This document shows positions 1-64,000 of a DNA stretch of 64,000 nt, piece after piece (within the stretch, counting starts at the first letter, position 1; the number at the start of each line of letters is the position of its first letter). The stretch lies in the NCBI GenBank assembly GCA_019217005.1, contig JAHBNG010000004.1, positions 243,991 through 307,990 of the forward strand, given 5' to 3'. The notes beneath the pieces were generated by a model, which saw only the letters and a program-made list of their open reading frames with translations, was not told the DNA's origin and searched no databases. The stretch comes from Chloroflexi bacterium TSY (lineage in GTDB: Bacteria > Chloroflexota > Anaerolineae > Caldilineales > Caldilineaceae). The position numbers were made by a program, and so were the translations under genes.

Positions 1-258
1 GGTCCTGAGTCCAAAGTCCTGAGTCGTTGCAGTCGTGCAGCTTCGTCTGACATCTTAAGACTGTTTGGCAAAACATATCTGGCTTCGTTTGCCACAGATT
101 TGCTTGATGAAGATGTCTAGTTGAGTAAGTGGTTGTGCCGCGAGTAAGAATGAGGCATAGAGTGTCTGCCCAGTCTATTTTCTTGCAGTACAACAATATT
201 CTGTACTGGTTCACGAAACACGCAATACACAACACGTATCTTATTTTACGAATCACAC
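1..258. other. Upstream spacer, no gene seen
   Basis: I see no convincing coding region, RNA gene or terminator in this stretch. It holds only low-complexity strings such as a repeated tgagtc-type motif at the very start. It leads into the first ABC exporter gene. Confidence 0.5.
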
Positions 259-2088
259 ATGACGAACCACGGATTTTTTATGCTCAATACAACAAATATT
301 GTCAATTCATGGAATGCAAGTTGGCGGTTGGTTTGGCACCGACCCCGGCGGTATTTGCTCAACACGCTGATTTGGGGGTTCGTCATGACGGCTCCCTTAC
401 TGCCAGGATTGGTGACTCGTGAAGTTTTTAATTCGCTCACGGGCGATGCACCGGCCCTCTTTGGGTTCTGGACGCTGATTGCGCTGCTGGTGGTCATCGG
501 GTTCGGTCACTTTGGCGCCATCATGAGTGCGATTATCGCTTACGTACCGTTTCGCTATTTTATTTCGGGAACGCTCAAGGTCAACTTACTCAAGCATATT
601 CTGCGCAGACCAGGTGCAGCGGCACTTCCCAACTCGGCCGGTGAAGCGATCAGCCGCTTTCGGGGTGACGCCGATCATCTAGTCGACTTCGCCGCCGATC
701 GACTTATCGATGGTCCAGGGATGCTCGGTTCAGCATTGATCGGGATGCTCATTCTCTTTTGGATCAACCCGGTAATTACGCTGGCAGTCATTGTCCCAAT
801 GGCGATGGTGGTCTTGCTGGTCACCATTATGCGTAAACGACTGGAAACGTATCGAGAAGCCAAGCGAAAGGCTGCCGGGCAAGTGACGGGCTTTATTGGC
901 GAGATGTTTGGGGCAGTCCAGTCGGTGAAGGTTGCCAACGCGGTAACGGGCGTCAATCACCGGTTGCGAGCGTTGAACGAGAGTCGGCGCAAAGCTACAC
1001 TCCAGGACACGCTCACGAGCGAACTGCTCCACACCGCCTTTATGGGCACAACTGAACTCAGCATGGGCATGATTCTGATTATGGCTGGCTTTACCATTGG
1101 CGGAGCATCCTTCTCTGGGGAGACTTTCACCATTGGGGATTTTGCGCTCTTTGCCGCGTTTCTTTTCCCCATTACTGAAGGCATTACCTTTATGGGGAAT
1201 TCGCTGGCCATGTACCGCCAGACAAATGTTTCTGTCAAGCGGATGACCGAGTTGTTGCAAGGCCCCAATGCAGACGTACTGCTGGAAAAGACTGACATTC
1301 ACCTCTTCGAAGAGGGTCCAACGCAAATAATTCCCGCGAAGACGGCAGCGGACTACCTCGACCGGGTGACGGCCCTGAACCTGACTTACCGCTATCCCAG
1401 CACCGGTCGCGGCATCGAAAACGTGGCTCTGGATCTGCCGCGCGGCTCTTTCACTGTGGTGACAGGACGTATCGGTTCGGGCAAAACAACTTTGCTGCGC
1501 TGTCTACTTGGACTGCTGCCCCTGGATGCGGGCGAAGTACGCTGGAACGGTAAACTGATCGAGGAGAGAGGCGACTTTTTGGTTCCGCCGCGAGCTGCAT
1601 ATACCGGACAAGTGCCGCGCCTCTTTAGCGATACGCTTCACGCCAATATGCTGCTCGGCATGGCCGATAGCCAAGAAGCCATTGACTCAGCCATTCATGC
1701 CGCCGTGATGGAGAAGGATCTGGGCGACCTGGAGAATGGGCTGGAGACAGTGGTTGGTCCGCGCGGGGTCAAGCTGTCGGGTGGGCAGATTCAGCGCACC
1801 GCAGCGGCACGGATGTTGGTCCGCGAGCCAGAACTCTATGTGTTTGACGATCTGTCGAGCGCGCTGGATGTGGAGACAGAAAAGACTTTGTGGAATCGTC
1901 TCTTTGATAGAGAAGGGCGTGGTGATCACACGCCCACCTGTTTAGTTGTCTCCCATCGCAAGCCCGCACTGCGTCGGGCCGATCACATCATTGTATTGGA
2001 AGAAGGCCGGGTTGTGGATGAAGGGAAGCTGGATGAGCTGCTGGGTCGCTGTGACGAGATGCGACGATTGTGGGCAGGGGAGATGTAA
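259..2088 (+). CDS. ABC exporter half-transporter with degenerate Walker B (exporter A)
   Basis: A fused permease-ATPase of 609 residues, the usual length for a type IV ABC half-exporter. The membrane domain occupies about residues 20-330. The ATPase domain shows Walker A GRIGSGKTT near residue 403, signature LSGGQ near 505, Walker B FDDLSSALD near 530 and the H-loop His (VVSHR) near 565. The residue after the Walker B Asp is Asp, not the catalytic Glu, which is the hallmark of the degenerate subunit in heterodimeric exporters. It is a close paralogue of the exporter at 9184-10986. The likely partner is the exporter at 6752-8740 (inference). The stop is only 3 bases before the next GNAT gene, which suggests co-transcription. 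The start at 259 has no clear ribosome site; the in-frame ATG at 280 is an alternative. The substrate cannot be told from sequence. Confidence 0.9.
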   Translation: MTNHGFFMLNTTNIVNSWNASWRLVWHRPRRYLLNTLIWGFVMTAPLLPGLVTREVFNSLTGDAPALFGFWTLIALLVVIGFGHFGAIMSAIIAYVPFRYFISGTLKVNLLKHILRRPGAAALPNSAGEAISRFRGDADHLVDFAADRLIDGPGMLGSALIGMLILFWINPVITLAVIVPMAMVVLLVTIMRKRLETYREAKRKAAGQVTGFIGEMFGAVQSVKVANAVTGVNHRLRALNESRRKATLQDTLTSELLHTAFMGTTELSMGMILIMAGFTIGGASFSGETFTIGDFALFAAFLFPITEGITFMGNSLAMYRQTNVSVKRMTELLQGPNADVLLEKTDIHLFEEGPTQIIPAKTAADYLDRVTALNLTYRYPSTGRGIENVALDLPRGSFTVVTGRIGSGKTTLLRCLLGLLPLDAGEVRWNGKLIEERGDFLVPPRAAYTGQVPRLFSDTLHANMLLGMADSQEAIDSAIHAAVMEKDLGDLENGLETVVGPRGVKLSGGQIQRTAAARMLVREPELYVFDDLSSALDVETEKTLWNRLFDREGRGDHTPTCLVVSHRKPALRRADHIIVLEEGRVVDEGKLDELLGRCDEMRRLWAGEM

Positions 2089-2091
2089 ACC

Positions 2092-3153
2092 ATGTACAAA
2101 GCACGCCACTTCAACCCAACCGACGCCGAATACCAAATTGTCGCCGACCTATATAACGCTGCCAATCCAGATAACCCTCAAACCACTGTCGCCAGCATGA
2201 AAGAAGATGATGATGAGTGGGAGGAAGGGTATCTGAATCAGCAATACATTGTGGAAAATGCTCAAAGCACGATCGTCGCTGCGGGTGGTGCAAGAGAGCT
2301 TTTCTGGGCGTACAAACCGGGCGAAGTACACTTTATGTTCGACATTCATCCTGACTATACAGACCCAAGCATCGCAGACGTCTTTTACCACTATCTCGTC
2401 GAACAGTTACAAGCACGGACTCCTGCTCTAGAGCGATTGATTATCGGGTTTATGGAAGACAACCTTGACCGAATCCAGTACGTCGAATCGAAAGGGTTTG
2501 TCGTACGCGAACGTGATGCAAAATCAGCCCTACAGTTGCAGAATGTCGACATGTCTTCCGCAGTAGAACGAGAGGAAAGAGCACTGGCCCAAGGGATTCG
2601 CATCTACACCCTGGCTGAGGTCAAAGAGTTGGTTCCAGACTGGAAGATTCAGCTTCACCAGTTGCGCAACACGCTCGATCAGGATGTTTCTGGAGTTGGT
2701 CTCAAAATGGAGACAACCCTGGAGCAATTCGAGCGTATGTTCCTCCAAGATCCGGCTCTGGATCTAGAGGCGTGGTGGATTGCAGTGGATGAGAGCAAGG
2801 GTCAGCGCGAGATTGAAGAAAGCGAGGATAGAAAACATGACAATCAAGACCATCTGGATTTAGGCCCAAGCCATATAGGAGAATTCATTGGTTACAGCAA
2901 CTTATGGATCAATGACGAGACGCGCAAACAGCTGGACACGGGCATGACTGGCGTTCTCCGTAGCCATCGCCGCCGTGGAATTGCCACTCTGCTCAAATAC
3001 AAAGCCATTGCGTATGGACAGCGTCACAACTCAGATCGAATTGTGACCTCGAATGAAGAGAACAATCCAATGCTTGAACTAAACAACAAATTTGGATTTG
3101 AACCAATACCAGGATGGATCAGTTATGAAAAAATCTTCCAAACCGAAAAATAG
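2092..3153 (+). CDS. GNAT-type N-acetyltransferase, tandem-domain paralogue 1
   Basis: 353 residues. The C-terminal half has the acetyl-CoA-binding pattern of GNAT enzymes: a GVLRSHRRRGIATLLK stretch (the R/Q-x-x-G-x-G/A loop) followed by TSNEENNPMLELNNKFGF. The N-terminal half looks like a second, more divergent GNAT fold, so the protein is probably a tandem GNAT. The start is well supported by AGGGGAG eight bases upstream and a 3-base gap after the exporter gene. Close relatives lie at 5606-6589 and 16392-17369 and share the SHRRR and EENNPM signatures, so these are local duplicates. The substrate is unknown. Acetylation of a small amine or peptide linked to the neighbouring exporters is an inference only. 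Confidence 0.85.
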   Translation: MYKARHFNPTDAEYQIVADLYNAANPDNPQTTVASMKEDDDEWEEGYLNQQYIVENAQSTIVAAGGARELFWAYKPGEVHFMFDIHPDYTDPSIADVFYHYLVEQLQARTPALERLIIGFMEDNLDRIQYVESKGFVVRERDAKSALQLQNVDMSSAVEREERALAQGIRIYTLAEVKELVPDWKIQLHQLRNTLDQDVSGVGLKMETTLEQFERMFLQDPALDLEAWWIAVDESKGQREIEESEDRKHDNQDHLDLGPSHIGEFIGYSNLWINDETRKQLDTGMTGVLRSHRRRGIATLLKYKAIAYGQRHNSDRIVTSNEENNPMLELNNKFGFEPIPGWISYEKIFQTEK

Positions 3154-3614
3154 CAAGCAGAAAAACAAGAAACGCCAGTCTCAGTAGATCCAAATTTCAG
3201 GTTTTGAGAGAGAATTCTGGCTAAACAGTTGACATAAATACAAATTTGCCGGTCGATATCTAGTTTTTGCGTTAGATTTGGGCGATTTTCAGATATGAAA
3301 TAGGTTGTTTTCTGTAACCGAAATCTGAATAAATGACTCCAAAATCCCTGCAATCTCGACTGAAAATCGCCAAAAACGCCAAATTTGGATCTACTGAGTC
3401 TAAGGAACAGCGTCGACAGCAGCGTAAACTCAAGATGGAGATCAAACTTAACGATCAACATCAAACTGATACGGACACCCTCAGTCCAGCCACAGCGGCG
3501 GAGCGGCGAGCGGCCCTGATGGATCGCTATCGACAGTCTCAGTGGAATCAGAAGGTGAGGGCGGGCAAGGCTGCGGCGGCTAGAGTGGAAAAACGTTACA
3601 ACCGTGGCGGCTAG
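3125..3614 (+). pseudogene. Small basic protein gene interrupted by the 215-bp repeat
   Basis: An ATG at 3125 lies inside the end of the upstream GNAT gene and opens a Lys-rich reading frame (MKKSSKPKNSKQKNKKRQS). It runs to the 5-bp duplication at 3177-3181. Removing the element 3182-3396 and one copy of AGTCT joins it in frame to codons at 3402-3614, giving 89 residues ending in KRYNRGG. The product would be highly basic, with a charged helical middle (KEQRRQQRKLKMEIKL). No family is recognised. The frame continuity across the junction is direct sequence evidence that the two halves were one gene. The second half alone could still be translated from an ATG inside the element. Confidence 0.7.
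3182..3396 (+). repeat. 215-bp inverted-repeat element, copy 1
   Basis: Starts CAGTAGATCCAAATTT and ends with the exact reverse complement. It is flanked by the direct duplication AGTCT at 3177-3181 and 3397-3401. It is nearly identical to copies 2 and 4. It has no long reading frame, so it behaves like a MITE moved by a transposase encoded elsewhere. Confidence 0.93.
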
Positions 3615-3728
3615 TGATAGCAGGGCGGTAAGATAACAAGATGACAAGGTGGGAGGGTAAGTCGAAATTGTCTCGACGCCCTTCAACCTTGCAACTTTTC
3701 AACTTTCTCTGCATGTGAGGAACGCTAT

Positions 3729-4319
3729 ATGCATATTCTAGAAACCGAACGACTCATTCTGCGCCGCTTTACGATGGATGATCTGGATGAGATCTATCGC
3801 CTTGTCTATGCGGATCGAAGGGTCAAAGACGGTTGGTCTGGTGCGCAAGGGACGCCAGAAGAGATCAAAGAACGCTTTGCGGATCGATGGATTCTGCCGG
3901 AAGATGATTTACGCTTTCGGGCGGTTGTTATCAAGCAGACAAACACTCTGATTGGCCTCATGGGTTTTCAGATCCATGAGCCAGAAGAAGGCGACGATAT
4001 CTATTACCTTCACTCCGAGAACGAACCCAATCGTCGGGTGGGATTTGATCCAAACTATATCGAGGTTGAACTTACCTATGCTTTGGGACATGACTACTGG
4101 AAGCGTGGATATGCCACCGAAATGGGCAAGGCGATTATTGTATATGGTTTCGAAGAGTTAGGGATTGGTCGCATAATCCAGGGTGTTATGACAAGTAATC
4201 CAAGTTCGATCAACCTCATGCGGCGACTTGGTTTCCGCATAGAGAAAGGGACACATCCAGGAGTAACGGTTGGGGTTTTGGACGACTATGAACGCTGGCA
4301 ACAATCGCACAAAGTGTAG
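3729..4319 (+). CDS. GNAT acetyltransferase, RimJ/RimL-like
   Basis: 196 residues, typical of the RimJ/RimL-like GNAT branch. The opening LETERLILRRFTMDDLDE is characteristic of this branch. The acetyl-CoA loop is in YWKRGYATEMGKAII and the end has the SNPSSINLMRRLGF helix. GAGGAA lies seven bases before the ATG. It stands between the interrupted small gene and another GNAT gene on the same strand. Family members acetylate ribosomal protein N-termini or small molecules; which applies here cannot be told. Confidence 0.88.
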   Translation: MHILETERLILRRFTMDDLDEIYRLVYADRRVKDGWSGAQGTPEEIKERFADRWILPEDDLRFRAVVIKQTNTLIGLMGFQIHEPEEGDDIYYLHSENEPNRRVGFDPNYIEVELTYALGHDYWKRGYATEMGKAIIVYGFEELGIGRIIQGVMTSNPSSINLMRRLGFRIEKGTHPGVTVGVLDDYERWQQSHKV

Positions 4320-4378
4320 TTTCGCCGATAGGATTTATCCGCAACGCCCAGCGATCTATAGAAAAACGGCAATCAATT

Positions 4379-5155
4379 ATGAACCAAATTACAAGTGACC
4401 AGGTAACGTCACAGTTACGAAATCTATTCCACATTGACGATCCCGAAGCAACGCGCTGCTTTAACGTCCTTGCAGGTGTGGAACCCAGGGGCAAAATCTT
4501 GACCGATGACATAGATAACCCAACCTGGAGCGTCGTGCAGGAATCTTACGATGGCACTGTCTTTCTCGGTGGAGAAATTGATGAAGCGACGGCAACCCAA
4601 ATCTTCAACTCGTTCCGTCAACAGGGAGGAGTCATCGTCTTGCTACCGGACGACGATCCTCGGTTAAAGCTACTCCCACCGGATCCTCATTATGATGGCC
4701 GCATTCTCGAATTCTATGACCGTCCCATCGGACGAGGACTCGACCACATTCTGAGCCAGATTCCAGATGATCTTGCGCTACGCCGCTTGGATCGAGAACT
4801 GATCATGCGTACCCAATGGGGTCCAGATGATGTCGAATGGATGGGGGGATTGGATGCCTGGGAGCGAAATTGTTTCGGATATGTGCTGATGCGCGGAGAC
4901 GAGATCCTGAGCGAAGCCACCGTCGGCCCAGCGGCCACGGGTCTGCGTGAACCAGGCGTCATCACCCATGAAGATCATCGTCGCAAAGGCTATGGCACCA
5001 TCACCAGTGCCCGACTCGTTCAGGAAATCGAGTCGTTGGGTGATCGCACTTTCTGGAATTGCACCAAGCAAAATGTGGGATCAGCCGCCATCGCACGTAA
5101 CCTGGGATATACGGTCGAAAAGGAATTTCGAAATATGCACTGGAAGCCGCTTTAG
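4379..5155 (+). CDS. GNAT family acetyltransferase
   Basis: 258 residues. The N-terminal 130 residues are an unassigned domain that sets up the GNAT fold. The C-terminal half carries the acetyltransferase core, with HEDHRRKGYGTITSARLV as the pyrophosphate-binding loop and helix, then NCTKQNVGSAAIARNLGY. This layout resembles the GNAT_acetyltran group, in which an N-terminal extension precedes the catalytic half (family assignment from memory, moderate). No clear ribosome site precedes the ATG. It belongs to the run of acetyltransferases in this island. Confidence 0.8.
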   Translation: MNQITSDQVTSQLRNLFHIDDPEATRCFNVLAGVEPRGKILTDDIDNPTWSVVQESYDGTVFLGGEIDEATATQIFNSFRQQGGVIVLLPDDDPRLKLLPPDPHYDGRILEFYDRPIGRGLDHILSQIPDDLALRRLDRELIMRTQWGPDDVEWMGGLDAWERNCFGYVLMRGDEILSEATVGPAATGLREPGVITHEDHRRKGYGTITSARLVQEIESLGDRTFWNCTKQNVGSAAIARNLGYTVEKEFRNMHWKPL

Positions 5156-5227
5156 GAATTCGTATTGCGTGTTGCGTGATACCAGTTGAGAATATCATTC
5201 TATGGCGAGATTCTAGTGCGTTATTTG

Positions 5228-5546
5228 GGGTGGTTCATTTTAGCTGGATAGATAGGTTTACACTTTTAGGGGTGGTTCATTTTAGGCGGACAATTAGGTT
5301 TACATTTTTGCAAAGAGAAAAGATGTTTATATTTTCTACTTTGAGCCATGCTCAGGCAGAAAATGACCTCAATATAGATTTTTATCTATGTATCAAAAGT
5401 GTAAACCTAATTCTGAACCACCCCCACTTTTAGAAACAGAAAGAACGTTTATATTCTCTGATTTCGCCGGTTCTCAGAGAGAAAACGGTCTCATATAGAT
5501 TTTTGTCTATATATCAAAAGTGTAAACCTAATTTTGAACCACCCCC
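5228..5546. repeat. Outer 155-bp palindromic element, split by a nested copy
   Basis: Begins GGGTGGTTCATTTTAG and ends TTTTGAACCACCCCC, so the ends are inverted repeats. The direct duplication GTTATTTG lies at 5220-5227 and 5547-5554. After removing the nested copy and its duplication the element is about 155 bp. The internal arms share a TAGGTTTACA / TGTAAACCTA inverted motif. No coding capacity. Confidence 0.9.
5270..5425. repeat. Inner 156-bp palindromic element nested in the outer copy
   Basis: Same ends as the outer element, with its own 8-bp duplication ACTTTTAG at 5262-5269 and 5426-5433. The internal sequence is similar to the outer copy (tatagatttt-tctat stretch before the right arm). 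It therefore inserted after the outer one. Confidence 0.9.
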
Positions 5547-5605
5547 GTTATTTGGGTGCTTATTTCAGGGGAATGGTCCAAACAATATTTACACGAGGAA
5601 AACTT

Positions 5606-6589
5606 ATGGTAAACATACGAGAATTCAGCGAACAAACCGATCAAGACTATGAAGCTGGCGTTGCCATCTGGAATGCCAACTGGCCCGATTATTTGGAAAC
5701 CGTAGAAGAGTGGAAAGCCTGGCACGCCACCCGCAACCCTGAAGATTTTTTTCAGCGCCTGATCGGTGAAATTAACGGTCAGGCCGCCTGCTATGCCGAT
5801 TGGGGTGAGTCTGGCTGGGCCAACTATCCCGGCAAGCACAACTGGGATTTTCACGTACACCCCGATCACGACTTCAATATGATCGCGCCCCAAATGTACG
5901 ATCACATGATGGCGAAAATTATGGAGCGGAAGCCAACTAAAATCAGCAGCGGAACTCATTCTGACAAGACCGAACGAATCGCCTTTATGGAGGCCCAAGG
6001 ATACAAACTCTCCCAAACCGAGCCAACCTCTCTGCTGGACGTCACTGCTTTTGATCCGTCTGCCTTTCAGAAAGCGGTTGACCGCGCAGACGAAGCAGGC
6101 ATTAACATCTGCTCCTGCGCCCAATTAAAGAAGATCGATCCACACTGGAAACAGAAGCTATATGAATTGAGATGGGAAATAGCGCAAGACGTCCCCTCTA
6201 CGGATCCACCCAAAAAACAACCATTTGAAGTCTTTGCGAAGCAGCAAGACGATCCGATTGCCGTCAATCTGTCCACTCGATATGTTGCGGTTGATACCAC
6301 TAAGGCAACAGAGGGTGACATCGGCGCTTACGTGGCCGTCTCGAATCTCGACTACAATCGTGTCAACAAAGTCAAGGGACACACGGGGCTGACAGGTGTG
6401 GCTCGCGCCTACCGCCGAAAAGGGATCGCCACAGCCATCAAGGTCCACGCCCTCAGCCAGGCCAAAGCCGACGGCATCGAAATCATTGACACTGACAACG
6501 ATGAGAATAACCCCATGTTGGATCTGAACATACAGCTGGGGTTCAAACCTGGACCGTCATGGTTGGACTACGAATTGATCATCGCATGA
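5606..6589 (+). CDS. GNAT-type N-acetyltransferase, tandem-domain paralogue 2
   Basis: 327 residues when started at the ATG at 5606, which has GAGGA seven bases upstream; an upstream in-frame ATG lies next to the repeat element and is less likely. The C-terminal domain has TGLTGVARAYRRKGIATAIK and TDNDENNPMLDLNIQLGF, matching paralogues at 2092-3153 and 16392-17369. The N-terminal half (NANWPDYLETVEEWKAWH) also resembles a GNAT fold, so the protein is probably a tandem GNAT. The substrate is unknown. Confidence 0.87.
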   Translation: MVNIREFSEQTDQDYEAGVAIWNANWPDYLETVEEWKAWHATRNPEDFFQRLIGEINGQAACYADWGESGWANYPGKHNWDFHVHPDHDFNMIAPQMYDHMMAKIMERKPTKISSGTHSDKTERIAFMEAQGYKLSQTEPTSLLDVTAFDPSAFQKAVDRADEAGINICSCAQLKKIDPHWKQKLYELRWEIAQDVPSTDPPKKQPFEVFAKQQDDPIAVNLSTRYVAVDTTKATEGDIGAYVAVSNLDYNRVNKVKGHTGLTGVARAYRRKGIATAIKVHALSQAKADGIEIIDTDNDENNPMLDLNIQLGFKPGPSWLDYELIIA

Positions 6590-6615
6590 TTATCAGTGAA
6601 TCCAAAAAAGTATTT

Positions 6616-6676
6616 GGACACGGATTGATCGGATTTTCAGGATTTTATCCATGTGTATCTGTGAAAATCTGTGTCC
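6616..6676. repeat. Short palindromic repeat with GGACACGGATT ends, copy 1
   Basis: Left arm GGACACGGATT and right arm AATCTGTGTCC are near-perfect inverted repeats around a centre rich in GGATTTT. A related copy with the same outer arms lies at 32095-32165. Non-coding, directly upstream of the exporter B gene. Confidence 0.6.
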
Positions 6677-6751
6677 TATTTCTAAAGACTTTCTTAGCTT
6701 TACTTCTTACGCCGACTCAAGTATTTGAACGAACGGAATGATCTGAACACA

Positions 6752-8740
6752 ATGGAGAACTCCTTAGATGCGTACCGGTCGATACTAGTCGATTATCTGC
6801 GTCCACAGCGTTGGCGGATGGTTGCGCTTGCTCTCTTGATCTTTTCGAACATCGGGCTACAGCTGGCCAATCCACAGATTATGCGGCGCTTTATCGACAG
6901 CGCGCTGACCCGCGACAATACAGAGCAGTTGCCTTGGCTGGCGCTACTCTTCATTGCCATTGCGTTGGTGCAGCAGGTGGTGGCAGTGGGCAGCATCTAC
7001 GTGGGCGAGAACGTGAGCTGGACAGCGACCAACTGGCTTCGCTATGACCTGGCACGCCACTGTCTCAATTTGGACATGTCATTCCACAATCGACATACGC
7101 CCGGTGCCATGATCGAGCGTATTGATGGCGATATCAATACGCTCTCCCAGTTTTTCTCCCAGTTTATACTGCAGGTGATCGGTAATGGGCTGTTGCTTTT
7201 GGGTGTGCTGGCGCTAATACTACGAGAGAGCCTGTTGATGGGTGGTGTACTGACAGGGTTTGCCACAATAGTACTGGTTGTGCTGATCTATCTGCGCAGT
7301 GCAGCTGTGCCCCAGTGGAAGAAGGCGCGTCAGGCCAGTGCCGACTTCTTTGGATTTTTAGAGGAGCGGCTGGCAGGCACTGAAGAGATTCGCTCCAGTG
7401 GGGCTAAAGCATATGTCATGCACCGCTTCTTTGAGCTACTGCGTACCTTTTGGCAGACAACGGTGCGAGCGCGATTGCTGGCCTTTGCCATGATCAATGT
7501 GGGCTGGTTGCTCTTCTCAATAGGGATGGCTGCATCATTTGGAATGAGCGCTTATCTTTTCCAGAGTGGCACCATGACGCTAGGGTCTGTCTATCTCGTG
7601 ATCCACTATACAGGTCTGCTCAATCGACCGATTCAGCGAATTGCACAGGAGATTGAACAGTTGCAGCAAGCTGGCGCAGGTGTGGCCCGGATTCAGGAAT
7701 TTCTCGCAGAGAATAATCGCCTTGCACCGCCGTTGAGTGAGAGGTTGCTGCCCCAAGGCCCGCTCTCTATTTCATTCGAAGATGTCTCATTTTCTTACCC
7801 AACAGAATCCAGGAGCTATCTCGACAAAAGCTTGAATGCCGAGTCATCTGCATCTAGCGCTGTTCTATCTCAAATGGAGAAGAGTGATTCCCCACAGATA
7901 GAAAAGAACGGGGACAATTCTGTAGACAGAAGCGTGACCCATTTGGGGCAACCGCTAGCTGTCGAGCCAAGCAGAAATGGTCACGCCAGCAATGGACTTA
8001 CTGATACGAACAGTGAAATCGTGCTCGATGCAGTGACCTTTCGGCTGGAGTCGGGCAAAGTGCTTGGGCTGCTTGGACGCACAGGTAGCGGGAAGACAAC
8101 GTTAGCTCGACTGCTCTTTCGTTTCTATGACCCAACGGCTGGGCGCGTTTATATAGGCGGTGAAGATATCGCCCATCTCAACATGCATGAGCTACGCCAA
8201 AGGATCGGAGTTGTGACCCAAAATGTCCAACTGTTTCGGGCCAGCGTCCGCGAGAACATGGCCTTCTTTAACCCGACAATTCCCGATTCAGCGCTACTCA
8301 ATGTGCTGGATGAGTTGGGCTTGTCGGACTGGTTGGCTACACTTGAGGACGGTTTGGATACAGTATTAGACGCAGGGGGTGGCAACCTCTCTGCTGGCGA
8401 GGCGCAGCTGCTGGCTTTGACGCGCATCTTTCTCAAAGATCCAGATATCGTGATCTTTGATGAGGCATCCTCGCGGCTCGATCCGGCCACAGAACAACGT
8501 ATCGAACGGGCTGTGAACCGACTGCTACAAAACCGAACGGCCATCATCATTGCCCATCGACTGGCAACGATTCAGCGTGCCGACGACATTCTGATTTTGG
8601 AACGTGGGAAGATTGTAGAACATGGAAAGCGGGTCATGCTGAGTGCCGATCCAAACTCGAGATTTGCGGGCTTGTTGAGGAGTGGGTTCAAGAGAATAGA
8701 CTCGCTACAATCAACAACCAATTCACAAGGAACAATATGA
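6752..8740 (+). CDS. ABC exporter half-transporter with canonical Walker B (exporter B)
   Basis: 662 residues from ATG 6752 (TTG 6725 is possible). Membrane domain, about residues 15-320, then an ATPase domain: Walker A GRTGSGKTT near 441, signature LSAGEAQ near 546, Walker B IVIFDEASSRLD with the catalytic Glu near 570, and H-loop IIAHRLAT. The signature deviates from LSGGQ, while exporters A and C have LSGGQ but lack the catalytic Glu. Together they would make one active and one degenerate nucleotide site, as in known heterodimeric exporters (inference). Unusual: about 70-75 extra Ser/Asn/Glu-rich residues lie between the A-loop (FSYP, residue about 348) and the strand before Walker A, probably a disordered loop. 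The stop overlaps the start of the GFA-like gene. Confidence 0.9.
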   Translation: MENSLDAYRSILVDYLRPQRWRMVALALLIFSNIGLQLANPQIMRRFIDSALTRDNTEQLPWLALLFIAIALVQQVVAVGSIYVGENVSWTATNWLRYDLARHCLNLDMSFHNRHTPGAMIERIDGDINTLSQFFSQFILQVIGNGLLLLGVLALILRESLLMGGVLTGFATIVLVVLIYLRSAAVPQWKKARQASADFFGFLEERLAGTEEIRSSGAKAYVMHRFFELLRTFWQTTVRARLLAFAMINVGWLLFSIGMAASFGMSAYLFQSGTMTLGSVYLVIHYTGLLNRPIQRIAQEIEQLQQAGAGVARIQEFLAENNRLAPPLSERLLPQGPLSISFEDVSFSYPTESRSYLDKSLNAESSASSAVLSQMEKSDSPQIEKNGDNSVDRSVTHLGQPLAVEPSRNGHASNGLTDTNSEIVLDAVTFRLESGKVLGLLGRTGSGKTTLARLLFRFYDPTAGRVYIGGEDIAHLNMHELRQRIGVVTQNVQLFRASVRENMAFFNPTIPDSALLNVLDELGLSDWLATLEDGLDTVLDAGGGNLSAGEAQLLALTRIFLKDPDIVIFDEASSRLDPATEQRIERAVNRLLQNRTAIIIAHRLATIQRADDILILERGKIVEHGKRVMLSADPNSRFAGLLRSGFKRIDSLQSTTNSQGTI

Positions 8741-9144
8741 CGAACCAAAAAGCAAACGATCTAGTCCTAAAGGGGAGTTGTACATGCGGTGGGATCCAAT
8801 TCGAGATTCGAGGTCCGTTCGTTGGGATCGGCCAATGTCACTGCTCGAAGTGTCGTAAAGAGACAGGAACAGGTTCTTCAACGTTTATGCCTGTTCATGG
8901 TGAACAGTTTACCTGGATCTCTGGGGAAAACCTCGTGAACGACTATGATCGCTGTCAGGCATGTGGCTCTCTTGCGCCAGATCACAATCCACGACGCGAT
9001 TTATACAATATCCCAGCCGGGTTGCTTGATGACGATACCGGCATTCAGATTGTCGATCACATTTTCGTCGGGTCCAAGGCAAACTGGGATATTATCGGGG
9101 ATAGTGCACCTCAGCATGAGGAGGATGGTCCGCCCTTAATCTAA
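8737..9144 (+). CDS. GFA-family zinc protein
   Basis: 135 residues. Cysteine pattern CTCGG near residue 13, CHCSKCRK near 34 and CQACGS near 70 matches the GFA family (glutathione-dependent formaldehyde-activating enzyme-like), where the cysteines bind zinc. Family members are mostly of unknown function, so a formaldehyde role should not be assumed. The ATG overlaps the stop of exporter B (ATGA), with AAGGAA upstream, so the two are translationally coupled. It lies between exporters B and C. Confidence 0.87.
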   Translation: MTNQKANDLVLKGSCTCGGIQFEIRGPFVGIGQCHCSKCRKETGTGSSTFMPVHGEQFTWISGENLVNDYDRCQACGSLAPDHNPRRDLYNIPAGLLDDDTGIQIVDHIFVGSKANWDIIGDSAPQHEEDGPPLI

Positions 9145-9183
9145 AAATCGAAAGACAAGCACCGTTTACTTACCACGAACACC

Positions 9184-10986
9184 ATGACAATCTCAACCGA
9201 GTCGATTCGACACGACCCACTCTCTACTTGGCGCTATTGGTGGAAATTGATCCGCTGTAACCCAGGCGTCTACATAGCGACAACACTCTTGCGCATTGCG
9301 ATCTTTACCTTTGTCTTTCAAGGCGTCGGTCTGACCATGCGCTTCTTTTTTGATTCGTTGACGGACAGTGCGCCGCTTGGTTGGGGCCCTATGGCGTGGG
9401 TTGTGCTCACTGTCGTCATTGCCGTTGCTCAGAATACGCTCATTATGGCCGACATGTTCGTCTTCTTTAAGTGGGAGTTTGTGAGTGGAGCGGTGCTGCG
9501 CAAAAATATGCTGGAGCGTATCCTGGATCGGCCAGGGGCGCGGGCATTGCCGGGCTCCACAGGCGAGGCCATCAGTCGTTTTCGGGGTGATGTGGATGAC
9601 GTCACCAACTTTACAGTGTGGGCACTCTTTATTGTGGCACAAGGTTGCTTTGCCATCATTGCCTTGGTGATCATGGTACGGATCAATTTGCAAATTACAA
9701 CACTGGTCTTCCTCCCGCTGATCTTTGTGGTAATTGCGGCCAATCTGACTGTGTCTCGCGTGCAACGCTATCGAGAAGCCACTCGCCACGCCACCGGCAA
9801 CGTGACCGGATTTATTGGCGAGATGTTCGAAACGACTCAAGCCATCAAAGCGGCCACGGCCAAAAATTGGGTACTGGGTCATTTCGAACAATTAAACGAA
9901 AAGCGGCGCAAGAGTGCACTGCGCGACCGGCTCTTTAGCGAGTTACTGGGAGCCATTTTCCTCAACACCACAAACGTTGGCACGGGCTTGATTCTACTGA
10001 TCAGTAGCCAGGCCATGCAAGATGGCACCTTTACCGTGGGAGACTTTGCCCTCTTTGTCTTCTACTTGGGCTTTATCACCGACTTGACGGGGCAAATTGG
10101 CCGATTCTTTCCACGCCTGCGCCAAGCGGGGGTGGCCTTTGACCGCCTGAATGGTCTGTTACAAGGGGCACCACCAGAGACATTGGTTCAACAAACACCG
10201 ACCTATCTGCATGGCGAGTTGCCAACTGTGCCGAGCGTACGCAAAACCAATGAAGATGAACTGAAGACCTTCACAGCCTCGGCTCTTACCTATCATTATC
10301 CAGACAGCACAAACGGGATTTCTGATGTATCGCTTACGCTACAGCGCAACTCGTTCACTGTGGTTACAGGACGGGTTGGCTCAGGCAAAACGACGCTATT
10401 GCGAACATTGCTGGGTCTTCTACCTGCCCAGGCGGGTGAACTGCATTGGAATGGAAATCTGGTCGAATCGGCGGCAACCTTTATGGTCCCCCCGCGTGTA
10501 GCCTACACATCTCAGATTCCATTGCTCTTCAGTGAATCATTGCGCAACAATATTCTACTGGGCCTGCCCGAAGCAGAGTATGATCTCCACTACGCAATCG
10601 AGTCTGCAATCCTAACCGCTGACATTGCACAACTGGCAGACGGGTTGGAAACAAAAGTTGGTCCGCGTGGAGTGAAGCTATCCGGTGGACAAAAGCAACG
10701 TACTACGGCTGCACGCATGTTTGTCCGTGAGCCAGAGTTATTGGTCTTTGATGATCTGTCGAGCGCGCTGGATGTGGATACCGAACAGAAATTGTGGGAG
10801 GGGCTCCTTGCCAGACAATGGGCTACCTGTTTGGTGGTTTCACACCGACGAACTGCACTACAACGAGCCGATCATATTATTGTGATGAAAGACGGGCGAG
10901 TTGAGGACGAAGGAACTTTAGCTGAATTGCTTGAGCGATGTGAAGAGATGCAGCGGTTATGGGCATCAGGTGCTGAAAGTAGATAG
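9184..10986 (+). CDS. ABC exporter half-transporter with degenerate Walker B (exporter C)
   Basis: 600 residues, with the same architecture as exporter A: a membrane domain of about 320 residues, Walker A GRVGSGKTT near 397, signature LSGGQ near 499, Walker B FDDLSSALD near 521 and H-loop VVSHRR near 552. The catalytic Glu is replaced by Asp. Several blocks are almost identical to exporter A (FRGDVDDV versus FRGDADHL, GNVTGFIGEMF versus GQVTGFIGEMF), so they are duplicates. It probably pairs with exporter B or another canonical partner (inference). No obvious ribosome site before the ATG. Confidence 0.9.
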   Translation: MTISTESIRHDPLSTWRYWWKLIRCNPGVYIATTLLRIAIFTFVFQGVGLTMRFFFDSLTDSAPLGWGPMAWVVLTVVIAVAQNTLIMADMFVFFKWEFVSGAVLRKNMLERILDRPGARALPGSTGEAISRFRGDVDDVTNFTVWALFIVAQGCFAIIALVIMVRINLQITTLVFLPLIFVVIAANLTVSRVQRYREATRHATGNVTGFIGEMFETTQAIKAATAKNWVLGHFEQLNEKRRKSALRDRLFSELLGAIFLNTTNVGTGLILLISSQAMQDGTFTVGDFALFVFYLGFITDLTGQIGRFFPRLRQAGVAFDRLNGLLQGAPPETLVQQTPTYLHGELPTVPSVRKTNEDELKTFTASALTYHYPDSTNGISDVSLTLQRNSFTVVTGRVGSGKTTLLRTLLGLLPAQAGELHWNGNLVESAATFMVPPRVAYTSQIPLLFSESLRNNILLGLPEAEYDLHYAIESAILTADIAQLADGLETKVGPRGVKLSGGQKQRTTAARMFVREPELLVFDDLSSALDVDTEQKLWEGLLARQWATCLVVSHRRTALQRADHIIVMKDGRVEDEGTLAELLERCEEMQRLWASGAESR

Positions 10987-11047
10987 CTGTGGTGACAAGC
11001 TCCTGCTTTGTGAATAGATGTTTGGACAATGGGAATCCATATAAGTG

Positions 11048-11124
11048 CTTATCCAAAAAGTTCTGTGACGATGCGTTTTCTTGAGAATCTGGTTGGATTC
11101 ACAACCACTTTTCGGGTAGGTTCT
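11048..11124 (+). repeat. 77-bp CTTATCC palindromic repeat, copy 1
   Basis: Arms CTTATCCAAAAAGTTCTGTG and CACTTTTCGGGTAG are imperfect inverted repeats. The copy at 44380-44458 is a close match on the same strand, and the copies at 53895-53971 and 31883-31960 are inverted. Non-coding, upstream of the large GNAT fusion gene. Confidence 0.8.
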
Positions 11125-11180
11125 AGGACTGATGAACATTCTAAAAATAAAATGAATCCTTTTCCAAAAGAGAAATAACG

Positions 11181-14100
11181 ATGAGCGCCAATCAAAACAA
11201 CAATTATACGATCGAACACTACTCCCACGACCACGATGAAGGCCTGGCCGTGATGTGGAATGAGAGCGATGACCAGTGGCCCGGTACCCTTACCAATGGC
11301 GTCCCCATGACGGCAGAGCGTTGGGGCGACTGGATGGACAAAGAGGTTTCGCTGATGCGGCTGGTGGTTGTTCAAGACAATGGCCCGATCGTCGGCTTTG
11401 GCTCTTTATGGGACAGCACCGATCGCAAGGGTGAATCTTGTTACGTCGATCTGCTAAACGTACACCCTGAGCACCAAGGGCGCAGCCTCTGCCGCCGCAT
11501 GTTGACCCAGATCATCGACTATGCCACAGACCAGGGATATGTCCACGTCACTCTTGGTACCTGGACCTCAAATCTCAAGGCCGTTCCACTCTACAAGAAA
11601 ACCGGTTTCTACTGGCGGCCCGACACCTCGGTCTATATGGAGAACTATATCCCGGCCCTGCGCAAGATGCCTGTGCTGGTCGACTTCTTCCAACGATCTG
11701 ACTGGTACCAGGACTATGACCGTGCCCTGGAACTGATCGAGGATAATGAACGACATCCCAAAACTGGTGACATGAAGATCTATATCTATCGCTGGAAAAA
11801 CCATGCCGGAGAAACCATCGAAGCCATCATTGATCGCCAGAGTCAGCAGCTATGTGGCTTGGAGACGCCAGACTTTGCTGTCTATGCACGAGTCGATGAG
11901 ACCAAACCAGCGATGGGTCTCACCTACGACATCATCTGGTCCATCACGAATAAGCAAGCGCACCCTCTGTCGATTGATCTTGACATTGCGGGAGATGAGG
12001 GGATTCATGTTGCAACCGATTCGTCTATTGCCCTGAACTTGGGTGCCAACGAAACAAAAGAGCGACGCTCCACCTATTGTTGCTCGCCGAATGCACCCAA
12101 GATCGATCTGAGCCGCTGGCAGGCTAAACCCATGCCCGCTGTACGAGCGAAGCTTAAAATCGCTGAAACAGAACTAACGCTAGGGGTTGGTCTGCTCTAT
12201 CAAAAACCTGTGGAACTCTCTTGTCATCCAGATGTGGTGAGTGGTCTACTGGGCCAAAGTCAGACTGTTCTTGTCCAAGTACAGAACCGATTGGCAGAAC
12301 GGATTCAGGGTCAGCTCGATCTCCAAATGGATGCATCCACCGAAACCAATGTGGCTGCCAAACCAGACTCAGTAGATCCAAATTTCAGGTTTTGAGAGAG
12401 AATTCTGGCTAAACAGTTGACATAAATACAAATTTGCCGGTCGATATCTAGTTTTTGCGTTAGATTTGGGCGATTTTCAGATATGAAATAGGTTGTTTTC
12501 TGTAACCGAAATCTGAATAAATGACTCCAAAATCCCTGCAATCTCGACTGAAAATCGCCAAAAACGCCAAATTTGGATCTACTGAGACTGGCAGAGCCAA
12601 CCATTTACAGTCGAGCCAGAGGGCTTTATGAGTGTTCCCCTTAAGTTAAGGGCCGACCATCTTGATTCGGGCAACGTGCACATTCGGGCTGCATTTGCGC
12701 ACAAGGACCAATCGATCCAAACACCTCCCGTCACGCTACCTTATCTTGTCCGAACGATTGGTGGTGTTGCAGCGGTAGAAAGTATGCAGGACCAGGACGA
12801 TCGGCGGGTTTTGATCGAAAATGATTTTTTCCGCGTGACCGTTGCCCACAAAGGCGGCGACATGCGTATCCGCAGCAAGGCTGGCTGGACTCACAATATG
12901 TACCTCAATGAGACGATCGGACCTGCCTTCTTTCCTAGAGAGTTTGGAAAAAAGAGTTTTGACTTGACTTTCACGCAAAACGGCTCTACGGTGGCCGTCA
13001 TCACGACCATCGTTTCTGAGAATTTTCCTGGGTTGGAGATGCGTCGTGACGTGATCATCACTGCCGCCCCTGTCATTCAAGTAGGGTATCGACTGCGGCA
13101 CACGGGCAGTGCCGATGCAGCATCGCATACCTGCCAGATTATGACCTACAACCGATTGCTCAACTTGGGCGTAACCGATGGACTCTCTACCATCCCGCTC
13201 GAAAACCGAATGACCCAAAGCTTGGCCACATCCATGCCGTCCGTGGATGACGACTTTCCGCAAAAACCCGATGGTGTGGGTGAAGAATGGGCTGCCTACA
13301 GTTCTGACGGGCAGGCCCATGGACTCATCTGGTCACCTACCGTTGCGGAACATGAGTGGAAACGTTGGGGATTTTCGTTATACTCAGCCGAACAAACCCT
13401 CGCACCGCAACAGGCAAAGACATTGGATCCATTCTACCTCTATTGCGGTCCCGGTGACTGGCGCGACATACGCCGCATTTGGCAGAGCATAAGGGGCGAT
13501 CAGGCTACACCGCGCAACTTAAGAGAGTTTGACAATTGTGCGATGCCCACCGCCGCGCCGCCCCATCGCGTCCGACTATTGCCAGACCCACTGATTACGC
13601 TTGCGGATGAGGTAGAAGCCACGCTCCACGCGGAGAATGTCCGTCCTGTTAAGCTGAATGGTTCAATTACGCTGGAACTACCCGATGGATGGTCATCTGA
13701 CGTTGCCGATATGAACGGTTTAAGGATTGATGTTTCAGATCTAGCCACTAAAAATGAGCTGACCCGGGCCATTAAGCTCACTGCACCAAGCCGTGTCGGC
13801 GCATCCGTGGGTCAGCTCCGACTCAGCACGCAGATCGCAAACGAAACCACACCGATCGCCCTGCTGCGGCTGGGCGACGCGACTCGCCAAGTCACCTTGA
13901 GCGAGCAGACAACCGCGGATCACCAGCTGTGGCAGGTCGCCAATGGTCACATGGTTTACACGGTTGCGCCCAGCTTCCACGCTGGCATTGTCGAGTGGCG
14001 CAAACAAACCAACGATGTCAATCATCTTCACACCTCCTTTCCAGATGAAGGTGATTTTGAGTGGATGAAACCTTGGTTTGGGGGCGTTCGCCCTACGCTT

Positions 14101-14709
14101 AGCTGCACGGACAGCAACTGGCCTGGCAAGCTCCATGAAGTGAACTTCACCACTTCAGCAATCGATGCAATTGATCAACAGAATCTACCGTGGCAAGGCG
14201 TGCGTCTGGATGGCAAACCAGTTGAAGAGTCGACCCAAGGAATTCGTATCCAGTTGGACTATCTAACTCTGCCCGGTAGCAATGTGTTAAAACTGGTGTT
14301 TCGTGTGATCAACAATACGCCTGTTTATCGGAAGGCGGAATTAGCATGGCCTGGATTTGGTATCTATTGCCAGACCGACGGCAATGTTGCCAACGGCACG
14401 CTCCACGCAGATAGTCCATACGTTGGCGAAATTCAGCGCAAGCGCAGTGAGCAGAACACGGACTTTGTAGTCGACAATTGGGCTGCGGTCGAGAATCCGG
14501 AGACCGGGCGCGCCATTGTCGTCGTCTCAGGTGAGCGTGCCCACCAGCTCGAAATCAACGATGCTGACAAGAAAGGCGGTCACTTTTATGTGGGCCACGG
14601 CCAGGATCTGCCACCCAATGGCCAGCACGAGATGGTGACCTATCTAGCACTGACCGAGTCTGTTGAAGAGGCCAAGCGGTATGCGGTGCTAACAGCACCG
14701 GGCAACTAA
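11181..14709 (+). pseudogene. GNAT acetyltransferase fused to a large beta-rich region, split by the 215-bp repeat
   Basis: The 5' part encodes a GNAT domain at residues 5-155: VDLLNVHPEHQGRSLCRRML is the acetyl-CoA loop and TWTSNLKAVPLYKKTGF the following helix. An unassigned region follows. It stops inside the 215-bp element at 12395. Removing element 12370-12584 and one AGACT joins codons up to 12369 in frame with 12590-14709, giving 1102 residues. The 3' part alone could start at ATG 12628 (693 residues). It is rich in predicted beta strands and resembles carbohydrate-active or mutarotase-like sandwiches only loosely; I do not assign it. The gene begins with an AAAGAGA ribosome site. The intact form would be an unusually large GNAT fusion. 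Confidence 0.8.
12370..12584 (+). repeat. 215-bp inverted-repeat element, copy 2
   Basis: Ends CAGTAGATCC and GGATCTACTG, 215 bp, flanked by AGACT at 12365-12369 and 12585-12589. It is almost identical to copies 1 and 4. It interrupts the GNAT fusion gene. Confidence 0.95.
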
Positions 14710-14802
14710 GATCAAAAAGAAACATAATAGTCACATCATTTAAACTTCGTACTTTCGTCCGCAATTCTGCAGAGTCAGTAGATCCAATTTTCTGCGGAGG
14801 AG

Positions 14803-14956
14803 GCGTTCTCTATTACACGCAGTAGACATAATCCTGCATTTCTCAGTCAAAACAGACTCGAGCGTGCCAAATGGTCCGAGATTCTCTACTGCGTCTTTTT
14901 TCGCCATTTGAACGCTCTACCTCTGAGAAATCCTACTGCGTGTAATAGAGAACGCC
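14803..14956. repeat. 154-bp element with 24-bp perfect terminal inverted repeats
   Basis: Left end GGCGTTCTCTATTACACGCA (continuing GTAG) at 14803-14826 and its exact reverse complement at 14933-14956. The inner arms also pair weakly (ATTTCTCAG versus CTGAGAAAT). No coding capacity. It lies just before the IS630/ISAzo13-like element, and GAGAACGC recurs right after that IS at 16289. A degenerate left end of the 215-bp family (CAGTAGATCCAA) sits at 14776. Confidence 0.8.
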
Positions 14957-14982
14957 GGGTCTGGTCGAGCAGAGCCGGCGTA

Positions 14983-16286
14983 AGGCCAATCCAAAAAATA
15001 AAATATACGCGAGAAGGTGTTAAACTAGCTCTCCAAAAGGAGCAAAAATGACAATCTCGCCAGAAATGGTTGAAGTCTTGAAAGAGACGAAGGCCATGTT
15101 AAGTGGATACGAAAGAAGGCACTTCATGGCCCAAACGGTCAAAACGATATGCGAAGGGAGTCCGACGAAAGCAGAACGAGAGTTGGGCTGGAATCGGGCG
15201 ACGATAGCCAAAGCCCTGGAAGAACTAGAAGGCGGCTTCTGTTATGTCGACCAAAGCCACCGACGTGGTCGCAAAAAAGCCGAAGACCATATCCCCACTT
15301 TACTGGCCGATATGGTTGAAATCGCCGATCAATTCAGCCAGACCGATCCCACCTTTCGACCCCCCCAATTGTACACTCGACTAACCGCCGCCGAAATGCG
15401 TACCCAGCTCATCGAGCAGAAAGGATACACAGATGAGGAATTGCCTGGCGAAGAGGCCATCCGCTTGAAGCTCAATGAGTTAGGCTATGGCTCAAACCGG
15501 GTCAAAAAAAGTCAACCAGTGAAAAAAGATCCCAGAGACCGATGCGATCTTTGATAGAATTCATCAGATCAATCAAGAAGCGGATGCAGACGAGACGGTT
15601 CTGCGCCTCTCTTGGGATGCCAAAGCGACGATTTTACTTGACCGTTTCTCGAGAGAAGGGATAAGTCGAGTGGTTGTCAAAGCGCTCGATCATGACTTTC
15701 AAGATAAGAAGACCGAGAAAGTCACTCCTTTTGGCATTTACCTCCCTTCAACCAAGGAACTCTTTCTTTACTTGACTCAGTCGAAAGTGACGAGTGACTT
15801 TATTGTCGACTGCCTGATTGATTTTTGGGAAAGCGTACGTGAACACTTTCCTCACGTCAAGACCCTCGTGATCAATCAGGACAATGGTCCCGAAAATCAT
15901 ACCCGTCGGACTCAGTTTATGTATCGTCTCACTCAGTTTGTTGAGCACTATCGTCTCTCTATTCAGCTCGCCTGCTACCCTCCTTATCACAGTAAATACA
16001 ACCCCATCGAACGGGTTTGGGGCCATCTTGAAAAACACTGGAACGGTTCTCTTCTCGATTCTCTTGAGACCGTTCTCAATTTTGCCCGTTCTTTTCGCTT
16101 TAACCAACTACAACCCTTCGTTCACCTGAATTCCACTCTTTATGAGACCGGCGTCAAACTCACTCAGAAAGAGATGGACCGTTTGGCACAACGCTTCCAA
16201 CGTTTACCTGGTTTAGAAAAATGGTTTGTCCTTATTCCCCCTCTCCATTCTCTCGTTCGCGTATAATTATTTTTTTGGTTTAGCCT
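14983..16286 (+). mobile_element. IS630/ISAzo13-like insertion sequence, 1304 bp
   Basis: Terminal inverted repeats AGGCCAATCCAAAAAATAAA and the reverse complement of ATTTTTTTGGTTTAGCCT match with few differences. TA is duplicated at 14981-14982 and 16287-16288, the classic target of the IS630 supergroup. It encodes one transposase split by a frame change. Confidence 0.9.
15048..16266 (+). pseudogene. IS630/ISAzo13-like transposase, +1 frame break at an A6 run
   Basis: The first frame (15048-15554) holds the DNA-binding part, with ELGWNRATIAKALEELEGG as the helix-turn-helix. The second frame (to 16266) holds the DDE catalytic part, with NQDNGPEN and YPPYHSKYNPIERVWGHLEK. The frames meet at GTGAAAAAAGATCC: the natural sequence QPVKK-IPETDAIFDR requires reading one A fewer in the run 15532-15537. 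With that change the gene is 405 residues and full length. This may be programmed frameshifting, transcript slippage or a real mutation. The start has AAAAGGAG seven to ten bases upstream. Confidence 0.85.
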
Positions 16287-16391
16287 TAGAGAACGCTATC
16301 TCCTCGATCTATCGGCAAATTTTGGATCGACTGACAAATACTGGGAAAGTACGGAGTTTAAGTGACTTCTATTCTATAAGGAAAAACAAAG

Positions 16392-17369
16392 ATGACAAAC
16401 TTAAACATACGACCATTTGAACCGACCGATGCAGAATACGAGGCGGTCGTGGACCTTGTCAACCGAGTCTGGCCCGACGATCCAAGCAGCGTGGAACATT
16501 GGAGAGACAGCGACAGCAAGCGCAATCCCAATTACCTGTTTCAGCGCTTTGTTTGTGAAGTACCGAGTGAGAATGGGGCATCCAAGATTGCGGCAGTTGG
16601 TGCCTGTTGGGAGTCGGCGTGGGCCTATAAGCCGGGTAAGTATGGCCTTGATTTTGACGTGGCACCAGATTGTGAAGGGCAGGGCCTGGATGAACCAATG
16701 TACAGTTACATCACCCAATTCCTCGCGACGCGCGAGCCAGCACCGGTTGAACTAAAGACCCACGTTCGCGAAGATAAAGTGGATCGGGTTACTTTTTTTG
16801 CCCAACAGAACTTTCAGCAGACCATGCGCGAGCCAGATTCTCAATTAAATGTCGGGGCATTTGACTTTGCCCCCTTTGATGGTGTCATTGACCAGGTCAC
16901 CGGGTCAGGATTCAAGATTGAGACAATCGCTGACCTACAGAAATGGGATGAGAACTGGATGCAAAAAGTATACGATTTAGAGAATGCCATCGATGAAGAT
17001 GTGCCCGATACCGACGACCCCACACCTCAACCGCTGGAAGAGTATGCGAAGCGATTCGATCGTTCGAATATCCGCCCCGATGCCTGGTTTATCGCCCTGG
17101 ATGGCGATCAATATGTCGGTATGAGTACGCTCTGGCCCAGTACTGTACTCAAAGACAAACTCTATGTAGGCGTCACTGGCGTCTTGCGCAGCCACCGCCG
17201 GCGGCGCATTGCGCTGGCGCTCAAGCTCAAGACTGTCGAATTTGCCAAAGCATACGGTGCCAAGATCATTGAGACTGGCAACGAAGAGAATAATCCGATG
17301 TACGAGCTGAACATGAAGCTGGGCTTTAAACCGATTCCAGCATGGCTGACGCTGGAAAAGAAATATTGA
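16392..17369 (+). CDS. GNAT-type N-acetyltransferase, tandem-domain paralogue 3
   Basis: 325 residues. The C-terminal core has VGVTGVLRSHRRRRIALALK and TGNEENNPMYELNMKLGF, nearly the same as the paralogue at 2092-3153. The N-terminal half (VNRVWPDDPSSVEHWRDSD) is a second GNAT-like domain shared with paralogue 2. AAGGA precedes the ATG by about ten bases. It is followed ten bases later by another GNAT gene, so the two are probably one operon. The IS630/ISAzo13-like element sits just upstream and may have separated it from its former promoter or neighbours. Substrate unknown. Confidence 0.88.
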   Translation: MTNLNIRPFEPTDAEYEAVVDLVNRVWPDDPSSVEHWRDSDSKRNPNYLFQRFVCEVPSENGASKIAAVGACWESAWAYKPGKYGLDFDVAPDCEGQGLDEPMYSYITQFLATREPAPVELKTHVREDKVDRVTFFAQQNFQQTMREPDSQLNVGAFDFAPFDGVIDQVTGSGFKIETIADLQKWDENWMQKVYDLENAIDEDVPDTDDPTPQPLEEYAKRFDRSNIRPDAWFIALDGDQYVGMSTLWPSTVLKDKLYVGVTGVLRSHRRRRIALALKLKTVEFAKAYGAKIIETGNEENNPMYELNMKLGFKPIPAWLTLEKKY

Positions 17370-17379
17370 GGCTATTAAT

Positions 17380-17964
17380 ATGCCTACAAAGATCCAAATT
17401 CGTCTATATCGAGCAGCTGACTTACCAGGGGTAGATGCCCTGGAAGCACGTGTCAAACCGTATCGCCCCGAAGATCAAACCGAAGTCCAAGCAATGTTTG
17501 CCCGAGCTGCCGAGGCAGAGCGCCAACGTGATCCGGCTTGGCTGGCACAACAGCCTCATCATCCAGCTAGTCCAGAGAGCTATGTTGCATTCTGGGTGGC
17601 CGAACAGAGCATAGGAGAAGATGAAGCCGTCATTGTAGGCACAGTCGCTGTGCAGCACTTTCGCGCTGGCGAGGAGATGGCACCAACCCATCCGCTTGCA
17701 CAGACGTGGGATAGCCGTCAGGACGTCATTGAGTTGCGCCGTGTACGCGTCGACCCAGAAGTACGAGGGCAAGGGGTTGGTAGGCAACTCTGCCAGGCGG
17801 CAATCGATTGGGCGCGGACGAAACACTACACACTCTTTGTGGTCAATTCAACGACACCTCAGGTGCCAGCTTTACGACTCTATCGCAACCTGGGGTTTCA
17901 GGATACAACGAAGTCGTTTATCGGGCAGTATGAATTACAGTGGTTGACGTTGGACCTTATTTGA
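17380..17964 (+). CDS. GNAT acetyltransferase
   Basis: 194 residues, single domain. ELRRVRVDPEVRGQGVGRQL is the strand-4 and acetyl-CoA loop (R-G-Q-G-V-G), and VNSTTPQVPALRLYRNLGF the helix-5 region. The N-terminal 90 residues include a charged helix (FARAAEAERQRDPAW). GAGG lies nine bases before the ATG, and the gene follows the previous GNAT after ten bases, so they are likely co-translated. Substrate unknown. Confidence 0.88.
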   Translation: MPTKIQIRLYRAADLPGVDALEARVKPYRPEDQTEVQAMFARAAEAERQRDPAWLAQQPHHPASPESYVAFWVAEQSIGEDEAVIVGTVAVQHFRAGEEMAPTHPLAQTWDSRQDVIELRRVRVDPEVRGQGVGRQLCQAAIDWARTKHYTLFVVNSTTPQVPALRLYRNLGFQDTTKSFIGQYELQWLTLDLI

Positions 17965-17999
17965 AGTACCGAGTTCGAATCGGCTTGTAGAGGGACAAT

Positions 18000-19016
18000 A
18001 TGGCATCCAATGAGCGAGAAGAATTAGCCAAGCAATCTGCGATAGCGATTGAAGATTTTATTCGTCAACATCCTGAATATTCTGTTGATGATGAGCAACC
18101 AAAGTACCGAGGCGGGACCAATCTGGTTACATTTGGTCACTGCGGGCAGAAACCCATTGTCTTCAAGTATTTCATCAGAACCTACCGCTGGGTGCACGAA
18201 TATTTTTGTCTGCGCCACTTTGCCAAAACGGGTCATGTCCCTGAGATCCTAGCCGTTGTACCAGAGCGGATGGTTGTGATGAGTTGTTTTCCTAGCTCGG
18301 GTCTAGAGACAGAAGTGTTAAACAAGATAGAGCGAGAACAGGTCAGCCGCGAGATCGGTCAAGCCGTGGCTGACCTAGTCCAATGGCCCCTGCCAAAGGT
18401 AGAAGAGAGACCGACTGACCTATCCGAGTTCGAGCGATTTTCATGGCGGAGCGATATTGGTGAAATCCTTGGAGACAGTCTCAGGCGCTGTCGCCGTATA
18501 CAAGAGCTTTATCCAGCTTACCAAGCACCCTTTTTCTCGGAATCATTCGCCCTGGCTGAACAGTGCATCGATTTCATTGACCAGCAGCCGCGTATCCTCT
18601 TTCATGAGGACATGCCAAACTTAAGCGTTCATGAGGCGCACTTTCAGGGGTTTTATGATCTGGAAATGGTCCGCGTCGGCACGGAGGCTCTGCAGCTTGG
18701 CGTAGCGGTTCACTTATGCAGACCACACTGGGTAGAGGAACCTTGGTTGGATTGGCACAATTTTCTTATCGGATATCAGAGCAGAACGGGACGTACAGTC
18801 AACAAAGATGACCAGCTAGCGATTTTGGCAATGAGCCACTTTTACTACCACTTGCGCCTCTGTCGATGGGGAGAGTGGGACGGGAATCCAATGCAAACGC
18901 ACCACCTTGAGTTTGCCATGAATATGGCAGACCATTTTTTCGTCCAAATGAGAGAAACCTGCTATGCCTTGCAAGAGTGGGTTGATCTGAACAAATGGTT
19001 CCCTAGCTTGACCTAA
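18000..19016 (+). CDS. APH-like phosphotransferase
   Basis: 338 residues with a protein-kinase-like fold of the aminoglycoside phosphotransferase/choline kinase group. The catalytic loop reads FHEDMPNLSVHE near residues 201-212 (His-x-Asp with a following Asn) and the metal-binding Asp lies in GFYDLEMVRVG. The loop departs from the usual HGD-x-x-x-x-N spacing, so the exact substrate class is uncertain. GAGGGA lies right before the ATG. It follows two GNAT genes. Antibiotic or small-molecule phosphorylation is possible but not shown. Confidence 0.72.
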   Translation: MASNEREELAKQSAIAIEDFIRQHPEYSVDDEQPKYRGGTNLVTFGHCGQKPIVFKYFIRTYRWVHEYFCLRHFAKTGHVPEILAVVPERMVVMSCFPSSGLETEVLNKIEREQVSREIGQAVADLVQWPLPKVEERPTDLSEFERFSWRSDIGEILGDSLRRCRRIQELYPAYQAPFFSESFALAEQCIDFIDQQPRILFHEDMPNLSVHEAHFQGFYDLEMVRVGTEALQLGVAVHLCRPHWVEEPWLDWHNFLIGYQSRTGRTVNKDDQLAILAMSHFYYHLRLCRWGEWDGNPMQTHHLEFAMNMADHFFVQMRETCYALQEWVDLNKWFPSLT

Positions 19017-19197
19017 TAGAGACGCCACTTAAACTTCGGACAAACGATTACTATTCTTCTTTCCCCTTCATCAACTAGGAGCATGCTTGTATCTGCTGAT
19101 TGCTGGACAACGGCAGACATGTAGAAAGGATTGCCCTCGGAAATTTCTATTAAAGCTATTGTATGTTCTACAAACTCACCTGTCAAAATGCGGAATT

Positions 19198-19728
19198 TTA
19201 TGGGTTTATCCGACTACAAATTCTGTATGTATCCCATACGATCTGTTTCTCAAAGAGCCTACAATAATATCCATCTCCTTCAATTGCTTCTAGCATCGTA
19301 AATCCTTCATCCTGGTAGTAAGACTTTAAGAAGTCGTTTCCATCCCAACAATCTAGCCTAATAGCGGATTTTCCTTGTTTCGTACCAAACCGAATGCAAG
19401 CTTGAATAATTTGGCTTCCAACTCCTTGTCCTGCTACAGATCGTGCAACAGCTAGCTTATTCAGCGCAAGAATATTTGGAACATCTGGCCACTCCTGCGG
19501 TAAAACTTCCGACAGGATGCAACCACCGCACAACACCTCATTTTGATAAGCAAGAATGAGACAGCCATTTTCAACCAAGTTGATAAGTTGTTCCCGCTCC
19601 TCACGGTGGGCGCCGGGTTTCCACTGTTTGACGCCTTTGGCCCAAAGCCATTCACCAACTTGCTCTAAGAGCGTGACAAATTCATCGAGCGATTGCGTCG
19701 TGGCCTCTACGATCCTAATTTCGCTCAT
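19198..19728 (-). CDS. GNAT acetyltransferase
   Basis: 176 residues on the opposite strand to its neighbours. LALNKLAVARSVAGQGVGSQ is the acetyl-CoA loop and RLDCWDGNDFLKSYYQDEGF the following strand and helix. The N-terminal EWLWAKGVKQWKPG is typical of small-molecule GNATs. It ends at 19198. The spaces on either side (19017-19197 and 19729-20008) hold no gene that I can support. Confidence 0.88.
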   Translation of the reverse strand: MSEIRIVEATTQSLDEFVTLLEQVGEWLWAKGVKQWKPGAHREEREQLINLVENGCLILAYQNEVLCGGCILSEVLPQEWPDVPNILALNKLAVARSVAGQGVGSQIIQACIRFGTKQGKSAIRLDCWDGNDFLKSYYQDEGFTMLEAIEGDGYYCRLFEKQIVWDTYRICSRINP

Positions 19729-20008
19729 TCGATCATTTTCCCAATTAACCTCCTACCGTCAAAATGATAAAATTACATTAACATATTATCCATTCGTTCA
19801 TAATACCTCTTACCTAGGCTAATCACAACCTCAATATAGCCAGGATAACATACTTTCCCTTGTTGGTTCTGGCTCGTGAGCGAAGCGGCCTTGTCCAGGT
19901 TAGGAACATTTGGAGCAAACTCGGCAAGATTGACAATCTGTTCGAAACATGGGACCATAAAACAGGCAAAGGTCTAAATTTTGACGATACACATTTAACC
20001 TTCATAGA

Positions 20009-21019
20009 ATGGAAACTGATCTGACCACCGTTTTGACTACGCAATATGATGCAGGGTTTATAAACCTGCAAGCGCTGGCAAAAGGGCCAAAGCACGTCTA
20101 TCATGTTCAACGGGAAGCAGGCCCTGATTGGGTCTTGCGTGCCTTTCCTTTGCAACCGAACAAGTATTTGGCCCGCAGAGCAGATGAATTAGCTCAGATG
20201 CTCGTTTTTTTAGAAGAACATGAGTACCCAACAGAGTGGGTCATTCGTACACGAGACAGGCAAAGTGTGGCAACTATTAAGGGGTGGGATGTGCTTGTGA
20301 CCACTTATGTCGGTCAGGCACTCCGGTCATGGTCACCCGAGTTGGGAACCTTTGAAACAGATGCGGTGATGTTGACGCCAGCGATTTGGAGCAAGCTGGG
20401 GGCATCCCTGGCTCAACTACACAACGTTCCCGTGGACAGCCCATCTTCTTTACCAAAAGCCGGGATGTTGCCCGCCCGAGAGCTGACATGGGTCGGCCAA
20501 TACATTGGTGAGGTAGCTGATCAGGTGCCGCCTCACTGGCAGATCTGGTATGATGAACTAGTGGCCGCAGTTCGAGATTGCTATCACTGCGAAGATCTGA
20601 CTCCCGTGTTGATCCACTGTGACCCAAATTTGGGGAATGCGGTCGTGACAGAGAACGGAGAGCTTGCCTTCATCGACTGGGATGTGGTGGGGCTTGGCCC
20701 GGCTGTTTTCGACTTGGGTAGTCTGTTGAGCAATTGTCTGACTGCCGAATTGACGCCCGATATGGCTGCTATTCATGCAGTAATGAACGGATATCGTCAA
20801 CATCGGACGTTGTCCCCACTCGAGTTAGATCGGTTGGCGGATACTGTGCCCTCTCAGACCCTGGTGACGCTGGGCGGTTATTTTCCATCGATCATCAAGG
20901 GCGAACTCCAAGATGACGAGTTGATTTATGGGCTAACCTATTCGCAGTGGCAAGCGAAATATCGTGCGGCAGCGGAAATTGCAGCCATTGCCCGAGCACG
21001 GTTGACGCAAGGTATTTGA
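20009..21019 (+). CDS. APH-family phosphotransferase
   Basis: 336 residues, aminoglycoside/homoserine phosphotransferase fold. The catalytic loop LIHCDPNLGNAVV near residue 207 contains the catalytic Asp and Asn, and the metal-binding Asp lies in FIDWDVVGLGP near 226. An N-terminal kinase lobe has WVLRAFPL, where a Lys is replaced by Arg. The C-terminus is helical and ends in IARARLTQGI. No clear ribosome site before the ATG. The next gene follows after 22 bases. Confidence 0.85.
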   Translation: METDLTTVLTTQYDAGFINLQALAKGPKHVYHVQREAGPDWVLRAFPLQPNKYLARRADELAQMLVFLEEHEYPTEWVIRTRDRQSVATIKGWDVLVTTYVGQALRSWSPELGTFETDAVMLTPAIWSKLGASLAQLHNVPVDSPSSLPKAGMLPARELTWVGQYIGEVADQVPPHWQIWYDELVAAVRDCYHCEDLTPVLIHCDPNLGNAVVTENGELAFIDWDVVGLGPAVFDLGSLLSNCLTAELTPDMAAIHAVMNGYRQHRTLSPLELDRLADTVPSQTLVTLGGYFPSIIKGELQDDELIYGLTYSQWQAKYRAAAEIAAIARARLTQGI

Positions 21020-21041
21020 TGTAGTTTGCAAGGAGCAACGT

Positions 21042-21692
21042 ATGGAGCAAGTAACTCAACGCGTAGAACCGACGCCTGCCTCTCATCAATCATCAAAAGT
21101 AGCCTCCCCTCCGAATGGTGCTCAACCGGAACTTATATTCCCTCGCCAAGGCGAATGGACCTACGAACATTGGGTGCAACTGCCTGATGATGGGTGGAAA
21201 TATGAGGTCATTGATGGAGTCTTACACATGTCACCACCGCCAGCCATTATCCATCAAGATGTATCAGGTGAACTCTATGTCCGGATGCGTGTTCATGCCA
21301 GACGGAATCAGTTGGGAAAAGTATTAGAAGCTCCTTGCGGTGTTCGCTTACCGAATCAGCCAGTACCTGTTGAACCGGATATTCTGTTTGTGAAGCGAGA
21401 ACGCCAAGGGGTGATTGGTCAAAATTACGTTGAAGGTGCTCCAGATCTAATCGTTGAAATATTATCGTCATCAAATCCCAATCACGATCTGGAGACGAAA
21501 TACGCAGCTTATCAGGAGGCAGGTGTGCCTGAATATTGGATCGTCGATTATCAAGAGCAAACAATTACTGTTTATCATTTGGATCACGGTGCCTATAAAC
21601 TTGCTGGGTTGTACACCTTCGGTGATACGCTTGAATCACGTCAGTTAGACGGGTTTCTCATTCCAGTTGCAGAACTGTTTGATCTCGATTGA
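21042..21692 (+). CDS. Uma2 family (DUF820) PD-(D/E)XK nuclease-like protein
   Basis: 216 residues. The Uma2 pattern is clear: WKYEVIDGVLHMSPPP near residue 46, VEPDILFVKRE with the active-site Asp near 110, PDLIVEILSSSN near 130, then KYAAYQEAGVPEYWIVDY. These residues form a PD-(D/E)XK active site. Uma2 proteins are very common in Chloroflexota and cyanobacteria and their role is still poorly known. AAGGAG lies eight bases before the ATG. A strong inverted repeat follows the stop. Confidence 0.9.
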   Translation: MEQVTQRVEPTPASHQSSKVASPPNGAQPELIFPRQGEWTYEHWVQLPDDGWKYEVIDGVLHMSPPPAIIHQDVSGELYVRMRVHARRNQLGKVLEAPCGVRLPNQPVPVEPDILFVKRERQGVIGQNYVEGAPDLIVEILSSSNPNHDLETKYAAYQEAGVPEYWIVDYQEQTITVYHLDHGAYKLAGLYTFGDTLESRQLDGFLIPVAELFDLD

Positions 21693-21721
21693 GTCACATC
21701 GATGATGGTCGTTCCGAATCT

Positions 21722-21780
21722 TTCTGGAAGTGGCCACACGGAGTCTCGTTTACTCAAACTATTATGGCCACTTCCAGGAA
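21722..21780. terminator. Inverted repeat between convergent genes
   Basis: TTCTGGAAGTGGCCA at 21722-21736 pairs with TGGCCACTTCCAGGAA at 21765-21780 around a loop of about 28 bases. It sits between the stop of the Uma2 gene and the stop of the protease gene on the other strand, which fits a bidirectional terminator. There is no long U tract. Confidence 0.5.
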
Positions 21781-22994
21781 GATCGTACAATATACACTCT
21801 CGTTCTTTAGCAAGTCGATTCAACGAAGCAAAATAGGCTGATAGAATTTTTGAAGAATCTCCAAATGTCCTGGCTGCACCTGGCAAGGAGGACAAGGTGG
21901 ATCGTCTGGCGGCTCCTTCTCTCCCCAATATAGCTGGATAAAATCGTCCCATTCTCCATCTTTGGCAAAGAGTAATCCATCCTCATCATCTCTATTCTTA
22001 TAATAACGGCGCTTCCATTCGTCTTCACGTAATGGCAAATAAATCGCCAAACCACCCGGACTATCCCATTCCCATTGTTCAGAGGCGAACCGATTTGGTT
22101 TGCCGTTCTGTTGATCTTTGTCAACGACCACTTTCGGTAACGCCGTCTGTACGTTCCGGATGGCATCAACAACTTCTGCATTGCCTGCAAACAGTTCATT
22201 GAGTTTGCGCGTGAAACTCATCAAATCGCAATAGGTGTCGGCTTGTGTAATCATGATATCCTGATTGCTGTCGAAACAGTCGGTCGCTTTGGCTGCTGTT
22301 GCAATGCGAACCCTGTCTACTTCATCAGTTGTGAGCACAATGAGAGACTTTGCCAGTCGGTCAATCGCCAGTTTGAGGGTGTCCATCTGCTTCAGGTCTA
22401 CGACCGAATAAGTAAAGGGCAAATTATCGGGTCGCAATATACTAGCTTCATTTTGCATCCACATTTGAGCAATCTCATCAGCAGGTTGTGGTGTTTTCAG
22501 GGCACGCAAATGGGCATCGTAGGCGAACGAAGTCCAGGCCCAGCTTGCTGAAGCCAATAGATAGTTGACGCTGTCTTTGATTTCATAAGCCACTTCATAC
22601 ATCCCCATCAAGCAGGCATCCAAATAGAGGAGATCGATCTTGCGTCCAGTTGCGGCAAAAGCAGCTTTCAGAGCAGCGCCTAACTCAATCGTCGATAGTG
22701 ATGTACCTGGTGTATCGTCCCACAGTAGACCTCCCAGCCCGGATTGGCCGTAATGAGAGGTTGGCTGTCCTGCCAATAAGAGAGGGCTCCATCCGCCCCC
22801 ATGACCAACAAGGGAAAGTAACACCTGTTCTGCATTCGGATAAGCGTTCAACCCAGTGACAATGAGCTTTGTAAGCGAAGTCGGATCGCCTAGCCTCTCA
22901 TCAAAAGGAGTTACCGACTTCCCTAGCTCATACAGACCATTGCACGTAAAATCAGTGGCTCATATATGAAAGTAGGTGAAAAGTATGTAAAATA

Positions 22995-24494
22995 CTTTAC
23001 TTTCTGGTAAAGGCTTGAGTGACAAAGGGCAAACCGAAAGGGGCGGAAAAAAGAATCCACCCTGAAAAAACGGGATAAAATGTAAAAATAGTGCTCGGCT
23101 AGTTTAAGCAGCGGCATTGAGGCGGCGATGAGCGAGAACGCCTTTAGGTAAATGGTGTGAAACCGAGGCCTTTTTCCGAAAGTCAGGATCGAGTTGGTCA
23201 GGAGTTGGAAAAAGAGCACTCGAGAGAACACGGCGCAGCCTGCCGGGAGTGGATTGAGGCTCTCGATCCCAGTAGCCAGTCGGTATGGGAGGAAGAGAAG
23301 CGGCTAAATGGGAAAGAAGATTGCCAGCCAGCAGCCCCAGTTCAGGTAAGCGGAAACAAGCCTCATCGGCATGAACAAATTGACGATGTAAGCCAATCAT
23401 CTGCTTGGAAGCCAAGGGGGGATGTTCAACAGGCCAGCGTTCCAGGTAGACAAGATAAATGGTTTCAGGCTGCAAAGTCATAACGGTCGCCAAAACCAAA
23501 GGTGTGTTGTAGGCCGGATCCTGAATGACGTAAATCGAGTAGGTACGGTTGGCTGTATCCACCTTGGTTGTTCTGGGGACGAGATTGTGCCATGCTTGAT
23601 AGCAAATCAGGCGACCACTATAGAGAAAGCGACCAGACGAGTCCGGAGTTGTAGCCTCGAGTCGCTTTCCCTTATAGCTGCGAGAGAGCGGACGCACAAT
23701 ATCACCATATTCAGGTGGTCTGCCTTTTTTCTTTGCGTTTGGGGAACTCATTGCGGCGCACTGTGCAGTTAATGGCTTCCCGCAGGACAAATCGGTCTAT
23801 GCCGCTTTCTAGCATTTCTCTGATTGTAAACCCGGCATCGACCACCGCCACTTCGTCTGACTCCAGTGATTTCTTCGTCTCTTTCAGCAGCTTTTTCCGA
23901 AACTCACTTTCCTTTGTTCCAACCGTGCATCTCATGATTGCCTTGAGCAGTGGCACTCGCTTCCCGCCTATCTCCCCCGAGCTTATCATCACTCCAAAGA
24001 TGAGCGCGGGCAATGCCCGACGAGCCGTTGAGTTATAGAGTCGGTTCACTTTCCCTTGCAGCTTCGGTCGCCAGAACCCTGTGATATCTATGCTTTTCAC
24101 TCGGTACCCTTCTCGCTTTTTTGCCTCCCATTCCCCTTTCCACTTCTTCTTGCCACGACCCCAGCAGACTTGTGATATCCCATGATCCATATCGAAAGCT
24201 CCACCAGCTTCGCCGGAGCTCCTCATCTTCAAACCCGCTTTCTTTCAATGCGCTATGGATTGCTCCTCGACTTTTCAGAAACGACCCATTCAGCATTGCC
24301 CACATCAGACGCATTACATTTACGTTTGTTCCCATCGGCGTTACTTGCAATACATTCATCAGTACTGCTATAGTTATTTCTGGCGCGGTTAGCATTCCTT
24401 CCTCCTTTTTGGGTTCTCTACCTTTAGGATGAACTGCTAACCGCTTTTTGTCACATTTCTCACCTCATCTCTTTTCTTTTACCAGAAAGTAAAG
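22995..24494 (-). mobile_element. 1500-bp DDE insertion sequence, copy 1, nested in the IS1595 element
   Basis: Inverted ends CTTTACTTTCTGGTAAA and TTTACCAGAAAGTAAAG. The 7-bp duplication TAAAATA lies at 22988-22994 and 24495-24501. The transposase runs on the minus strand. Near-identical copies lie at 32884-34328 (truncated) and 60017-61509. I do not assign a family with confidence; the YLERWPVE motif recalls the Y-R-E signature of IS4-like DDE enzymes. Confidence 0.92.
23104..24395 (-). pseudogene. DDE transposase of the 1500-bp IS, copy 1, two frame breaks
   Basis: It starts at ATG 24395 with AGGAGGAAGG just upstream. The first frame (MLTAPEITIAVLMNVLQ to about 24122) must shift at the T6 run 24117-24122 (A6 in the gene) to reach KSIDITGFWRPK, ALIFGVMISSGE and VVDAGFTIREM. 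A second shift at 23725-23730 (A6 versus A5 in copy 2) is needed to reach RPPEYGDIVRPL, YLERWPVEHPP and the end at 23104. With both corrected the protein is 429 residues. The first break is shared by all three copies, the second is unique to this one. Confidence 0.8.
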
Positions 24495-24543
24495 TAAAAT
24501 AGGGAAAGAGGTCAATGAGAAAAAAGAAAAGAGAAAAAGAGCC

Positions 24544-25496
24544 ATGAAAATGCGATATCCGATCCAAGAACTGATGAGCGAAGAAGGCTGTTATGAGAGA
24601 TTGTTAGAGATCTTGCATCCAGAAGGGATGCAATGTCCAGATGGACATAGATTGCCAGAAGGGCAAGCGCCTCACAGTCGAGAGCGAGCCCCGGTGAATA
24701 AGTACAGATGCCGAGAATGCGGCAAAGTATACGATGCCTTTACGAATACAGTCTGGTCTGGAACGCATTACAATTGTGTGACGATAGTCTTAGTGATGCG
24801 AGGCATCATTCAAGGGACACCAACGCTGCATCTATCAGAGGAACTGTCTCTGAACTATAGTACGTTGTTGGAGCGTCGCCATCGGATCCAGAATACGGCG
24901 TTGCTCCAAGCCGCAGCCGCTTCCCCCTTTTTCGCGATTCTGTAGCTGAAGCCGATGAACTGTACCAGAATGCAGGAGAGAAAGGCGATTACCATCCCGA
25001 TCCAGATGACCCGCCCAGACCTCGAGCCAACAAGCGCCGTGGACGAGGGACGATGGAGAACGACCGACCACCGATTCTGGGCGTTGTGGGACGAACCTCT
25101 GGCCAAGTCCAGTTCACGGTCTGTGACAACACACAACAAGCAACCATTGTTCCTTTAGTTGTTGCTTGCTCTCTCCCTGGCACCACTCTCTATACCGACG
25201 AGTGCAACGCCTACAATCCCATTGCGGAGACTGGTCGCTCTCATGCCACTGTTTGTCACTCCCGGTACGAATGGGCTCGCGATGATGATGGCGACGGCAT
25301 TCGGGAAGTTCACTGCAACACCATGGAAGGCATTTGGACTGGTCTACGCAATTTTCTGCGTCCCTTTCGGGGTGTTCATAAACGTTATCTTGCCCAATAT
25401 GTTGCCATCTTTGAATGGACTCACAATCTCAAATTTGTCAATGACTCCTTTCTTCGCTCTCTCATTGACTCCCATTTCACCTATTTTCATTCATGA
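24544..25496 (+). pseudogene. IS1595-family (ISXO2-like) transposase with a one-base frameshift
   Basis: The first frame holds an N-terminal zinc ribbon (CPDGHR, CRECGKVYDAFTNT) and a helix-turn-helix region. The second holds the catalytic part: ADELYQNAGEKG, TDECNAYNPI and CNTMEGIWTGLRNFLRPFRG, ending IFEWTHNLKFV. The frames meet at the CCCCCTTTTT run around 24922-24931, where one added base restores RDSVAEADELYQ and gives about 317 residues. This matches the IS1595 layout of zinc ribbon then DDE domain. Confidence 0.85.
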
Positions 25497-26467
25497 GCCG
25501 AAATCAGTAAAAAGGTCGCAATTGCCATTGCTTTCCTTGCTGACATGAAAGAGACGGCTGTTCCTGTCCCCATACCAATCTAGGACCATGAAGATCTCGA
25601 CGCTTGCGTCAGCATCGCCCAAAGCGGCGGCACCACGGTGAACGCGCCGGATCAGTTGGCGAATGTGCCAGGATAGATCGGCTGGTCCCCCTGCTATATT
25701 ATCGGCATTAACGTAGAGCAGGACCAAGCTCGATATAGTGGGTGTACTGGGTACAGAGACAATCACAGTATCATCGAGACGTTGATTGTTGCTTGTATTC
25801 GTTACCACAACTCTATTGTTGAGCGTTCTTCCTGGCTCTATGTCAGCCGCGACCCTTGCCTGGTAGTGAATGGTGAGTGGATTGTCTGGCAATACAGAAC
25901 CCGTGTAGCGGATTGTATCGTGCTCCACGCGGGCATTCTCCGAGACGCTGTTCTCAACATAGGTCAAGCCATTGGTCAATACATCGGATAGCTCAATCAT
26001 GGCCGTATCATGAGTCGCCGTGACCACAACTTGATAAGTCAACAAATCATTGGCCTGCGCCACATTCTGCGAGACGCTTTTGGCAAGTTCGAGTTTTGGT
26101 CCAGTTGTTGGTGTATTCGTCGGAGTCGGTGTTGGTCGTTCGGGATTCTCTGTCCGAGTAGATGTAGGTGTAGGCGTCGACGTAACCTGAAATCCATCGC
26201 TGATCGCAAAAGCACCGCCCTTCATCTCACCCAGACCAGACTGGTTGATAGAATCATACAGTTCATACGAACCGCCGCTGCTACTCCCTCCGCCATTGCT
26301 AACTGTGAACCAAGGCAGAGCAAAAGAGGTGGTGGATTGAGCATAGGCGGTGGCTGTCAGATAGAAAATGATTATTGCCGTGAAGCCAAGAATGACGAAA
26401 TATGTCGTTCGGAGCTTCCTTCTGGCATGCAGAGCATAGGTTTTGATTCGTTCAAACGATGTCATCA

Positions 26468-28175
26468 TCATTTTCCCACCCACCCTGAATCCATGCAGAC
26501 ATAGAGCAAGCCTGCCGCGCTGTCCACTTTCATGCGGCCGCGCGTTGCATTGTTGCAGTCGATAGAGGGTGGAGCGCCGCTTGTCAAGGCGAGTTGGGTG
26601 TAGCCGTTGACTTGTAAGGCGCTTTGGGGTGAGTTCGTCCCAATGCCTACATTACCCTTGAGATTCAGATTTCCCGTTGTAGCGACGTCACTCCAGTGTA
26701 CATTCGGCCCTAGTGCCATCCCATGAGTCTCATCAGGATGAGCTAGCAAAATCGGCTTATCTAAAGCTTTCAACGAGCTAGCACCGATACCTCCTTCTTT
26801 TCCAATCGTCCATAGATTCACCCCTTGAGTTCTAATATTAACCAGGTCGTTCGTAATTTGATCTCGATTTACTTCCAGTGGAAAGTTGGGGTTTGCCGTC
26901 CCCATACCGATATTTCCACTCGTAGCAATTGTCATATGTTTTGCCGATGATCCAGCACCCAGACTTAGGCTCGGATGTAGGCCAGTACCGTTTGTTGTTA
27001 ACAGCACATCTGGTACAGCTGGCTGCATTTGGACAAAGAACTGCTTCCCGTCTCCTCGTTGATTATCCTTGCGAACAACAATTAGGTTTTCGATTTCATC
27101 TGAATCAGGGCTTCGAACTTCTAGTACAGTCTCAGGACGCGTTGTCCCAATACCGACCTTTCCAGATTCTGATATCCACATATGGTCAGCGCCCCCTGCG
27201 CGTAAAGCGAGAGCGTACAGTCAAGGACCTTGGACGTGCTATCTAGACAGCGCCCCCTGCGCGTAAAGCGAGAGCACTCGATCCATCTGCACTGTTACCA
27301 TCTCCAATCCATATTCTGTCAAACCCTCCCCCTGTGTCGCTCGGACCCTGACCTAGTACTGCTTGAGAGTTCACTATAAACTCGCCTGTTGCTGAAATAT
27401 TCCCAGTTACCGCCAATCGCTGAGTTGGATTTGATGTACCAATACCTACATTGCCTGCGACTCTATTGACCGTTAGGGCTGGTACCAAGTTCCAGCCTGA
27501 ATTGTAAGTGTCGACAAAGAGGTTATGACCTGTTGTGCTATCAATGCGAAAACCAAAAGTGTTATTGAATTGCAACAGGTGATTCACGCCAATAGTATCA
27601 GATACCTTTCCGCTGATGTCCATTAAGGCATCGGGATCTGGGGTACCAATACCCATCTTCCCATCGTCATCTATGACAACAGCATTGAAAGGATCACCAT
27701 CGGGTGCCGATAGAGCAGATGCATGACTCGCATCTGCTGCATAAGGTGTGGATGTGATAGCACGACGCGGTGCAAGTATTGTATATTCCTCTGTTGCACT
27801 CCCCGTTCGTAAGCGAATCTCCAAAAAGAGTGTGCCTCTCAGAAAAATATCGCTGCCAAAATCGAGTGGTACAGTGAAAAAACCATCGTTCACGTCAACA
27901 TCTTCCATCAAGATAGCATTTCCAACTTGTGTACCATCAGTCGGCGCATCATACAGCGTAAAGACAAAGTCATACGTTCCAGTCGCTGGATTTCCTTCCT
28001 CGGTCAGACGTCCTTGGTAGGTAAATACAGGGTTTGTGACTGCCGCAGCGGTCACCGTTTCAGATTGCGTAATTGTTTCGGCATGTACCTGCTCAGTCGT
28101 TCTGGATGTGTACAGAACGGCAACGGACAGGCAAAGTACAAACATGGTGAATGCCAGAATGTTTTTGATATGCAT
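26468..28175 (-). pseudogene. Secreted tail-fibre-like repeat protein, broken by a 61-bp duplication-insertion
   Basis: Start at ATG 28175 with GGAGAG upstream; a signal peptide (ILAFTMFVLCLSVAVLYTS) follows. The N-terminal domain has FTYQGRLTEEGNPATGTYDF, a pattern common in secreted fibre proteins, and APRRAITSTPYAADASHASA. Then come GIGTxxPxxxL-type repeats (MGIGTPDPDALMDIS, VGIGTSNPTQRLAV) seen in phage tail fibres and bacterial surface proteins. At 27187-27275 a duplication shifts the frame after LALRAGGA. Removing 61 bp restores a 548-residue protein whose end has the VGIGTTRPETVLEV repeat and CNNATRGRMKVDSAAGLLYV. The stop overlaps the protease start. Confidence 0.8.
27187..27275. repeat. 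28-bp direct duplication around a 33-bp insert
   Basis: CAGCGCCCCCTGCGCGTAAA and the next bases up to GAGAGC occur twice, starting at 27187 and 27248. The 33 bases between include a near palindrome (GTCAAGGACCTTGGAC). The net insertion is 61 bp and breaks the fibre-like gene. Confidence 0.85.
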
Positions 28176-28200
28176 GATGAAATCTCTCCGGATGAATTGA

Positions 28201-28276
28201 GTGTATACCACAAAGTGTATAAATAGACGCCGCTCAGTCAGAGAATCGGCTGCTTTTACACACTTTGGGACACACT
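28201..28276 (-). repeat. GTGTATACCAC palindromic repeat, copy 1
   Basis: Arms GTGTATACCACAAAGTGTAT and TTTTACACACTTTGGGACAC are imperfect inverted repeats of about 76 bp. Related copies lie at 44048-44125, 44165-44244 and 55837-55914. It lies between the propeller gene and the fibre-like gene, where it could fold in the transcript. Confidence 0.8.
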
Positions 28277-28302
28277 CCGTACAAATTCAATTTGTGTGGT
28301 CT

Positions 28303-29715
28303 TTACCTACGTATCCATACGCCATCATCTGTGGCGGCAATGAGCGCACCGCAATTCGATTGATCAAACACCAGATCCCGAACAACCTTCCCTGTGGCAG
28401 GACCAATCGTCTTCCACTCTCCATTTGGCCCCAGCGGTTTGGTGATCACGTTTCCCTGTTCGCCACCAGCATAGAGTACGCCGTCCGTAACTTCGAGCGT
28501 ACGCATCGGGCCGTTGACCATCTCGATCGACTCCCAAGACGAAGCATTCTCCCGACTAAAAATGCCGCTTGCTGTTGCGATATAATAGAACGGGTCAGTT
28601 GCAGATTCATCCAACGCAATATCCCAGACGCGCCAGGCCGCATGATCAGACGCCCCCAACCCCTCACAGAATTGTATCGTCGCATCAGTTTCAGGGTTAA
28701 GCTGCCAGACACATTGTCCAATCGTGCCGATCCAGAGCGAGTCGCCTAGAACCTGCATGTTGGCAATGGAAGTAGGACCATCAGGAATTGGCGTCCATGT
28801 ATCGCCAAAATCGTTGCTCTTAAAGACACCCGATGTCGCTGCGTCACCCTCCGCCCCGGCATAAAATTTACCATCGAAAATTGCGACGGCTCGCACCCGG
28901 TCTTCAATATCGCTCTGGGTTGCTTGCCATGTGCGACCACCATCGGGGGAATAAAGCACCTGTTTTCCCTCTGTACCGGCCAAGACGTCGTTTCCAACAA
29001 CGGCCAATGACCAGACAGGCTCTTGCGCCCAAACGGGAACAAAGGTCGGTCTGAAGTCAGGCGTAGCATTACATCCAGCTAAGCTAGCTCGATAAATGCC
29101 TTTGGTCGCAGCATCAGTGTCGGCCATGAGAAGATGGTCATTGACAAGGGCCAAGGCCGAAATTTTACGGCCAGCCGCACCCCACTGCCGCCATTCAGGT
29201 GTCTTCGTCGGGGATGGCGTTGCATCCGCCTGTCCAGCAAAGTAGGCAAGATAGATCGCACGATCGGAATCAGACGTTGATGTGGGCGTGGGTGTGATGG
29301 AAACGACCTGAATTCTTGTTGCAGTCGACGTGATCTCTGGTGCCCCTGTTTCGGTCGCTGTCGTCTTAGGCGTGGCAGAGGGCGTCGAACTTGGCGTTGG
29401 TGTAACGGAACCCGCCGGCTCTTTTGTTGCGACAGTCGGTGTAGCAGAGGGTGTCGGAGATGGTGTAACTGTGCCTGTTCTGGTCGGTTCTCCCACAAAC
29501 CCATCGATCAAAGAAAAGGATCCGCCGTCCATGCGCCCGACGATAGATTGGTTGAGGGTGTCAAACAGCATATAGATGCCACCCGTGCTGCGACCTCCAC
29601 CGTTGGTTATGGTGAACCAGGGAAGGGTGAATGGGGTGGATGATTGGGCCGTTACTATAGATGTAAGCAACAGAACTGCGATATTGGCGATGAATAACGA
29701 AAGGACTTTTTTCAT
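28303..29715 (-). CDS. Secreted beta-propeller-like protein with Thr/Pro linker
   Basis: 470 residues from ATG 29715 (AAGGGG upstream); the longer GTG start at 29733 is less likely. A signal peptide (VLSLFIANIAVLLLTSIV) leads to the module FTLPWFTITNGGG...GGxYxLFDTLNQS...DGF, shared with the protease. A long Thr/Pro/Ser-rich linker (about residues 75-160) follows, and then about 300 residues of repeats with Asp-box-like strands (YSPDGGRTWQA, FKSNDFGDTWTP), typical of sialidase or photosynthesis-stability-type propellers. It is probably a cell-surface or extracellular protein. It is the only unbroken gene of this four-gene cluster. Ligand or substrate unknown. Confidence 0.82.
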   Translation of the reverse strand: MKKVLSLFIANIAVLLLTSIVTAQSSTPFTLPWFTITNGGGRSTGGIYMLFDTLNQSIVGRMDGGSFSLIDGFVGEPTRTGTVTPSPTPSATPTVATKEPAGSVTPTPSSTPSATPKTTATETGAPEITSTATRIQVVSITPTPTSTSDSDRAIYLAYFAGQADATPSPTKTPEWRQWGAAGRKISALALVNDHLLMADTDAATKGIYRASLAGCNATPDFRPTFVPVWAQEPVWSLAVVGNDVLAGTEGKQVLYSPDGGRTWQATQSDIEDRVRAVAIFDGKFYAGAEGDAATSGVFKSNDFGDTWTPIPDGPTSIANMQVLGDSLWIGTIGQCVWQLNPETDATIQFCEGLGASDHAAWRVWDIALDESATDPFYYIATASGIFSRENASSWESIEMVNGPMRTLEVTDGVLYAGGEQGNVITKPLGPNGEWKTIGPATGKVVRDLVFDQSNCGALIAATDDGVWIRR

Positions 29716-29756
29716 GGGGGAGCCCCTTGGCACTTATTTAAAATGGGTAGACAACT

Positions 29757-31607
29757 CTAGTTACGAGTCGTTGTACTTTGCTCTAAAGCCGTTAACCGCT
29801 CTTCAAGACTCAGTAGATCCAAATTTGGCGTTTTTGACTATTTTCAGTCGGGAGAGAAGGGATTTTGGGGCCATTTTTTCAGATCTCAGTTGCCAAAAAC
29901 AGCCAATTTCATATCTAGAAATCGCTTAAATTTTACGTAAATGCTAGGTATTGACTGGCAAATACGTATTTATGTCAACTAATTAGCCCAAATTCTCTCT
30001 CTAAACCTGAAATTTGGATCTACTGATACTGTCTATGTGTTTTTGCAAAGCAGCATTTTCTGCAGCCAATGCTTGGATAGCGGCTAGCGCGATTCCGGTA
30101 GCATCGACTGTGCCAATATGCTTATCATCTGTACCAAGACCAAATGCTTCGTGGAAATCTTGTGCCATAGGGCCAATACGCCGAATTGAGTCGTCTTCGG
30201 TCTTGTAATTCCACCGGGTTACTGGTAATTCAACTAGCTTTGCTAATATTTCCTGCTCGTCAATTGGCTCGAAGTTTTCCTTAAGGTTGCGATCTGATGC
30301 GTTCTCCCACGACCCGCCTACAGTGACGTGGGCTCCGCTGGCCATATGTAGCGGATGACCCGGGTCTGGCTTGCCAATGCCAACATTGCCATCAGCGAGA
30401 ATGAAGACTCGATTATTATCTCCTGAGCGTAAAACTAATGATTGTAGGCCATCCGCGCCGATGCCATCACCGACCCAGATTACATCGTCCGTTGCACCCA
30501 TTGAAGTCTTACCATTTACATACAGGTTTCCGCTTCATCACTGCCGTTACCTCCAGACCAAAACACAATATCCTTATGTTCCCCAGCAGTCATATTGGCA
30601 AAGATATCTAATGTCCCATCATCTCTCTTTCGGATTCCTGCAGGACCCTCTGGATCAGCCGGATGTTCGATAGCCAGCTGAGGGTCTCCGGGGACACCAC
30701 GGATATGCAGAACTGAAACAGGGCTACTTGTTCCAATTCCAACTTTGCCATCACCCATGACCCTAAATAACGCTTGGGACTCATCGTAATTTAGCGCCGA
30801 CAATACACCCTCAGATTTGGTACTCCCTGCCGCGATTTTTAGGCCATCGCCTGCGGGGTTTGTATTGATAATTTGTGTTGCCCACCCTTTCTCATCTTTT
30901 ACAACATATAATCGTGCAGTTGTGTTTGATGAACCAATACCAACATCACCAGAATAATATATTTCGGAGCCATTTCTGTTCCATACAGAAGTTTTGTCTC
31001 CAATGCATCCACTCCCATCGCAAATGGTTCCACTAGCCGTGATATTACCAGCAACATCCAGTCTTTCAGTTGGTGTTCTATTTCCCACGCCGACATTTCC
31101 ATTTTCACTGACATAGACCCCATTTTCGGGATTGTCATCTGCAGCAGATAGGGCTGAGGCACGGTTTGCGTATACTGCGTAGGGAACTGATGTCACGATC
31201 CGCCGTGGATCGAGGAGAGTATAGGAACCAGTTTCGCCGCCTGCGCGTACTCTTACCTCCAAGTATCGGGTGTCTCCTCGGAAGTCGTTGCCGCCAAAGT
31301 CGAGCTGTACGGTGAAATATCCATCGTTGACGGCAACATCTTCAATTGGGATAGCGCTGCCTAGCTGATCGCTACCATTGGCAGCGTCATAAAGAGCAAA
31401 GACAAAATCATAAGTTCCGGTTGCTGGGATTCCCCCTTCGGTCAAGCGCCCTTGGTAGGTAAAAGTCGTGGTTTGGGAAATGCCGCTGGCACGAAGCTGC
31501 TCCGTTTCCTGAGCACCGACGCTCTCTGACGATGTAACAACCGAAAACATAACCAATAGGGACAACAGAGAGAGGGATGAATAGATCCAGGTTTTCTTGT
31601 AGAACAT
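29757..31607 (-). pseudogene. Secreted tail-fibre-like protein with C-terminal S74 chaperone, broken by frameshift and 215-bp repeat
   Basis: Start at ATG 31607 with AAGGAG nine bases upstream. Signal peptide, then the FTYQGRLTEGGIPATGTYDF domain and GVGNRTPTERLDVAG / VGIGTSSPVSVLHI repeats. A missing base near 30528-30533 breaks the frame between NGSDEA and GNLYVNGKTS. The C-terminus is an intramolecular chaperone of the S74 type (SDRNLKENFEPID, RIGPMAQDFHEAFGLG), followed by a coiled coil. This coil is cut by the repeat at 30025; removal restores HIDSLEERLTALEQ and a stop at 29757, for a total of 543 residues. S74 domains normally help fold trimeric fibres and cut themselves off. It is a paralogue of the fibre-like gene at 26468-28175. 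Confidence 0.85.
29811..30025 (-). repeat. 215-bp inverted-repeat element, copy 3 (diverged, inverted)
   Basis: Exactly 215 bp with ends CAGTAGATCC and GGATCTACTG. It reads in the opposite direction to the other copies and is visibly diverged inside. Flanks are AGACT at 29806-29810 and ATACT at 30026-30030, a duplication with one change, so it is probably an older insertion. Confidence 0.88.
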
Positions 31608-31882
31608 ACTCAAGTGCTCCTTCTAATATTTTGTGATATTGAATAGAAATTCCCAACTGAACACGTTTACCAAAAAAGAAGATTCTTCGCCGAATCTTAG
31701 CGGCACAAATGAACCATTTCGGATCTAAAATCTGCTTTCATTGGCGATTTTTGGACCGAATATCCGCTCAGAGTGACACGTTTGGAAATCTGTCCAGTAG
31801 AGAACACAGAAAATGAATAGTGCATTTCTGCAACGGTTGAACATAAAATTTTTCGATCAGGACACAATAAGATAGGATTAAG

Positions 31883-31960
31883 AACTTATCCGGCAAGTGA
31901 TTGTGAGTCTGACTGGCTTCTCAGGGGAGAATGTCTTGCCACAGAACTTGTTGGATCAGG
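31883..31960 (-). repeat. CTTATCC palindromic repeat, degenerate copy
   Basis: AACTTATCCGGCAAGTGATTG ... CCACAGAACTTGTTGGATCAGG follows the 53895 copy across its length with several differences (for example GTGAGTCTGACTGGCTTCTC against GTAAGTCCGACCAACTTCTC). Confidence 0.6.
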
Positions 31961-32094
31961 TTAACGTGGGGATCCCAGGAGTGTTTTATATCTACTAAAG
32001 CGATTGCCTTTCCGAAAGGATACCTGGCCAAGGGTCGTGTGCAATCGCCCGTTTAGAGAGATATAGAGTCGAGATGATAAGGATTCAGAATGTG

Positions 32095-32165
32095 GGACAC
32101 GGATGAACAGAGATTTCACGGATTTATGCAGAGATGATCCGTGTTCATCCTAAAAATCCGTGTCC
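32095..32165. repeat. Short palindromic repeat with GGACACGGAT ends, copy 2
   Basis: Outer arms GGACACGGATG and AAAAATCCGTGTCC pair, with inner arms around CACGGATTTATGC and GATCCGTGTTCATCC. It is related to 6616-6676. Confidence 0.6.
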
Positions 32166-32633
32166 GAATTTCACTCCCTATCATGTCTAATAATTGGGTG
32201 GCTCGGATGCGATCTCGATCCAGGCGCAGCACAATTTGTTACGATGGTTGACACTCCTGGAGCCGGGAGATTTTGCTGGTCTACTGCATGGTCATATGTG
32301 GTGATTTTTTCGATTTTCCTCCTTATTCCTCTCGGATCAGAACGCAGCGATCGCATTGTTATTCCATTCTATTTATTGTGGCGAGGAGCGAGTCGTGCAT
32401 CACCCTCCCCTTACCACATCGCAACGTCCCGATCCACGAACACGTGCCGACTCAGACGTTTTTAGTCTCACGCAGCTGTTGCTATGCGACGGTTGTCGAT
32501 CTGAATTGTCATTCTGATCGTTGGCGCCAGTCATTCTTTCGGCCAGGTGGCATTGTCTATTCGTTTGTGATGCGGACCAAATAAGCTGTTTGTTCAACTA
32601 TTATACTCGCACTTGGCCCGTCGTTGGTGCAGC

Positions 32634-32668
32634 AAACTCTCACTTTTTCTGTAAAAACTCTCACTTTT
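32634..32668. promoter_or_regulatory. Two direct repeats before the TPR/ATPase gene
   Basis: AAACTCTCACTTTT occurs at 32634-32647 and 32655-32668, a 21-bp start-to-start spacing (two helical turns), with the ATG at 32691 and AAGGAA just before it. This could be an operator for a dimeric regulator. Nothing else supports it. Confidence 0.35.
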
Positions 32669-32690
32669 GAGCCCAAATAAGGAAGTTTCT

Positions 32691-35600
32691 ATGAAGAATC
32701 GCGCCATTACGGTCTCCGGTCGACAGGCAAAGAGGGCAAAACCCGCGCCTGTCCATCAGGGTGAATTCGTTGATCTGGTCAAACAGGCGCTCCGGCGGTT
32801 TCACGATCCGGAGTGGTTGAGTCGCAATTCGCCTTTGGCTACCCCTTATTTGCTGGGGAGGCGGTTGTTGGAGATGCCAGCCCCTTTACTTTCTGGTAAA
32901 GGCTTGAGTGACAAAGGGCAAACCGAAAGGGGCGGAAAAAAAGAATCCACCCTGAAAAAACGGGATAAAATGTAAAAATAGTGCTCGGCTAGTTTAAGCA
33001 GCGGCATTGAGGCGGCGATGAGCGAGAACGCCTTTAGGGAAATGGTGTGAAACCGAGGCCTTTTTCCGAAAGTCAGGGTCGAGTTGGTCAGGAGTTGGAA
33101 AAAGAGCACTCGAGAGAACACGGCGCAGCCTGCCGGGAGTGGATTGAGGCTCTCGATCCCAGTAGCCAGTCGGTATGGGAGGAAGAGAAGCGGCTAAATG
33201 GGAAAGAAGATTGCCAGCCAGCAGCCCCAGTTCAGGTAAGCGGAAACAAGCCTCATCGGCATGAACAAATTGACGATGTAAGCCAATCATCTGCTTGGAA
33301 GCCAAGGGGGGGATGTTCAACAGGCCAGCGTTCCAGGTAGACAAGATAAATGGTTTCAGGCTGCAAAGTCATAACGGTCGCCAAAACCAAAGGTGTGTTG
33401 TAGGCCGGATCCTGAATGACGTAAATCGAGTAGGTACGGTTGGCTGTATCCACCTTGGTTGTTCTGGGGACGAGATTGTGCCATGCTTGATAGCAAATCA
33501 GGCGACCACTATAGAGAAAGCGACCAGACGAGTCCGGAGTTGTAGCCTCGAGTCGCTTTCCTTATAGCTGCGAGAGAGCGGTCGCACAATATCACCATAT
33601 TCAGGTGGTCTGCCTTTTTCTTTGCGTTTGGGGAACTCATTGCGGCGCACTGTGCAGTTAATGGCTTCCCGCAGGACAAATCGGTCTATGCCGCTTTCTA
33701 GCATTTCTCTGATTGTAAACCCGGCATCGACCACCGCCACTTCGTCTGACTCCAGTGATTTCTTCGTCTCTGTCAGCAGCTTTTTCCGAAACTCACTTTC
33801 CTTTGTTCCAACCGTGCATCTCATGATTGCCTTGAGCAGTGGCACTCGCTTCCCGCCTATCTCCCCCGAGCTTATCATCACTCCAAAGATGAGCGCGGGC
33901 AATGCCCGACGAACCGTTGAGTTATAGAGTCGGTTCACTTTCCCTTGCAGCTTCGGTCGCCAGAACCCTGTGATATCTATGCTTTTCACTCGGTACCCTT
34001 CTCGCTTTTTTGCCTCCCATTCCCCTTTCCACTTCTTCTTGCCACGACCCCAGCAGACTTGTGATATCCCATGATCCATATCGAAAGCTCCACCAGCTTC
34101 GCCGGAGCTCCTCATCTTCAAACCCGCTTTCTTTCAATGCGCTATGGATTGCTCCTCGACTTTTCAGAAACGACCCATTCAGCATTGCCCACATCAGACG
34201 CATTACATTTACGTTTGTTCCCATCGGCGTTACTTGCAATACATTCATCAGTACTGCTATAGTTATTTCTGGCGCGGTTAGCATTCCTTCCTCCTTTTTG
34301 GGTTCTCTACCTTTAGGATGAACTGCTAGCAGATGCTCCAACAGCGTAATGGCAAGTGGGACCACCTGCGTATACATTTGCTCGATTTGCGTTTGCTGGA
34401 CAAGAGGTCTTTTGGCTCACGATCCATCCCCAGCTGACGGATCGTTTGAACGACATTCTCTTCCGCCTGGCCTACTTTCTACACCTCCAGGGTGCGTCTG
34501 CCCTGTGGCTGCAGTTAATGGCCGATCAAGGAGTCATGCAGGAATATACCATCACTCTCTTACAGCACGAACTCGCTCAAATTGGCCAAACTCCTCTTAT
34601 TCTCTGCTTTGATGAGGTAGATTTGCTGCGCCCGAATGATCTCGTCGCCCATGCGCAAATCGTCAGCCTGCTCGAGAGTTTGCGCGGTCTGGTCCCCATG
34701 CTCCTCATCGGCCAAAGGCACTTGGTCGAAGTGGATCATCAATGTATGTTAACCGGCTTGTCGTCGCCTGCGATTGCACAACTTGCTCATCAGGCAGAGC
34801 TACGGCTGTCACGCGCTGCGTTGGAGCAGATTCAAGCACTGACCCAGGGCAATCCGCGCCTCATCGAACTTTCTTTGGTCTATTATCAGTCAACTAAACG
34901 GATAGGGGTAGCTGAACAGGAGCTATTGTCGGGACTCACCAAAGAACTGTCTTTAGAGTTTCTGTTGCGTCGTATTTGGCGCCACTTGACCGAAGCTGAA
35001 ATGCTCCTTTTGGAGACACTGGCCATCTTTCGCAACCCGGCACCGATCTGGGTTTGGCAAACGGAAGAATCGCAAGCGGCCCTGAAGCAATTATCGAAGT
35101 GGCGTCTTATTCAGGAGGATATCCAGGGTGGTCTGACACTTCTGCCAGTCCTCAAAGAAGCGATACAGCGATTGATCACGATTGAAGAGTTAGAGAAGCT
35201 TCATCGGCGCGCTGCCCAGATTCGCACCCAGTGTGGTCAATACACATCTGCCGCCTGGCACTATGTTCAAGCAGGTGATCCCAAAGCAGCACTCAAACTC
35301 TGGGATACACATCGCCAACAAGAACTCGACCAGGGCCAGGCCGCGGCAGCTCTATCATTGCTGCAATCTGTTTCTGCGCAGCATTTAACACAAAAGACCC
35401 GCGAACTTCTCTATTTGCGGCGGGCTGAACTGCAGAAGCTACTGGGATACTACAACGAAGTGCTCGCCGAACTCCAGACGGCTCACTGGCGCGTTCCCTT
35501 TCTGGAGGCACAGGCCCACCGTATGCAGGGCGATATTGCGGCATTGCGTGGCGAAACAGTGCAAGCTTTGGATGCTTATGCATCTAGCCAGGCAACGCTT

Positions 35601-36440
35601 GAGCAACTGCTCAGTGAATCTGCCAGTCTGCATCGAGCACAGGGTTACTCACAGGTCCATGATCGCAATTTCGGGGTAGCACAACGTGAAGTCTTCCGGA
35701 TACGCCACGATGCCGCCAATCTAGAGGGGATCATTTTCGATAAACAAGGGAACAAAAGAGAGGCTTTGGCTTCTCTGGAAGCAGCCGTTCGTCTAGCCCA
35801 AGAGGCCGATTATCCCTATGGAGAGGCGAATGCACGCAATCATCTCGGCGTGCTCTATGGTTGGCAGCGTCAAGTCGATCGGGCCGACCGTCATTTGAGA
35901 GTGGCAATCGATTACTTCCGTGGGACAGGTCGCTTGAACAAGCTAGCCAGCGCAACCGTCAATTTGGCATTCGTCCATCTTCTATGTGATAATTATCAAG
36001 AAGCAGTTGCACAGGCCGAAGAAGCACTGGAGCTATTCACAAAGTTAGGTGAAGAGTTTGGCCGTGCTGTCAGCACCGAACTTCTGGCAGAAGCACACTT
36101 GGCTTTGGGTAATTTGGAACAAGCAGAAACCTATGCTTGGCAAACGCTCCATGCGGAGGATGTGAACACGCAACCCGATGCCCTTCGTACTTTGGGTGAA
36201 ATCCGATTACAGCAAGGAAATAAAGAAGAAGCCGCAAAGCTGATCCAACAATCGTTGGACATCGCGCAATCTACAGAGAATAAAGTTCTCGAAGCATATG
36301 CCTGGCGAGCACTAGGACTGGTACAAATAGCGCAAAAGGAGCAAGAAGCGGCACTAGACAGTTTGCGACGAGCAATCACGCTCTTTCAGGCGTGCGATAT
36401 GCCTGTGGAGGTCAAAAAGACGAAGCGTGAAATATCTTAG
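32691..36440 (+). pseudogene. ATPase-TPR signalling protein truncated by an insertion sequence
   Basis: The N-terminal piece (32691 to about 32883) encodes MKNRAITVSGRQAKRA and FHDPEWLSRNSPLATPYLLG, and runs into the IS. After the truncated IS a short piece (LQQRNGKW) is out of frame with the remainder, which is open from about 34356 to 36440 (694 residues). That part has AAA/STAND-like ATPase elements (LILCFDEVDLLR as Walker B, MLLIGQRHL, GNPRLIELSLVYY) and then about 350 residues of TPR helices. No P-loop is visible, so it was probably lost with the truncated IS end. The intact protein would be a STAND-type regulator with a TPR sensor (inference). Confidence 0.72.
32884..34328 (-). mobile_element. 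1500-bp IS, copy 2, truncated at one end
   Basis: The left end CTTTACTTTCTGG is present, but sequence identity to copy 1 stops after AACTGCTA at 34328, so about 55 bp with the other inverted repeat are missing. The transposase is on the minus strand: the first frame from 34290, the second frame through KRKEKGRPPEYGDIVRPL, then a frameshift near 33560 where one base is missing relative to copy 1 (TTTCC versus TTTCCC). It is therefore defective. Confidence 0.88.
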
Positions 36441-36462
36441 GAATGAGCATAAATAAGTTGAA

Positions 36463-36493
36463 CATGTCATTCTTGAGCGAAACGAAGAATCTA
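36463..36493. repeat. Dispersed short motif TGTCATTCTTGAGCGAA
   Basis: TGTCATTCTTGAGCGAAACG followed by AAGAATCT resembles a short motif I have seen scattered between genes of many bacteria. Only one copy lies in this window, between the TPR gene and the ATPase-like gene. Confidence 0.3.
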
Positions 36494-36533
36494 TGTTCAA
36501 GTTATTTGATTCCGATTCCTTAATGAGGTTTGA

Positions 36534-38264
36534 ATGATCATAGAACTTCTAGCTGTTGGCGGCGCTCTGTATGCTGGCTATGCGGGCGTGAAAAGATATC
36601 AACAACGGGCCAAAAGAAATTTGAGTCCGCCTTGGATTGCAAAACAGACAAGACGTTCAATTAGAAATGCCCAAATCGAGGTAGAAGAAGCACAGGAGAT
36701 CGAAAGATCCGTCCATCCGGCTGTCAAGGAGGCGAACCGTTCAATTCTGATTTCATCAACCTCTCTTGTGCTAGCAATAGCTGGTATTTTGACTCAGCCA
36801 ACATTGAGGCTCATGAGTCTACCATTGCTATTTTACATATTTACACCAAGATTCCGCTTGGCCTACCAGGATTTCCGCCAAGAGCAACGAATCTCGCCTT
36901 CTATGCTGCGGGCAACACGTGCCGCGGCTTGTTTGATCATGGGCTATCTGTTTGCAGCCGCACTCGATGCTTGGCTGGAAGCTTTAACGAATAAATTGCT
37001 GGCCCAAAGCGAAGCACGCTTTCAGCGGAGTCTGACGAAAATTTTGGGCCAAGAGCAACCGTCGGAGTGGCTATTTGTTCAAGGGGTTGAAATCGATACC
37101 ACACGCACCGATATCGTGCCGGGTGATGTTATATCGATGGATGCCGGTGATACCATCTCTGCGAATGGCGTCATCGTTTATGGCATGGCCTGGCTCGACG
37201 AACGACTCAAACGTGGACAGCCTGAACCCGTTCTCAAACAGGTCGGAGAGTCTGTTTTTGCCTCGACAATCGTGTTGGGCGGACAGATCTACATCCAGAT
37301 AGAAGAACCCATCAATCAACAGCTTCCAAATCAGGTTCGTCATACGCTGCAGAAAACAGTTCAAACCCAAACCTTGATCCAACAAGCGGGTGAACAGAGC
37401 GGCAAACGCATCGCCCCCTACACGTTTATTCTTTTCGCAGCAAGCTTACCATTTCGGAGCGCGAACCAAGCCATCGCATTTCTGTCGCCAGGCTTTGGAG
37501 CACAAATGAGTGCATTGGGGCCCCACATACTCTACAACTTCGTTGATCTGGCAGCACGCCAGGGTATTTTTATCAAAGATGGCCGCGTGTTGGAGATTGC
37601 CAACCTAATTAATACAATTGTCGTGGATGCTCAAGCACTTGCCGATCCTCCTACTCGTGTTCAAGCAAAGGAGATCTTTCAAAAGCTACGCCAACGTTAT
37701 TGGCCTATCCACGACGCGATTCCCCACGAATTTGCAATTTACCTCATTTCTGATGGAGATGAGGCAACCACTCAGAAACTTGCGGCAGAATTAGGCGTTG
37801 ATGACTATTTTGTCGAACCGCTTACGGTGGCCAAGGCCACTTTATTGGAAAGTCTACAGATGGGAGGACGGTTCATTTGTTATGTGGGAAATGGTGTGAC
37901 AGACGCCCCAGTAATGGAAAAGGCCCTGATCTCCATTGCCATACAGAATACAGAAGCAATTGAAACAAACGCGGCACAGATTATCCTCGTTGACAGGGAT
38001 TTGGGGCAGCTCGATCAGGTTTTTGAACTAGCCACACAATTTGGCAACAAGCAGGGGTTCAATATTTTATGGCCCCTGATGATGGATCTGATCGATATCG
38101 GCACAACTGCCTTTACGAATTTGGGAATTGTCTACTCATTGCTTTTCAGCTATAGTGGAATGCTAGTGAGTGCCATCAACACACGGTTGCCCTTGATTCA
38201 GTATGAAAATGCGAAAGAATTGGCCCACGTAGAGAAGGCATTGGTTCAAAAGATAAGTAACTGA
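36534..38264 (+). CDS. P-type ATPase homologue lacking catalytic residues
   Basis: 576 residues with P1-type ATPase layout: N-terminal membrane helices, an actuator-like domain (DIVPGDVISMDAGDTISANG), membrane helices, and a shortened cytoplasmic domain. The phosphorylation motif DKTGT is replaced by VVDAQALAD near residue 365, the TGES loop is absent (GMAWLDERLKRG near 215), and the hinge GDGINDA reads GNGVTDAP near 451. The nucleotide-binding domain is largely missing. It therefore cannot run the usual transport cycle. It is a relative of the ATPase at 40405-42585, with shared blocks such as FASTIVLGGQIYI versus FASTIILAGRIYV. GAGG precedes the ATG. A regulatory or scaffold subunit is inference. 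Confidence 0.85.
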   Translation: MIIELLAVGGALYAGYAGVKRYQQRAKRNLSPPWIAKQTRRSIRNAQIEVEEAQEIERSVHPAVKEANRSILISSTSLVLAIAGILTQPTLRLMSLPLLFYIFTPRFRLAYQDFRQEQRISPSMLRATRAAACLIMGYLFAAALDAWLEALTNKLLAQSEARFQRSLTKILGQEQPSEWLFVQGVEIDTTRTDIVPGDVISMDAGDTISANGVIVYGMAWLDERLKRGQPEPVLKQVGESVFASTIVLGGQIYIQIEEPINQQLPNQVRHTLQKTVQTQTLIQQAGEQSGKRIAPYTFILFAASLPFRSANQAIAFLSPGFGAQMSALGPHILYNFVDLAARQGIFIKDGRVLEIANLINTIVVDAQALADPPTRVQAKEIFQKLRQRYWPIHDAIPHEFAIYLISDGDEATTQKLAAELGVDDYFVEPLTVAKATLLESLQMGGRFICYVGNGVTDAPVMEKALISIAIQNTEAIETNAAQIILVDRDLGQLDQVFELATQFGNKQGFNILWPLMMDLIDIGTTAFTNLGIVYSLLFSYSGMLVSAINTRLPLIQYENAKELAHVEKALVQKISN

Positions 38265-38363
38265 CGATCAGAATTTCCCTGTCGAAAAAGGGGTGTGTGC
38301 CACAAAGCATGTATCGAATCGTCTTCTGTTGAGGGACAATTGTCCGAAGTTTAAATGATGTGG

Positions 38364-38867
38364 CTATAAGTAGTTTCCTTTATATGATGGGTAGTCAGAC
38401 AGATATTCTGGTTCAACATTCTTAAAGTACCCCTGTTCAAATAGTGGTTTGGCTGCTTGAACAAAATTATTCAACCTCTGAACAATTGCCAAAGCGTATT
38501 TGCCGTTGGATGCTGTTACTTTGTACCTGGGGTGTGTACAGTTTGGATGTTCAAAATTGCTCATTAGGTCGTTGGGGCCGAATTCCTGATTAAATTTTTC
38601 TGTACCAGCAATCAGTTCGTCCGTTGTAATCGTATGTGGTTCGCAAACGACCATAATCATTTCATAAGAATCGTCCCATGTTCTGCCAATCTCGGTAATC
38701 ATGTTGAATAACTCCGTTCCATGACCACAACGAATATCAAGTTTATTTCTCAGTAAGGTGTTTCGACTATATGGGCAGGGAGGAAGATTATTGAAATGAG
38801 GAGAAGGAACGCTTAATGTATGTTCTATCCAGTGCCGAATATGGTGTTCAACCTCTTTAATATCCAC
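38364..38867 (-). CDS. Hypothetical protein
   Basis: 167 residues. The first 40 residues (IRHWIEHTLSVPSPHFNNLPPCPYSRNTL) faintly recall the start of DUF1415 proteins, but the match is too weak to name. It contains several His and Cys residues (CGHGTEL, CEPHTI, HPNCTHP). It lies convergent to the ATPase-like gene. No family is recognised. Confidence 0.6.
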   Translation of the reverse strand: MDIKEVEHHIRHWIEHTLSVPSPHFNNLPPCPYSRNTLLRNKLDIRCGHGTELFNMITEIGRTWDDSYEMIMVVCEPHTITTDELIAGTEKFNQEFGPNDLMSNFEHPNCTHPRYKVTASNGKYALAIVQRLNNFVQAAKPLFEQGYFKNVEPEYLSDYPSYKGNYL

Positions 38868-39260
38868 TTAATTATCTCCTTTTGTACCCCATTCTTGCCA
38901 CAAGCATCTACTTGAATCGCGCCTAATAGGCAAACCAATTAAAAGTCGGACAACATCGAATTTTATCAATCTCAAGTATATTGTACAAGAATTGCACAAT
39001 ATACGTCAATTCTTTGTCCAAGGCAGGAATATAAGTTACTTAACAAGACAACGACAAATGCTAGTATTACCCTCAGTCAAAGCATTTTTTGTCGAGAGAC
39101 AATTGTGTAGCCATATCATATAGACTTTGGGCAATTATTCCTCGACAGAAAACGTTCCTGTTGCCGAAGTTTATGTGGCGTCTCTATCAGAGGGATCAGA
39201 ACAGATTGACAATCCCACAATCCGCAATTGGTATAATATTGACAGTGAGGTAATCTATCG
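38868..39260. other. Spacer upstream of egtD
   Basis: About 390 bp with no gene. It is A/T-rich and contains inverted short motifs: GAGAGACAATTGTGTAGCCA at 39094 and CCGAAGTTTATGTGGCGTCT at 39162. Related motifs occur at 38346 (CCGAAGTTTAAATGATGTGG), 19024 and 14731, so a weak dispersed repeat is present. GAGGT precedes the egtD ATG. Confidence 0.4.
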
Positions 39261-40250
39261 ATGATTCCAATCCTCAAACTTCATAATTTTGAACCACAAA
39301 CAGCGGCAATTCTTGATGAAGTAGTAGAGGGCTTAAAACAAACCCCAAAATATTTATCCGCAAAATTTAACTATGATGAACGAGGCGCTCGATTATACGA
39401 AAAACTTTGTCAAACAAAAGATTATTATTTAACGAGAACTGAACTGGGTATTATGTATCAAAATATTCAGCAAATTGTAGCACATCTCAGCGAAGAGATC
39501 TTAATGATCGAATATGGAAGTGGCAATAGCAAAAAAACCAGATTGTTGTTTGACCACTTACCAAATTTAGTTGGCTATATTCCGATTGATATTTCCAAGA
39601 AGCAGTTGATAGAAACCGTTACTAAAATTGCCCAAGATTATCCTGATATGGAAGTTCTACCAGTTTGCGCCGACTATACCCAATCATTTGAGCTTCCTAC
39701 ACCCTCGCAAAAATTTACGCGACGATTGATCTATTATCCAGGCTCAACCATCGGCAATATACACCCCCAAGAAGCAATTCTGTTTCTAAAACAAATGCGT
39801 CAATATTGCCAGCGCGGCGATGCGTTATTGATCGGTGTAGATTTAGAAAAAGAGCCATCGATCCTCAAACAAGCGTACGATGACAGAGATGGTATTACAC
39901 AGCAATTCAACTTAATTAATCCCCTTGAACGATTGAATCGCGAATATGGGATGGATTTTGTTATCCCACAATATCAACATCATATTGTGTATAACGAACC
40001 AAATTCTAGCATAGAAATCTATCTAAAAAGTTTATGCGATCAGACCGTTCAGATTAATGGTGAAACGATCCATTTTACTGCGGGAGAATTAATTGAACGG
40101 GCAGTAGCTTATAAATACAACTTAAAATTATTCCAGAAATTAATCGAACAGGCTGGCTGGCAAACGGAACGGGTTTGGACAGACGATAAACAATGGTTTA
40201 GTATACATTGCCTGATTGCAGCTGAGCAGTTTTGGATTGATCAAAGGTAA
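39261..40250 (+). CDS. egtD: L-histidine N-alpha-methyltransferase (EgtD family)
   Basis: 329 residues, close to the length of EgtD. Family features include KFNYDERGARLYEKLCQTKDYY, TRTELGIM, the SAM-binding IEYGSGNSKKTRLLF near residue 84, and RRLIYYPGSTIGNIHPQEA. EgtD makes hercynine by adding three methyl groups to histidine, the first step to ergothioneine. No EgtB or sulfur-transfer gene for that pathway is in the window, so the product may be hercynine or another histidine derivative. An A7 run in the gene reads through without a frame break. GAGGT lies before the ATG. It sits between two P-type ATPase homologues. Confidence 0.85.
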   Translation: MIPILKLHNFEPQTAAILDEVVEGLKQTPKYLSAKFNYDERGARLYEKLCQTKDYYLTRTELGIMYQNIQQIVAHLSEEILMIEYGSGNSKKTRLLFDHLPNLVGYIPIDISKKQLIETVTKIAQDYPDMEVLPVCADYTQSFELPTPSQKFTRRLIYYPGSTIGNIHPQEAILFLKQMRQYCQRGDALLIGVDLEKEPSILKQAYDDRDGITQQFNLINPLERLNREYGMDFVIPQYQHHIVYNEPNSSIEIYLKSLCDQTVQINGETIHFTAGELIERAVAYKYNLKLFQKLIEQAGWQTERVWTDDKQWFSIHCLIAAEQFWIDQR

Positions 40251-40404
40251 CCGTTCACGTTGTCCCCGAAGGTGAAAGTCACCTCGCATTCAACCGGGCA
40301 GGTCAGTCACAAGTACGGCTCACTTTGGCGAAAAGTGATTGTCACCTCCTCGTTTAGTTTGCTGCATTTAACTGTTACGATCAAAGATAAATGAGGAATG
40401 ATTG

Positions 40405-42585
40405 ATGGCAATTCTTACTGCTTTATCGACGGGTAGAGCCTTATTCAGGGAAAAACAAACTTACAACAAACGTAAGCAAAAAACACCTTGGTTGGCTCGC
40501 GCGTCGGTCTCCACAACGTCATATCCCTCTCCAATAACCTCCCAGAAAGGTTTTGCGCCACCTCACACTTCATCAAATATTGATGGACAGCAACAGCACA
40601 CATCGTTTCTAAGTAGATATACAAAGTCTATCAACCATAAAGTCAGGGCCTTGTTAGAACCATTCGTTGGCGATCTTCGTCATCAACAACTTCAGGAGAT
40701 CACAGAACTGCAAAAGAGTGATTTGGAAAAGCTTGTTGACCGCAATCTCGCTATTTCAGCTGCAATGTTTGGCATAACAGTTGCCGGGGCATTTATCTAC
40801 TGGCCCATCAGCTTGTTAGCTCTCCCTGGCCTTGCCATCGTTGCCACACCTATTTACAAAGCGAGCTATCAATCCTTAATCGAAGAACACCGCGTGAATA
40901 TCGATGTTGTCGATTCAATTGTGATCAGCGTCATTTTTATCACTGGCCATTTCGTCGTGGGAACAATAGGCGCACTCTTTTATTTTGCAAGCAAAAAACT
41001 GTTGATCAAGACAGAAACACGTTCGACCAACAAGTTAGTCAACATCATGGGGCAACAGCCTCGATTTGTTTGGGTCGCCGTGAATGAGAGCGAAGTGCAA
41101 ATTCCATTTGAGCAGTTGCAACCAGGCGATACCGTTGTCATCGACGCAGGGCAAATGATTCCGGTTGATGGTCATATTATTCAAGGACAAGCCTCTGTCG
41201 ATCAACATATGTTGACCGGTGAATCTCAACCGATAGAAAAAGGGAGCGGCGATCCTTGTTTTGCCTCTACTATCATTTTGGCTGGGCGCATTTATGTCAA
41301 AGTAGAGAAAGCTGGAACAGAAACCGTTGCTGCTCAAATTGGAAAGATTCTAAACAACACCCTCGATTTCAAAGAAACAATGCTGTCTAGAGGACAAGAA
41401 ATAGCTGATAAATCCGCTTTACCGATGTTATTGTTAAGTACCCTCAGCATCCCAAGAGTTGGTTTAATTGGTGGAGCAACAATGCTAAACTCTAGCTTTG
41501 GATATAGCTTGAGAATGATTTCACCCATGATGATGTTGAATTTTCTAACGATTGCATCTCAACAAGGAATTCTCATTAAGGATGGTCGTTCACTAGAGCA
41601 ATTAAGCAAAGTAGATACTGTTGTCTTTGATAAAACTGGCACACTTACCTTGACTCAGCCCCACGTTGGAAAGATCTATCCTTTATATGATGTCTCCGAA
41701 GACCAGCTCTTAACCTATGCAGCGGCCGCGGAGGTTAAGCAAACTCATCCTATTGCTTTAGCCATCCTTCATGAAGCCAAAGCCCGTCAACTCACCTTGC
41801 CCCCAATTCATGAAGCTGAATATGAAATTGGCTATGGGATTAAAGTAACTCTACAGGATCAAGTTATTTATGTCGGGAGTGCGAGATTTATGGAGATGAC
41901 AGGAATCGAAGTCTCAACAACCGCACAAACTTTGGCCGACTACGCACATCAGCATGGATACTCTCTTGTTTATATCGCAGTTGACCAGCAACTGTATGGG
42001 GCAATTGAACTGCATCCCACCATTCGACCAGAGGTACAACAAATCGTTCAAGCACTGCGAGCAAAAAATATCTCCCTCTATATTCTCTCCGGTGACCATG
42101 AACAGCCCACTCAACGATTGGCACAAGAGTTAGGAATTGAGAATTATTTTTCTGAAGTGCTACCAGAGGAGAAAGCAGATTTAATTACTTCACTCAAAAA
42201 ACAGCGGAAAACCATCTGTTTTGTCGGGGATGGAATTAATGACTCTATTGCCTTGAAGAAAGCAGATGTTTCGATATCCCTGCGTGGTGCGTCCACCATC
42301 GCTACCGATATTGCTCAAATTATATTGATGAATGAAACATTAAATCAACTTATTCTTTTGTTTGAATTGGGTGATCAATTTAACTATCACATGAAAATTA
42401 ATGTATTGACATCCATCGTGCCCAGCATCGTGACGCTTGGCGGCGTTTTCATTTTTGGTTTCGGTATTGCCGCCTCGGTCATATCTAATCAAATTGGTCT
42501 AATCGTCGGAATCGGCAATTCGATGCATCCTTTTCTGACCTATCAACAATCCGTGAATCGAAGAAAAATCTTACCAAGGATTTAA
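40405..42585 (+). CDS. P1-type cation-transporting ATPase without a CPC motif
   Basis: 726 residues from ATG 40405 (GAGGA upstream; a TTG at 40402 is possible). It has the full catalytic set: TGES near residue 270, DKTGTLT with Asp 409, HP motif (VKQTHPIALAI), and GDGINDS near 608. The fold is that of the P1B metal-transporter branch. The membrane metal site normally carries CPC or SPC; here the corresponding helix reads GYSLRMISPMMMLNF, so the ion is uncertain. The N-terminal 75 residues are Ser/Gln-rich with no metal-binding domain. The neighbour upstream is EgtD and, beyond it, the inactive homologue. Confidence 0.88.
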   Translation: MAILTALSTGRALFREKQTYNKRKQKTPWLARASVSTTSYPSPITSQKGFAPPHTSSNIDGQQQHTSFLSRYTKSINHKVRALLEPFVGDLRHQQLQEITELQKSDLEKLVDRNLAISAAMFGITVAGAFIYWPISLLALPGLAIVATPIYKASYQSLIEEHRVNIDVVDSIVISVIFITGHFVVGTIGALFYFASKKLLIKTETRSTNKLVNIMGQQPRFVWVAVNESEVQIPFEQLQPGDTVVIDAGQMIPVDGHIIQGQASVDQHMLTGESQPIEKGSGDPCFASTIILAGRIYVKVEKAGTETVAAQIGKILNNTLDFKETMLSRGQEIADKSALPMLLLSTLSIPRVGLIGGATMLNSSFGYSLRMISPMMMLNFLTIASQQGILIKDGRSLEQLSKVDTVVFDKTGTLTLTQPHVGKIYPLYDVSEDQLLTYAAAAEVKQTHPIALAILHEAKARQLTLPPIHEAEYEIGYGIKVTLQDQVIYVGSARFMEMTGIEVSTTAQTLADYAHQHGYSLVYIAVDQQLYGAIELHPTIRPEVQQIVQALRAKNISLYILSGDHEQPTQRLAQELGIENYFSEVLPEEKADLITSLKKQRKTICFVGDGINDSIALKKADVSISLRGASTIATDIAQIILMNETLNQLILLFELGDQFNYHMKINVLTSIVPSIVTLGGVFIFGFGIAASVISNQIGLIVGIGNSMHPFLTYQQSVNRRKILPRI

Positions 42586-42601
42586 GCAAGGAAATATAAA
42601 T

Positions 42602-43229
42602 ATGGAAGCGTGGAACGAGACCTGGGGAACAGAAGCTGGGCGAAAAGAGTGGATTGAGCCAGATCAATTCGTCATTGACCTTTTACCCACCTTACAACAA
42701 GCCGGTGTGCAACGTGGGCTCGACTTGGGGTTTGGGGTTGGTCGACACGCCATTTTTCTGGCGAAGCAAGAAATTGAGATGTATGGTCTCGATGCTGCAG
42801 CCAATGGAGTTTCTTACGCATCTCAGTGGGCTGAGCAAGAGGGCGTTTCCCTCACTTTAACGACAGGTGATATGTCGCAGCTTCCTTACGATGACAATTT
42901 TTTCGATCTGATTATTACCTGGAATGTTATCTATCATGGCACCGTTGATTTTATTGAGCAGACAGTCAAAGAAGTCGAACGTTGCCTCAAACCGAGTGGT
43001 CGCTTGCTCTGCACGCTCATCTCCCATTCACACAAGCGCTACAAACACCTTTGTAATCCCCGGCGGTGGCGAAGCCAGTCATCCTCACCACTACTTCGAC
43101 CAGTCTGAGGTCCAACAACTGCTCCGAAATTTCACCATCCATCGCTGCGAAGATGTAGACCATGCCGTTGACCAATCAGGTAGCAATCATTGGCAGATCT
43201 ATGCAGAATTAGCTACGTGCCGAATATAA
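42602..43229 (+). pseudogene. SAM-dependent class I methyltransferase, frameshifted
   Basis: AAGGAA before ATG 42602, seventeen bases after the ATPase gene. SAM-binding motif LDLGFGVGRHAIFLA near residue 40, then GLDAAANGVSYASQWA and DLIITWNVIYHG. After GRLLCTLISHSHKRYK the frame shifts (about 43040-43050) to NTFVIPGGGEASHPHHYFDQ, which is the normal continuation of this TehB-like group. A few residues may be missing at the break. The end overlaps the convergent MBL gene by about 30 bases. Confidence 0.8.
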
Positions 43230-44014
43230 CGTTCGGCAGACCGCCTCACGGCGCCTTTCGCGTCAGATAAAACCACACTCTCCCACCACCCCCCATATAT
43301 TCTGTCGAATGCAAAGGGCTGCACGGCATCCACAATCCCTTGCACTGTCACTGCGTTAAGGGGGACTGAGTTTGGATATGAATACATAAAGGTCACGAAG
43401 CGTTTATCAGCGACAACCATAATGGTATCGCTCGTCAACAATACACCTTTGTTATCTGCCCCCTTGGCCCAGTGTAAAACAGTGGAGCCAGGAAAGTGAC
43501 CGCCACAACGGATCAGGGTAACATCATCGTTTAACCTATGTGTATTCTCTTCCCAAAAAATAATGACTGGGTCCGGACGCATCACCCATTCTCGATCTGT
43601 TGCATGAAGGTAGATGGGGACATCACCAAAGGCTCGGCTCCATTCGATCATGCTGTCGTAGAAGTGAGGATGTGAAATGGCAATGGCACTGATCCCTCCT
43701 AGGGCATTTAGAGCATCCACCGTCGCCTCGTCAATCAAGCTCATGCAGTCCCAAAGCACATTTCCATGAGGTGTTTGTACCAGCAATGGACGTTGGCCAA
43801 TCGCAAACTTTGGTTCAGTCACAATGCCGGTTAGCCTTGGTTCGACTTCGCGCAACACGTTACGATGGCGTGGACGCATCTCGTCCAAAGTCGTCCAGTT
43901 CTGGCCATCGGGATGGATATATTGGCGGTCATCTTCACAGATAGGGCAACGTTCAGGCTTCGTGGCAGTAGCTGCCTGCTGAACACCACAAGTTGTGCAG
44001 ATATAGTTTTTCAT
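43199..44014 (-). CDS. Zinc-ribbon plus MBL-fold hydrolase
   Basis: 271 residues from ATG 44014 (GAGG seven bases upstream). A rubredoxin-like pair (CTTCGVQQ and CPICEDDRQY) lies in the first 30 residues. The MBL fold follows: SHPHFYD near residue 120 as the H-x-H-x-D-type metal motif (only partial), HFPGSTVLHW, and LLTSDTIMVV. MBL-fold enzymes hydrolyse esters, thioesters or phosphate esters, and some act on lactones; no substrate is evident. Two palindromic repeats lie directly upstream. Confidence 0.85.
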   Translation of the reverse strand: MKNYICTTCGVQQAATATKPERCPICEDDRQYIHPDGQNWTTLDEMRPRHRNVLREVEPRLTGIVTEPKFAIGQRPLLVQTPHGNVLWDCMSLIDEATVDALNALGGISAIAISHPHFYDSMIEWSRAFGDVPIYLHATDREWVMRPDPVIIFWEENTHRLNDDVTLIRCGGHFPGSTVLHWAKGADNKGVLLTSDTIMVVADKRFVTFMYSYPNSVPLNAVTVQGIVDAVQPFAFDRIYGGWWESVVLSDAKGAVRRSAERYIRHVANSA

Positions 44015-44047
44015 ATTCGCCTCGTTTGGATATTCACTCAAAAATGG

Positions 44048-44125
44048 GAGTGTGTCCCAGAGTGTGTAAATGTAGCGGTTCTCTGACTGGGCAATGTTTA
44101 TTTACACACTTTGTGGTACACACTC
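44048..44125 (+). repeat. GTGTATACCAC palindromic repeat, copy 2
   Basis: GAGTGTGTCCCAGAGTGTGT ... TTTACACACTTTGTGGTACA. Arms pair along about 22 bases. It lies upstream of the MBL gene on the opposite strand. Confidence 0.8.
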
Positions 44126-44164
44126 TCAAAAATAGACTGAGATAGAGCCACAGCAACGCAATCA

Positions 44165-44244
44165 GGTGGTATCCCAAACTGTGTGTAAATTCGATTTTTC
44201 TCTGAGAAGCCAAGTAACTTTTACACAATTTGTGGTATACCACC
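44165..44244 (+). repeat. GTGTATACCAC palindromic repeat, copy 3
   Basis: GGTGGTATCCCAAACTGTGT ... TTTACACAATTTGTGGTATA. It forms a tandem pair with copy 2, about 40 bp apart. Confidence 0.8.
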
Positions 44245-44379
44245 CGCAATTATGCCACAACTGCGTTGCGAATTCATCATTTTAAGGGGCAGAATCGATC
44301 CTGTTCATTGGGACAGTCAAGGCGTTGCTTTGATTAAGAGTTATAACCGCAGGTATAATCTTCTGATAAAAAATAAATA

Positions 44380-44458
44380 CTTATCCGAAAAGTTCTGTGA
44401 CGATGCATTCTCACTCGAGAAGCTGCTCGCACTCACAACCACTTTTCGGATAGGTTCT
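44380..44458 (+). repeat. CTTATCC palindromic repeat, copy 2
   Basis: CTTATCCGAAAAGTTCTGTG ... CACTTTTCGGATAGGTTCT. It is the best preserved copy of the family. Confidence 0.85.
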
Positions 44459-44520
44459 AAATCTCAAGACAGAAACCATGAATCACGCACCACGCATCAG
44501 ATCTTAAAGGAGCACCTTCC

Positions 44521-45381
44521 ATGATTGAAAAACGACCCTTTGGTCGCACGGACCACATGAGCACAGCGACACTATTTGGGGGCGTCGCCGTTGGACGTGC
44601 AACGCAAGACGAAGCTGATCAGATTTTGGAGCTACTATTCAAATATGGCGTCAACCATATCGACACAGCAGCTGGCTATGGTGATTCGGAGCTGCGCATC
44701 GGCAAATGGATGAAACAGCATAGAGGGGATTTCTTTCTGGCGACCAAAACTGGTGAGCGGACATATGCAAAGGCCAAAGAACAGATCCACAAATCGCTCA
44801 AACGGTTACAAACAGATCATGTTGACCTGATCCAGCTTCATTCTCTCTCTCACCCTGATGAGTGGGAAGTGGCTCTAGGGGAGGGGGGCGCACTCGAGGC
44901 AGCGATCGAAGCACGTGAGCAAGGACTGGTACGTTTTATTGGCGTCACGGGGCATGGTTGGAATATCGCCGCCATGCACAAGCGGAGCCTCGGTCGTTTT
45001 GATTTCGACTCTGTGCTTCTGCCCTACAGCTACATCATGCACAAAAATGGGCGATATCGCAACGATTTCGACGAGGTTGTCTCATATTGTGAAGAGGGAA
45101 ATATAGCGGTACAGACGATCAAAGCGATTGCTCGCGGTCCTTGGGCGACGGCTGAACGAACCCACAATCCTTGGTACCAACCCCTCGTGGAACAAGAGGA
45201 TATTGATCGAGGGGTCCATTGGGTGCTTGGGCGTCCAAATATTTTTCTGAATACGGCTGGTGATATGGAGTTGCTGCCCAAATTGTTCGATGCTGCGAGT
45301 CGCTTCGAGGCACGTCCAAGTGACGTCGAGATGGAAGCGATGGTAGCCGAACGGAAACTAACGTCCATTTTTGGAATTTAG
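44521..45381 (+). CDS. Aldo/keto reductase
   Basis: 286 residues, a single TIM-barrel aldo/keto reductase. Catalytic Asp and Tyr are in [16 protein letters not shown], the Lys in FLATKTGER and the His in [12 protein letters not shown]. It also has [12 protein letters not shown]. It uses NADPH or NADH to reduce carbonyls; the substrate is not clear. AAAGGAG lies eleven bases before the ATG. The following 300 bases hold no gene on this strand. Confidence 0.9.
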
Positions 45382-45678
45382 ACGTTATTCTATCATTTTC
45401 AAATTGACCAATGGGGCTTGTTCAAATGAGCGAACAGGATAGCTAACAAATTGCAGCCCTTAGAAAACGACAAAGAATTCAGATAGGAACAAATAATTTG
45501 TTCCTCAAACTTTCTTTTCTCTGATCACTCCACCATTTCATTGCCGAGGCTTCTCATTCGCTGTTGTCTGAATTCGCTGTCGTCTGTGCCTATTTGCAAA
45601 CTCATTTTTGAACCATCCCGACCAATGCAAGGAGAAGTCCATTCGGAGGACGATCTACGAATGGATGAGCTTTTTCTG
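45382..45678. other. Spacer between convergent genes
   Basis: I see no gene, repeat or strong terminator here. Confidence 0.4.
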
Positions 45679-46947
45679 TCACAACCATTCGACAATTGTC
45701 GCTTCTCCTTGTCCCACGCCCACGCAAAGCATTGCCAGGCCATAACGCATCGATTCTCCATCGTCTGCACGCCGCTGCATTTCGTAAAGAAGCGTCGTGA
45801 GGATACGTGCACCAGAGCAACCCAATGGATGGCCCAATGCGATTGCGCCACCATTGACGTTTGTGATCTCTTCGCTCAAGTGCAGCTCACGTAGCACAGC
45901 AAGCGCCTGGACGGCAAATGCCTCATTGAGTTCTGCCAGATCAATCTTATCAATCGACAGCTCGGCGCGTTTCAAGACTTTGCGTGCAGCATAGACTGGG
46001 CCAAGCCCCATGACGCGGGGATCGACACCTGCCGCTGCCGAGGCAATCCACCGCGCCATTGGCCGAATGCCTAACTCTTTTGCTTTAGCAGCGGACATCA
46101 AGACCATGGCACAGGCCCCATCGTTTAGTCCGCTGGCATTTCCGGCTGTTACTGTCCCTTCGTGACGAAATGCTGGACGCAGTTTCGCCAATTGACTCAA
46201 ACTAGTAGCTAGCTCATATCCATTCTCTGTTTTGGTGTAGCGTGGGTGTTCGTCGGTCTTGAATATGAACGGCTCACGTTTGCGTTGGGGAATGCTGACA
46301 GGGACAATCTCTCGTTCGAAATAGCCATGGTTGATGGCGTGAACTGCACGTTGCTGGCTTTGTAGGGCAAAAGCATCCTGCTCTTTACGCGAGATCGGAC
46401 CACCCTCAATGTTACCTGCGCAGCTCATGTCAAAGATGTTCTCCGCAGTTTCACCCATGGCTTCTAATGGGAAAAGTGCTTCCATCTGTGGATTTGGATA
46501 GCGCCAGCCCAAGGTTGTATCGTAGCTGGTGATGTTGCCGGAGGGACCAAAACCAATCGGATTTTTTGGCATTGAATAGGGCGCACGGGTCATGCTCTCT
46601 ACACCGCCGGCAATAAAGACATCACCTTCACCACATTTGATGGCACGCGCCGCCTGATTGACGGCATTCAAGCCGCTCGCACAGAGACGATTGACAGTGA
46701 CGCCAGCGACGTGATGGGACAATCCAGCTAAGAGTAACGCCATGCGCGCGACATTGCGATTGTCTTCACCCGCTTGGTTTGCACAGCCCAAATAGACTTC
46801 TTCAACAAGAGCAGGGTCGATTGCGGCACGATTGATGGCTTCTTTGATCGCGACCGCGGCTAAATCATCTGGACGAACTTGGGAAAGTGCGCCGCGGATA
46901 CGTCCGATTGGCGTGCGCACGGCGCTGGCAATGACGGCTTCGTTCAT
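45679..46947 (-). CDS. Acetyl-CoA acyltransferase (thiolase)
   Basis: 422 residues, full-length thiolase. Catalytic Cys in [12 protein letters not shown] near residue 88, His in [17 protein letters not shown] near 378, and the second Cys in [17 protein letters not shown] near the end. It catalyses the reversible thiolytic cleavage of 3-oxoacyl-CoA. The overall pattern resembles acetyl-CoA acetyltransferase or 3-oxoadipyl-CoA thiolase (PcaF/PaaJ), but sequence alone does not decide. It follows the pyrophosphatase gene by 39 bases on the same strand and may share its transcript. Confidence 0.92.
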
Positions 46948-46986
46948 AAAAGCACTGATTTTGAGCGGATTAAGCGGATTTTAGAT

Positions 46987-49053
46987 TTAGAAACTAAAAA
47001 TGCCCGAACCAAATGCAGTGGCAAAGACCAGCGCCACGATGCTCATGAGTTTGATCAAAATGTTTAGTGCAGGGCCACTGGTGTCCTTGAATGGGTCGCC
47101 AACTGTATCACCGACGACGGCAGCCTTGTGTGCGTCAGAGCCTTTGCCGCCCATCTCGCCTGTTTCGATCCACTTCTTGGCGTTGTCCCAAGCGCCGCCT
47201 GCGTTTGCCATCATGACGGCCAGAAGGAAACCCGAGGAAATTGCGCCGACAAGCAGACCGGCCAGCGCTTCTTTACCAAGAACAAATCCAACAAGCAGCG
47301 GAACAATGACTGCCAATGCGCCGGGAATAATCATCTCGCGCAGCGCACTTTGGGTGCTAATGCCAACACACGTTTTGTAGTCAGGCGTACCAGTTCCATC
47401 CATCAATCCTGGAATTTCTTGGAACTGACGGCGCACCTCCAGCACGATTTCATACGCTGCTTTCCCCACAGCGGTCATGGTCAGTGCAGCAAAAAGATAG
47501 GGCAGCATGGCACCGATCAGAACGCCCGGCAACATGGTAGGATTCAGCAAGTTCAAGTTTTCAATTCCGGCTGCGCTGACATATGCGGCCATGAGAGCTA
47601 GAGCAGTCAGGACAGCCGAGCCGATGGCAAAGCCTTTGCCGGTTGCAGCAGTTGTGTTGCCCAAGCTATCTAATGCATCTGTACGGTCACGTACTTCGCT
47701 TGGCAATTCGCTCATTTCAGCGATACCACCGGCGTTGTCCGCAACCGGGCCATATGCATCCGTTGCCAACGTGACACCCAGAGTACTCAACATCCCAACG
47801 CCAGCAAGTGCCACGGCATAGAGTCCACCGCTAAAGAGCTGTTCCTGCATCGTGCCTTCCCCCGGCATACCGAGCCAAAGACTCAGCAAGATAGAAACTG
47901 ACACAATCAACACTGGGGCGACTGTGCTCACCATCCCCACAGCAAGCCCTTGAATAATCAGCGTGGCATCACCAGTTTCTGACGCTTTTGCGATCTGTTG
48001 GGTCGGATTTTCGGTGTAAGATGTATAATATTCCGTGAAGTAAGCGATCGCATTTCCTGCCACCAATCCAACTAAAATCACCGCCCAGAAGCGGAAACTG
48101 ATACCCGATAAAGGAACCATAATCGCAGCCAAGACCAGTACCAGACCAGACGCCCCCCAGACGGCACGGCGTAAGGTCGCGAGCAATTCTTCCTGACCAG
48201 CATCTTCCTCGGTCTGAACGAGAAACGTTCCAACAAGCGCAGAAATGATTCCAACGCCAGCAACTAAGAATGGCAAGCCCATGTAACCCAAGGTCGCTCC
48301 AGCAATCGTCGCGCCCAATGTGGCAGCGGCGATTATGGAACCACTATAGCTTTCAAAGAGATCTGCTCCCATACCAGCCACATCGCCTACATTGTCACCC
48401 ACATTGTCCGCAATGACAGCTGGATTTCGGGGATCATCTTCAGGAATCCCCTGCTCCACCTTCCCTACAAGATCGGCACCGACGTCGGCAGCTTTTGTGT
48501 AAATCCCGCCTCCAACGCGAGCAAAGAGAGCAATGCTGCTGGCACCAAAGCCAAAACCGGCTACATAATTCATGTTGCCATCAAAAACGAGATAAAGAAT
48601 CGTTAGACCAAGAATGCTGAAGGCGACAACTGACATGCCCATAATCGAGCCACTACCAAACGCCACGCGCAAACCGTCATTTAAGCTACGGTTGGCCGCA
48701 GCGGCTGTACGGACATTGGACCGTACGGCAATATACATTCCCAGATAGCCTGCGCCGGCGGATGCAATTGCGCCGATAATAAAACAGAGTGCTGTTTGCC
48801 ACCCAATAAAGGCCAAAATGATCACAGCAACAACAACAACAAAGGCGCCTAGATAGGTATATTCTCGATTCAAAAATGCGGCAGCGCCCTCTTGGATCGC
48901 TTGTGCAATTCCCTGCATCGTCTCATTTCCCGCATCTTCCGCAAGGACGTTACGAATCTGCCACAAAACAAAACCGACGGCCACGAGTCCAAACAACAGT
49001 GCGAATACTGCTGATGCATTTCCTTGTAACAAGGTACTGTCTCCCTTATACAT
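46987..49053 (-). CDS. hppA: Membrane-bound proton- or sodium-pumping pyrophosphatase
   Basis: 688 residues from ATG 49053 (the longer start at 49077 adds 8 residues without membrane or motif content). It has about 16 membrane segments with the family motifs [20 protein letters not shown] and [20 protein letters not shown] for pyrophosphate and Mg binding, and [32 protein letters not shown] has Ala where the K-independent class has Lys, so it is likely of the K+-dependent class. It converts pyrophosphate to phosphate while pumping H+ or Na+. The [18 protein letters not shown] end is intact. The gene shows no frameshift. Confidence 0.95.
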
Positions 49054-49381
49054 GTTACGCCCACTACACGAACGCAATAAACCTTCAACAATGAGTCATA
49101 TTGAGGATTGTAACCGCCATGTTTTCTTTGTGTGTGAGCTTGGTTTGTACTATATAATAGCTGGAACAATAAAAAATCTCTGTTGGTTCATATTACCGAC
49201 AGAGACTACATTAATGATATCACTACACCAATGTAGCGAAATGATAACTGTACTATTTTAGAGGGGAGGGAACAATTCGTCAAATTAGCGAGCGTTCTGG
49301 AAAAATTCCTTGACCGGTGACAATGGCAATGATACAATTCAATCAGGTATTGTCTATCAAAATTTTGTAGACAAAACAGTA

Positions 49382-50613
49382 GTGTTTTGTCAGATAAGTT
49401 ATAATACGGTAAACTCTGCCAGAAAGTGACTAAAAAAACGAGGAGGCAGAGAGAAATGAAGCAAGTATATAAAGTTAAACTAAGTGATAAAGACAGAAAT
49501 GAATTAAGGCGAATAACGGCAAAAGGAAAAGAGAACGTAAGAAAGATAAGAAGGGCACATATTCTGCTCTTGTCAGATGGAGGAAAAACAGACAGAGAAA
49601 TCATGGAACGAGTGGGAGTGACGCGAGCAACGGTGGTGCGAATCCGCAAAAGATATGTGACGGAAGGGCTAACCAAAGCCCTAGAAGAGAGGCCAAGAAG
49701 CGGACGACCAGTCGAGATTAGTAACGAAGCCAGAGCCAAAATCACGGCACTAGCGTGTACGAAAGGACCAGATGGGCGAAGCCGATGGACTTTAAGGCTG
49801 CTAGCAACCACAGCGGTTGAGTTAAAGTTTGTGGAAGACATTTCGCATGAAACCGTGAGTGAAATTCTGAAAAAAAACGAACTGAAACCCCATTTGAAGG
49901 TGCAGTGGTGTATCGGAAAGTTAACACCTACATACTTGTGGCACATGGAACAAATCTTGGACCTCTATGCACAGCCCTATGACCCCAAGAATCCTCTCTG
50001 GTGTTACGATGAAAAAACCTTGTCAGCTCTTGGGCGATACAATCGTGCCGATTGAGATGAAACCAGGCAAGAAATGGCGCTATGATCATCACTATGAACG
50101 CAAGGGCATCTGTTACATCTTGATTGCTTACCAGCCACACACTGGACAGCGGGTTGTTCAGATTACCGAACGGCGCAGAGGCCAAGAGTATGCTCGCTTC
50201 ATGCATGATCTCAAAACGAAACACAATCCTGATGCCGATTCATTACAGATTGTTCAGGATAATCTCAACATTCATTCACCCAGTTCCTTCTACACCATCT
50301 TTTCGCCTGAGGAAGCTTTCGCTCTGGCTCAGCACTTTCAGATGGTTTATACCCCCGTCAACGGGAGTTGGCTTAATATGGTTGAAATTGAACTCTCGGT
50401 TATCACTCGCCAAGTTCTTGATCGCCGCATTGATTCCAAAGAGCTTCTTGAGACTGTTGTCCTTGCTCTTGTCAACGAGCGCAATGAACAATCCGCTACC
50501 ATTCAATGGCAATTTACCCCCGCTCTCGCTCGCCAGAAGTTCCAGCGTTTCTATCCTGTTTTGGATACCGATTCTGATGACCAACCTGTATCATAACTTA
50601 TCTGACAAAACAC
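49382..50613 (+). mobile_element. IS630-family insertion sequence, 1232 bp
   Basis: Ends GTGTTTTGTCAGATAAGTTA and TAACTTATCTGACAAAACAC (the matching inverted end), flanked by TA at 49380-49381 and 50614-50615. It sits between hppA and iscS. It carries one transposase broken by a frame change. Confidence 0.92.
49456..50596 (+). pseudogene. IS630-family transposase, +1 frame break at an A6 run
   Basis: Starts at ATG 49456 (GGAGG upstream). Two helix-turn-helix-like parts (DREIMERVGVTRATVVRIRK and RWTLRLLATTAVELKF) precede the catalytic domain. The frame ends right after CYDEK. The rest (PCQLLGDTIVPIEMKPGK, VQDNLNIHSPSSFYTIFSPE, NGSWLNMVEIELSVITRQVL) is in the +1 frame. Reading one A fewer at 50012-50017 gives the normal DEKPCQLLGDT and a 379-residue protein. 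The break lies inside the catalytic domain. Whether it is programmed or a mutation is open. Confidence 0.85.
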
Positions 50614-50823
50614 TAGTATACTGTCGCCGAAAGGATGACAGTTTACCGTAGGTCCCGCCGGAGACGGGACAAGTGACAAGAGAGCGACCGTTTCCAAGTG
50701 AAGATTCAGGCTTCTTGGTGCTCGTCACTTCTCTGAAGTGACCTACAGTTTATCATTACTAGCTTCTCTCAACATTGGTGACAATGTAGTAGCAAAGAGA
50801 GTGGTAGCAAAGAGAGCAAAAAT

Positions 50824-52011
50824 TTGAAACAGTTTGACAATCGAAGCATCTATATGGATCATGCGGCAACGACTCCTGTGCGTCCCGAAGTGGTCGATGC
50901 GATGATGCCTTATTTTGGTGAATACTATGGAAACCCATCTAGCCTTCACGGCGTTGGACGGCGCGCCAGCAGCGCTCTTGACCAGGCGCGACGCACTATT
51001 GCCAGCTTGATTAACGCCAGAGAAAGCGAAATTATCTTCACCGGATGTGGAACAGAGAGTGATAATATGGCTCTCCGCGGCATTGCCCAGGCACGTCGAA
51101 ACATGACGGGGGCCAATCGGATTATCACATCTGCGATCGAACATCATGCCGTGCTTCACCTCGTTGAGGATTTGGCAGAGAATGAAGGCTTTGTGCTTGA
51201 CCTACTGCCTGTCGACCAAGATGGATTGGTTGCCCTCTCGACCGTTGAGGAGATTCTAAGCGATGGGAGTGATGTGGCCGTTGTGAGCGTCATGATGGCC
51301 AACAACGAAATTGGAACGCTCCAACCCATTGCCGAGATTGGACGATTCTGTCATGCCCAGGGTGTACCTTTTCATACAGATGCGATTCAGGCCGCGGGAA
51401 AAATTCTTCTAGATGTTGAGACGTTGCACGTCGATGCATTGAGTGTTAGCGCACATAAATTCTATGGTCCCAAAGGTGTAGGATTTCTTTATTTGCGGAG
51501 CGGGACACCTTTCCAGCCACAAATGTTAGGTGGAAATCATGAACGAAGCCGACGCGCTGGCACAGAGAATGTACCCGCAATCGTGGGGATGGCCCGGGCA
51601 TTTGAATTGGCTGAATTGGAGAGGCAGGAGGAGTGTATACGGCAACGTGTTTTGCGTGACAGATTGATTGGCGTCATATTAGAAACAGTTGATGGCGCTC
51701 GTCTAACTGGTAGCCCAAGAGAGCGGCTGGATAATCTGGCCAGCTTTGTCATTCAGGGTGTTGAAGCGGAGGGGATCTTGATTGCGCTCGATCTGGCCGG
51801 TGTAGCAGCCAGTAGCGGGAGCGCCTGTACAAGCGGCTCTCAGCGGCCAAGCCACGTGTTGGAAGCCATTGGCGTCCCCTTGCAAGATGCAGCGGGGGGG
51901 CTACGCTTGAGTTTAGGAAGAAGCAATAGCCCTGCCGACGTAGACTATGTTTTAGAAACGCTCCCCGCTATTGTCAAACAGATGCAAAGCACTGTTCCAG
52001 TGGCTCTTTAA
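50824..52011 (+). CDS. iscS: Cysteine desulfurase
   Basis: 395 residues from TTG 50824 (AGAGAG upstream; ATG 50854 is an alternative start). PLP-enzyme of the NifS/IscS class: YMDHAATTPV near the start, IEHHAVLHLVE, VSAHKFYGPKGVGFL with the PLP Lys near 205, NHERSRRAGTENV, and the catalytic Cys in SSGSACTSGSQRPSHVL. It takes sulfur from cysteine for tRNA thiolation and Fe-S clusters. The mnmA gene lies about 280 bases downstream on the same strand, consistent with sulfur relay to tRNA. Confidence 0.92.
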   Translation: MKQFDNRSIYMDHAATTPVRPEVVDAMMPYFGEYYGNPSSLHGVGRRASSALDQARRTIASLINARESEIIFTGCGTESDNMALRGIAQARRNMTGANRIITSAIEHHAVLHLVEDLAENEGFVLDLLPVDQDGLVALSTVEEILSDGSDVAVVSVMMANNEIGTLQPIAEIGRFCHAQGVPFHTDAIQAAGKILLDVETLHVDALSVSAHKFYGPKGVGFLYLRSGTPFQPQMLGGNHERSRRAGTENVPAIVGMARAFELAELERQEECIRQRVLRDRLIGVILETVDGARLTGSPRERLDNLASFVIQGVEAEGILIALDLAGVAASSGSACTSGSQRPSHVLEAIGVPLQDAAGGLRLSLGRSNSPADVDYVLETLPAIVKQMQSTVPVAL

Positions 52012-52012
52012 A

Positions 52013-52262
52013 GAATATCGGCCAAACAACGGCTCAGTGGCTGATTGAGGTCCAAATCGAAACAATTAGCGATTTAGAACAGGTAGGGGTTGTTGAAGCA
52101 TATCAACGAGTAAAAGCTCTTTATCCAGAACGCGTATCGGTCAATTTACTCTATGCACTTCAGGCAGGACTATTGGGAATCAAATGGACGATGCTACCCC
52201 AAGAATTGAAAGAAGCATTGCAGGCTCAAATAGACAATGTTGATGGGCGCGCTCAATATTAA
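52013..52262 (+). CDS. TfoX C-terminal domain protein, no clear start codon
   Basis: A reading frame overlaps the end of iscS and reads [40 protein letters not shown] and [20 protein letters not shown] before a stop at 52260-52262. This is the TfoX C-terminal domain (a helix-hairpin-helix-type fold named from a competence regulator). In this frame I find no ATG, GTG or TTG close to LKNIG, so it may be a remnant, or read through a frameshift from iscS. It lies directly before mnmA. Confidence 0.65.
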
Positions 52263-52288
52263 CAGCACAAAATGAAAATAGAAGCCAA

Positions 52289-53392
52289 GTGATAGAGAAA
52301 CATCTAAAATCCCCCCGTGATACCACCGTCGTTATTGCCATGAGCGGTGGTGTCGATAGTTCGGTGGCAGCAGCGCTCATGGTTGAGCGCGGATACAACT
52401 GTATTGGTATTATGATGCGCTTATGGGCTGAAACCAGTCGCGGTGAAGAGTCAACCAATAAGTGCTGCAGTGATGAAAGCGTCGCTGATGCACGTCGCGT
52501 TGCCGATATGTTGGGCATTCCGTTTTATTTGATCAACGTGGAGAAACCATTCAAGCAAAACGTTGTTGATTTCTTCATCGAAGGCTATAGCGCAGGCTTA
52601 ACACCTAATCCATGCCTGGCTTGTAATCGTCACATTCGGTTTGATTATCTGCTAAACTATGCGCGCAGACTGGGTGCCGACTACCTGGTCACTGGGCATC
52701 ATGCTCGCACGAAACGACTGGAGACTGGCCAGATTCAACTCTTGAAAGCAGTCGATGAACAGAAAGACCAGAGTTATGTTCTGAGTGTAATGGGACAGGC
52801 TGAACTTCGAGATGTCCAGTTTCCAGTCGGTGACTATCCCAAGACGGAAATTCGGCAGATGGCAGCAGATTGGCACTTGCCCATTGCAAGCAAACAAGAT
52901 TCAATGGATCTCTGTTTTATAGCAGATGATGACTATCGTCGCTTCTTACAGGATTGGGCCTCATCGGCCATGACGCCTGGTCCCATTCGCAATCGCGCTG
53001 GTCAATATATGGGTGAACACAACGGGCTTCCAAACTATACAATTGGACAACGCAAAGGATTGGGTATTCGTGGAGCCAAGACACCACTCTATGTGTTAGA
53101 ACTAGCCAGCGATGAGAATACACTCATTGTGGGAAGTAAAGAGGAACTTGGTCAGCGTCATTTGGTGGCACAAAACGTCAATTGGACATCGGATCAGTCC
53201 GCTCCATTTGGAACGCTTGCCCATTGCAAAATTCGCTATCGAGCACCGTCCGCAGCGTGTAAGCTAATGCCGAAGTCAAATGGCAACGTGATGGTTGAGT
53301 TTGCTGAACCAATGTTTGGCATCTCTCCAGGGCAAGGGGCCGTTTTCTATGACGATCTCGTCTGCCTGGGTGGTGGAGTCATTGCAAGATGA
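52289..53392 (+). CDS. mnmA: tRNA 2-thiouridine synthase
   Basis: 367 residues, GTG start at 52289. Features: PP-loop [15 protein letters not shown] near residue 17, [20 protein letters not shown], catalytic Cys region [12 protein letters not shown] near 110, [39 protein letters not shown], and the C-terminal GQRKGLGI and IRYRAPSA. It adds sulfur to U34 of certain tRNAs with sulfur from a desulfurase such as the nearby iscS. Intact and full length. Confidence 0.95.
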
Positions 53393-53467
53393 TTTGTCAC
53401 TCTGCAACCTTGCAAATTTCAACTCAATTACAGCGACTTTGAGTCTTCGGGCCTTTGTCATCGTTTT

Positions 53468-53731
53468 ATGGATCTATTTTATCCTAGCTTTACACTTGGC
53501 GCATTGTTAAGCGTTGGATATGCCAGTCTATTTCATGTATGGAATGGGCAGGATTTATATAGCTTGGGAATCTATTTATTTGCAGCGGGAAGTGGATTTG
53601 CTTTGGGTCAAGCCATCGGCAGTATCACACGGCTATCATTTTTTCAAATTGGACAAGTGTATGTATTAGAAGCATCAATTGTTGCATGGTTAGCGCTGCT
53701 ATTGACGAAATCACTCCTGACATCGAAGTGA
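53468..53731 (+). CDS. Small membrane protein
   Basis: 87 residues with two or three hydrophobic segments (FTLGALLSVGYASLFHVW, GIYLFAAGSGFALGQAIGS, VLEASIVAWLALLLTKSLL). No clear ribosome site. It follows mnmA. No family is recognised. Confidence 0.6.
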   Translation: MDLFYPSFTLGALLSVGYASLFHVWNGQDLYSLGIYLFAAGSGFALGQAIGSITRLSFFQIGQVYVLEASIVAWLALLLTKSLLTSK

Positions 53732-53857
53732 TATACCTAATCGTTGAGTGTATCGAATTGCCAATTGCTGAATGTTTAATGAGGGTTCTTGGAATCTTGC
53801 TCGTTGCACTGACAATTGAGGCGCTTGCCGCGTAGCACGAGCGAGACTGATTTGACA

Positions 53858-53885
53858 CAACATCGACAATTTTGTATCGATGTTG
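53858..53885. other. Hairpin without U tract
   Basis: CAACATCGA pairs with TCGATGTTG around a 10-base loop. It lies downstream of the small membrane protein gene. It lacks a run of T, so it is not called a terminator. Confidence 0.35.
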
Positions 53886-53894
53886 ATCCCTTAA

Positions 53895-53971
53895 GGATCT
53901 ATCCGAAAAGCGACTGTAAGTCCGACCAACTTCTCGAGAGAGTGAATTGTCACAGAACTTTTCGGATAAGC
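53895..53971 (-). repeat. CTTATCC palindromic repeat, copy 3 (inverted)
   Basis: Reverse complement reads CTTATCCGAAAAGTTCTGTG and ends CGCTTTTCGGATAG. It matches the copies at 11048 and 44380. It lies just before the next small gene. Confidence 0.85.
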
Positions 53972-53998
53972 ACTAAGCTGTCATGAAAGGATTGTTGC

Positions 53999-54325
53999 AT
54001 GGTGACTGCACAAATTCGAGATATTGCTATTATTATTGTGGCACTACAGAGTATCGTCATTGGTCTTCTCATCGCTATTCTGATTTTCCAAGTGTGGCGA
54101 TTGGTCAAAGTGATTAAAGAAGATATCCAGCCTATATTAGAAGAGACGAGGGAAACGGTCAACACAGTACGCGGTACAACACAGTTCGTCAGCGAAAGCG
54201 TCACAGCTCCTATCATCAAAGGGCGCGGTTTTGTTGCTGGTGCTCGGCGTACGGCACAAGTGTTGGGCTCTGACTTACCTGCAATTCTTCAAGTCCGCTC
54301 TCGTCCAAAGCAGACCAAACAGTAG
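53999..54325 (+). CDS. Small membrane-anchored protein, DUF948-like
   Basis: 108 residues. One N-terminal membrane helix (DIAIIIVALQSIVIGLLIAI), then an amphipathic stretch EDIQPILEETRETVNTVRGT as a coiled coil. This resembles DUF948-type envelope proteins (moderate). AAGGA eight bases before the ATG. A terminator follows the stop. Confidence 0.7.
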   Translation: MVTAQIRDIAIIIVALQSIVIGLLIAILIFQVWRLVKVIKEDIQPILEETRETVNTVRGTTQFVSESVTAPIIKGRGFVAGARRTAQVLGSDLPAILQVRSRPKQTKQ

Positions 54326-54354
54326 CGAATTTACGGATTCCATTCACAAAAAAA

Positions 54355-54383
54355 GGTCGCATCAACATTGATGCGGCCTTTTT
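54355..54383 (+). terminator. Rho-independent terminator
   Basis: Stem GGTCGCATCA (54355-54364), loop ACAT, stem TGATGCGGCC (54369-54378), followed by TTTTT. One G-U pair. It ends the upstream small gene, and the 215-bp repeat copy 4 inserted just behind it. Confidence 0.9.
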
Positions 54384-54392
54384 GTTTAGTCT

Positions 54393-54607
54393 CAGTAGAT
54401 CCAAATTTCAGGTTTTGAGAGAGAATTCTGGCTAAACAGTTGACATAAATACAAATTTGCCGGTCGATATCTAGTTTTTGCGTTAGATTTGGGCGATTTT
54501 CAGATATGAAATAGGTTGTTTTCTGTAACCGAAATCTGAATAAATGACTCCAAAATCCCTGCAATCTCGACTGAAAATAGCCAAAAACGCCAAATTTGGA
54601 TCTACTG
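54393..54607 (+). repeat. 215-bp inverted-repeat element, copy 4
   Basis: 215 bp, ends CAGTAGATCC and GGATCTACTG, duplication AGTCT at 54388-54392 and 54608-54612. It is nearly identical to copies 1 and 2. The only copy not in a coding region. Confidence 0.95.
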
Positions 54608-54661
54608 AGTCTATATTTTGTTCAACCTTCAATGGCAAAACAGGCTTTGGTTGCTGAAGGT

Positions 54662-54841
54662 TTACTTATTGAGTCGATGTAGACTGACCCGATCCAAAAC
54701 TGCGGTACATCCGATACATAGAGCGGAGGTTGCAGGAATCAACGGGTTAGCAGTTGATCCGACAAGCTCTACGACACCAAAACCAATGAGGAGAAAAACC
54801 CCAAGCGTTAGGAATGTATTGCTTGCTAGATTTTTATTCAT
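54662..54841 (-). CDS. Small membrane protein
   Basis: 59 residues, minus strand, with one hydrophobic segment (FLTLGVFLLIGFGVVELVGS) and two Cys (CIGCTA). No clear ribosome site. No family is recognised; it may not be expressed. The following stretch to 55157 holds nothing that I recognise. Confidence 0.4.
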   Translation of the reverse strand: MNKNLASNTFLTLGVFLLIGFGVVELVGSTANPLIPATSALCIGCTAVLDRVSLHRLNK

Positions 54842-55157
54842 AAATATAACTCTGTGACTTTATTTTGGCTCATCCCTGAAAAGAATGACATTGAATATGG
54901 TTCTTAGGGAGAAGATAAACCAAATTCACTCTTTCGGCCGATGAGAGTTTAAATTTGTATACGCGCACTTGTTTCTCAATGACGACGAGTGGCTCTTGGT
55001 ATATACACACCAAATCGGCGGAATTATATCAACTTTCCTTCTGATAGACCAATTCCCAAGACAGGTTTCAGACTGGTTTCAGACAGTTTTTTTGTGGAAA
55101 ATCGAGTTTCGTAGAAAAATCGTATACCAAACGTATTAAAAGTATACCCCACGATGT

Positions 55158-55469
55158 TCAATTCAAGGTCAAAAGTTCCCGAACAACATCATCAATCCGT
55201 CGCTTATATTTCAGCATCTCGCGTCTGCATTCTACTTCAGCAGATGTTGTTGCTTTGAATGTACGCAAGTTCTCTTCCAACTCGTTGTCGATATAGGTAA
55301 GATGTCGATTGACTGGGTGACCTTGTAAATACTCGGCCATTTGATTCCCAATGGTGGTATCATAGTGGGTCAGATCGTTATGAAGATCGACCAATCGATC
55401 AGAAGCAATTGCTGGCATCGGCATCGACCGCAGTTTCTCCCATGCTCTATTTAATTTGTTTCTATTCAC
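55158..55469 (-). CDS. Hypothetical helical protein
   Basis: 103 residues from a GTG at 55469. Highly charged and helical (NRAWEKLRSM, EENLRTFKATTSAEVECRRE, KYKRRIDDVVRELL). No family is recognised. Confidence 0.5.
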   Translation of the reverse strand: MNRNKLNRAWEKLRSMPMPAIASDRLVDLHNDLTHYDTTIGNQMAEYLQGHPVNRHLTYIDNELEENLRTFKATTSAEVECRREMLKYKRRIDDVVRELLTLN

Positions 55470-55640
55470 TCCGCAACACCTTATATTTTTATGGGGTGTA
55501 CTTCGGGTTAGAGGTCATCTTTTCTAGCAACTAGCAATCCAACATGGAATTTTGACTCCAAGAGAAATTATATACTGAATGGGGCCATCCTCAAATATAT
55601 CCCCTTTAAATACATCGCACTCGCTTATCGATCAAAATGA

Positions 55641-55817
55641 ATCATCAAGTTCTGGATTGCACTTGATGTGAATTCCCCAATCTGGGCGGTTGCTATTGAG
55701 TTCGACAGAGTTTACCATAAACTCAACTCTCGTTCAGAAGATAGACTGTCTGCTGAACAAGCTTCGTTGCTTCAGAAAACTGTTGATCTCTATGTAGGTG
55801 ATCTATTTGGCGACTGA
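55641..55817 (+). pseudogene. Fragment of a bacterial transcriptional activator domain (BTAD)
   Basis: An open stretch without a usable start codon reads AIEFDRVYHKLNSRSEDRLS and LLQKTVDLYVGDLFGD, then stops. The pattern of F-x-x-x-x, charged helix and Y-x-G-D-L is typical of the BTAD found in SARP-type and TPR regulators. Only about 58 residues remain, so it is a remnant. Confidence 0.55.
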
Positions 55818-55836
55818 GCCGCTGGTGGAAAATATA

Positions 55837-55914
55837 GGGTAGTATCCCAAATTGTGTATGAATTTGCTTTCTCTCTGAGAAACCATGTGGCTTTTATACA
55901 ATTTGTGGTATACA
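55837..55914 (+). repeat. GTGTATACCAC palindromic repeat, copy 4
   Basis: GGTAGTATCCCAAATTGTGT ... TTTATACAATTTGTGGTATA. Same family as 28201, 44048 and 44165. It lies before the DUF4255 remnant. Confidence 0.8.
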
Positions 55915-55942
55915 ATCAACTATAGCAATAGGAGTCGATCGT

Positions 55943-56399
55943 ATGAGCAGCTATCGTGTCATCGCCAGAGTCAGCCAAATATTGCGTGAAACAATCTGGT
56001 CGGAAATTGAGAATAGCAACGAAACTGAAAAGAACGAGATCAGTTTCAACCGGCAAAATTTGAGATGATGCCCAGTGTTGCCTAAGACTACTAGCCCAAT
56101 CCCCAAATCGTGCTTAGTGGGTCGCCGTTTTTCCCAAGCGGCAATCAATGGGGGAATCTCTCAAAGCGGTCAAGATGAGACTCAGTATCCCAAAAGGAGA
56201 AACTGTTTTGACCGGTCAGATTCTGAACGATCTCGGTCAACCAGTTGCAGAAACACAAGCGAGTGTGACCATAGAGCCATCCATGACTATCAATTCGGAG
56301 TCTTTGGACAATAGTAAAACGGGATGGAAGTTGATCATTCCAGAACAAACGAACGATCTCACCAACGTAAACATTCAATTTTCTGTACCGTCTCAATAA
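55943..56399 (+). pseudogene. Broken DUF4255 (Pvc16-like) gene
   Basis: AGGAG precedes ATG 55943. The first 41 residues (MSSYRVIARVSQILRETIWS) match the start of DUF4255 proteins, which cap or tie the sheath in contractile injection systems. The frame stops at 56068. A second open piece, about 56148-56399, reads MRLSIPKGETVLTGQILNDL and GQPVAETQASVTIEP, which fits a beta-sandwich tail of such a protein. Most of the domain is missing, so the gene is a remnant. The sheath gene follows. Confidence 0.6.
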
Positions 56400-56571
56400 G
56401 GTCATTCTAATAAAATAAATCCCCGGTGAGAGCAATAGAATTTTGCAACACAACGAGATTCTGAACTGGTCTCACGCAATACACACGTTCCACGAGTCAC
56501 TTTTTTTTGGAATCGCCCAAAGAGGGTACACCGCACATTTATCGAATGCATAAAACAGGAAGGAGACAACT

Positions 56572-58164
56572 ATGGCCGAATATTTAGCACCTGGCGTCTA
56601 TGTAGAAGAAGTTCCGTCAGGTAACAAGCCGATTGCCGGTGTGGGTACAAGCACCGCCGGTTTTGTCGGCGCCACAGAGCGGGGACCGTTGGAACCCCAA
56701 TTCATTCCTAGTCTTTTGGAGTTTCAAAAGTGGTATGGGGGGTACCAACCGAAACTCTCTTATCTTGCGTATGCAATCGAAGGATTTTTTGCCAATGGCG
56801 GGCAACGCTGTTTCGTGGCGCGTGTGACGGCGAGCAATGCAACACTTGCCAGCGGCAAAGTCAATTCGTTGAATGTTGTTGCCATTGGTCCCGGCGATTG
56901 GGGGAATCAAGTCTCTATCAAGGTTGAAAAGTCGAGCCAGGCGAAGCGGGCAGAGGCCGAAAGAGCGGCTCAGGATCCACCACCACCGACAAAGCCGCAA
57001 GAAAGCTGGATCAAATTGACAATCGAATATAAGGACGGCGATCAGGTCAAAGCAAGTGAGGTCTTTGATGATCTGACGCATGACCCTTTTGCCAGCAACA
57101 ATCTTGCGAAAACGATTAACATGAACTCGCAGCTCGTCCGAGTGTGGTGGGAAAACGACACACCCGTAGAGCTAGCGCTGCCACCAGCTGATCCTGTTGC
57201 ACTGGCAGGCGGTTCGGACGGTAACTCTTTGTCAGCAGATCATTATAAAGGTGAAGGGCCTGTTCCTCCCGCAATAGCAGAGCCTGCAGTGGGGGCACCG
57301 CCCGAAGACATCCTGTCTCTGGCGCCCGCACGGGGTCTCAACGGTCTCAGGTTGATCGACGAAGTTGCCCTTGTCATTGTACCGGACGAGGTTCATGATG
57401 GATTAGGAGGTGAAGGAGCCAAAATCACAGACGCAGTGGTTACTCACTGTTCAGAGATGAAAGATCGGTTTGCGATCCTGTCAACAAAGGCTGGTCAGAA
57501 TACGGTCAACGACGTGCTGCTGCCCACTGATACAACCTATGCTGCCTTCTACTACCCTTGGATCAAAGTATCCGATCCGACCACCAACGGCATCAGACCC
57601 ATTCCACCCTCAGGTCATGTTGCTGGCATTTATGCCCGTTCTGACATCGAGCGTGGTGTCCACAAAGCGCCCGCAAATGAAGTGGTTCGGGGCGCAATGG
57701 ATCTGGAATTTCCTGTCACCAAAGCGATGCAGGACATTTTAAATCCGCGTAGCGTCAACTGTATGCGGGACTTCCGCAGCGATGGACGGGGTATTCGCGT
57801 TTGGGGGGCACGCACCATGAGCAGTGATCCCGAATGGAAATACGTAAACGTCAGACGGCTTTTCCTTATGATTGAAGAATCGATCGATGAAGCAACCCAG
57901 TGGGTGGTCTTTGAACTGAATGATGAAGGGACATGGGCCGATGTAGAGCGGGCAGTGAGCAATTTCTTGCGCACCCAGTGGCTCAATGGTGCCTTAATGG
58001 GTGCAACGCCAGATCAAGCTTACTTTGTGGCCTGCAACCGAACCACTATGACCCAAGACGACATTGACAATGGTCGTCTGATCTGTGTGGTCGGCATTGC
58101 ACCTGTCAAGCCAGCGGAATTCGTTATCTTCCGCATCAGTCAAAAAACAGCTGAAGCTGCATAA
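56572..58164 (+). CDS. Contractile tail sheath protein
   Basis: 530 residues, full-length phage-tail-sheath family. The N-terminus has LAPGVYVEEVPSGNKPIAGV and TSTAGFVGATERGPLEP; the C-terminal sheath domain has NPRSVNCMRDFRSDGRGIRV, WGARTMSSDPEWKYVNVRRL and VKPAEFVIFRISQKT. It resembles the Pvc2/Afp2-type sheath of extracellular contractile injection systems and myophage sheaths. AAGGAG lies eight bases before the ATG. A sheath needs a tube, baseplate and ATPase; none is in this window, only a broken DUF4255 gene upstream. It may therefore be an orphan or the edge of a decayed cluster. Confidence 0.92.
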   Translation: MAEYLAPGVYVEEVPSGNKPIAGVGTSTAGFVGATERGPLEPQFIPSLLEFQKWYGGYQPKLSYLAYAIEGFFANGGQRCFVARVTASNATLASGKVNSLNVVAIGPGDWGNQVSIKVEKSSQAKRAEAERAAQDPPPPTKPQESWIKLTIEYKDGDQVKASEVFDDLTHDPFASNNLAKTINMNSQLVRVWWENDTPVELALPPADPVALAGGSDGNSLSADHYKGEGPVPPAIAEPAVGAPPEDILSLAPARGLNGLRLIDEVALVIVPDEVHDGLGGEGAKITDAVVTHCSEMKDRFAILSTKAGQNTVNDVLLPTDTTYAAFYYPWIKVSDPTTNGIRPIPPSGHVAGIYARSDIERGVHKAPANEVVRGAMDLEFPVTKAMQDILNPRSVNCMRDFRSDGRGIRVWGARTMSSDPEWKYVNVRRLFLMIEESIDEATQWVVFELNDEGTWADVERAVSNFLRTQWLNGALMGATPDQAYFVACNRTTMTQDDIDNGRLICVVGIAPVKPAEFVIFRISQKTAEAA

Positions 58165-58200
58165 GCAATTTGAGACTGCACTGAGCAATCAATCACGATA

Positions 58201-59578
58201 TCAGTGTAGCTCTATTTGTTGCCAACGCCCCGATCGGAAGCGTAAAAAGAAGATAATTGAGAGAAGTGTCAAGTAGAAAACTGCGGCGCTCCAAGCTCCT
58301 TGAATGCCACCCTCGCGTGTAAATGTCAGGTACCAGGCGAGTGGTAGAAACAGTCCCCATGATAGAATTGAGCGCGTAACCATCGTGAATGTGGTATCAC
58401 CAGCACCATTGAGCGCACTTGAAAAGACAATGCCAACTGCGTCAAAGAGTTGGTAGATGGCGATCAATCGTAAAATGAAGATTCCAGCCTCGATGACTGT
58501 CTGCTCCTGACTAAAAATGCGCATCAATGGCTCTGCAGCAATAAAGTAACTTAGACCAATCAGGCTCATGCTCACCATAGCCAAAAGACTTGCTCGATAG
58601 CCCACCCGCATTGCCTGTTCAGGCTGTCTTGCTCCCAAGTTCTGAGCAACCAAGCTCGATGTTGCCATGCCAATCGCCATACCAACTGTAAAGGGTGAGG
58701 CTCATATACTGAAGTGCAATCTGGCTCGCGGCCAAGACAAGAGTACCAATCCGACCGATGATGCCAAAGAAGGCGCTAAACGAAGCGATTTCTATGAAAT
58801 CACCAACCCCCATGGGCAGACCGATCCTGAGGACACGATGCAACTCTTTCCAACTAGCGAGTCTGGGAGCTCCGGTCTTATAGGTCTGACGGTTTTGACT
58901 GCTCCACAGAATGAATCCGCCTAGAATGACTTCTATACCTTTGGCCATGACTGTGGCATAGGCCGCTCCCACAACCCCCAATGCTGGTGCTCCCAAATTG
59001 CCCAAAACAAGGACCCAGTCGAGGAAAATGTTGGATAGCACCATGATCCAGGAAAGGATCATCGGTGTTCTGGAATCTCCGCGTCCAACCAAGAACCCCC
59101 AGACGACAGCACTGAACATGGCCATTGGGATTTCGGCTGATCGAATTGTCAGATATTGTGTGCCCAGTAGGCGCACGGTCGGATTATCAGGAGGTGCAAA
59201 TAGAGTGAAGAGCCAGGCAAAGAACCAGGGAATTCCAAGGACAATCAGGCTCAGCCAACCGACCAAATTGAGCACGCGCCAGATCGAGACCCCGATCTGT
59301 GGATAATCATGTGCGCCGTAGGCTCTGCCAACGAATACAACAGTGCTATTGGCGACACTCCGAAAGAACATCATGACGGCGAAAAACAAGATGCTGGCTA
59401 AGCCTGTGGCCGCCAATGCCTCCGTGCCGATTCGGCTGACGAAGTAGGTGTCGACAACCCCCAATAATGTCTGTGAAATGTTTTGTAGAACCAGTGGGGC
59501 AGATAGAATCGCGATTTGACGGGTTAGGCCAGTGTGAGAGAAGAACCGGATGCGTACATTCATGTTGGGAGTGTACAT
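58201..59578 (-). pseudogene. MATE-family efflux transporter with one-base frameshift
   Basis: The 5' part (59578 to about 58695) has eight or so membrane segments with LVLQNISQTLLGVVDTYFVS and GDSRTPMILSWIMVLSNIFLD. The 3' part (to 58201) continues with MATSSLVAQNLGARQPEQAM and SSALNGAGDTTFTMVTRSI. The two meet at CTCACCCTTTACAG near 58690-58700, where removing one C restores LTFTVGMAIGMATSSL and a 458-residue protein. MATE transporters export drugs or metabolites using H+ or Na+. An alternative ATG lies at 59563. Confidence 0.87.
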
Positions 59579-60016
59579 CGCAGATTGATTACTGGCAAAC
59601 TAAGAAGAGGGCTTAAGATTACTCTGGAAACTCATACTGGTGAACTTGTGTCCCATGATATTCTTGCTGTTCAACCTTGATTGCGTGTTCATCTAGCCAG
59701 CGCGTCATCAGATGGCGATTGTCCCACATTTCTACTTCGCTTCGCATGACCCAGATATTTTGCACCCCGTCTGTCAGTGTTTTCATTTGCGTATCGACCT
59801 CAGCCGCTGCCTGTTCATCCGGAGTGCCATTGTTGGTCCAGAGACCGGGCTTCCAATGCCCCAGGCGCCTGTCGCTTTCCTCAAAAGGGTATGGTCCGAG
59901 ATCGCTGCTATAATAGCGATAGGCGAATTCCATGTGTGGAATCTGTAGAATGAGTAGTTCATCGGGTTGGCGGCGTTTGTTGATATAAGTGACGGCGCTA
60001 CGGAGATCGTATTGAA

Positions 60017-61509
60017 CTTTACTTTCTGGTAAAAGAAAAGAGATGAGGTGAGAAATGTGACAAAAAGCGGTTAGCAGTTCATCCTAAAGGTAGAGAACCC
60101 AAAAAGGAGGAAGGAATGCTAACCGCGCCAGAAATAACTATAGCAGTACTGATGAATGTATTGCAAGTAACGCCGATGGGAACAAACGTAAATGTAATGC
60201 GTCTGATGTGGGCAATGCTGAATGGGTCGTTTCTGAAAAGTCGAGGAGCAATCCATAGCGCATTGAAAGAAAGCGGGTTTGAAGATGAGGAGCTCCGGCG
60301 AAGCTGGTGGAGCTTTCGATATGGATCATGGGATATCACAAGTCTGCTGGGGTCGTGGCAAGAAGAAGTGGAAAGGGGAATGGGAGGCAAAAAAGTTAGA
60401 AGGGTACCGAGTGAAAAGCATAGATATCACAGGGTTCTGGCGACCGAAGCTGCAAGGGAAAGTGAACCGACTCTATAACTCAACGGCTCGTCGGCATTGC
60501 CCGCGCTCATCTTTGGAGTGATGATAAGCTCGGGGGAGATAGGCGGGAAGCGAGTGCCACTGCTCAAGGCAATCATGAGATGCACGGTTGGAACAAAGGA
60601 AAGTGAGTTTCGGAAAAAGCTGCTGACAGAGACGAAGAAATCACTGGAGTCAGACGAAGTGGCGGTGGTCGATGCCGGGTTTACAATCAGAGAAATGCTA
60701 GAAAGCGGCATAGACCGATTTGTCCTGCGGGAAGCCATTAACTGCACAGTGCGCCGCAATGAGTTACCCAAACGCAAAGAAAAGGCAGACCACCTGAATA
60801 TGGTGATATTGTGCGTCCGCTCTCGCAGCTATAAGGGAAAGCGACTCGAGGCTACAACTCCGGACTCATCTGGTCGCTTTCTCTATAGTGGTCGCCTGAT
60901 TTGCTATCAAGCATGGCACAATCTCGTCCCCAGAACAACCAAGGTGGATACAGCCAACCGTACCTACTCGATTTACGTCATTCAGGATCCGGCCTACAAC
61001 ACACCTTTGGTTTTGGCGACCGTTATGACTTTGCAGCCTGAAACCATTTATCTTGTCTACCTGGAACGCTGGCCTGTTGAACCTCCCCCCTTGGCTTCCA
61101 AGCAGATGATTGGCTTACATCGTCAATTTGTTCATGCCGATGAGGCTTGTTTCCGCTTACCTGAACTGGGGCTGCTTGCTGGCAATCTTCTTTCCCATTT
61201 AGCCGCTTCTCTTCCTCCCATACCGACTGGCTACTGGGATCGAGAGCCTCAATCCACTCCCGGCAGGCTGCGCCGTGTTCTCTCGAGTGCTCTTTTTCCA
61301 ACTCCTGACCAACTCGACCCTGACTTTCGGAAAAGGCCTCGGTTTCACACCATTTCCTAAAGGCGTTCTCGCTCATCGCCGCCTCAATGCCGCTGCTTAA
61401 ACTAGCCGAGCACTATTTTTACATTTTATCCCGTTTTTTCAGGGTGGATTCTTTTTTCCGCCCCTTTCGGTTTGCCCTTTGTCACTCAAGCCTTTACCAG
61501 AAAGTAAAG
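60017..61509 (+). mobile_element. 1500-bp IS, copy 3
   Basis: CTTTACTTTCTGGTAAA at the left and TTTACCAGAAAGTAAAG at the right; 1493 bp. Both flanks belong to the glycosyltransferase gene but show no matching 7-bp duplication (TATTGAA versus GTTAACT), so it is either an old insertion or affected by a later change. Confidence 0.9.
60116..61360 (+). pseudogene. DDE transposase of the 1500-bp IS, copy 3
   Basis: Starts at ATG 60116 behind AGGAGGAAGG. It has the shared +1 break at the A6 run 60389-60394, then a missing G near 60497 (CGTCGGCATT versus CGTCGGGCATT), one missing A (A4 instead of A5 near 60781) and a missing CT at about 60825 that together keep the later frame. From 60497 on it reads GVMISSGEIGGKR, VVDAGFTIREM, YLVYLERWPVE and ends early at 61360. 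Confidence 0.8.
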
Positions 61510-62472
61510 GTTAACTGTTTTCTCTTTTTGTTGCCATCCTGCATAGAGCCAGAACCCAGTGACATAGAGGATCAGAATAATGCTAAGCGGTTTCGAAAGG
61601 AAGGCCGCGTTTTTCCAGACAACGAGAACACCCAATGCTAGAAAAATCAGGGCCGCAGGTGCGATCCAGATGATATAGCGATCTGTAAAGATAGGTTGGC
61701 GCAGACTAAGCAAATAGATCAGCGCGATCGGCCCAAACAACCAACTAAATAGCATCAATGTGCGACGGCTATTCGATAGCCCGGGTAAATAGAGGCGTGG
61801 GAACGATTGCAGTTCAACAACGCCAAAGAGTAAGCCTGCCAAACCCAGAAAGAAGATCGGAGAGAGCCAGATCAATTCACCAGGGGGCATGAATCCACGA
61901 CTATGATTGAGCAATAACTGGCGCATCATCTCTTGAATAGGGGTGAACGAGAACCCTGTTAGCTTTTGGGATGAGATTGTCATGCGCCAAATCCAAGCAA
62001 CCGGTGATGTCGCTTGCTCTATGATCAACGGGATGGCGAATAGGGCTGCCACGTATGGTAACCCAAAGCCGAGCAGAGCTGCACCATATCCTCGCCACCG
62101 CTCTTTACACTGCGGCCAGGCAATGCAAAACCATAGGAAATGAATAGGCCAGATGAGTAATGTCAGCAAATGGGAGTGGAGGGAGATGTGAGCGATAACA
62201 GCGTATCCGAGCCAAGGTTGCCAGCCACCACGTTCGATTCCAATCAGCCATACCCACGTGGAGAGGAGCATGAAGCAAACGACTAATGTATACATCTTCC
62301 CTTCTTGTCCATACCACAATTGATACGGATTGACGGCCAAAAATCCCGCCGCAAGCAAAAGTAGACAGCATCAACTTCATCACGCCAGAGGCTTTGTCCT
62401 GCAAGTTCATGAACCCGCCAAGCAAATGCAAAGAGAACAACCAGAATAAGAATGAATCGTGTTCCTGGCATT

Positions 62473-63934
62473 TTAGTATATGTTCTGGAGAATGGGATTC
62501 GACGTAGGTTTATATGGCCAATTTGGCAATGGCATTGGGGAGACAATTTGCGCGCCTGTTGGTGCCGCTTCAAACCCATTCTTATCGAGATCGGCGATCT
62601 TGAGATTGCGACCGTCTGTGCTAACTAAGTTATCCTGGCGGGTCGTGGCGAAGTTAACATCTGGCTCGTGATAGACAACAATCTGATTTTTGCGGATGAT
62701 GACGATTTCGTCTTTGCCATCACCATCTACATCACCTCCTGCCCTGCTGCCCTGGGAGCAAGTTGTTGGTTGCCAGGTTTTGTTCGATCACAAGTCTATT
62801 TTCGTCTCCGTCGACACTCTGTACATTTGTCACGACCCAAATTTCCCAGCGTATCGTTTCTCTATTTCTGCCTAATAATTGCTGAACACGCTGATTGCTG
62901 TTCGGTGTGCTGCGCAGAAGAAGAGCTCGTCGTCTCCACTTGATATCTGCTGAAAACGCTGGGGGGCCAGAAGAAGAAGCCATCGTCTAGGTCTTGGTTG
63001 GGATTTTCTGCCTGATCGATATCCAAAAGGCATCCCCGGATCGTCTCGATTGTTGACATCATACTGGAAGATAAATGCGTTGTCTGGTCCCGTCCACCTT
63101 GGACATTCGTTAAAATTCGGGCAGGAACACCAAAGGCGTTTCGCGAATCACTGCGATTTCGCCTGTCCCTCCGCGATCTGACAATCACGGCGCGTTGCCA
63201 GAGCTTATCTGCATCATTTTCACGGAAGAGCGGCGCACGCTCTTGGAGACTCTCATCATCTAGCCGATAGACTGCGATACGACTGTTCCCCTCTGTATGA
63301 TCGATTAAGACAATTTCTTCTGGTCCACCCTCCAGGGTTCGCCAACCGCGATATGTTTCCAGATGCGATCAAATTCCTCACTGCGCTGCTCGGTCCATTG
63401 ATTGCCGCGTGGTTCGCCGTCTGCAGCCGAAAGGATGACAAGTCTCGACCGACCGCCACCGATATCAACACCATAGATAATTTCGTCTCCAGGGGTTGCT
63501 GTAATCAGGTTTCCTGCTTCAACAAATGTAGTACCACCGACTAGACGCTCATGTAATGTTTTCCACGGGATGTCGTTAATCGTGCCGTCTGACTGCGGCA
63601 GAGTTGACAACTGGGTCATAGACGACGAGTTTTCCTTCGCCGCCTTCTCCTTTGATTGCAATAATTTCGTAATCGCCATCGTTATTCACATCGCCCACCG
63701 CAATGTTTCGAATATGGTCCGGGCTATACCATTCGACCTGCTTTTCACCTAATACGGTTGTGTCCAGCACATGAATATGGCCGTAGAAATCGATAAAATG
63801 ATCTCATCATTGGGATCGGGCAATGTTTGTGCACTTGTGGGTATATTGCACAGATCAACCCGACAAATGGCAACGACCATTCTGCACATGTCGATACTTC
63901 TGTAACTCGGTTGGTCCATGCCAAAAGTCGGCAC
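62473..63934 (-). pseudogene. FG-GAP/VCBS repeat protein with several frameshifts
   Basis: Reading pieces in order on the minus strand: ICRVDLCNIPTSAQTLPDPN, HIHVLDTTVLGEKQVEWYSP, IAVGDVNNDGDYEIIAIKGE, then LVGGTTFVEAGNLITATPGD, EEIVLIDHTEGNSRIAVYRL, GGDVDGDGKDEIVIIRKNQ and a stop at 62473 after NPILQNIY. The D-x-(N/D)-x-D-G motifs are calcium-binding FG-GAP/VCBS repeats that form propellers. At least four single-base shifts separate the pieces. The stop lies one base before the glycosyltransferase start, so the two were an operon. The start lies at or beyond the window end. Confidence 0.72.
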
Positions 63935-64000
63935 AGATAATCTACTTTATGCATGTCATTTCGTTCATATAGTTTCCCAGAAAGTATTGTCCCACGTCTC

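Follow-up and report, generated by a model that had tools for sequence, protein, structure and literature searches.

A putative non-catalytic P1B-like ATPase encoded near an EgtD-like methyltransferase and an intact relative lacking the CPC metal motif in Chloroflexi bacterium TSY

The P1B-type ATPases CopA and ZntA (TIGR01525) share their fold, their A, P and N domains and their catalytic motifs with one of two related proteins encoded in the DNA analysed here, a stretch of 64,000 nucleotides from Chloroflexi bacterium TSY (the window). Two further P-type systems are pertinent: in KdpFABC the transport path of the ATPase involves another, unrelated channel-like subunit, and the P5B ATPases (ATP13A2 family) provide a precedent for the movement of organic cations (polyamines). 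A methyltransferase gene lying between the two ATPase genes belongs to the family of EgtD, the L-histidine N-alpha-methyltransferase, and shares its SAM fold; the imidazole pocket of EgtD is formed by M252, E282 and S284. We refer to the two ATPase-like proteins as the dead and the live copy (Table 1).

Table 1. Genes of the locus, with positions in the window
Feature	Coordinates	Strand	Remarks
NTPase/TPR protein	34356..36440	+	ends 93 bp before dead ATPase
Dead P1B-like ATPase	36534..38264	+	576 aa; has the membrane helices and the A and P domains but no N-domain, KTGT or TGES
167-aa protein, no Pfam match	38364..38867	-	between dead ATPase and EgtD-family gene
EgtD-family SAM methyltransferase, altered amino-acid pocket	39261..40250	+	I252, A282, A284 (M. 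smegmatis numbering)
Live P1B-like ATPase, CPC-less clade	40402..42585	+	727 aa from TTG 40402 (ATG 40405)
Class I SAM methyltransferase	42602..43108	+	16 bp after live ATPase

The dead ATPase and its clade

The dead protein has the P1B fold of the membrane, A and P domains, and lacks the DKTGT phosphorylation site and the nucleotide domain of a P-type ATPase enzyme. Pfam recognizes E1-E2_ATPase at 57.6 bits, while the Hydrolase match, at 23.3 bits, falls under the cut-off of 26.4; the best PDB match of its AlphaFold model (pLDDT 78.6) is 7r0g, a copper P1B ATPase. Among the catalytic motifs, RGQP replaces TGES, VVDA followed by a deletion replaces FDKTGT, SDGD replaces SGDH, and GNGVTD replaces GDGIND, so that the full hinge is absent, and the N-domain is deleted. 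The first-pass annotation had described an intact frame of 576 codons that keeps the fold but has lost these motifs and the nucleotide domain, and this is borne out with one correction: D365 occupies the position of the phosphorylated aspartate, which is retained, and it is the KTGT following it that has gone. D365 is conserved in at least 90% of the dead clade, with an asparagine in P0009.

The same lesions are common to 12 database relatives with open frames, giving 13 dead-clade proteins with identities down to about 38% and a mean column identity of 61%. In the tree they form one clade (SH-aLRT 100) inside the live family. Of 19 residues that are invariant specifically in the dead proteins, 14 lie in membrane helices, which make up 45% of the columns (binomial P 0.012), and these include R129, D518, T524, T525, Y534 and Y540; their concentration in the helices fits a non-catalytic membrane subunit. 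The loss of catalytic motifs and of a whole domain could suggest a pseudogene in slow decay, but the open frames, shared lesions, column identity and dead-specific invariant residues argue against this, and we reject it as very improbable. Nor is the gene the lone, decaying pseudo-ATPase that the first-pass annotation had allowed for, as a live homologue is present in all three dead-gene genomes that could be read. Judged from its sequence, the dead ATPase is a conserved, predicted non-catalytic membrane protein derived from within the CPC-less P1B-like clade.

Of 46 genomes in the family of a Caldilineaceae MAG, two contain the dead gene. Scans of viral contigs did not find a dead relative and gave 55 matches to the live profile, with only 23–35% identity to the window's live protein; a plasmid search returned a single remote match, in Methylobacterium.

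Three gene contexts of the dead clade are readable: the window and genomes G001 and G323. The occurrence of both homologues in tandem elsewhere, proposed earlier as a check, was found in part: in G001 (locus L001) the live ATPase lies 4.2 kb from the dead one in a single gene row, as in the window, but in G323 the two are on different contigs. In L001 the dead gene lies between a ParA gene (PF13614) and a Band_7/SPFH gene, and SPFH and ParA genes each occur in 3 of 35 live loci and in none of 16 controls. These neighbors suggest that the dead ATPase may act apart from the live one and form no pump with it, either as a regulator or as a scaffold that might organize a membrane site together with the SPFH and ParA proteins of G001; but no such genes were seen by the window's dead copy, and the dead proteins arose from live ATPases and lie close to them, as would suit a paralogous partner, and we consider this explanation unlikely.

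Other motif-less partners adjoin live ATPases in L095 (287 aa) and L110 (786 aa). A candidate third dead example, the middle ATPase of L132, was rejected as not clearly dead, since TGDS and DKTAT are both retained in it, and a 382-aa ORF of L103 (6807), at only 25.6 bits, was not counted. As the dead partner is absent from most of the live-family loci fetched, a live ATPase can probably function by itself, to judge from gene content.

The live ATPase family

The live gene starts 151 bp downstream of the EgtD-family gene, on the same strand. Its product contains LTGES, DKTGT, THP, SGD and GDGIND, and has FGY in M4 at the CPC place (located against the CopA motif), rather than CPC, SPC or TPC; the earlier description of a homologue with all catalytic motifs and no CPC or SPC is thus correct. 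An xPx metal motif in M4 is absent from all 136 database and all 61 locus proteins of the live family. Three proteins in each set have a cysteine at the CPC place, and FG is found there in only 73 of the 136 database proteins. In the tree the live family forms a group apart from ordinary P1B controls.

It could be argued that the live ATPase still pumps metal by means of other ligands in the membrane, supplying or removing it for metalloenzymes or metallophores, with the dead copy as a metal sensor or regulator. The live protein exceeds the heavy-metal TIGR01525 cut-off (396.5 bits against 346.25) and folds like solved P1B pumps; in G626 one live-family gene adjoins ZnuA and an ABC-3 permease (L102) and another a cation-efflux protein (L152), and in G544 a Na/Ca exchanger family protein is encoded near a live-family gene (L110). 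Against this stand the missing xPx motif throughout the family, the absence by Pfam of an HMA domain from both window proteins, and the fact that inspection by eye revealed no metal gene adjoining those in the window. We regard a metal pump as rather unlikely, though a serious contender.

Natural-product genes are a further feature of these neighborhoods. Live-family loci lie near PKS/NRPS genes in 7 of 33 cases (0.98 expected, P 2.9e-5), and PKS/NRPS-like proteins occur in 8/35 live loci and in 1/16 ordinary P1B control loci, a weak signal (Fisher P 0.15). The window contains no PKS/NRPS core; a phmmer search that used the PKS/NRPS proteins of related loci as queries returned a single weak match, to a thiolase-like ORF (45679-46947). 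Heavy metal translocating P-type ATPases are described in the miuraenamide and lusichelin natural-product clusters, those of the miuraenamide cluster being 686 and 728 aa (PMC10051162, PMC12210259); they resemble the live protein in annotation and size and may or may not belong to its clade, and the passages concerned do not mention a dead partner. In the heterologous miuraenamide host, the yield stayed at 0.07 mg/L on deletion of the orf16 region and rose to 0.70 on deletion of the orf23 region.

The EgtD-like enzyme and its neighbors

The window's EgtD-like enzyme exceeds the TIGR03438 cut-off (349.2 bits against 290.9) and retains Y39, Y56, N166 and Y206, and its imidazole pocket is altered by M252I, E282A and S284A, whereas the seven canonical EgtD copies examined retain all three residues. 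E282 is absent from the enzyme and its 17 nearest relatives among those listed, and from 38 of the 120 relatives listed. Engineered EgtD M252V/E282A reportedly takes tryptophan. Because the pocket residues M252 and E282 are lost, the substrate is probably not histidine, and hercynine seems an unlikely product.

The first-pass annotation had not listed a second gene between the ATPases, that of the 167-aa protein. This matches the N-terminal domain of P0176, a fused EgtD-like protein, at 46% identity and for that reason probably works with the methyltransferase; in five relatives a domain of its type and an EgtD-like enzyme form one fused protein. It may resemble DUF1415, and remote-homology searches found nothing in Pfam at E 10 and nothing in the PDB under E 0.1.

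Linkage of EgtD-family genes to live-family ATPases extends beyond the window. Across 24 genomes there are seven EgtD-family genes, and for five of them a live-family ATPase is at most 2 kb distant; in the statistical comparison four of six were no more than 3 kb away (0.027 expected, P 5e-9), the ATPase of the fifth having been found afterwards. Four of the five linked enzymes have also lost M252 and E282. One locus, in G626, pairs a canonical EgtD with a live-family ATPase at a distance of 1 kb and has EgtB-like genes within 8 kb, which fits ergothioneine chemistry there.

Conservation of EgtD nearby, on which the first-pass proposal depended, therefore stands for live-family ATPases elsewhere but fails for the dead ones, as neither G001 nor G323, the two other dead-ATPase genomes, has an EgtD-family match at E<=1e-8; on this basis we reject EgtD as a component of the dead-ATPase system. 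That proposal was of a two-subunit transporter whose ligand is a histidine betaine made by the intervening EgtD. Gene order, the EgtD linkage in other genomes and the canonical G626 enzyme with its EgtB-like neighbors speak for it, but the altered pocket of the window enzyme speaks against it, as do the missing E282 of its relatives, the two genomes without EgtD, and the absence of an EgtB-like ORF among window ORFs of at least 100 aa (phmmer with the L151 EgtB-like protein); we consider it very improbable.

The frame of the downstream methyltransferase gene appears to be broken near its 3' end, with a second frame running to 43229. The NTPase/TPR gene adjoins a transposase-like remnant at its 5' end and may be truncated, and we are unsure whether it belongs to the system. 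By eye, a regulator common to the upstream regions of dead ATPases seemed likely; BLASTP of the window's TPR gene against the genes called in the loci gave nothing at 1e-4, and we dropped the idea.

A possible two-subunit pump and its relation to known systems

We tentatively favor the possibility that the dead and live ATPases work together as an exporter of an organic cargo rather than a transition metal; the physical complex, the transport, its direction and the cargo are all matters that we infer. The live protein would be phosphorylated and drive the pump cycle, and the dead protein would contribute a membrane half, as substrate path or gate, or regulate the live subunit. In this scheme the cargo would most likely be a small organic compound and probably not hercynine; a methylated amine is plausible, made or tailored by neighboring genes, which in the window would be the EgtD-like gene, that of the 167-aa partner and the methyltransferase gene after the live ATPase. 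Counting against this scheme are the separate contigs of G323, the many live loci that have no dead partner, the weak control comparison for assembly-line genes, the lack of a PKS/NRPS core in the window, the miuraenamide deletions, the metal transporters by some live-family genes and the canonical EgtD of G626. The more specific idea that a heteromeric live/dead ATPase exports a quaternary-amine product of the EgtD-like enzyme and its partner, such as an aromatic amino-acid betaine, is a long shot.

Among openly licensed papers we found nothing on point for a pseudo-ATPase or pseudoenzyme with a P-type ATPase, for EgtD with M252V, or for EgtD with a P-type ATPase, where one comparative-genomics paper has a single mention of each. 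A CPC-less clade tied to EgtD-like and in part to assembly-line genes raises the prospect that its heavy-metal label is wrong, and makes the question of cargo testable. Because the pocket is changed here and E282 is missing from so many of the listed relatives, an EgtD label may not always denote an enzyme that produces the precursor of ergothioneine. A dead paralogue retained beside a live pump would add a type of subunit new to the P-type ATPase superfamily.

Compared with CopA and ZntA, then, the live protein has no CPC or SPC in M4 and no HMA domain was found in it, and the dead copy is without the catalytic machinery. The window enzyme differs from EgtD at the three pocket positions, and five of its relatives are fused to an unclassified domain. 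The P5B ATPases are a different P-type class from the P1B-like window protein, and whereas the additional subunit of KdpFABC is unrelated to its ATPase, the partner proposed here is itself a dead P-type ATPase.

Conservation of the motif-less ATPase

The placing of the two ATPase genes and the intervening methyltransferase gene by the first-pass annotation holds (see table), as does its view that the product of the first gene keeps the P-type fold with the catalytic motifs and nucleotide domain lost. This "dead" protein retains P1B-type membrane helices, the A-domain and the P-domain; RGQP replaces TGES, GNGVTD replaces GDGIND, and KTGT and the N-domain are absent. Its AlphaFold model (pLDDT 78.6, pTM 0.73) best matches copper P1B ATPases (7r0g, TM 0.68 by query length). 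A lone, decaying pseudo-ATPase, named at the outset as the case that would speak against a two-subunit transporter, is contradicted by 12 relatives (573–600 aa, about 38–80% identity, PF00122 alone) found in a protein search with 7997 candidates scored, the next matches being live relatives at 24–33% identity, and by an N-domain deletion at one place common to all 13 proteins (mean column identity 61%). Of the 96 proteins in a tree (quick method, no bootstrap), 11 were dead, 61 live and 23 ordinary P1B, with one odd row; the dead proteins form one group inside the live family (SH-aLRT 100), and live and dead together are separate from ordinary P1B pumps (support 92). We regard it as very nearly certain that the dead ATPase is a conserved non-catalytic protein.

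A scan of genome contigs found a true dead relative in one locus, L001 of a Caldilineaceae MAG, three further matches being remote ATPases. With three candidates scored per genome, the family is present in two of the 396 genomes of that class (G001 and G323), and in the same two among the 46 genomes of the family and order. The dead and live genes are separated by 2.1 kb in the window; in G323 the dead gene lies on contig C620, which ends 0.6 kb past it, and live ATPases are on C287 and C784. A survey of 43 loci plus the window for other motif-less homologues identified open frames of 287 aa in G323 (L095; membrane and A-domain, 1.7 kb from a live ATPase), 235 aa in G001 (L029), and 786 aa in the gammaproteobacterial genome G544 (L110; 0.9 kb from a live ATPase), the last with RGSQ, DGDLP and GDFGRD at the motif positions. 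The L110 protein sits on a very long branch and is of uncertain origin, perhaps a separate one; a weak HMA_2 match lies near its N-terminus. Pieces in L023, L097 and L098 were not counted because they look like split live genes, nor was one in L101, which is cut by the locus end.

Conserved positions are distributed differently in the two groups. Among columns present in the dead protein, 73 of the 83 positions at which live proteins reach 90% conservation fall in the A and P domains, whereas 32 of the 61 positions invariant in 11 dead proteins lie in membrane helices, as delimited on the AlphaFold model of the dead protein. Helices account for 45% of columns and for 14 of the 19 residues that are dead-invariant and live-rare (P 0.012); the dead-specific membrane residues include T128, R129, D518, T524, T525, Y534 and Y540. 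Because 11 sequences are few, these alignments are only suggestive of a shift in selection relative to the live family. The concentration in helices fits a membrane subunit; a rival reading is that the dead protein has a scaffold role.

Table. Coordinates of the ATPase genes and associated features (window genes on the window scale)
Place	Feature	Coordinates	Strand	Remarks
Window	Dead ATPase, 576 aa	36534-38264	+	
Window	167-aa protein, unclassified family	38364-38867	-	In five relatives joined to EgtD-like enzymes with an altered pocket
Window	EgtD-like methyltransferase	39261-40250	+	
Window	Live ATPase, 727 aa	40402-42585	+	
Window	Methyltransferase gene	42602-43229		Frame appears broken near 3' end; second frame holds likely C-terminal end
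Window	Transposase-like open frames	24033-24395, 33922-34377, 60116-60478		Near-identical by eye
L001	Live ATPase	3582-5696	one strand	Followed by ABC transporter, small protein, ParA
L001	Dead ATPase	9896-11695	same strand	Followed by SPFH protein
L110	Dead/live pair	5531-11424		
L132 (G384:C376)	Three tandem P-type ATPases	2725-10114		Other clade; middle one with TGDS and DKTAT
L034 (G404:C50)	Three live-family ATPases	1841-11588	one strand	Peptide-binding-lipoprotein-like gene among them
L152 (G626:C4)	Live ATPase between cation-efflux gene and canonical EgtD	5053-18796		Two EgtB-like genes further on

The CPC-less live family and its neighbours

The second window ATPase, described at first pass as keeping all catalytic motifs without a CPC or SPC site, is indeed complete, and its M4 reads FGYSLRMISP, with FGY in place of CPC; its structural model matches P1B pumps. 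Scores against the live profile are bimodal (at least 690 bits, versus 370–480 for other P1B pumps), and at this threshold the family occurs in 9/396 genomes of G001's class, 8/369 of G407's class (Gammaproteobacteria) and 5/398 of G407's phylum, or 24 genomes altogether with G400 and G404 added; copy numbers are undercounts because the wide searches scored only the best two or three candidates per genome. At the CPC place, xPx occurs in none of 136 database and 61 locus proteins, FG in 73 of the 136, and cysteine in three of each set, so that "CPC-less" is a better name than "FG".

PKS (PF16197) and NRPS (PF00668) genes were mapped in 19 of the 24 genomes, and 7 of 33 live loci (merged from 39 live genes) lie within 15 kb of a core gene, where a generous estimate of the genome fraction predicts 0.98 (P 2.9e-5). 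The signal is weaker against ordinary P1B loci (PKS/NRPS-like proteins at 8/35 live and 1/16 control loci, Fisher P 0.15), and there is no PKS/NRPS core in the 64-kb window. Live loci also hold an AMP-binding/carrier/sulfotransferase/thioesterase protein (L033), a protein with AMP-binding and carrier domains (L028) and, in L035, a tryptophan halogenase alongside an asparagine-synthase-like gene. Against a reading in which the cargo is organic, and on the side of a metal pump using other ligands, one live-family gene of G626 (L102) adjoins ZnuA and ABC-3 genes and another (L152) a cation-efflux gene; near the L110 pair there is a gene of the Na/Ca exchanger family. Separately, a gene set recurs around live ATPases in L001, L025, L027, L094, L095 and L097, with large proteins of one family of no known kind at 6/35 live loci, and ParA and SPFH each at 3/35; each is at 0/16 controls.

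EgtD-family genes and the altered pocket

The 24 live-holding genomes contain seven EgtD-family genes, five of them no more than 2 kb from a live-family ATPase. Three (G524, G440 and G648) are immediately 5' of it on the same strand; that of G404 shares its strand, with a halogenase between, and that of G626 is 1 kb away (ATPase 767 bits), on the opposite strand with one gene between. The other two are in G395 and G874. Among 19 genomes picked regardless of EgtD, four of six genes lie within 3 kb (G524, G440, G648 and G404), against 0.027 expected (P 5e-9), the G626 ATPase having been noticed later and left outside the count. On the live tree the linked ATPases are scattered over about four places, some of them weakly supported. 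The expectation that EgtD is conserved alongside the ATPases is therefore upheld for the live ATPase, with which EgtD-family genes associate in two phyla, and fails for the dead one.

Twelve copies, drawn from the window enzyme and 18 EgtD-family genes (11 of these a comparison set from 53 other genomes), were aligned with the M. smegmatis enzyme of known structure. Position M252 is I in the window, F in G404, S in G524, H in G440 and I in G648, and E282 is A, A, C, S and H respectively, the alignment being less sure for the very divergent G440 copy (about 100 bits); M252, E282 and S284 are kept in the seven others (G395, G626, G874 and four of the comparison set). Among the matches listed, E282 is absent from the 17 nearest relatives of the window enzyme and from 38 of 120 relatives, and a 53-row tree groups the window type with that of G404 (SH-aLRT 98). 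Judged by these residues, the window methyltransferase is not an ordinary EgtD. Since E282 and S284 presumably hold the imidazole, and an M252V/E282A change reportedly makes EgtD accept tryptophan, we would guess at an aromatic substrate. The transporter for hercynine proposed at first pass has the EgtD-live ATPase linkage on its side and this altered pocket against it. We note that L152 may be an ergothioneine locus that has a pump of its own, and that for both the live ATPase P0050 and the EgtD-like P0171 the longest contig measures 9239 bases, so that they may share one contig.

An additional N-terminal domain is present in five proteins related to the window enzyme (P0176, P0177, P0179, P0180 and P0181; 494–507 aa); in P0176 it is 46% identical to the window 167-aa protein, and in the other four it also aligns with that protein. 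This fusion ties the 167-aa gene to the methyltransferase. Pfam searched at E 10 gave no match to the domain, the PDB no chain with E below 0.1, and a search of 208 loci at E 1 no further ORF. The three transposase-like frames are probably copies of one element; the TPR gene that precedes the dead ATPase has its 5' end overlapped by one of them.

A possible joint system, and P-type ATPases in published gene clusters

We think it rather probable that the dead protein acts jointly with a live-family ATPase. In the fuller scheme, the live ATPase would couple ATP to transport, the dead one would contribute membrane surface or gating, and the cargo would be an organic product of neighbouring enzymes; this whole chain we offer tentatively, as somewhat on the doubtful side. 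In the table for the miuraenamide cluster, orf16 and orf23 are both entered as heavy metal translocating P-type ATPases (PMC10051162), and the lusichelin cluster has one such ATPase (PMC12210259). Deletion of orf14-16 left miuraenamide production unimproved at 0.07 mg/L and deletion of orf19-23 raised the yield to 0.70 (PMC10051162), so both pumps are dispensable for production in that host. In the openly licensed papers searched, we found no description of P-type ATPases paired as dead and live partners, or of EgtD and ATPase genes forming a pair.
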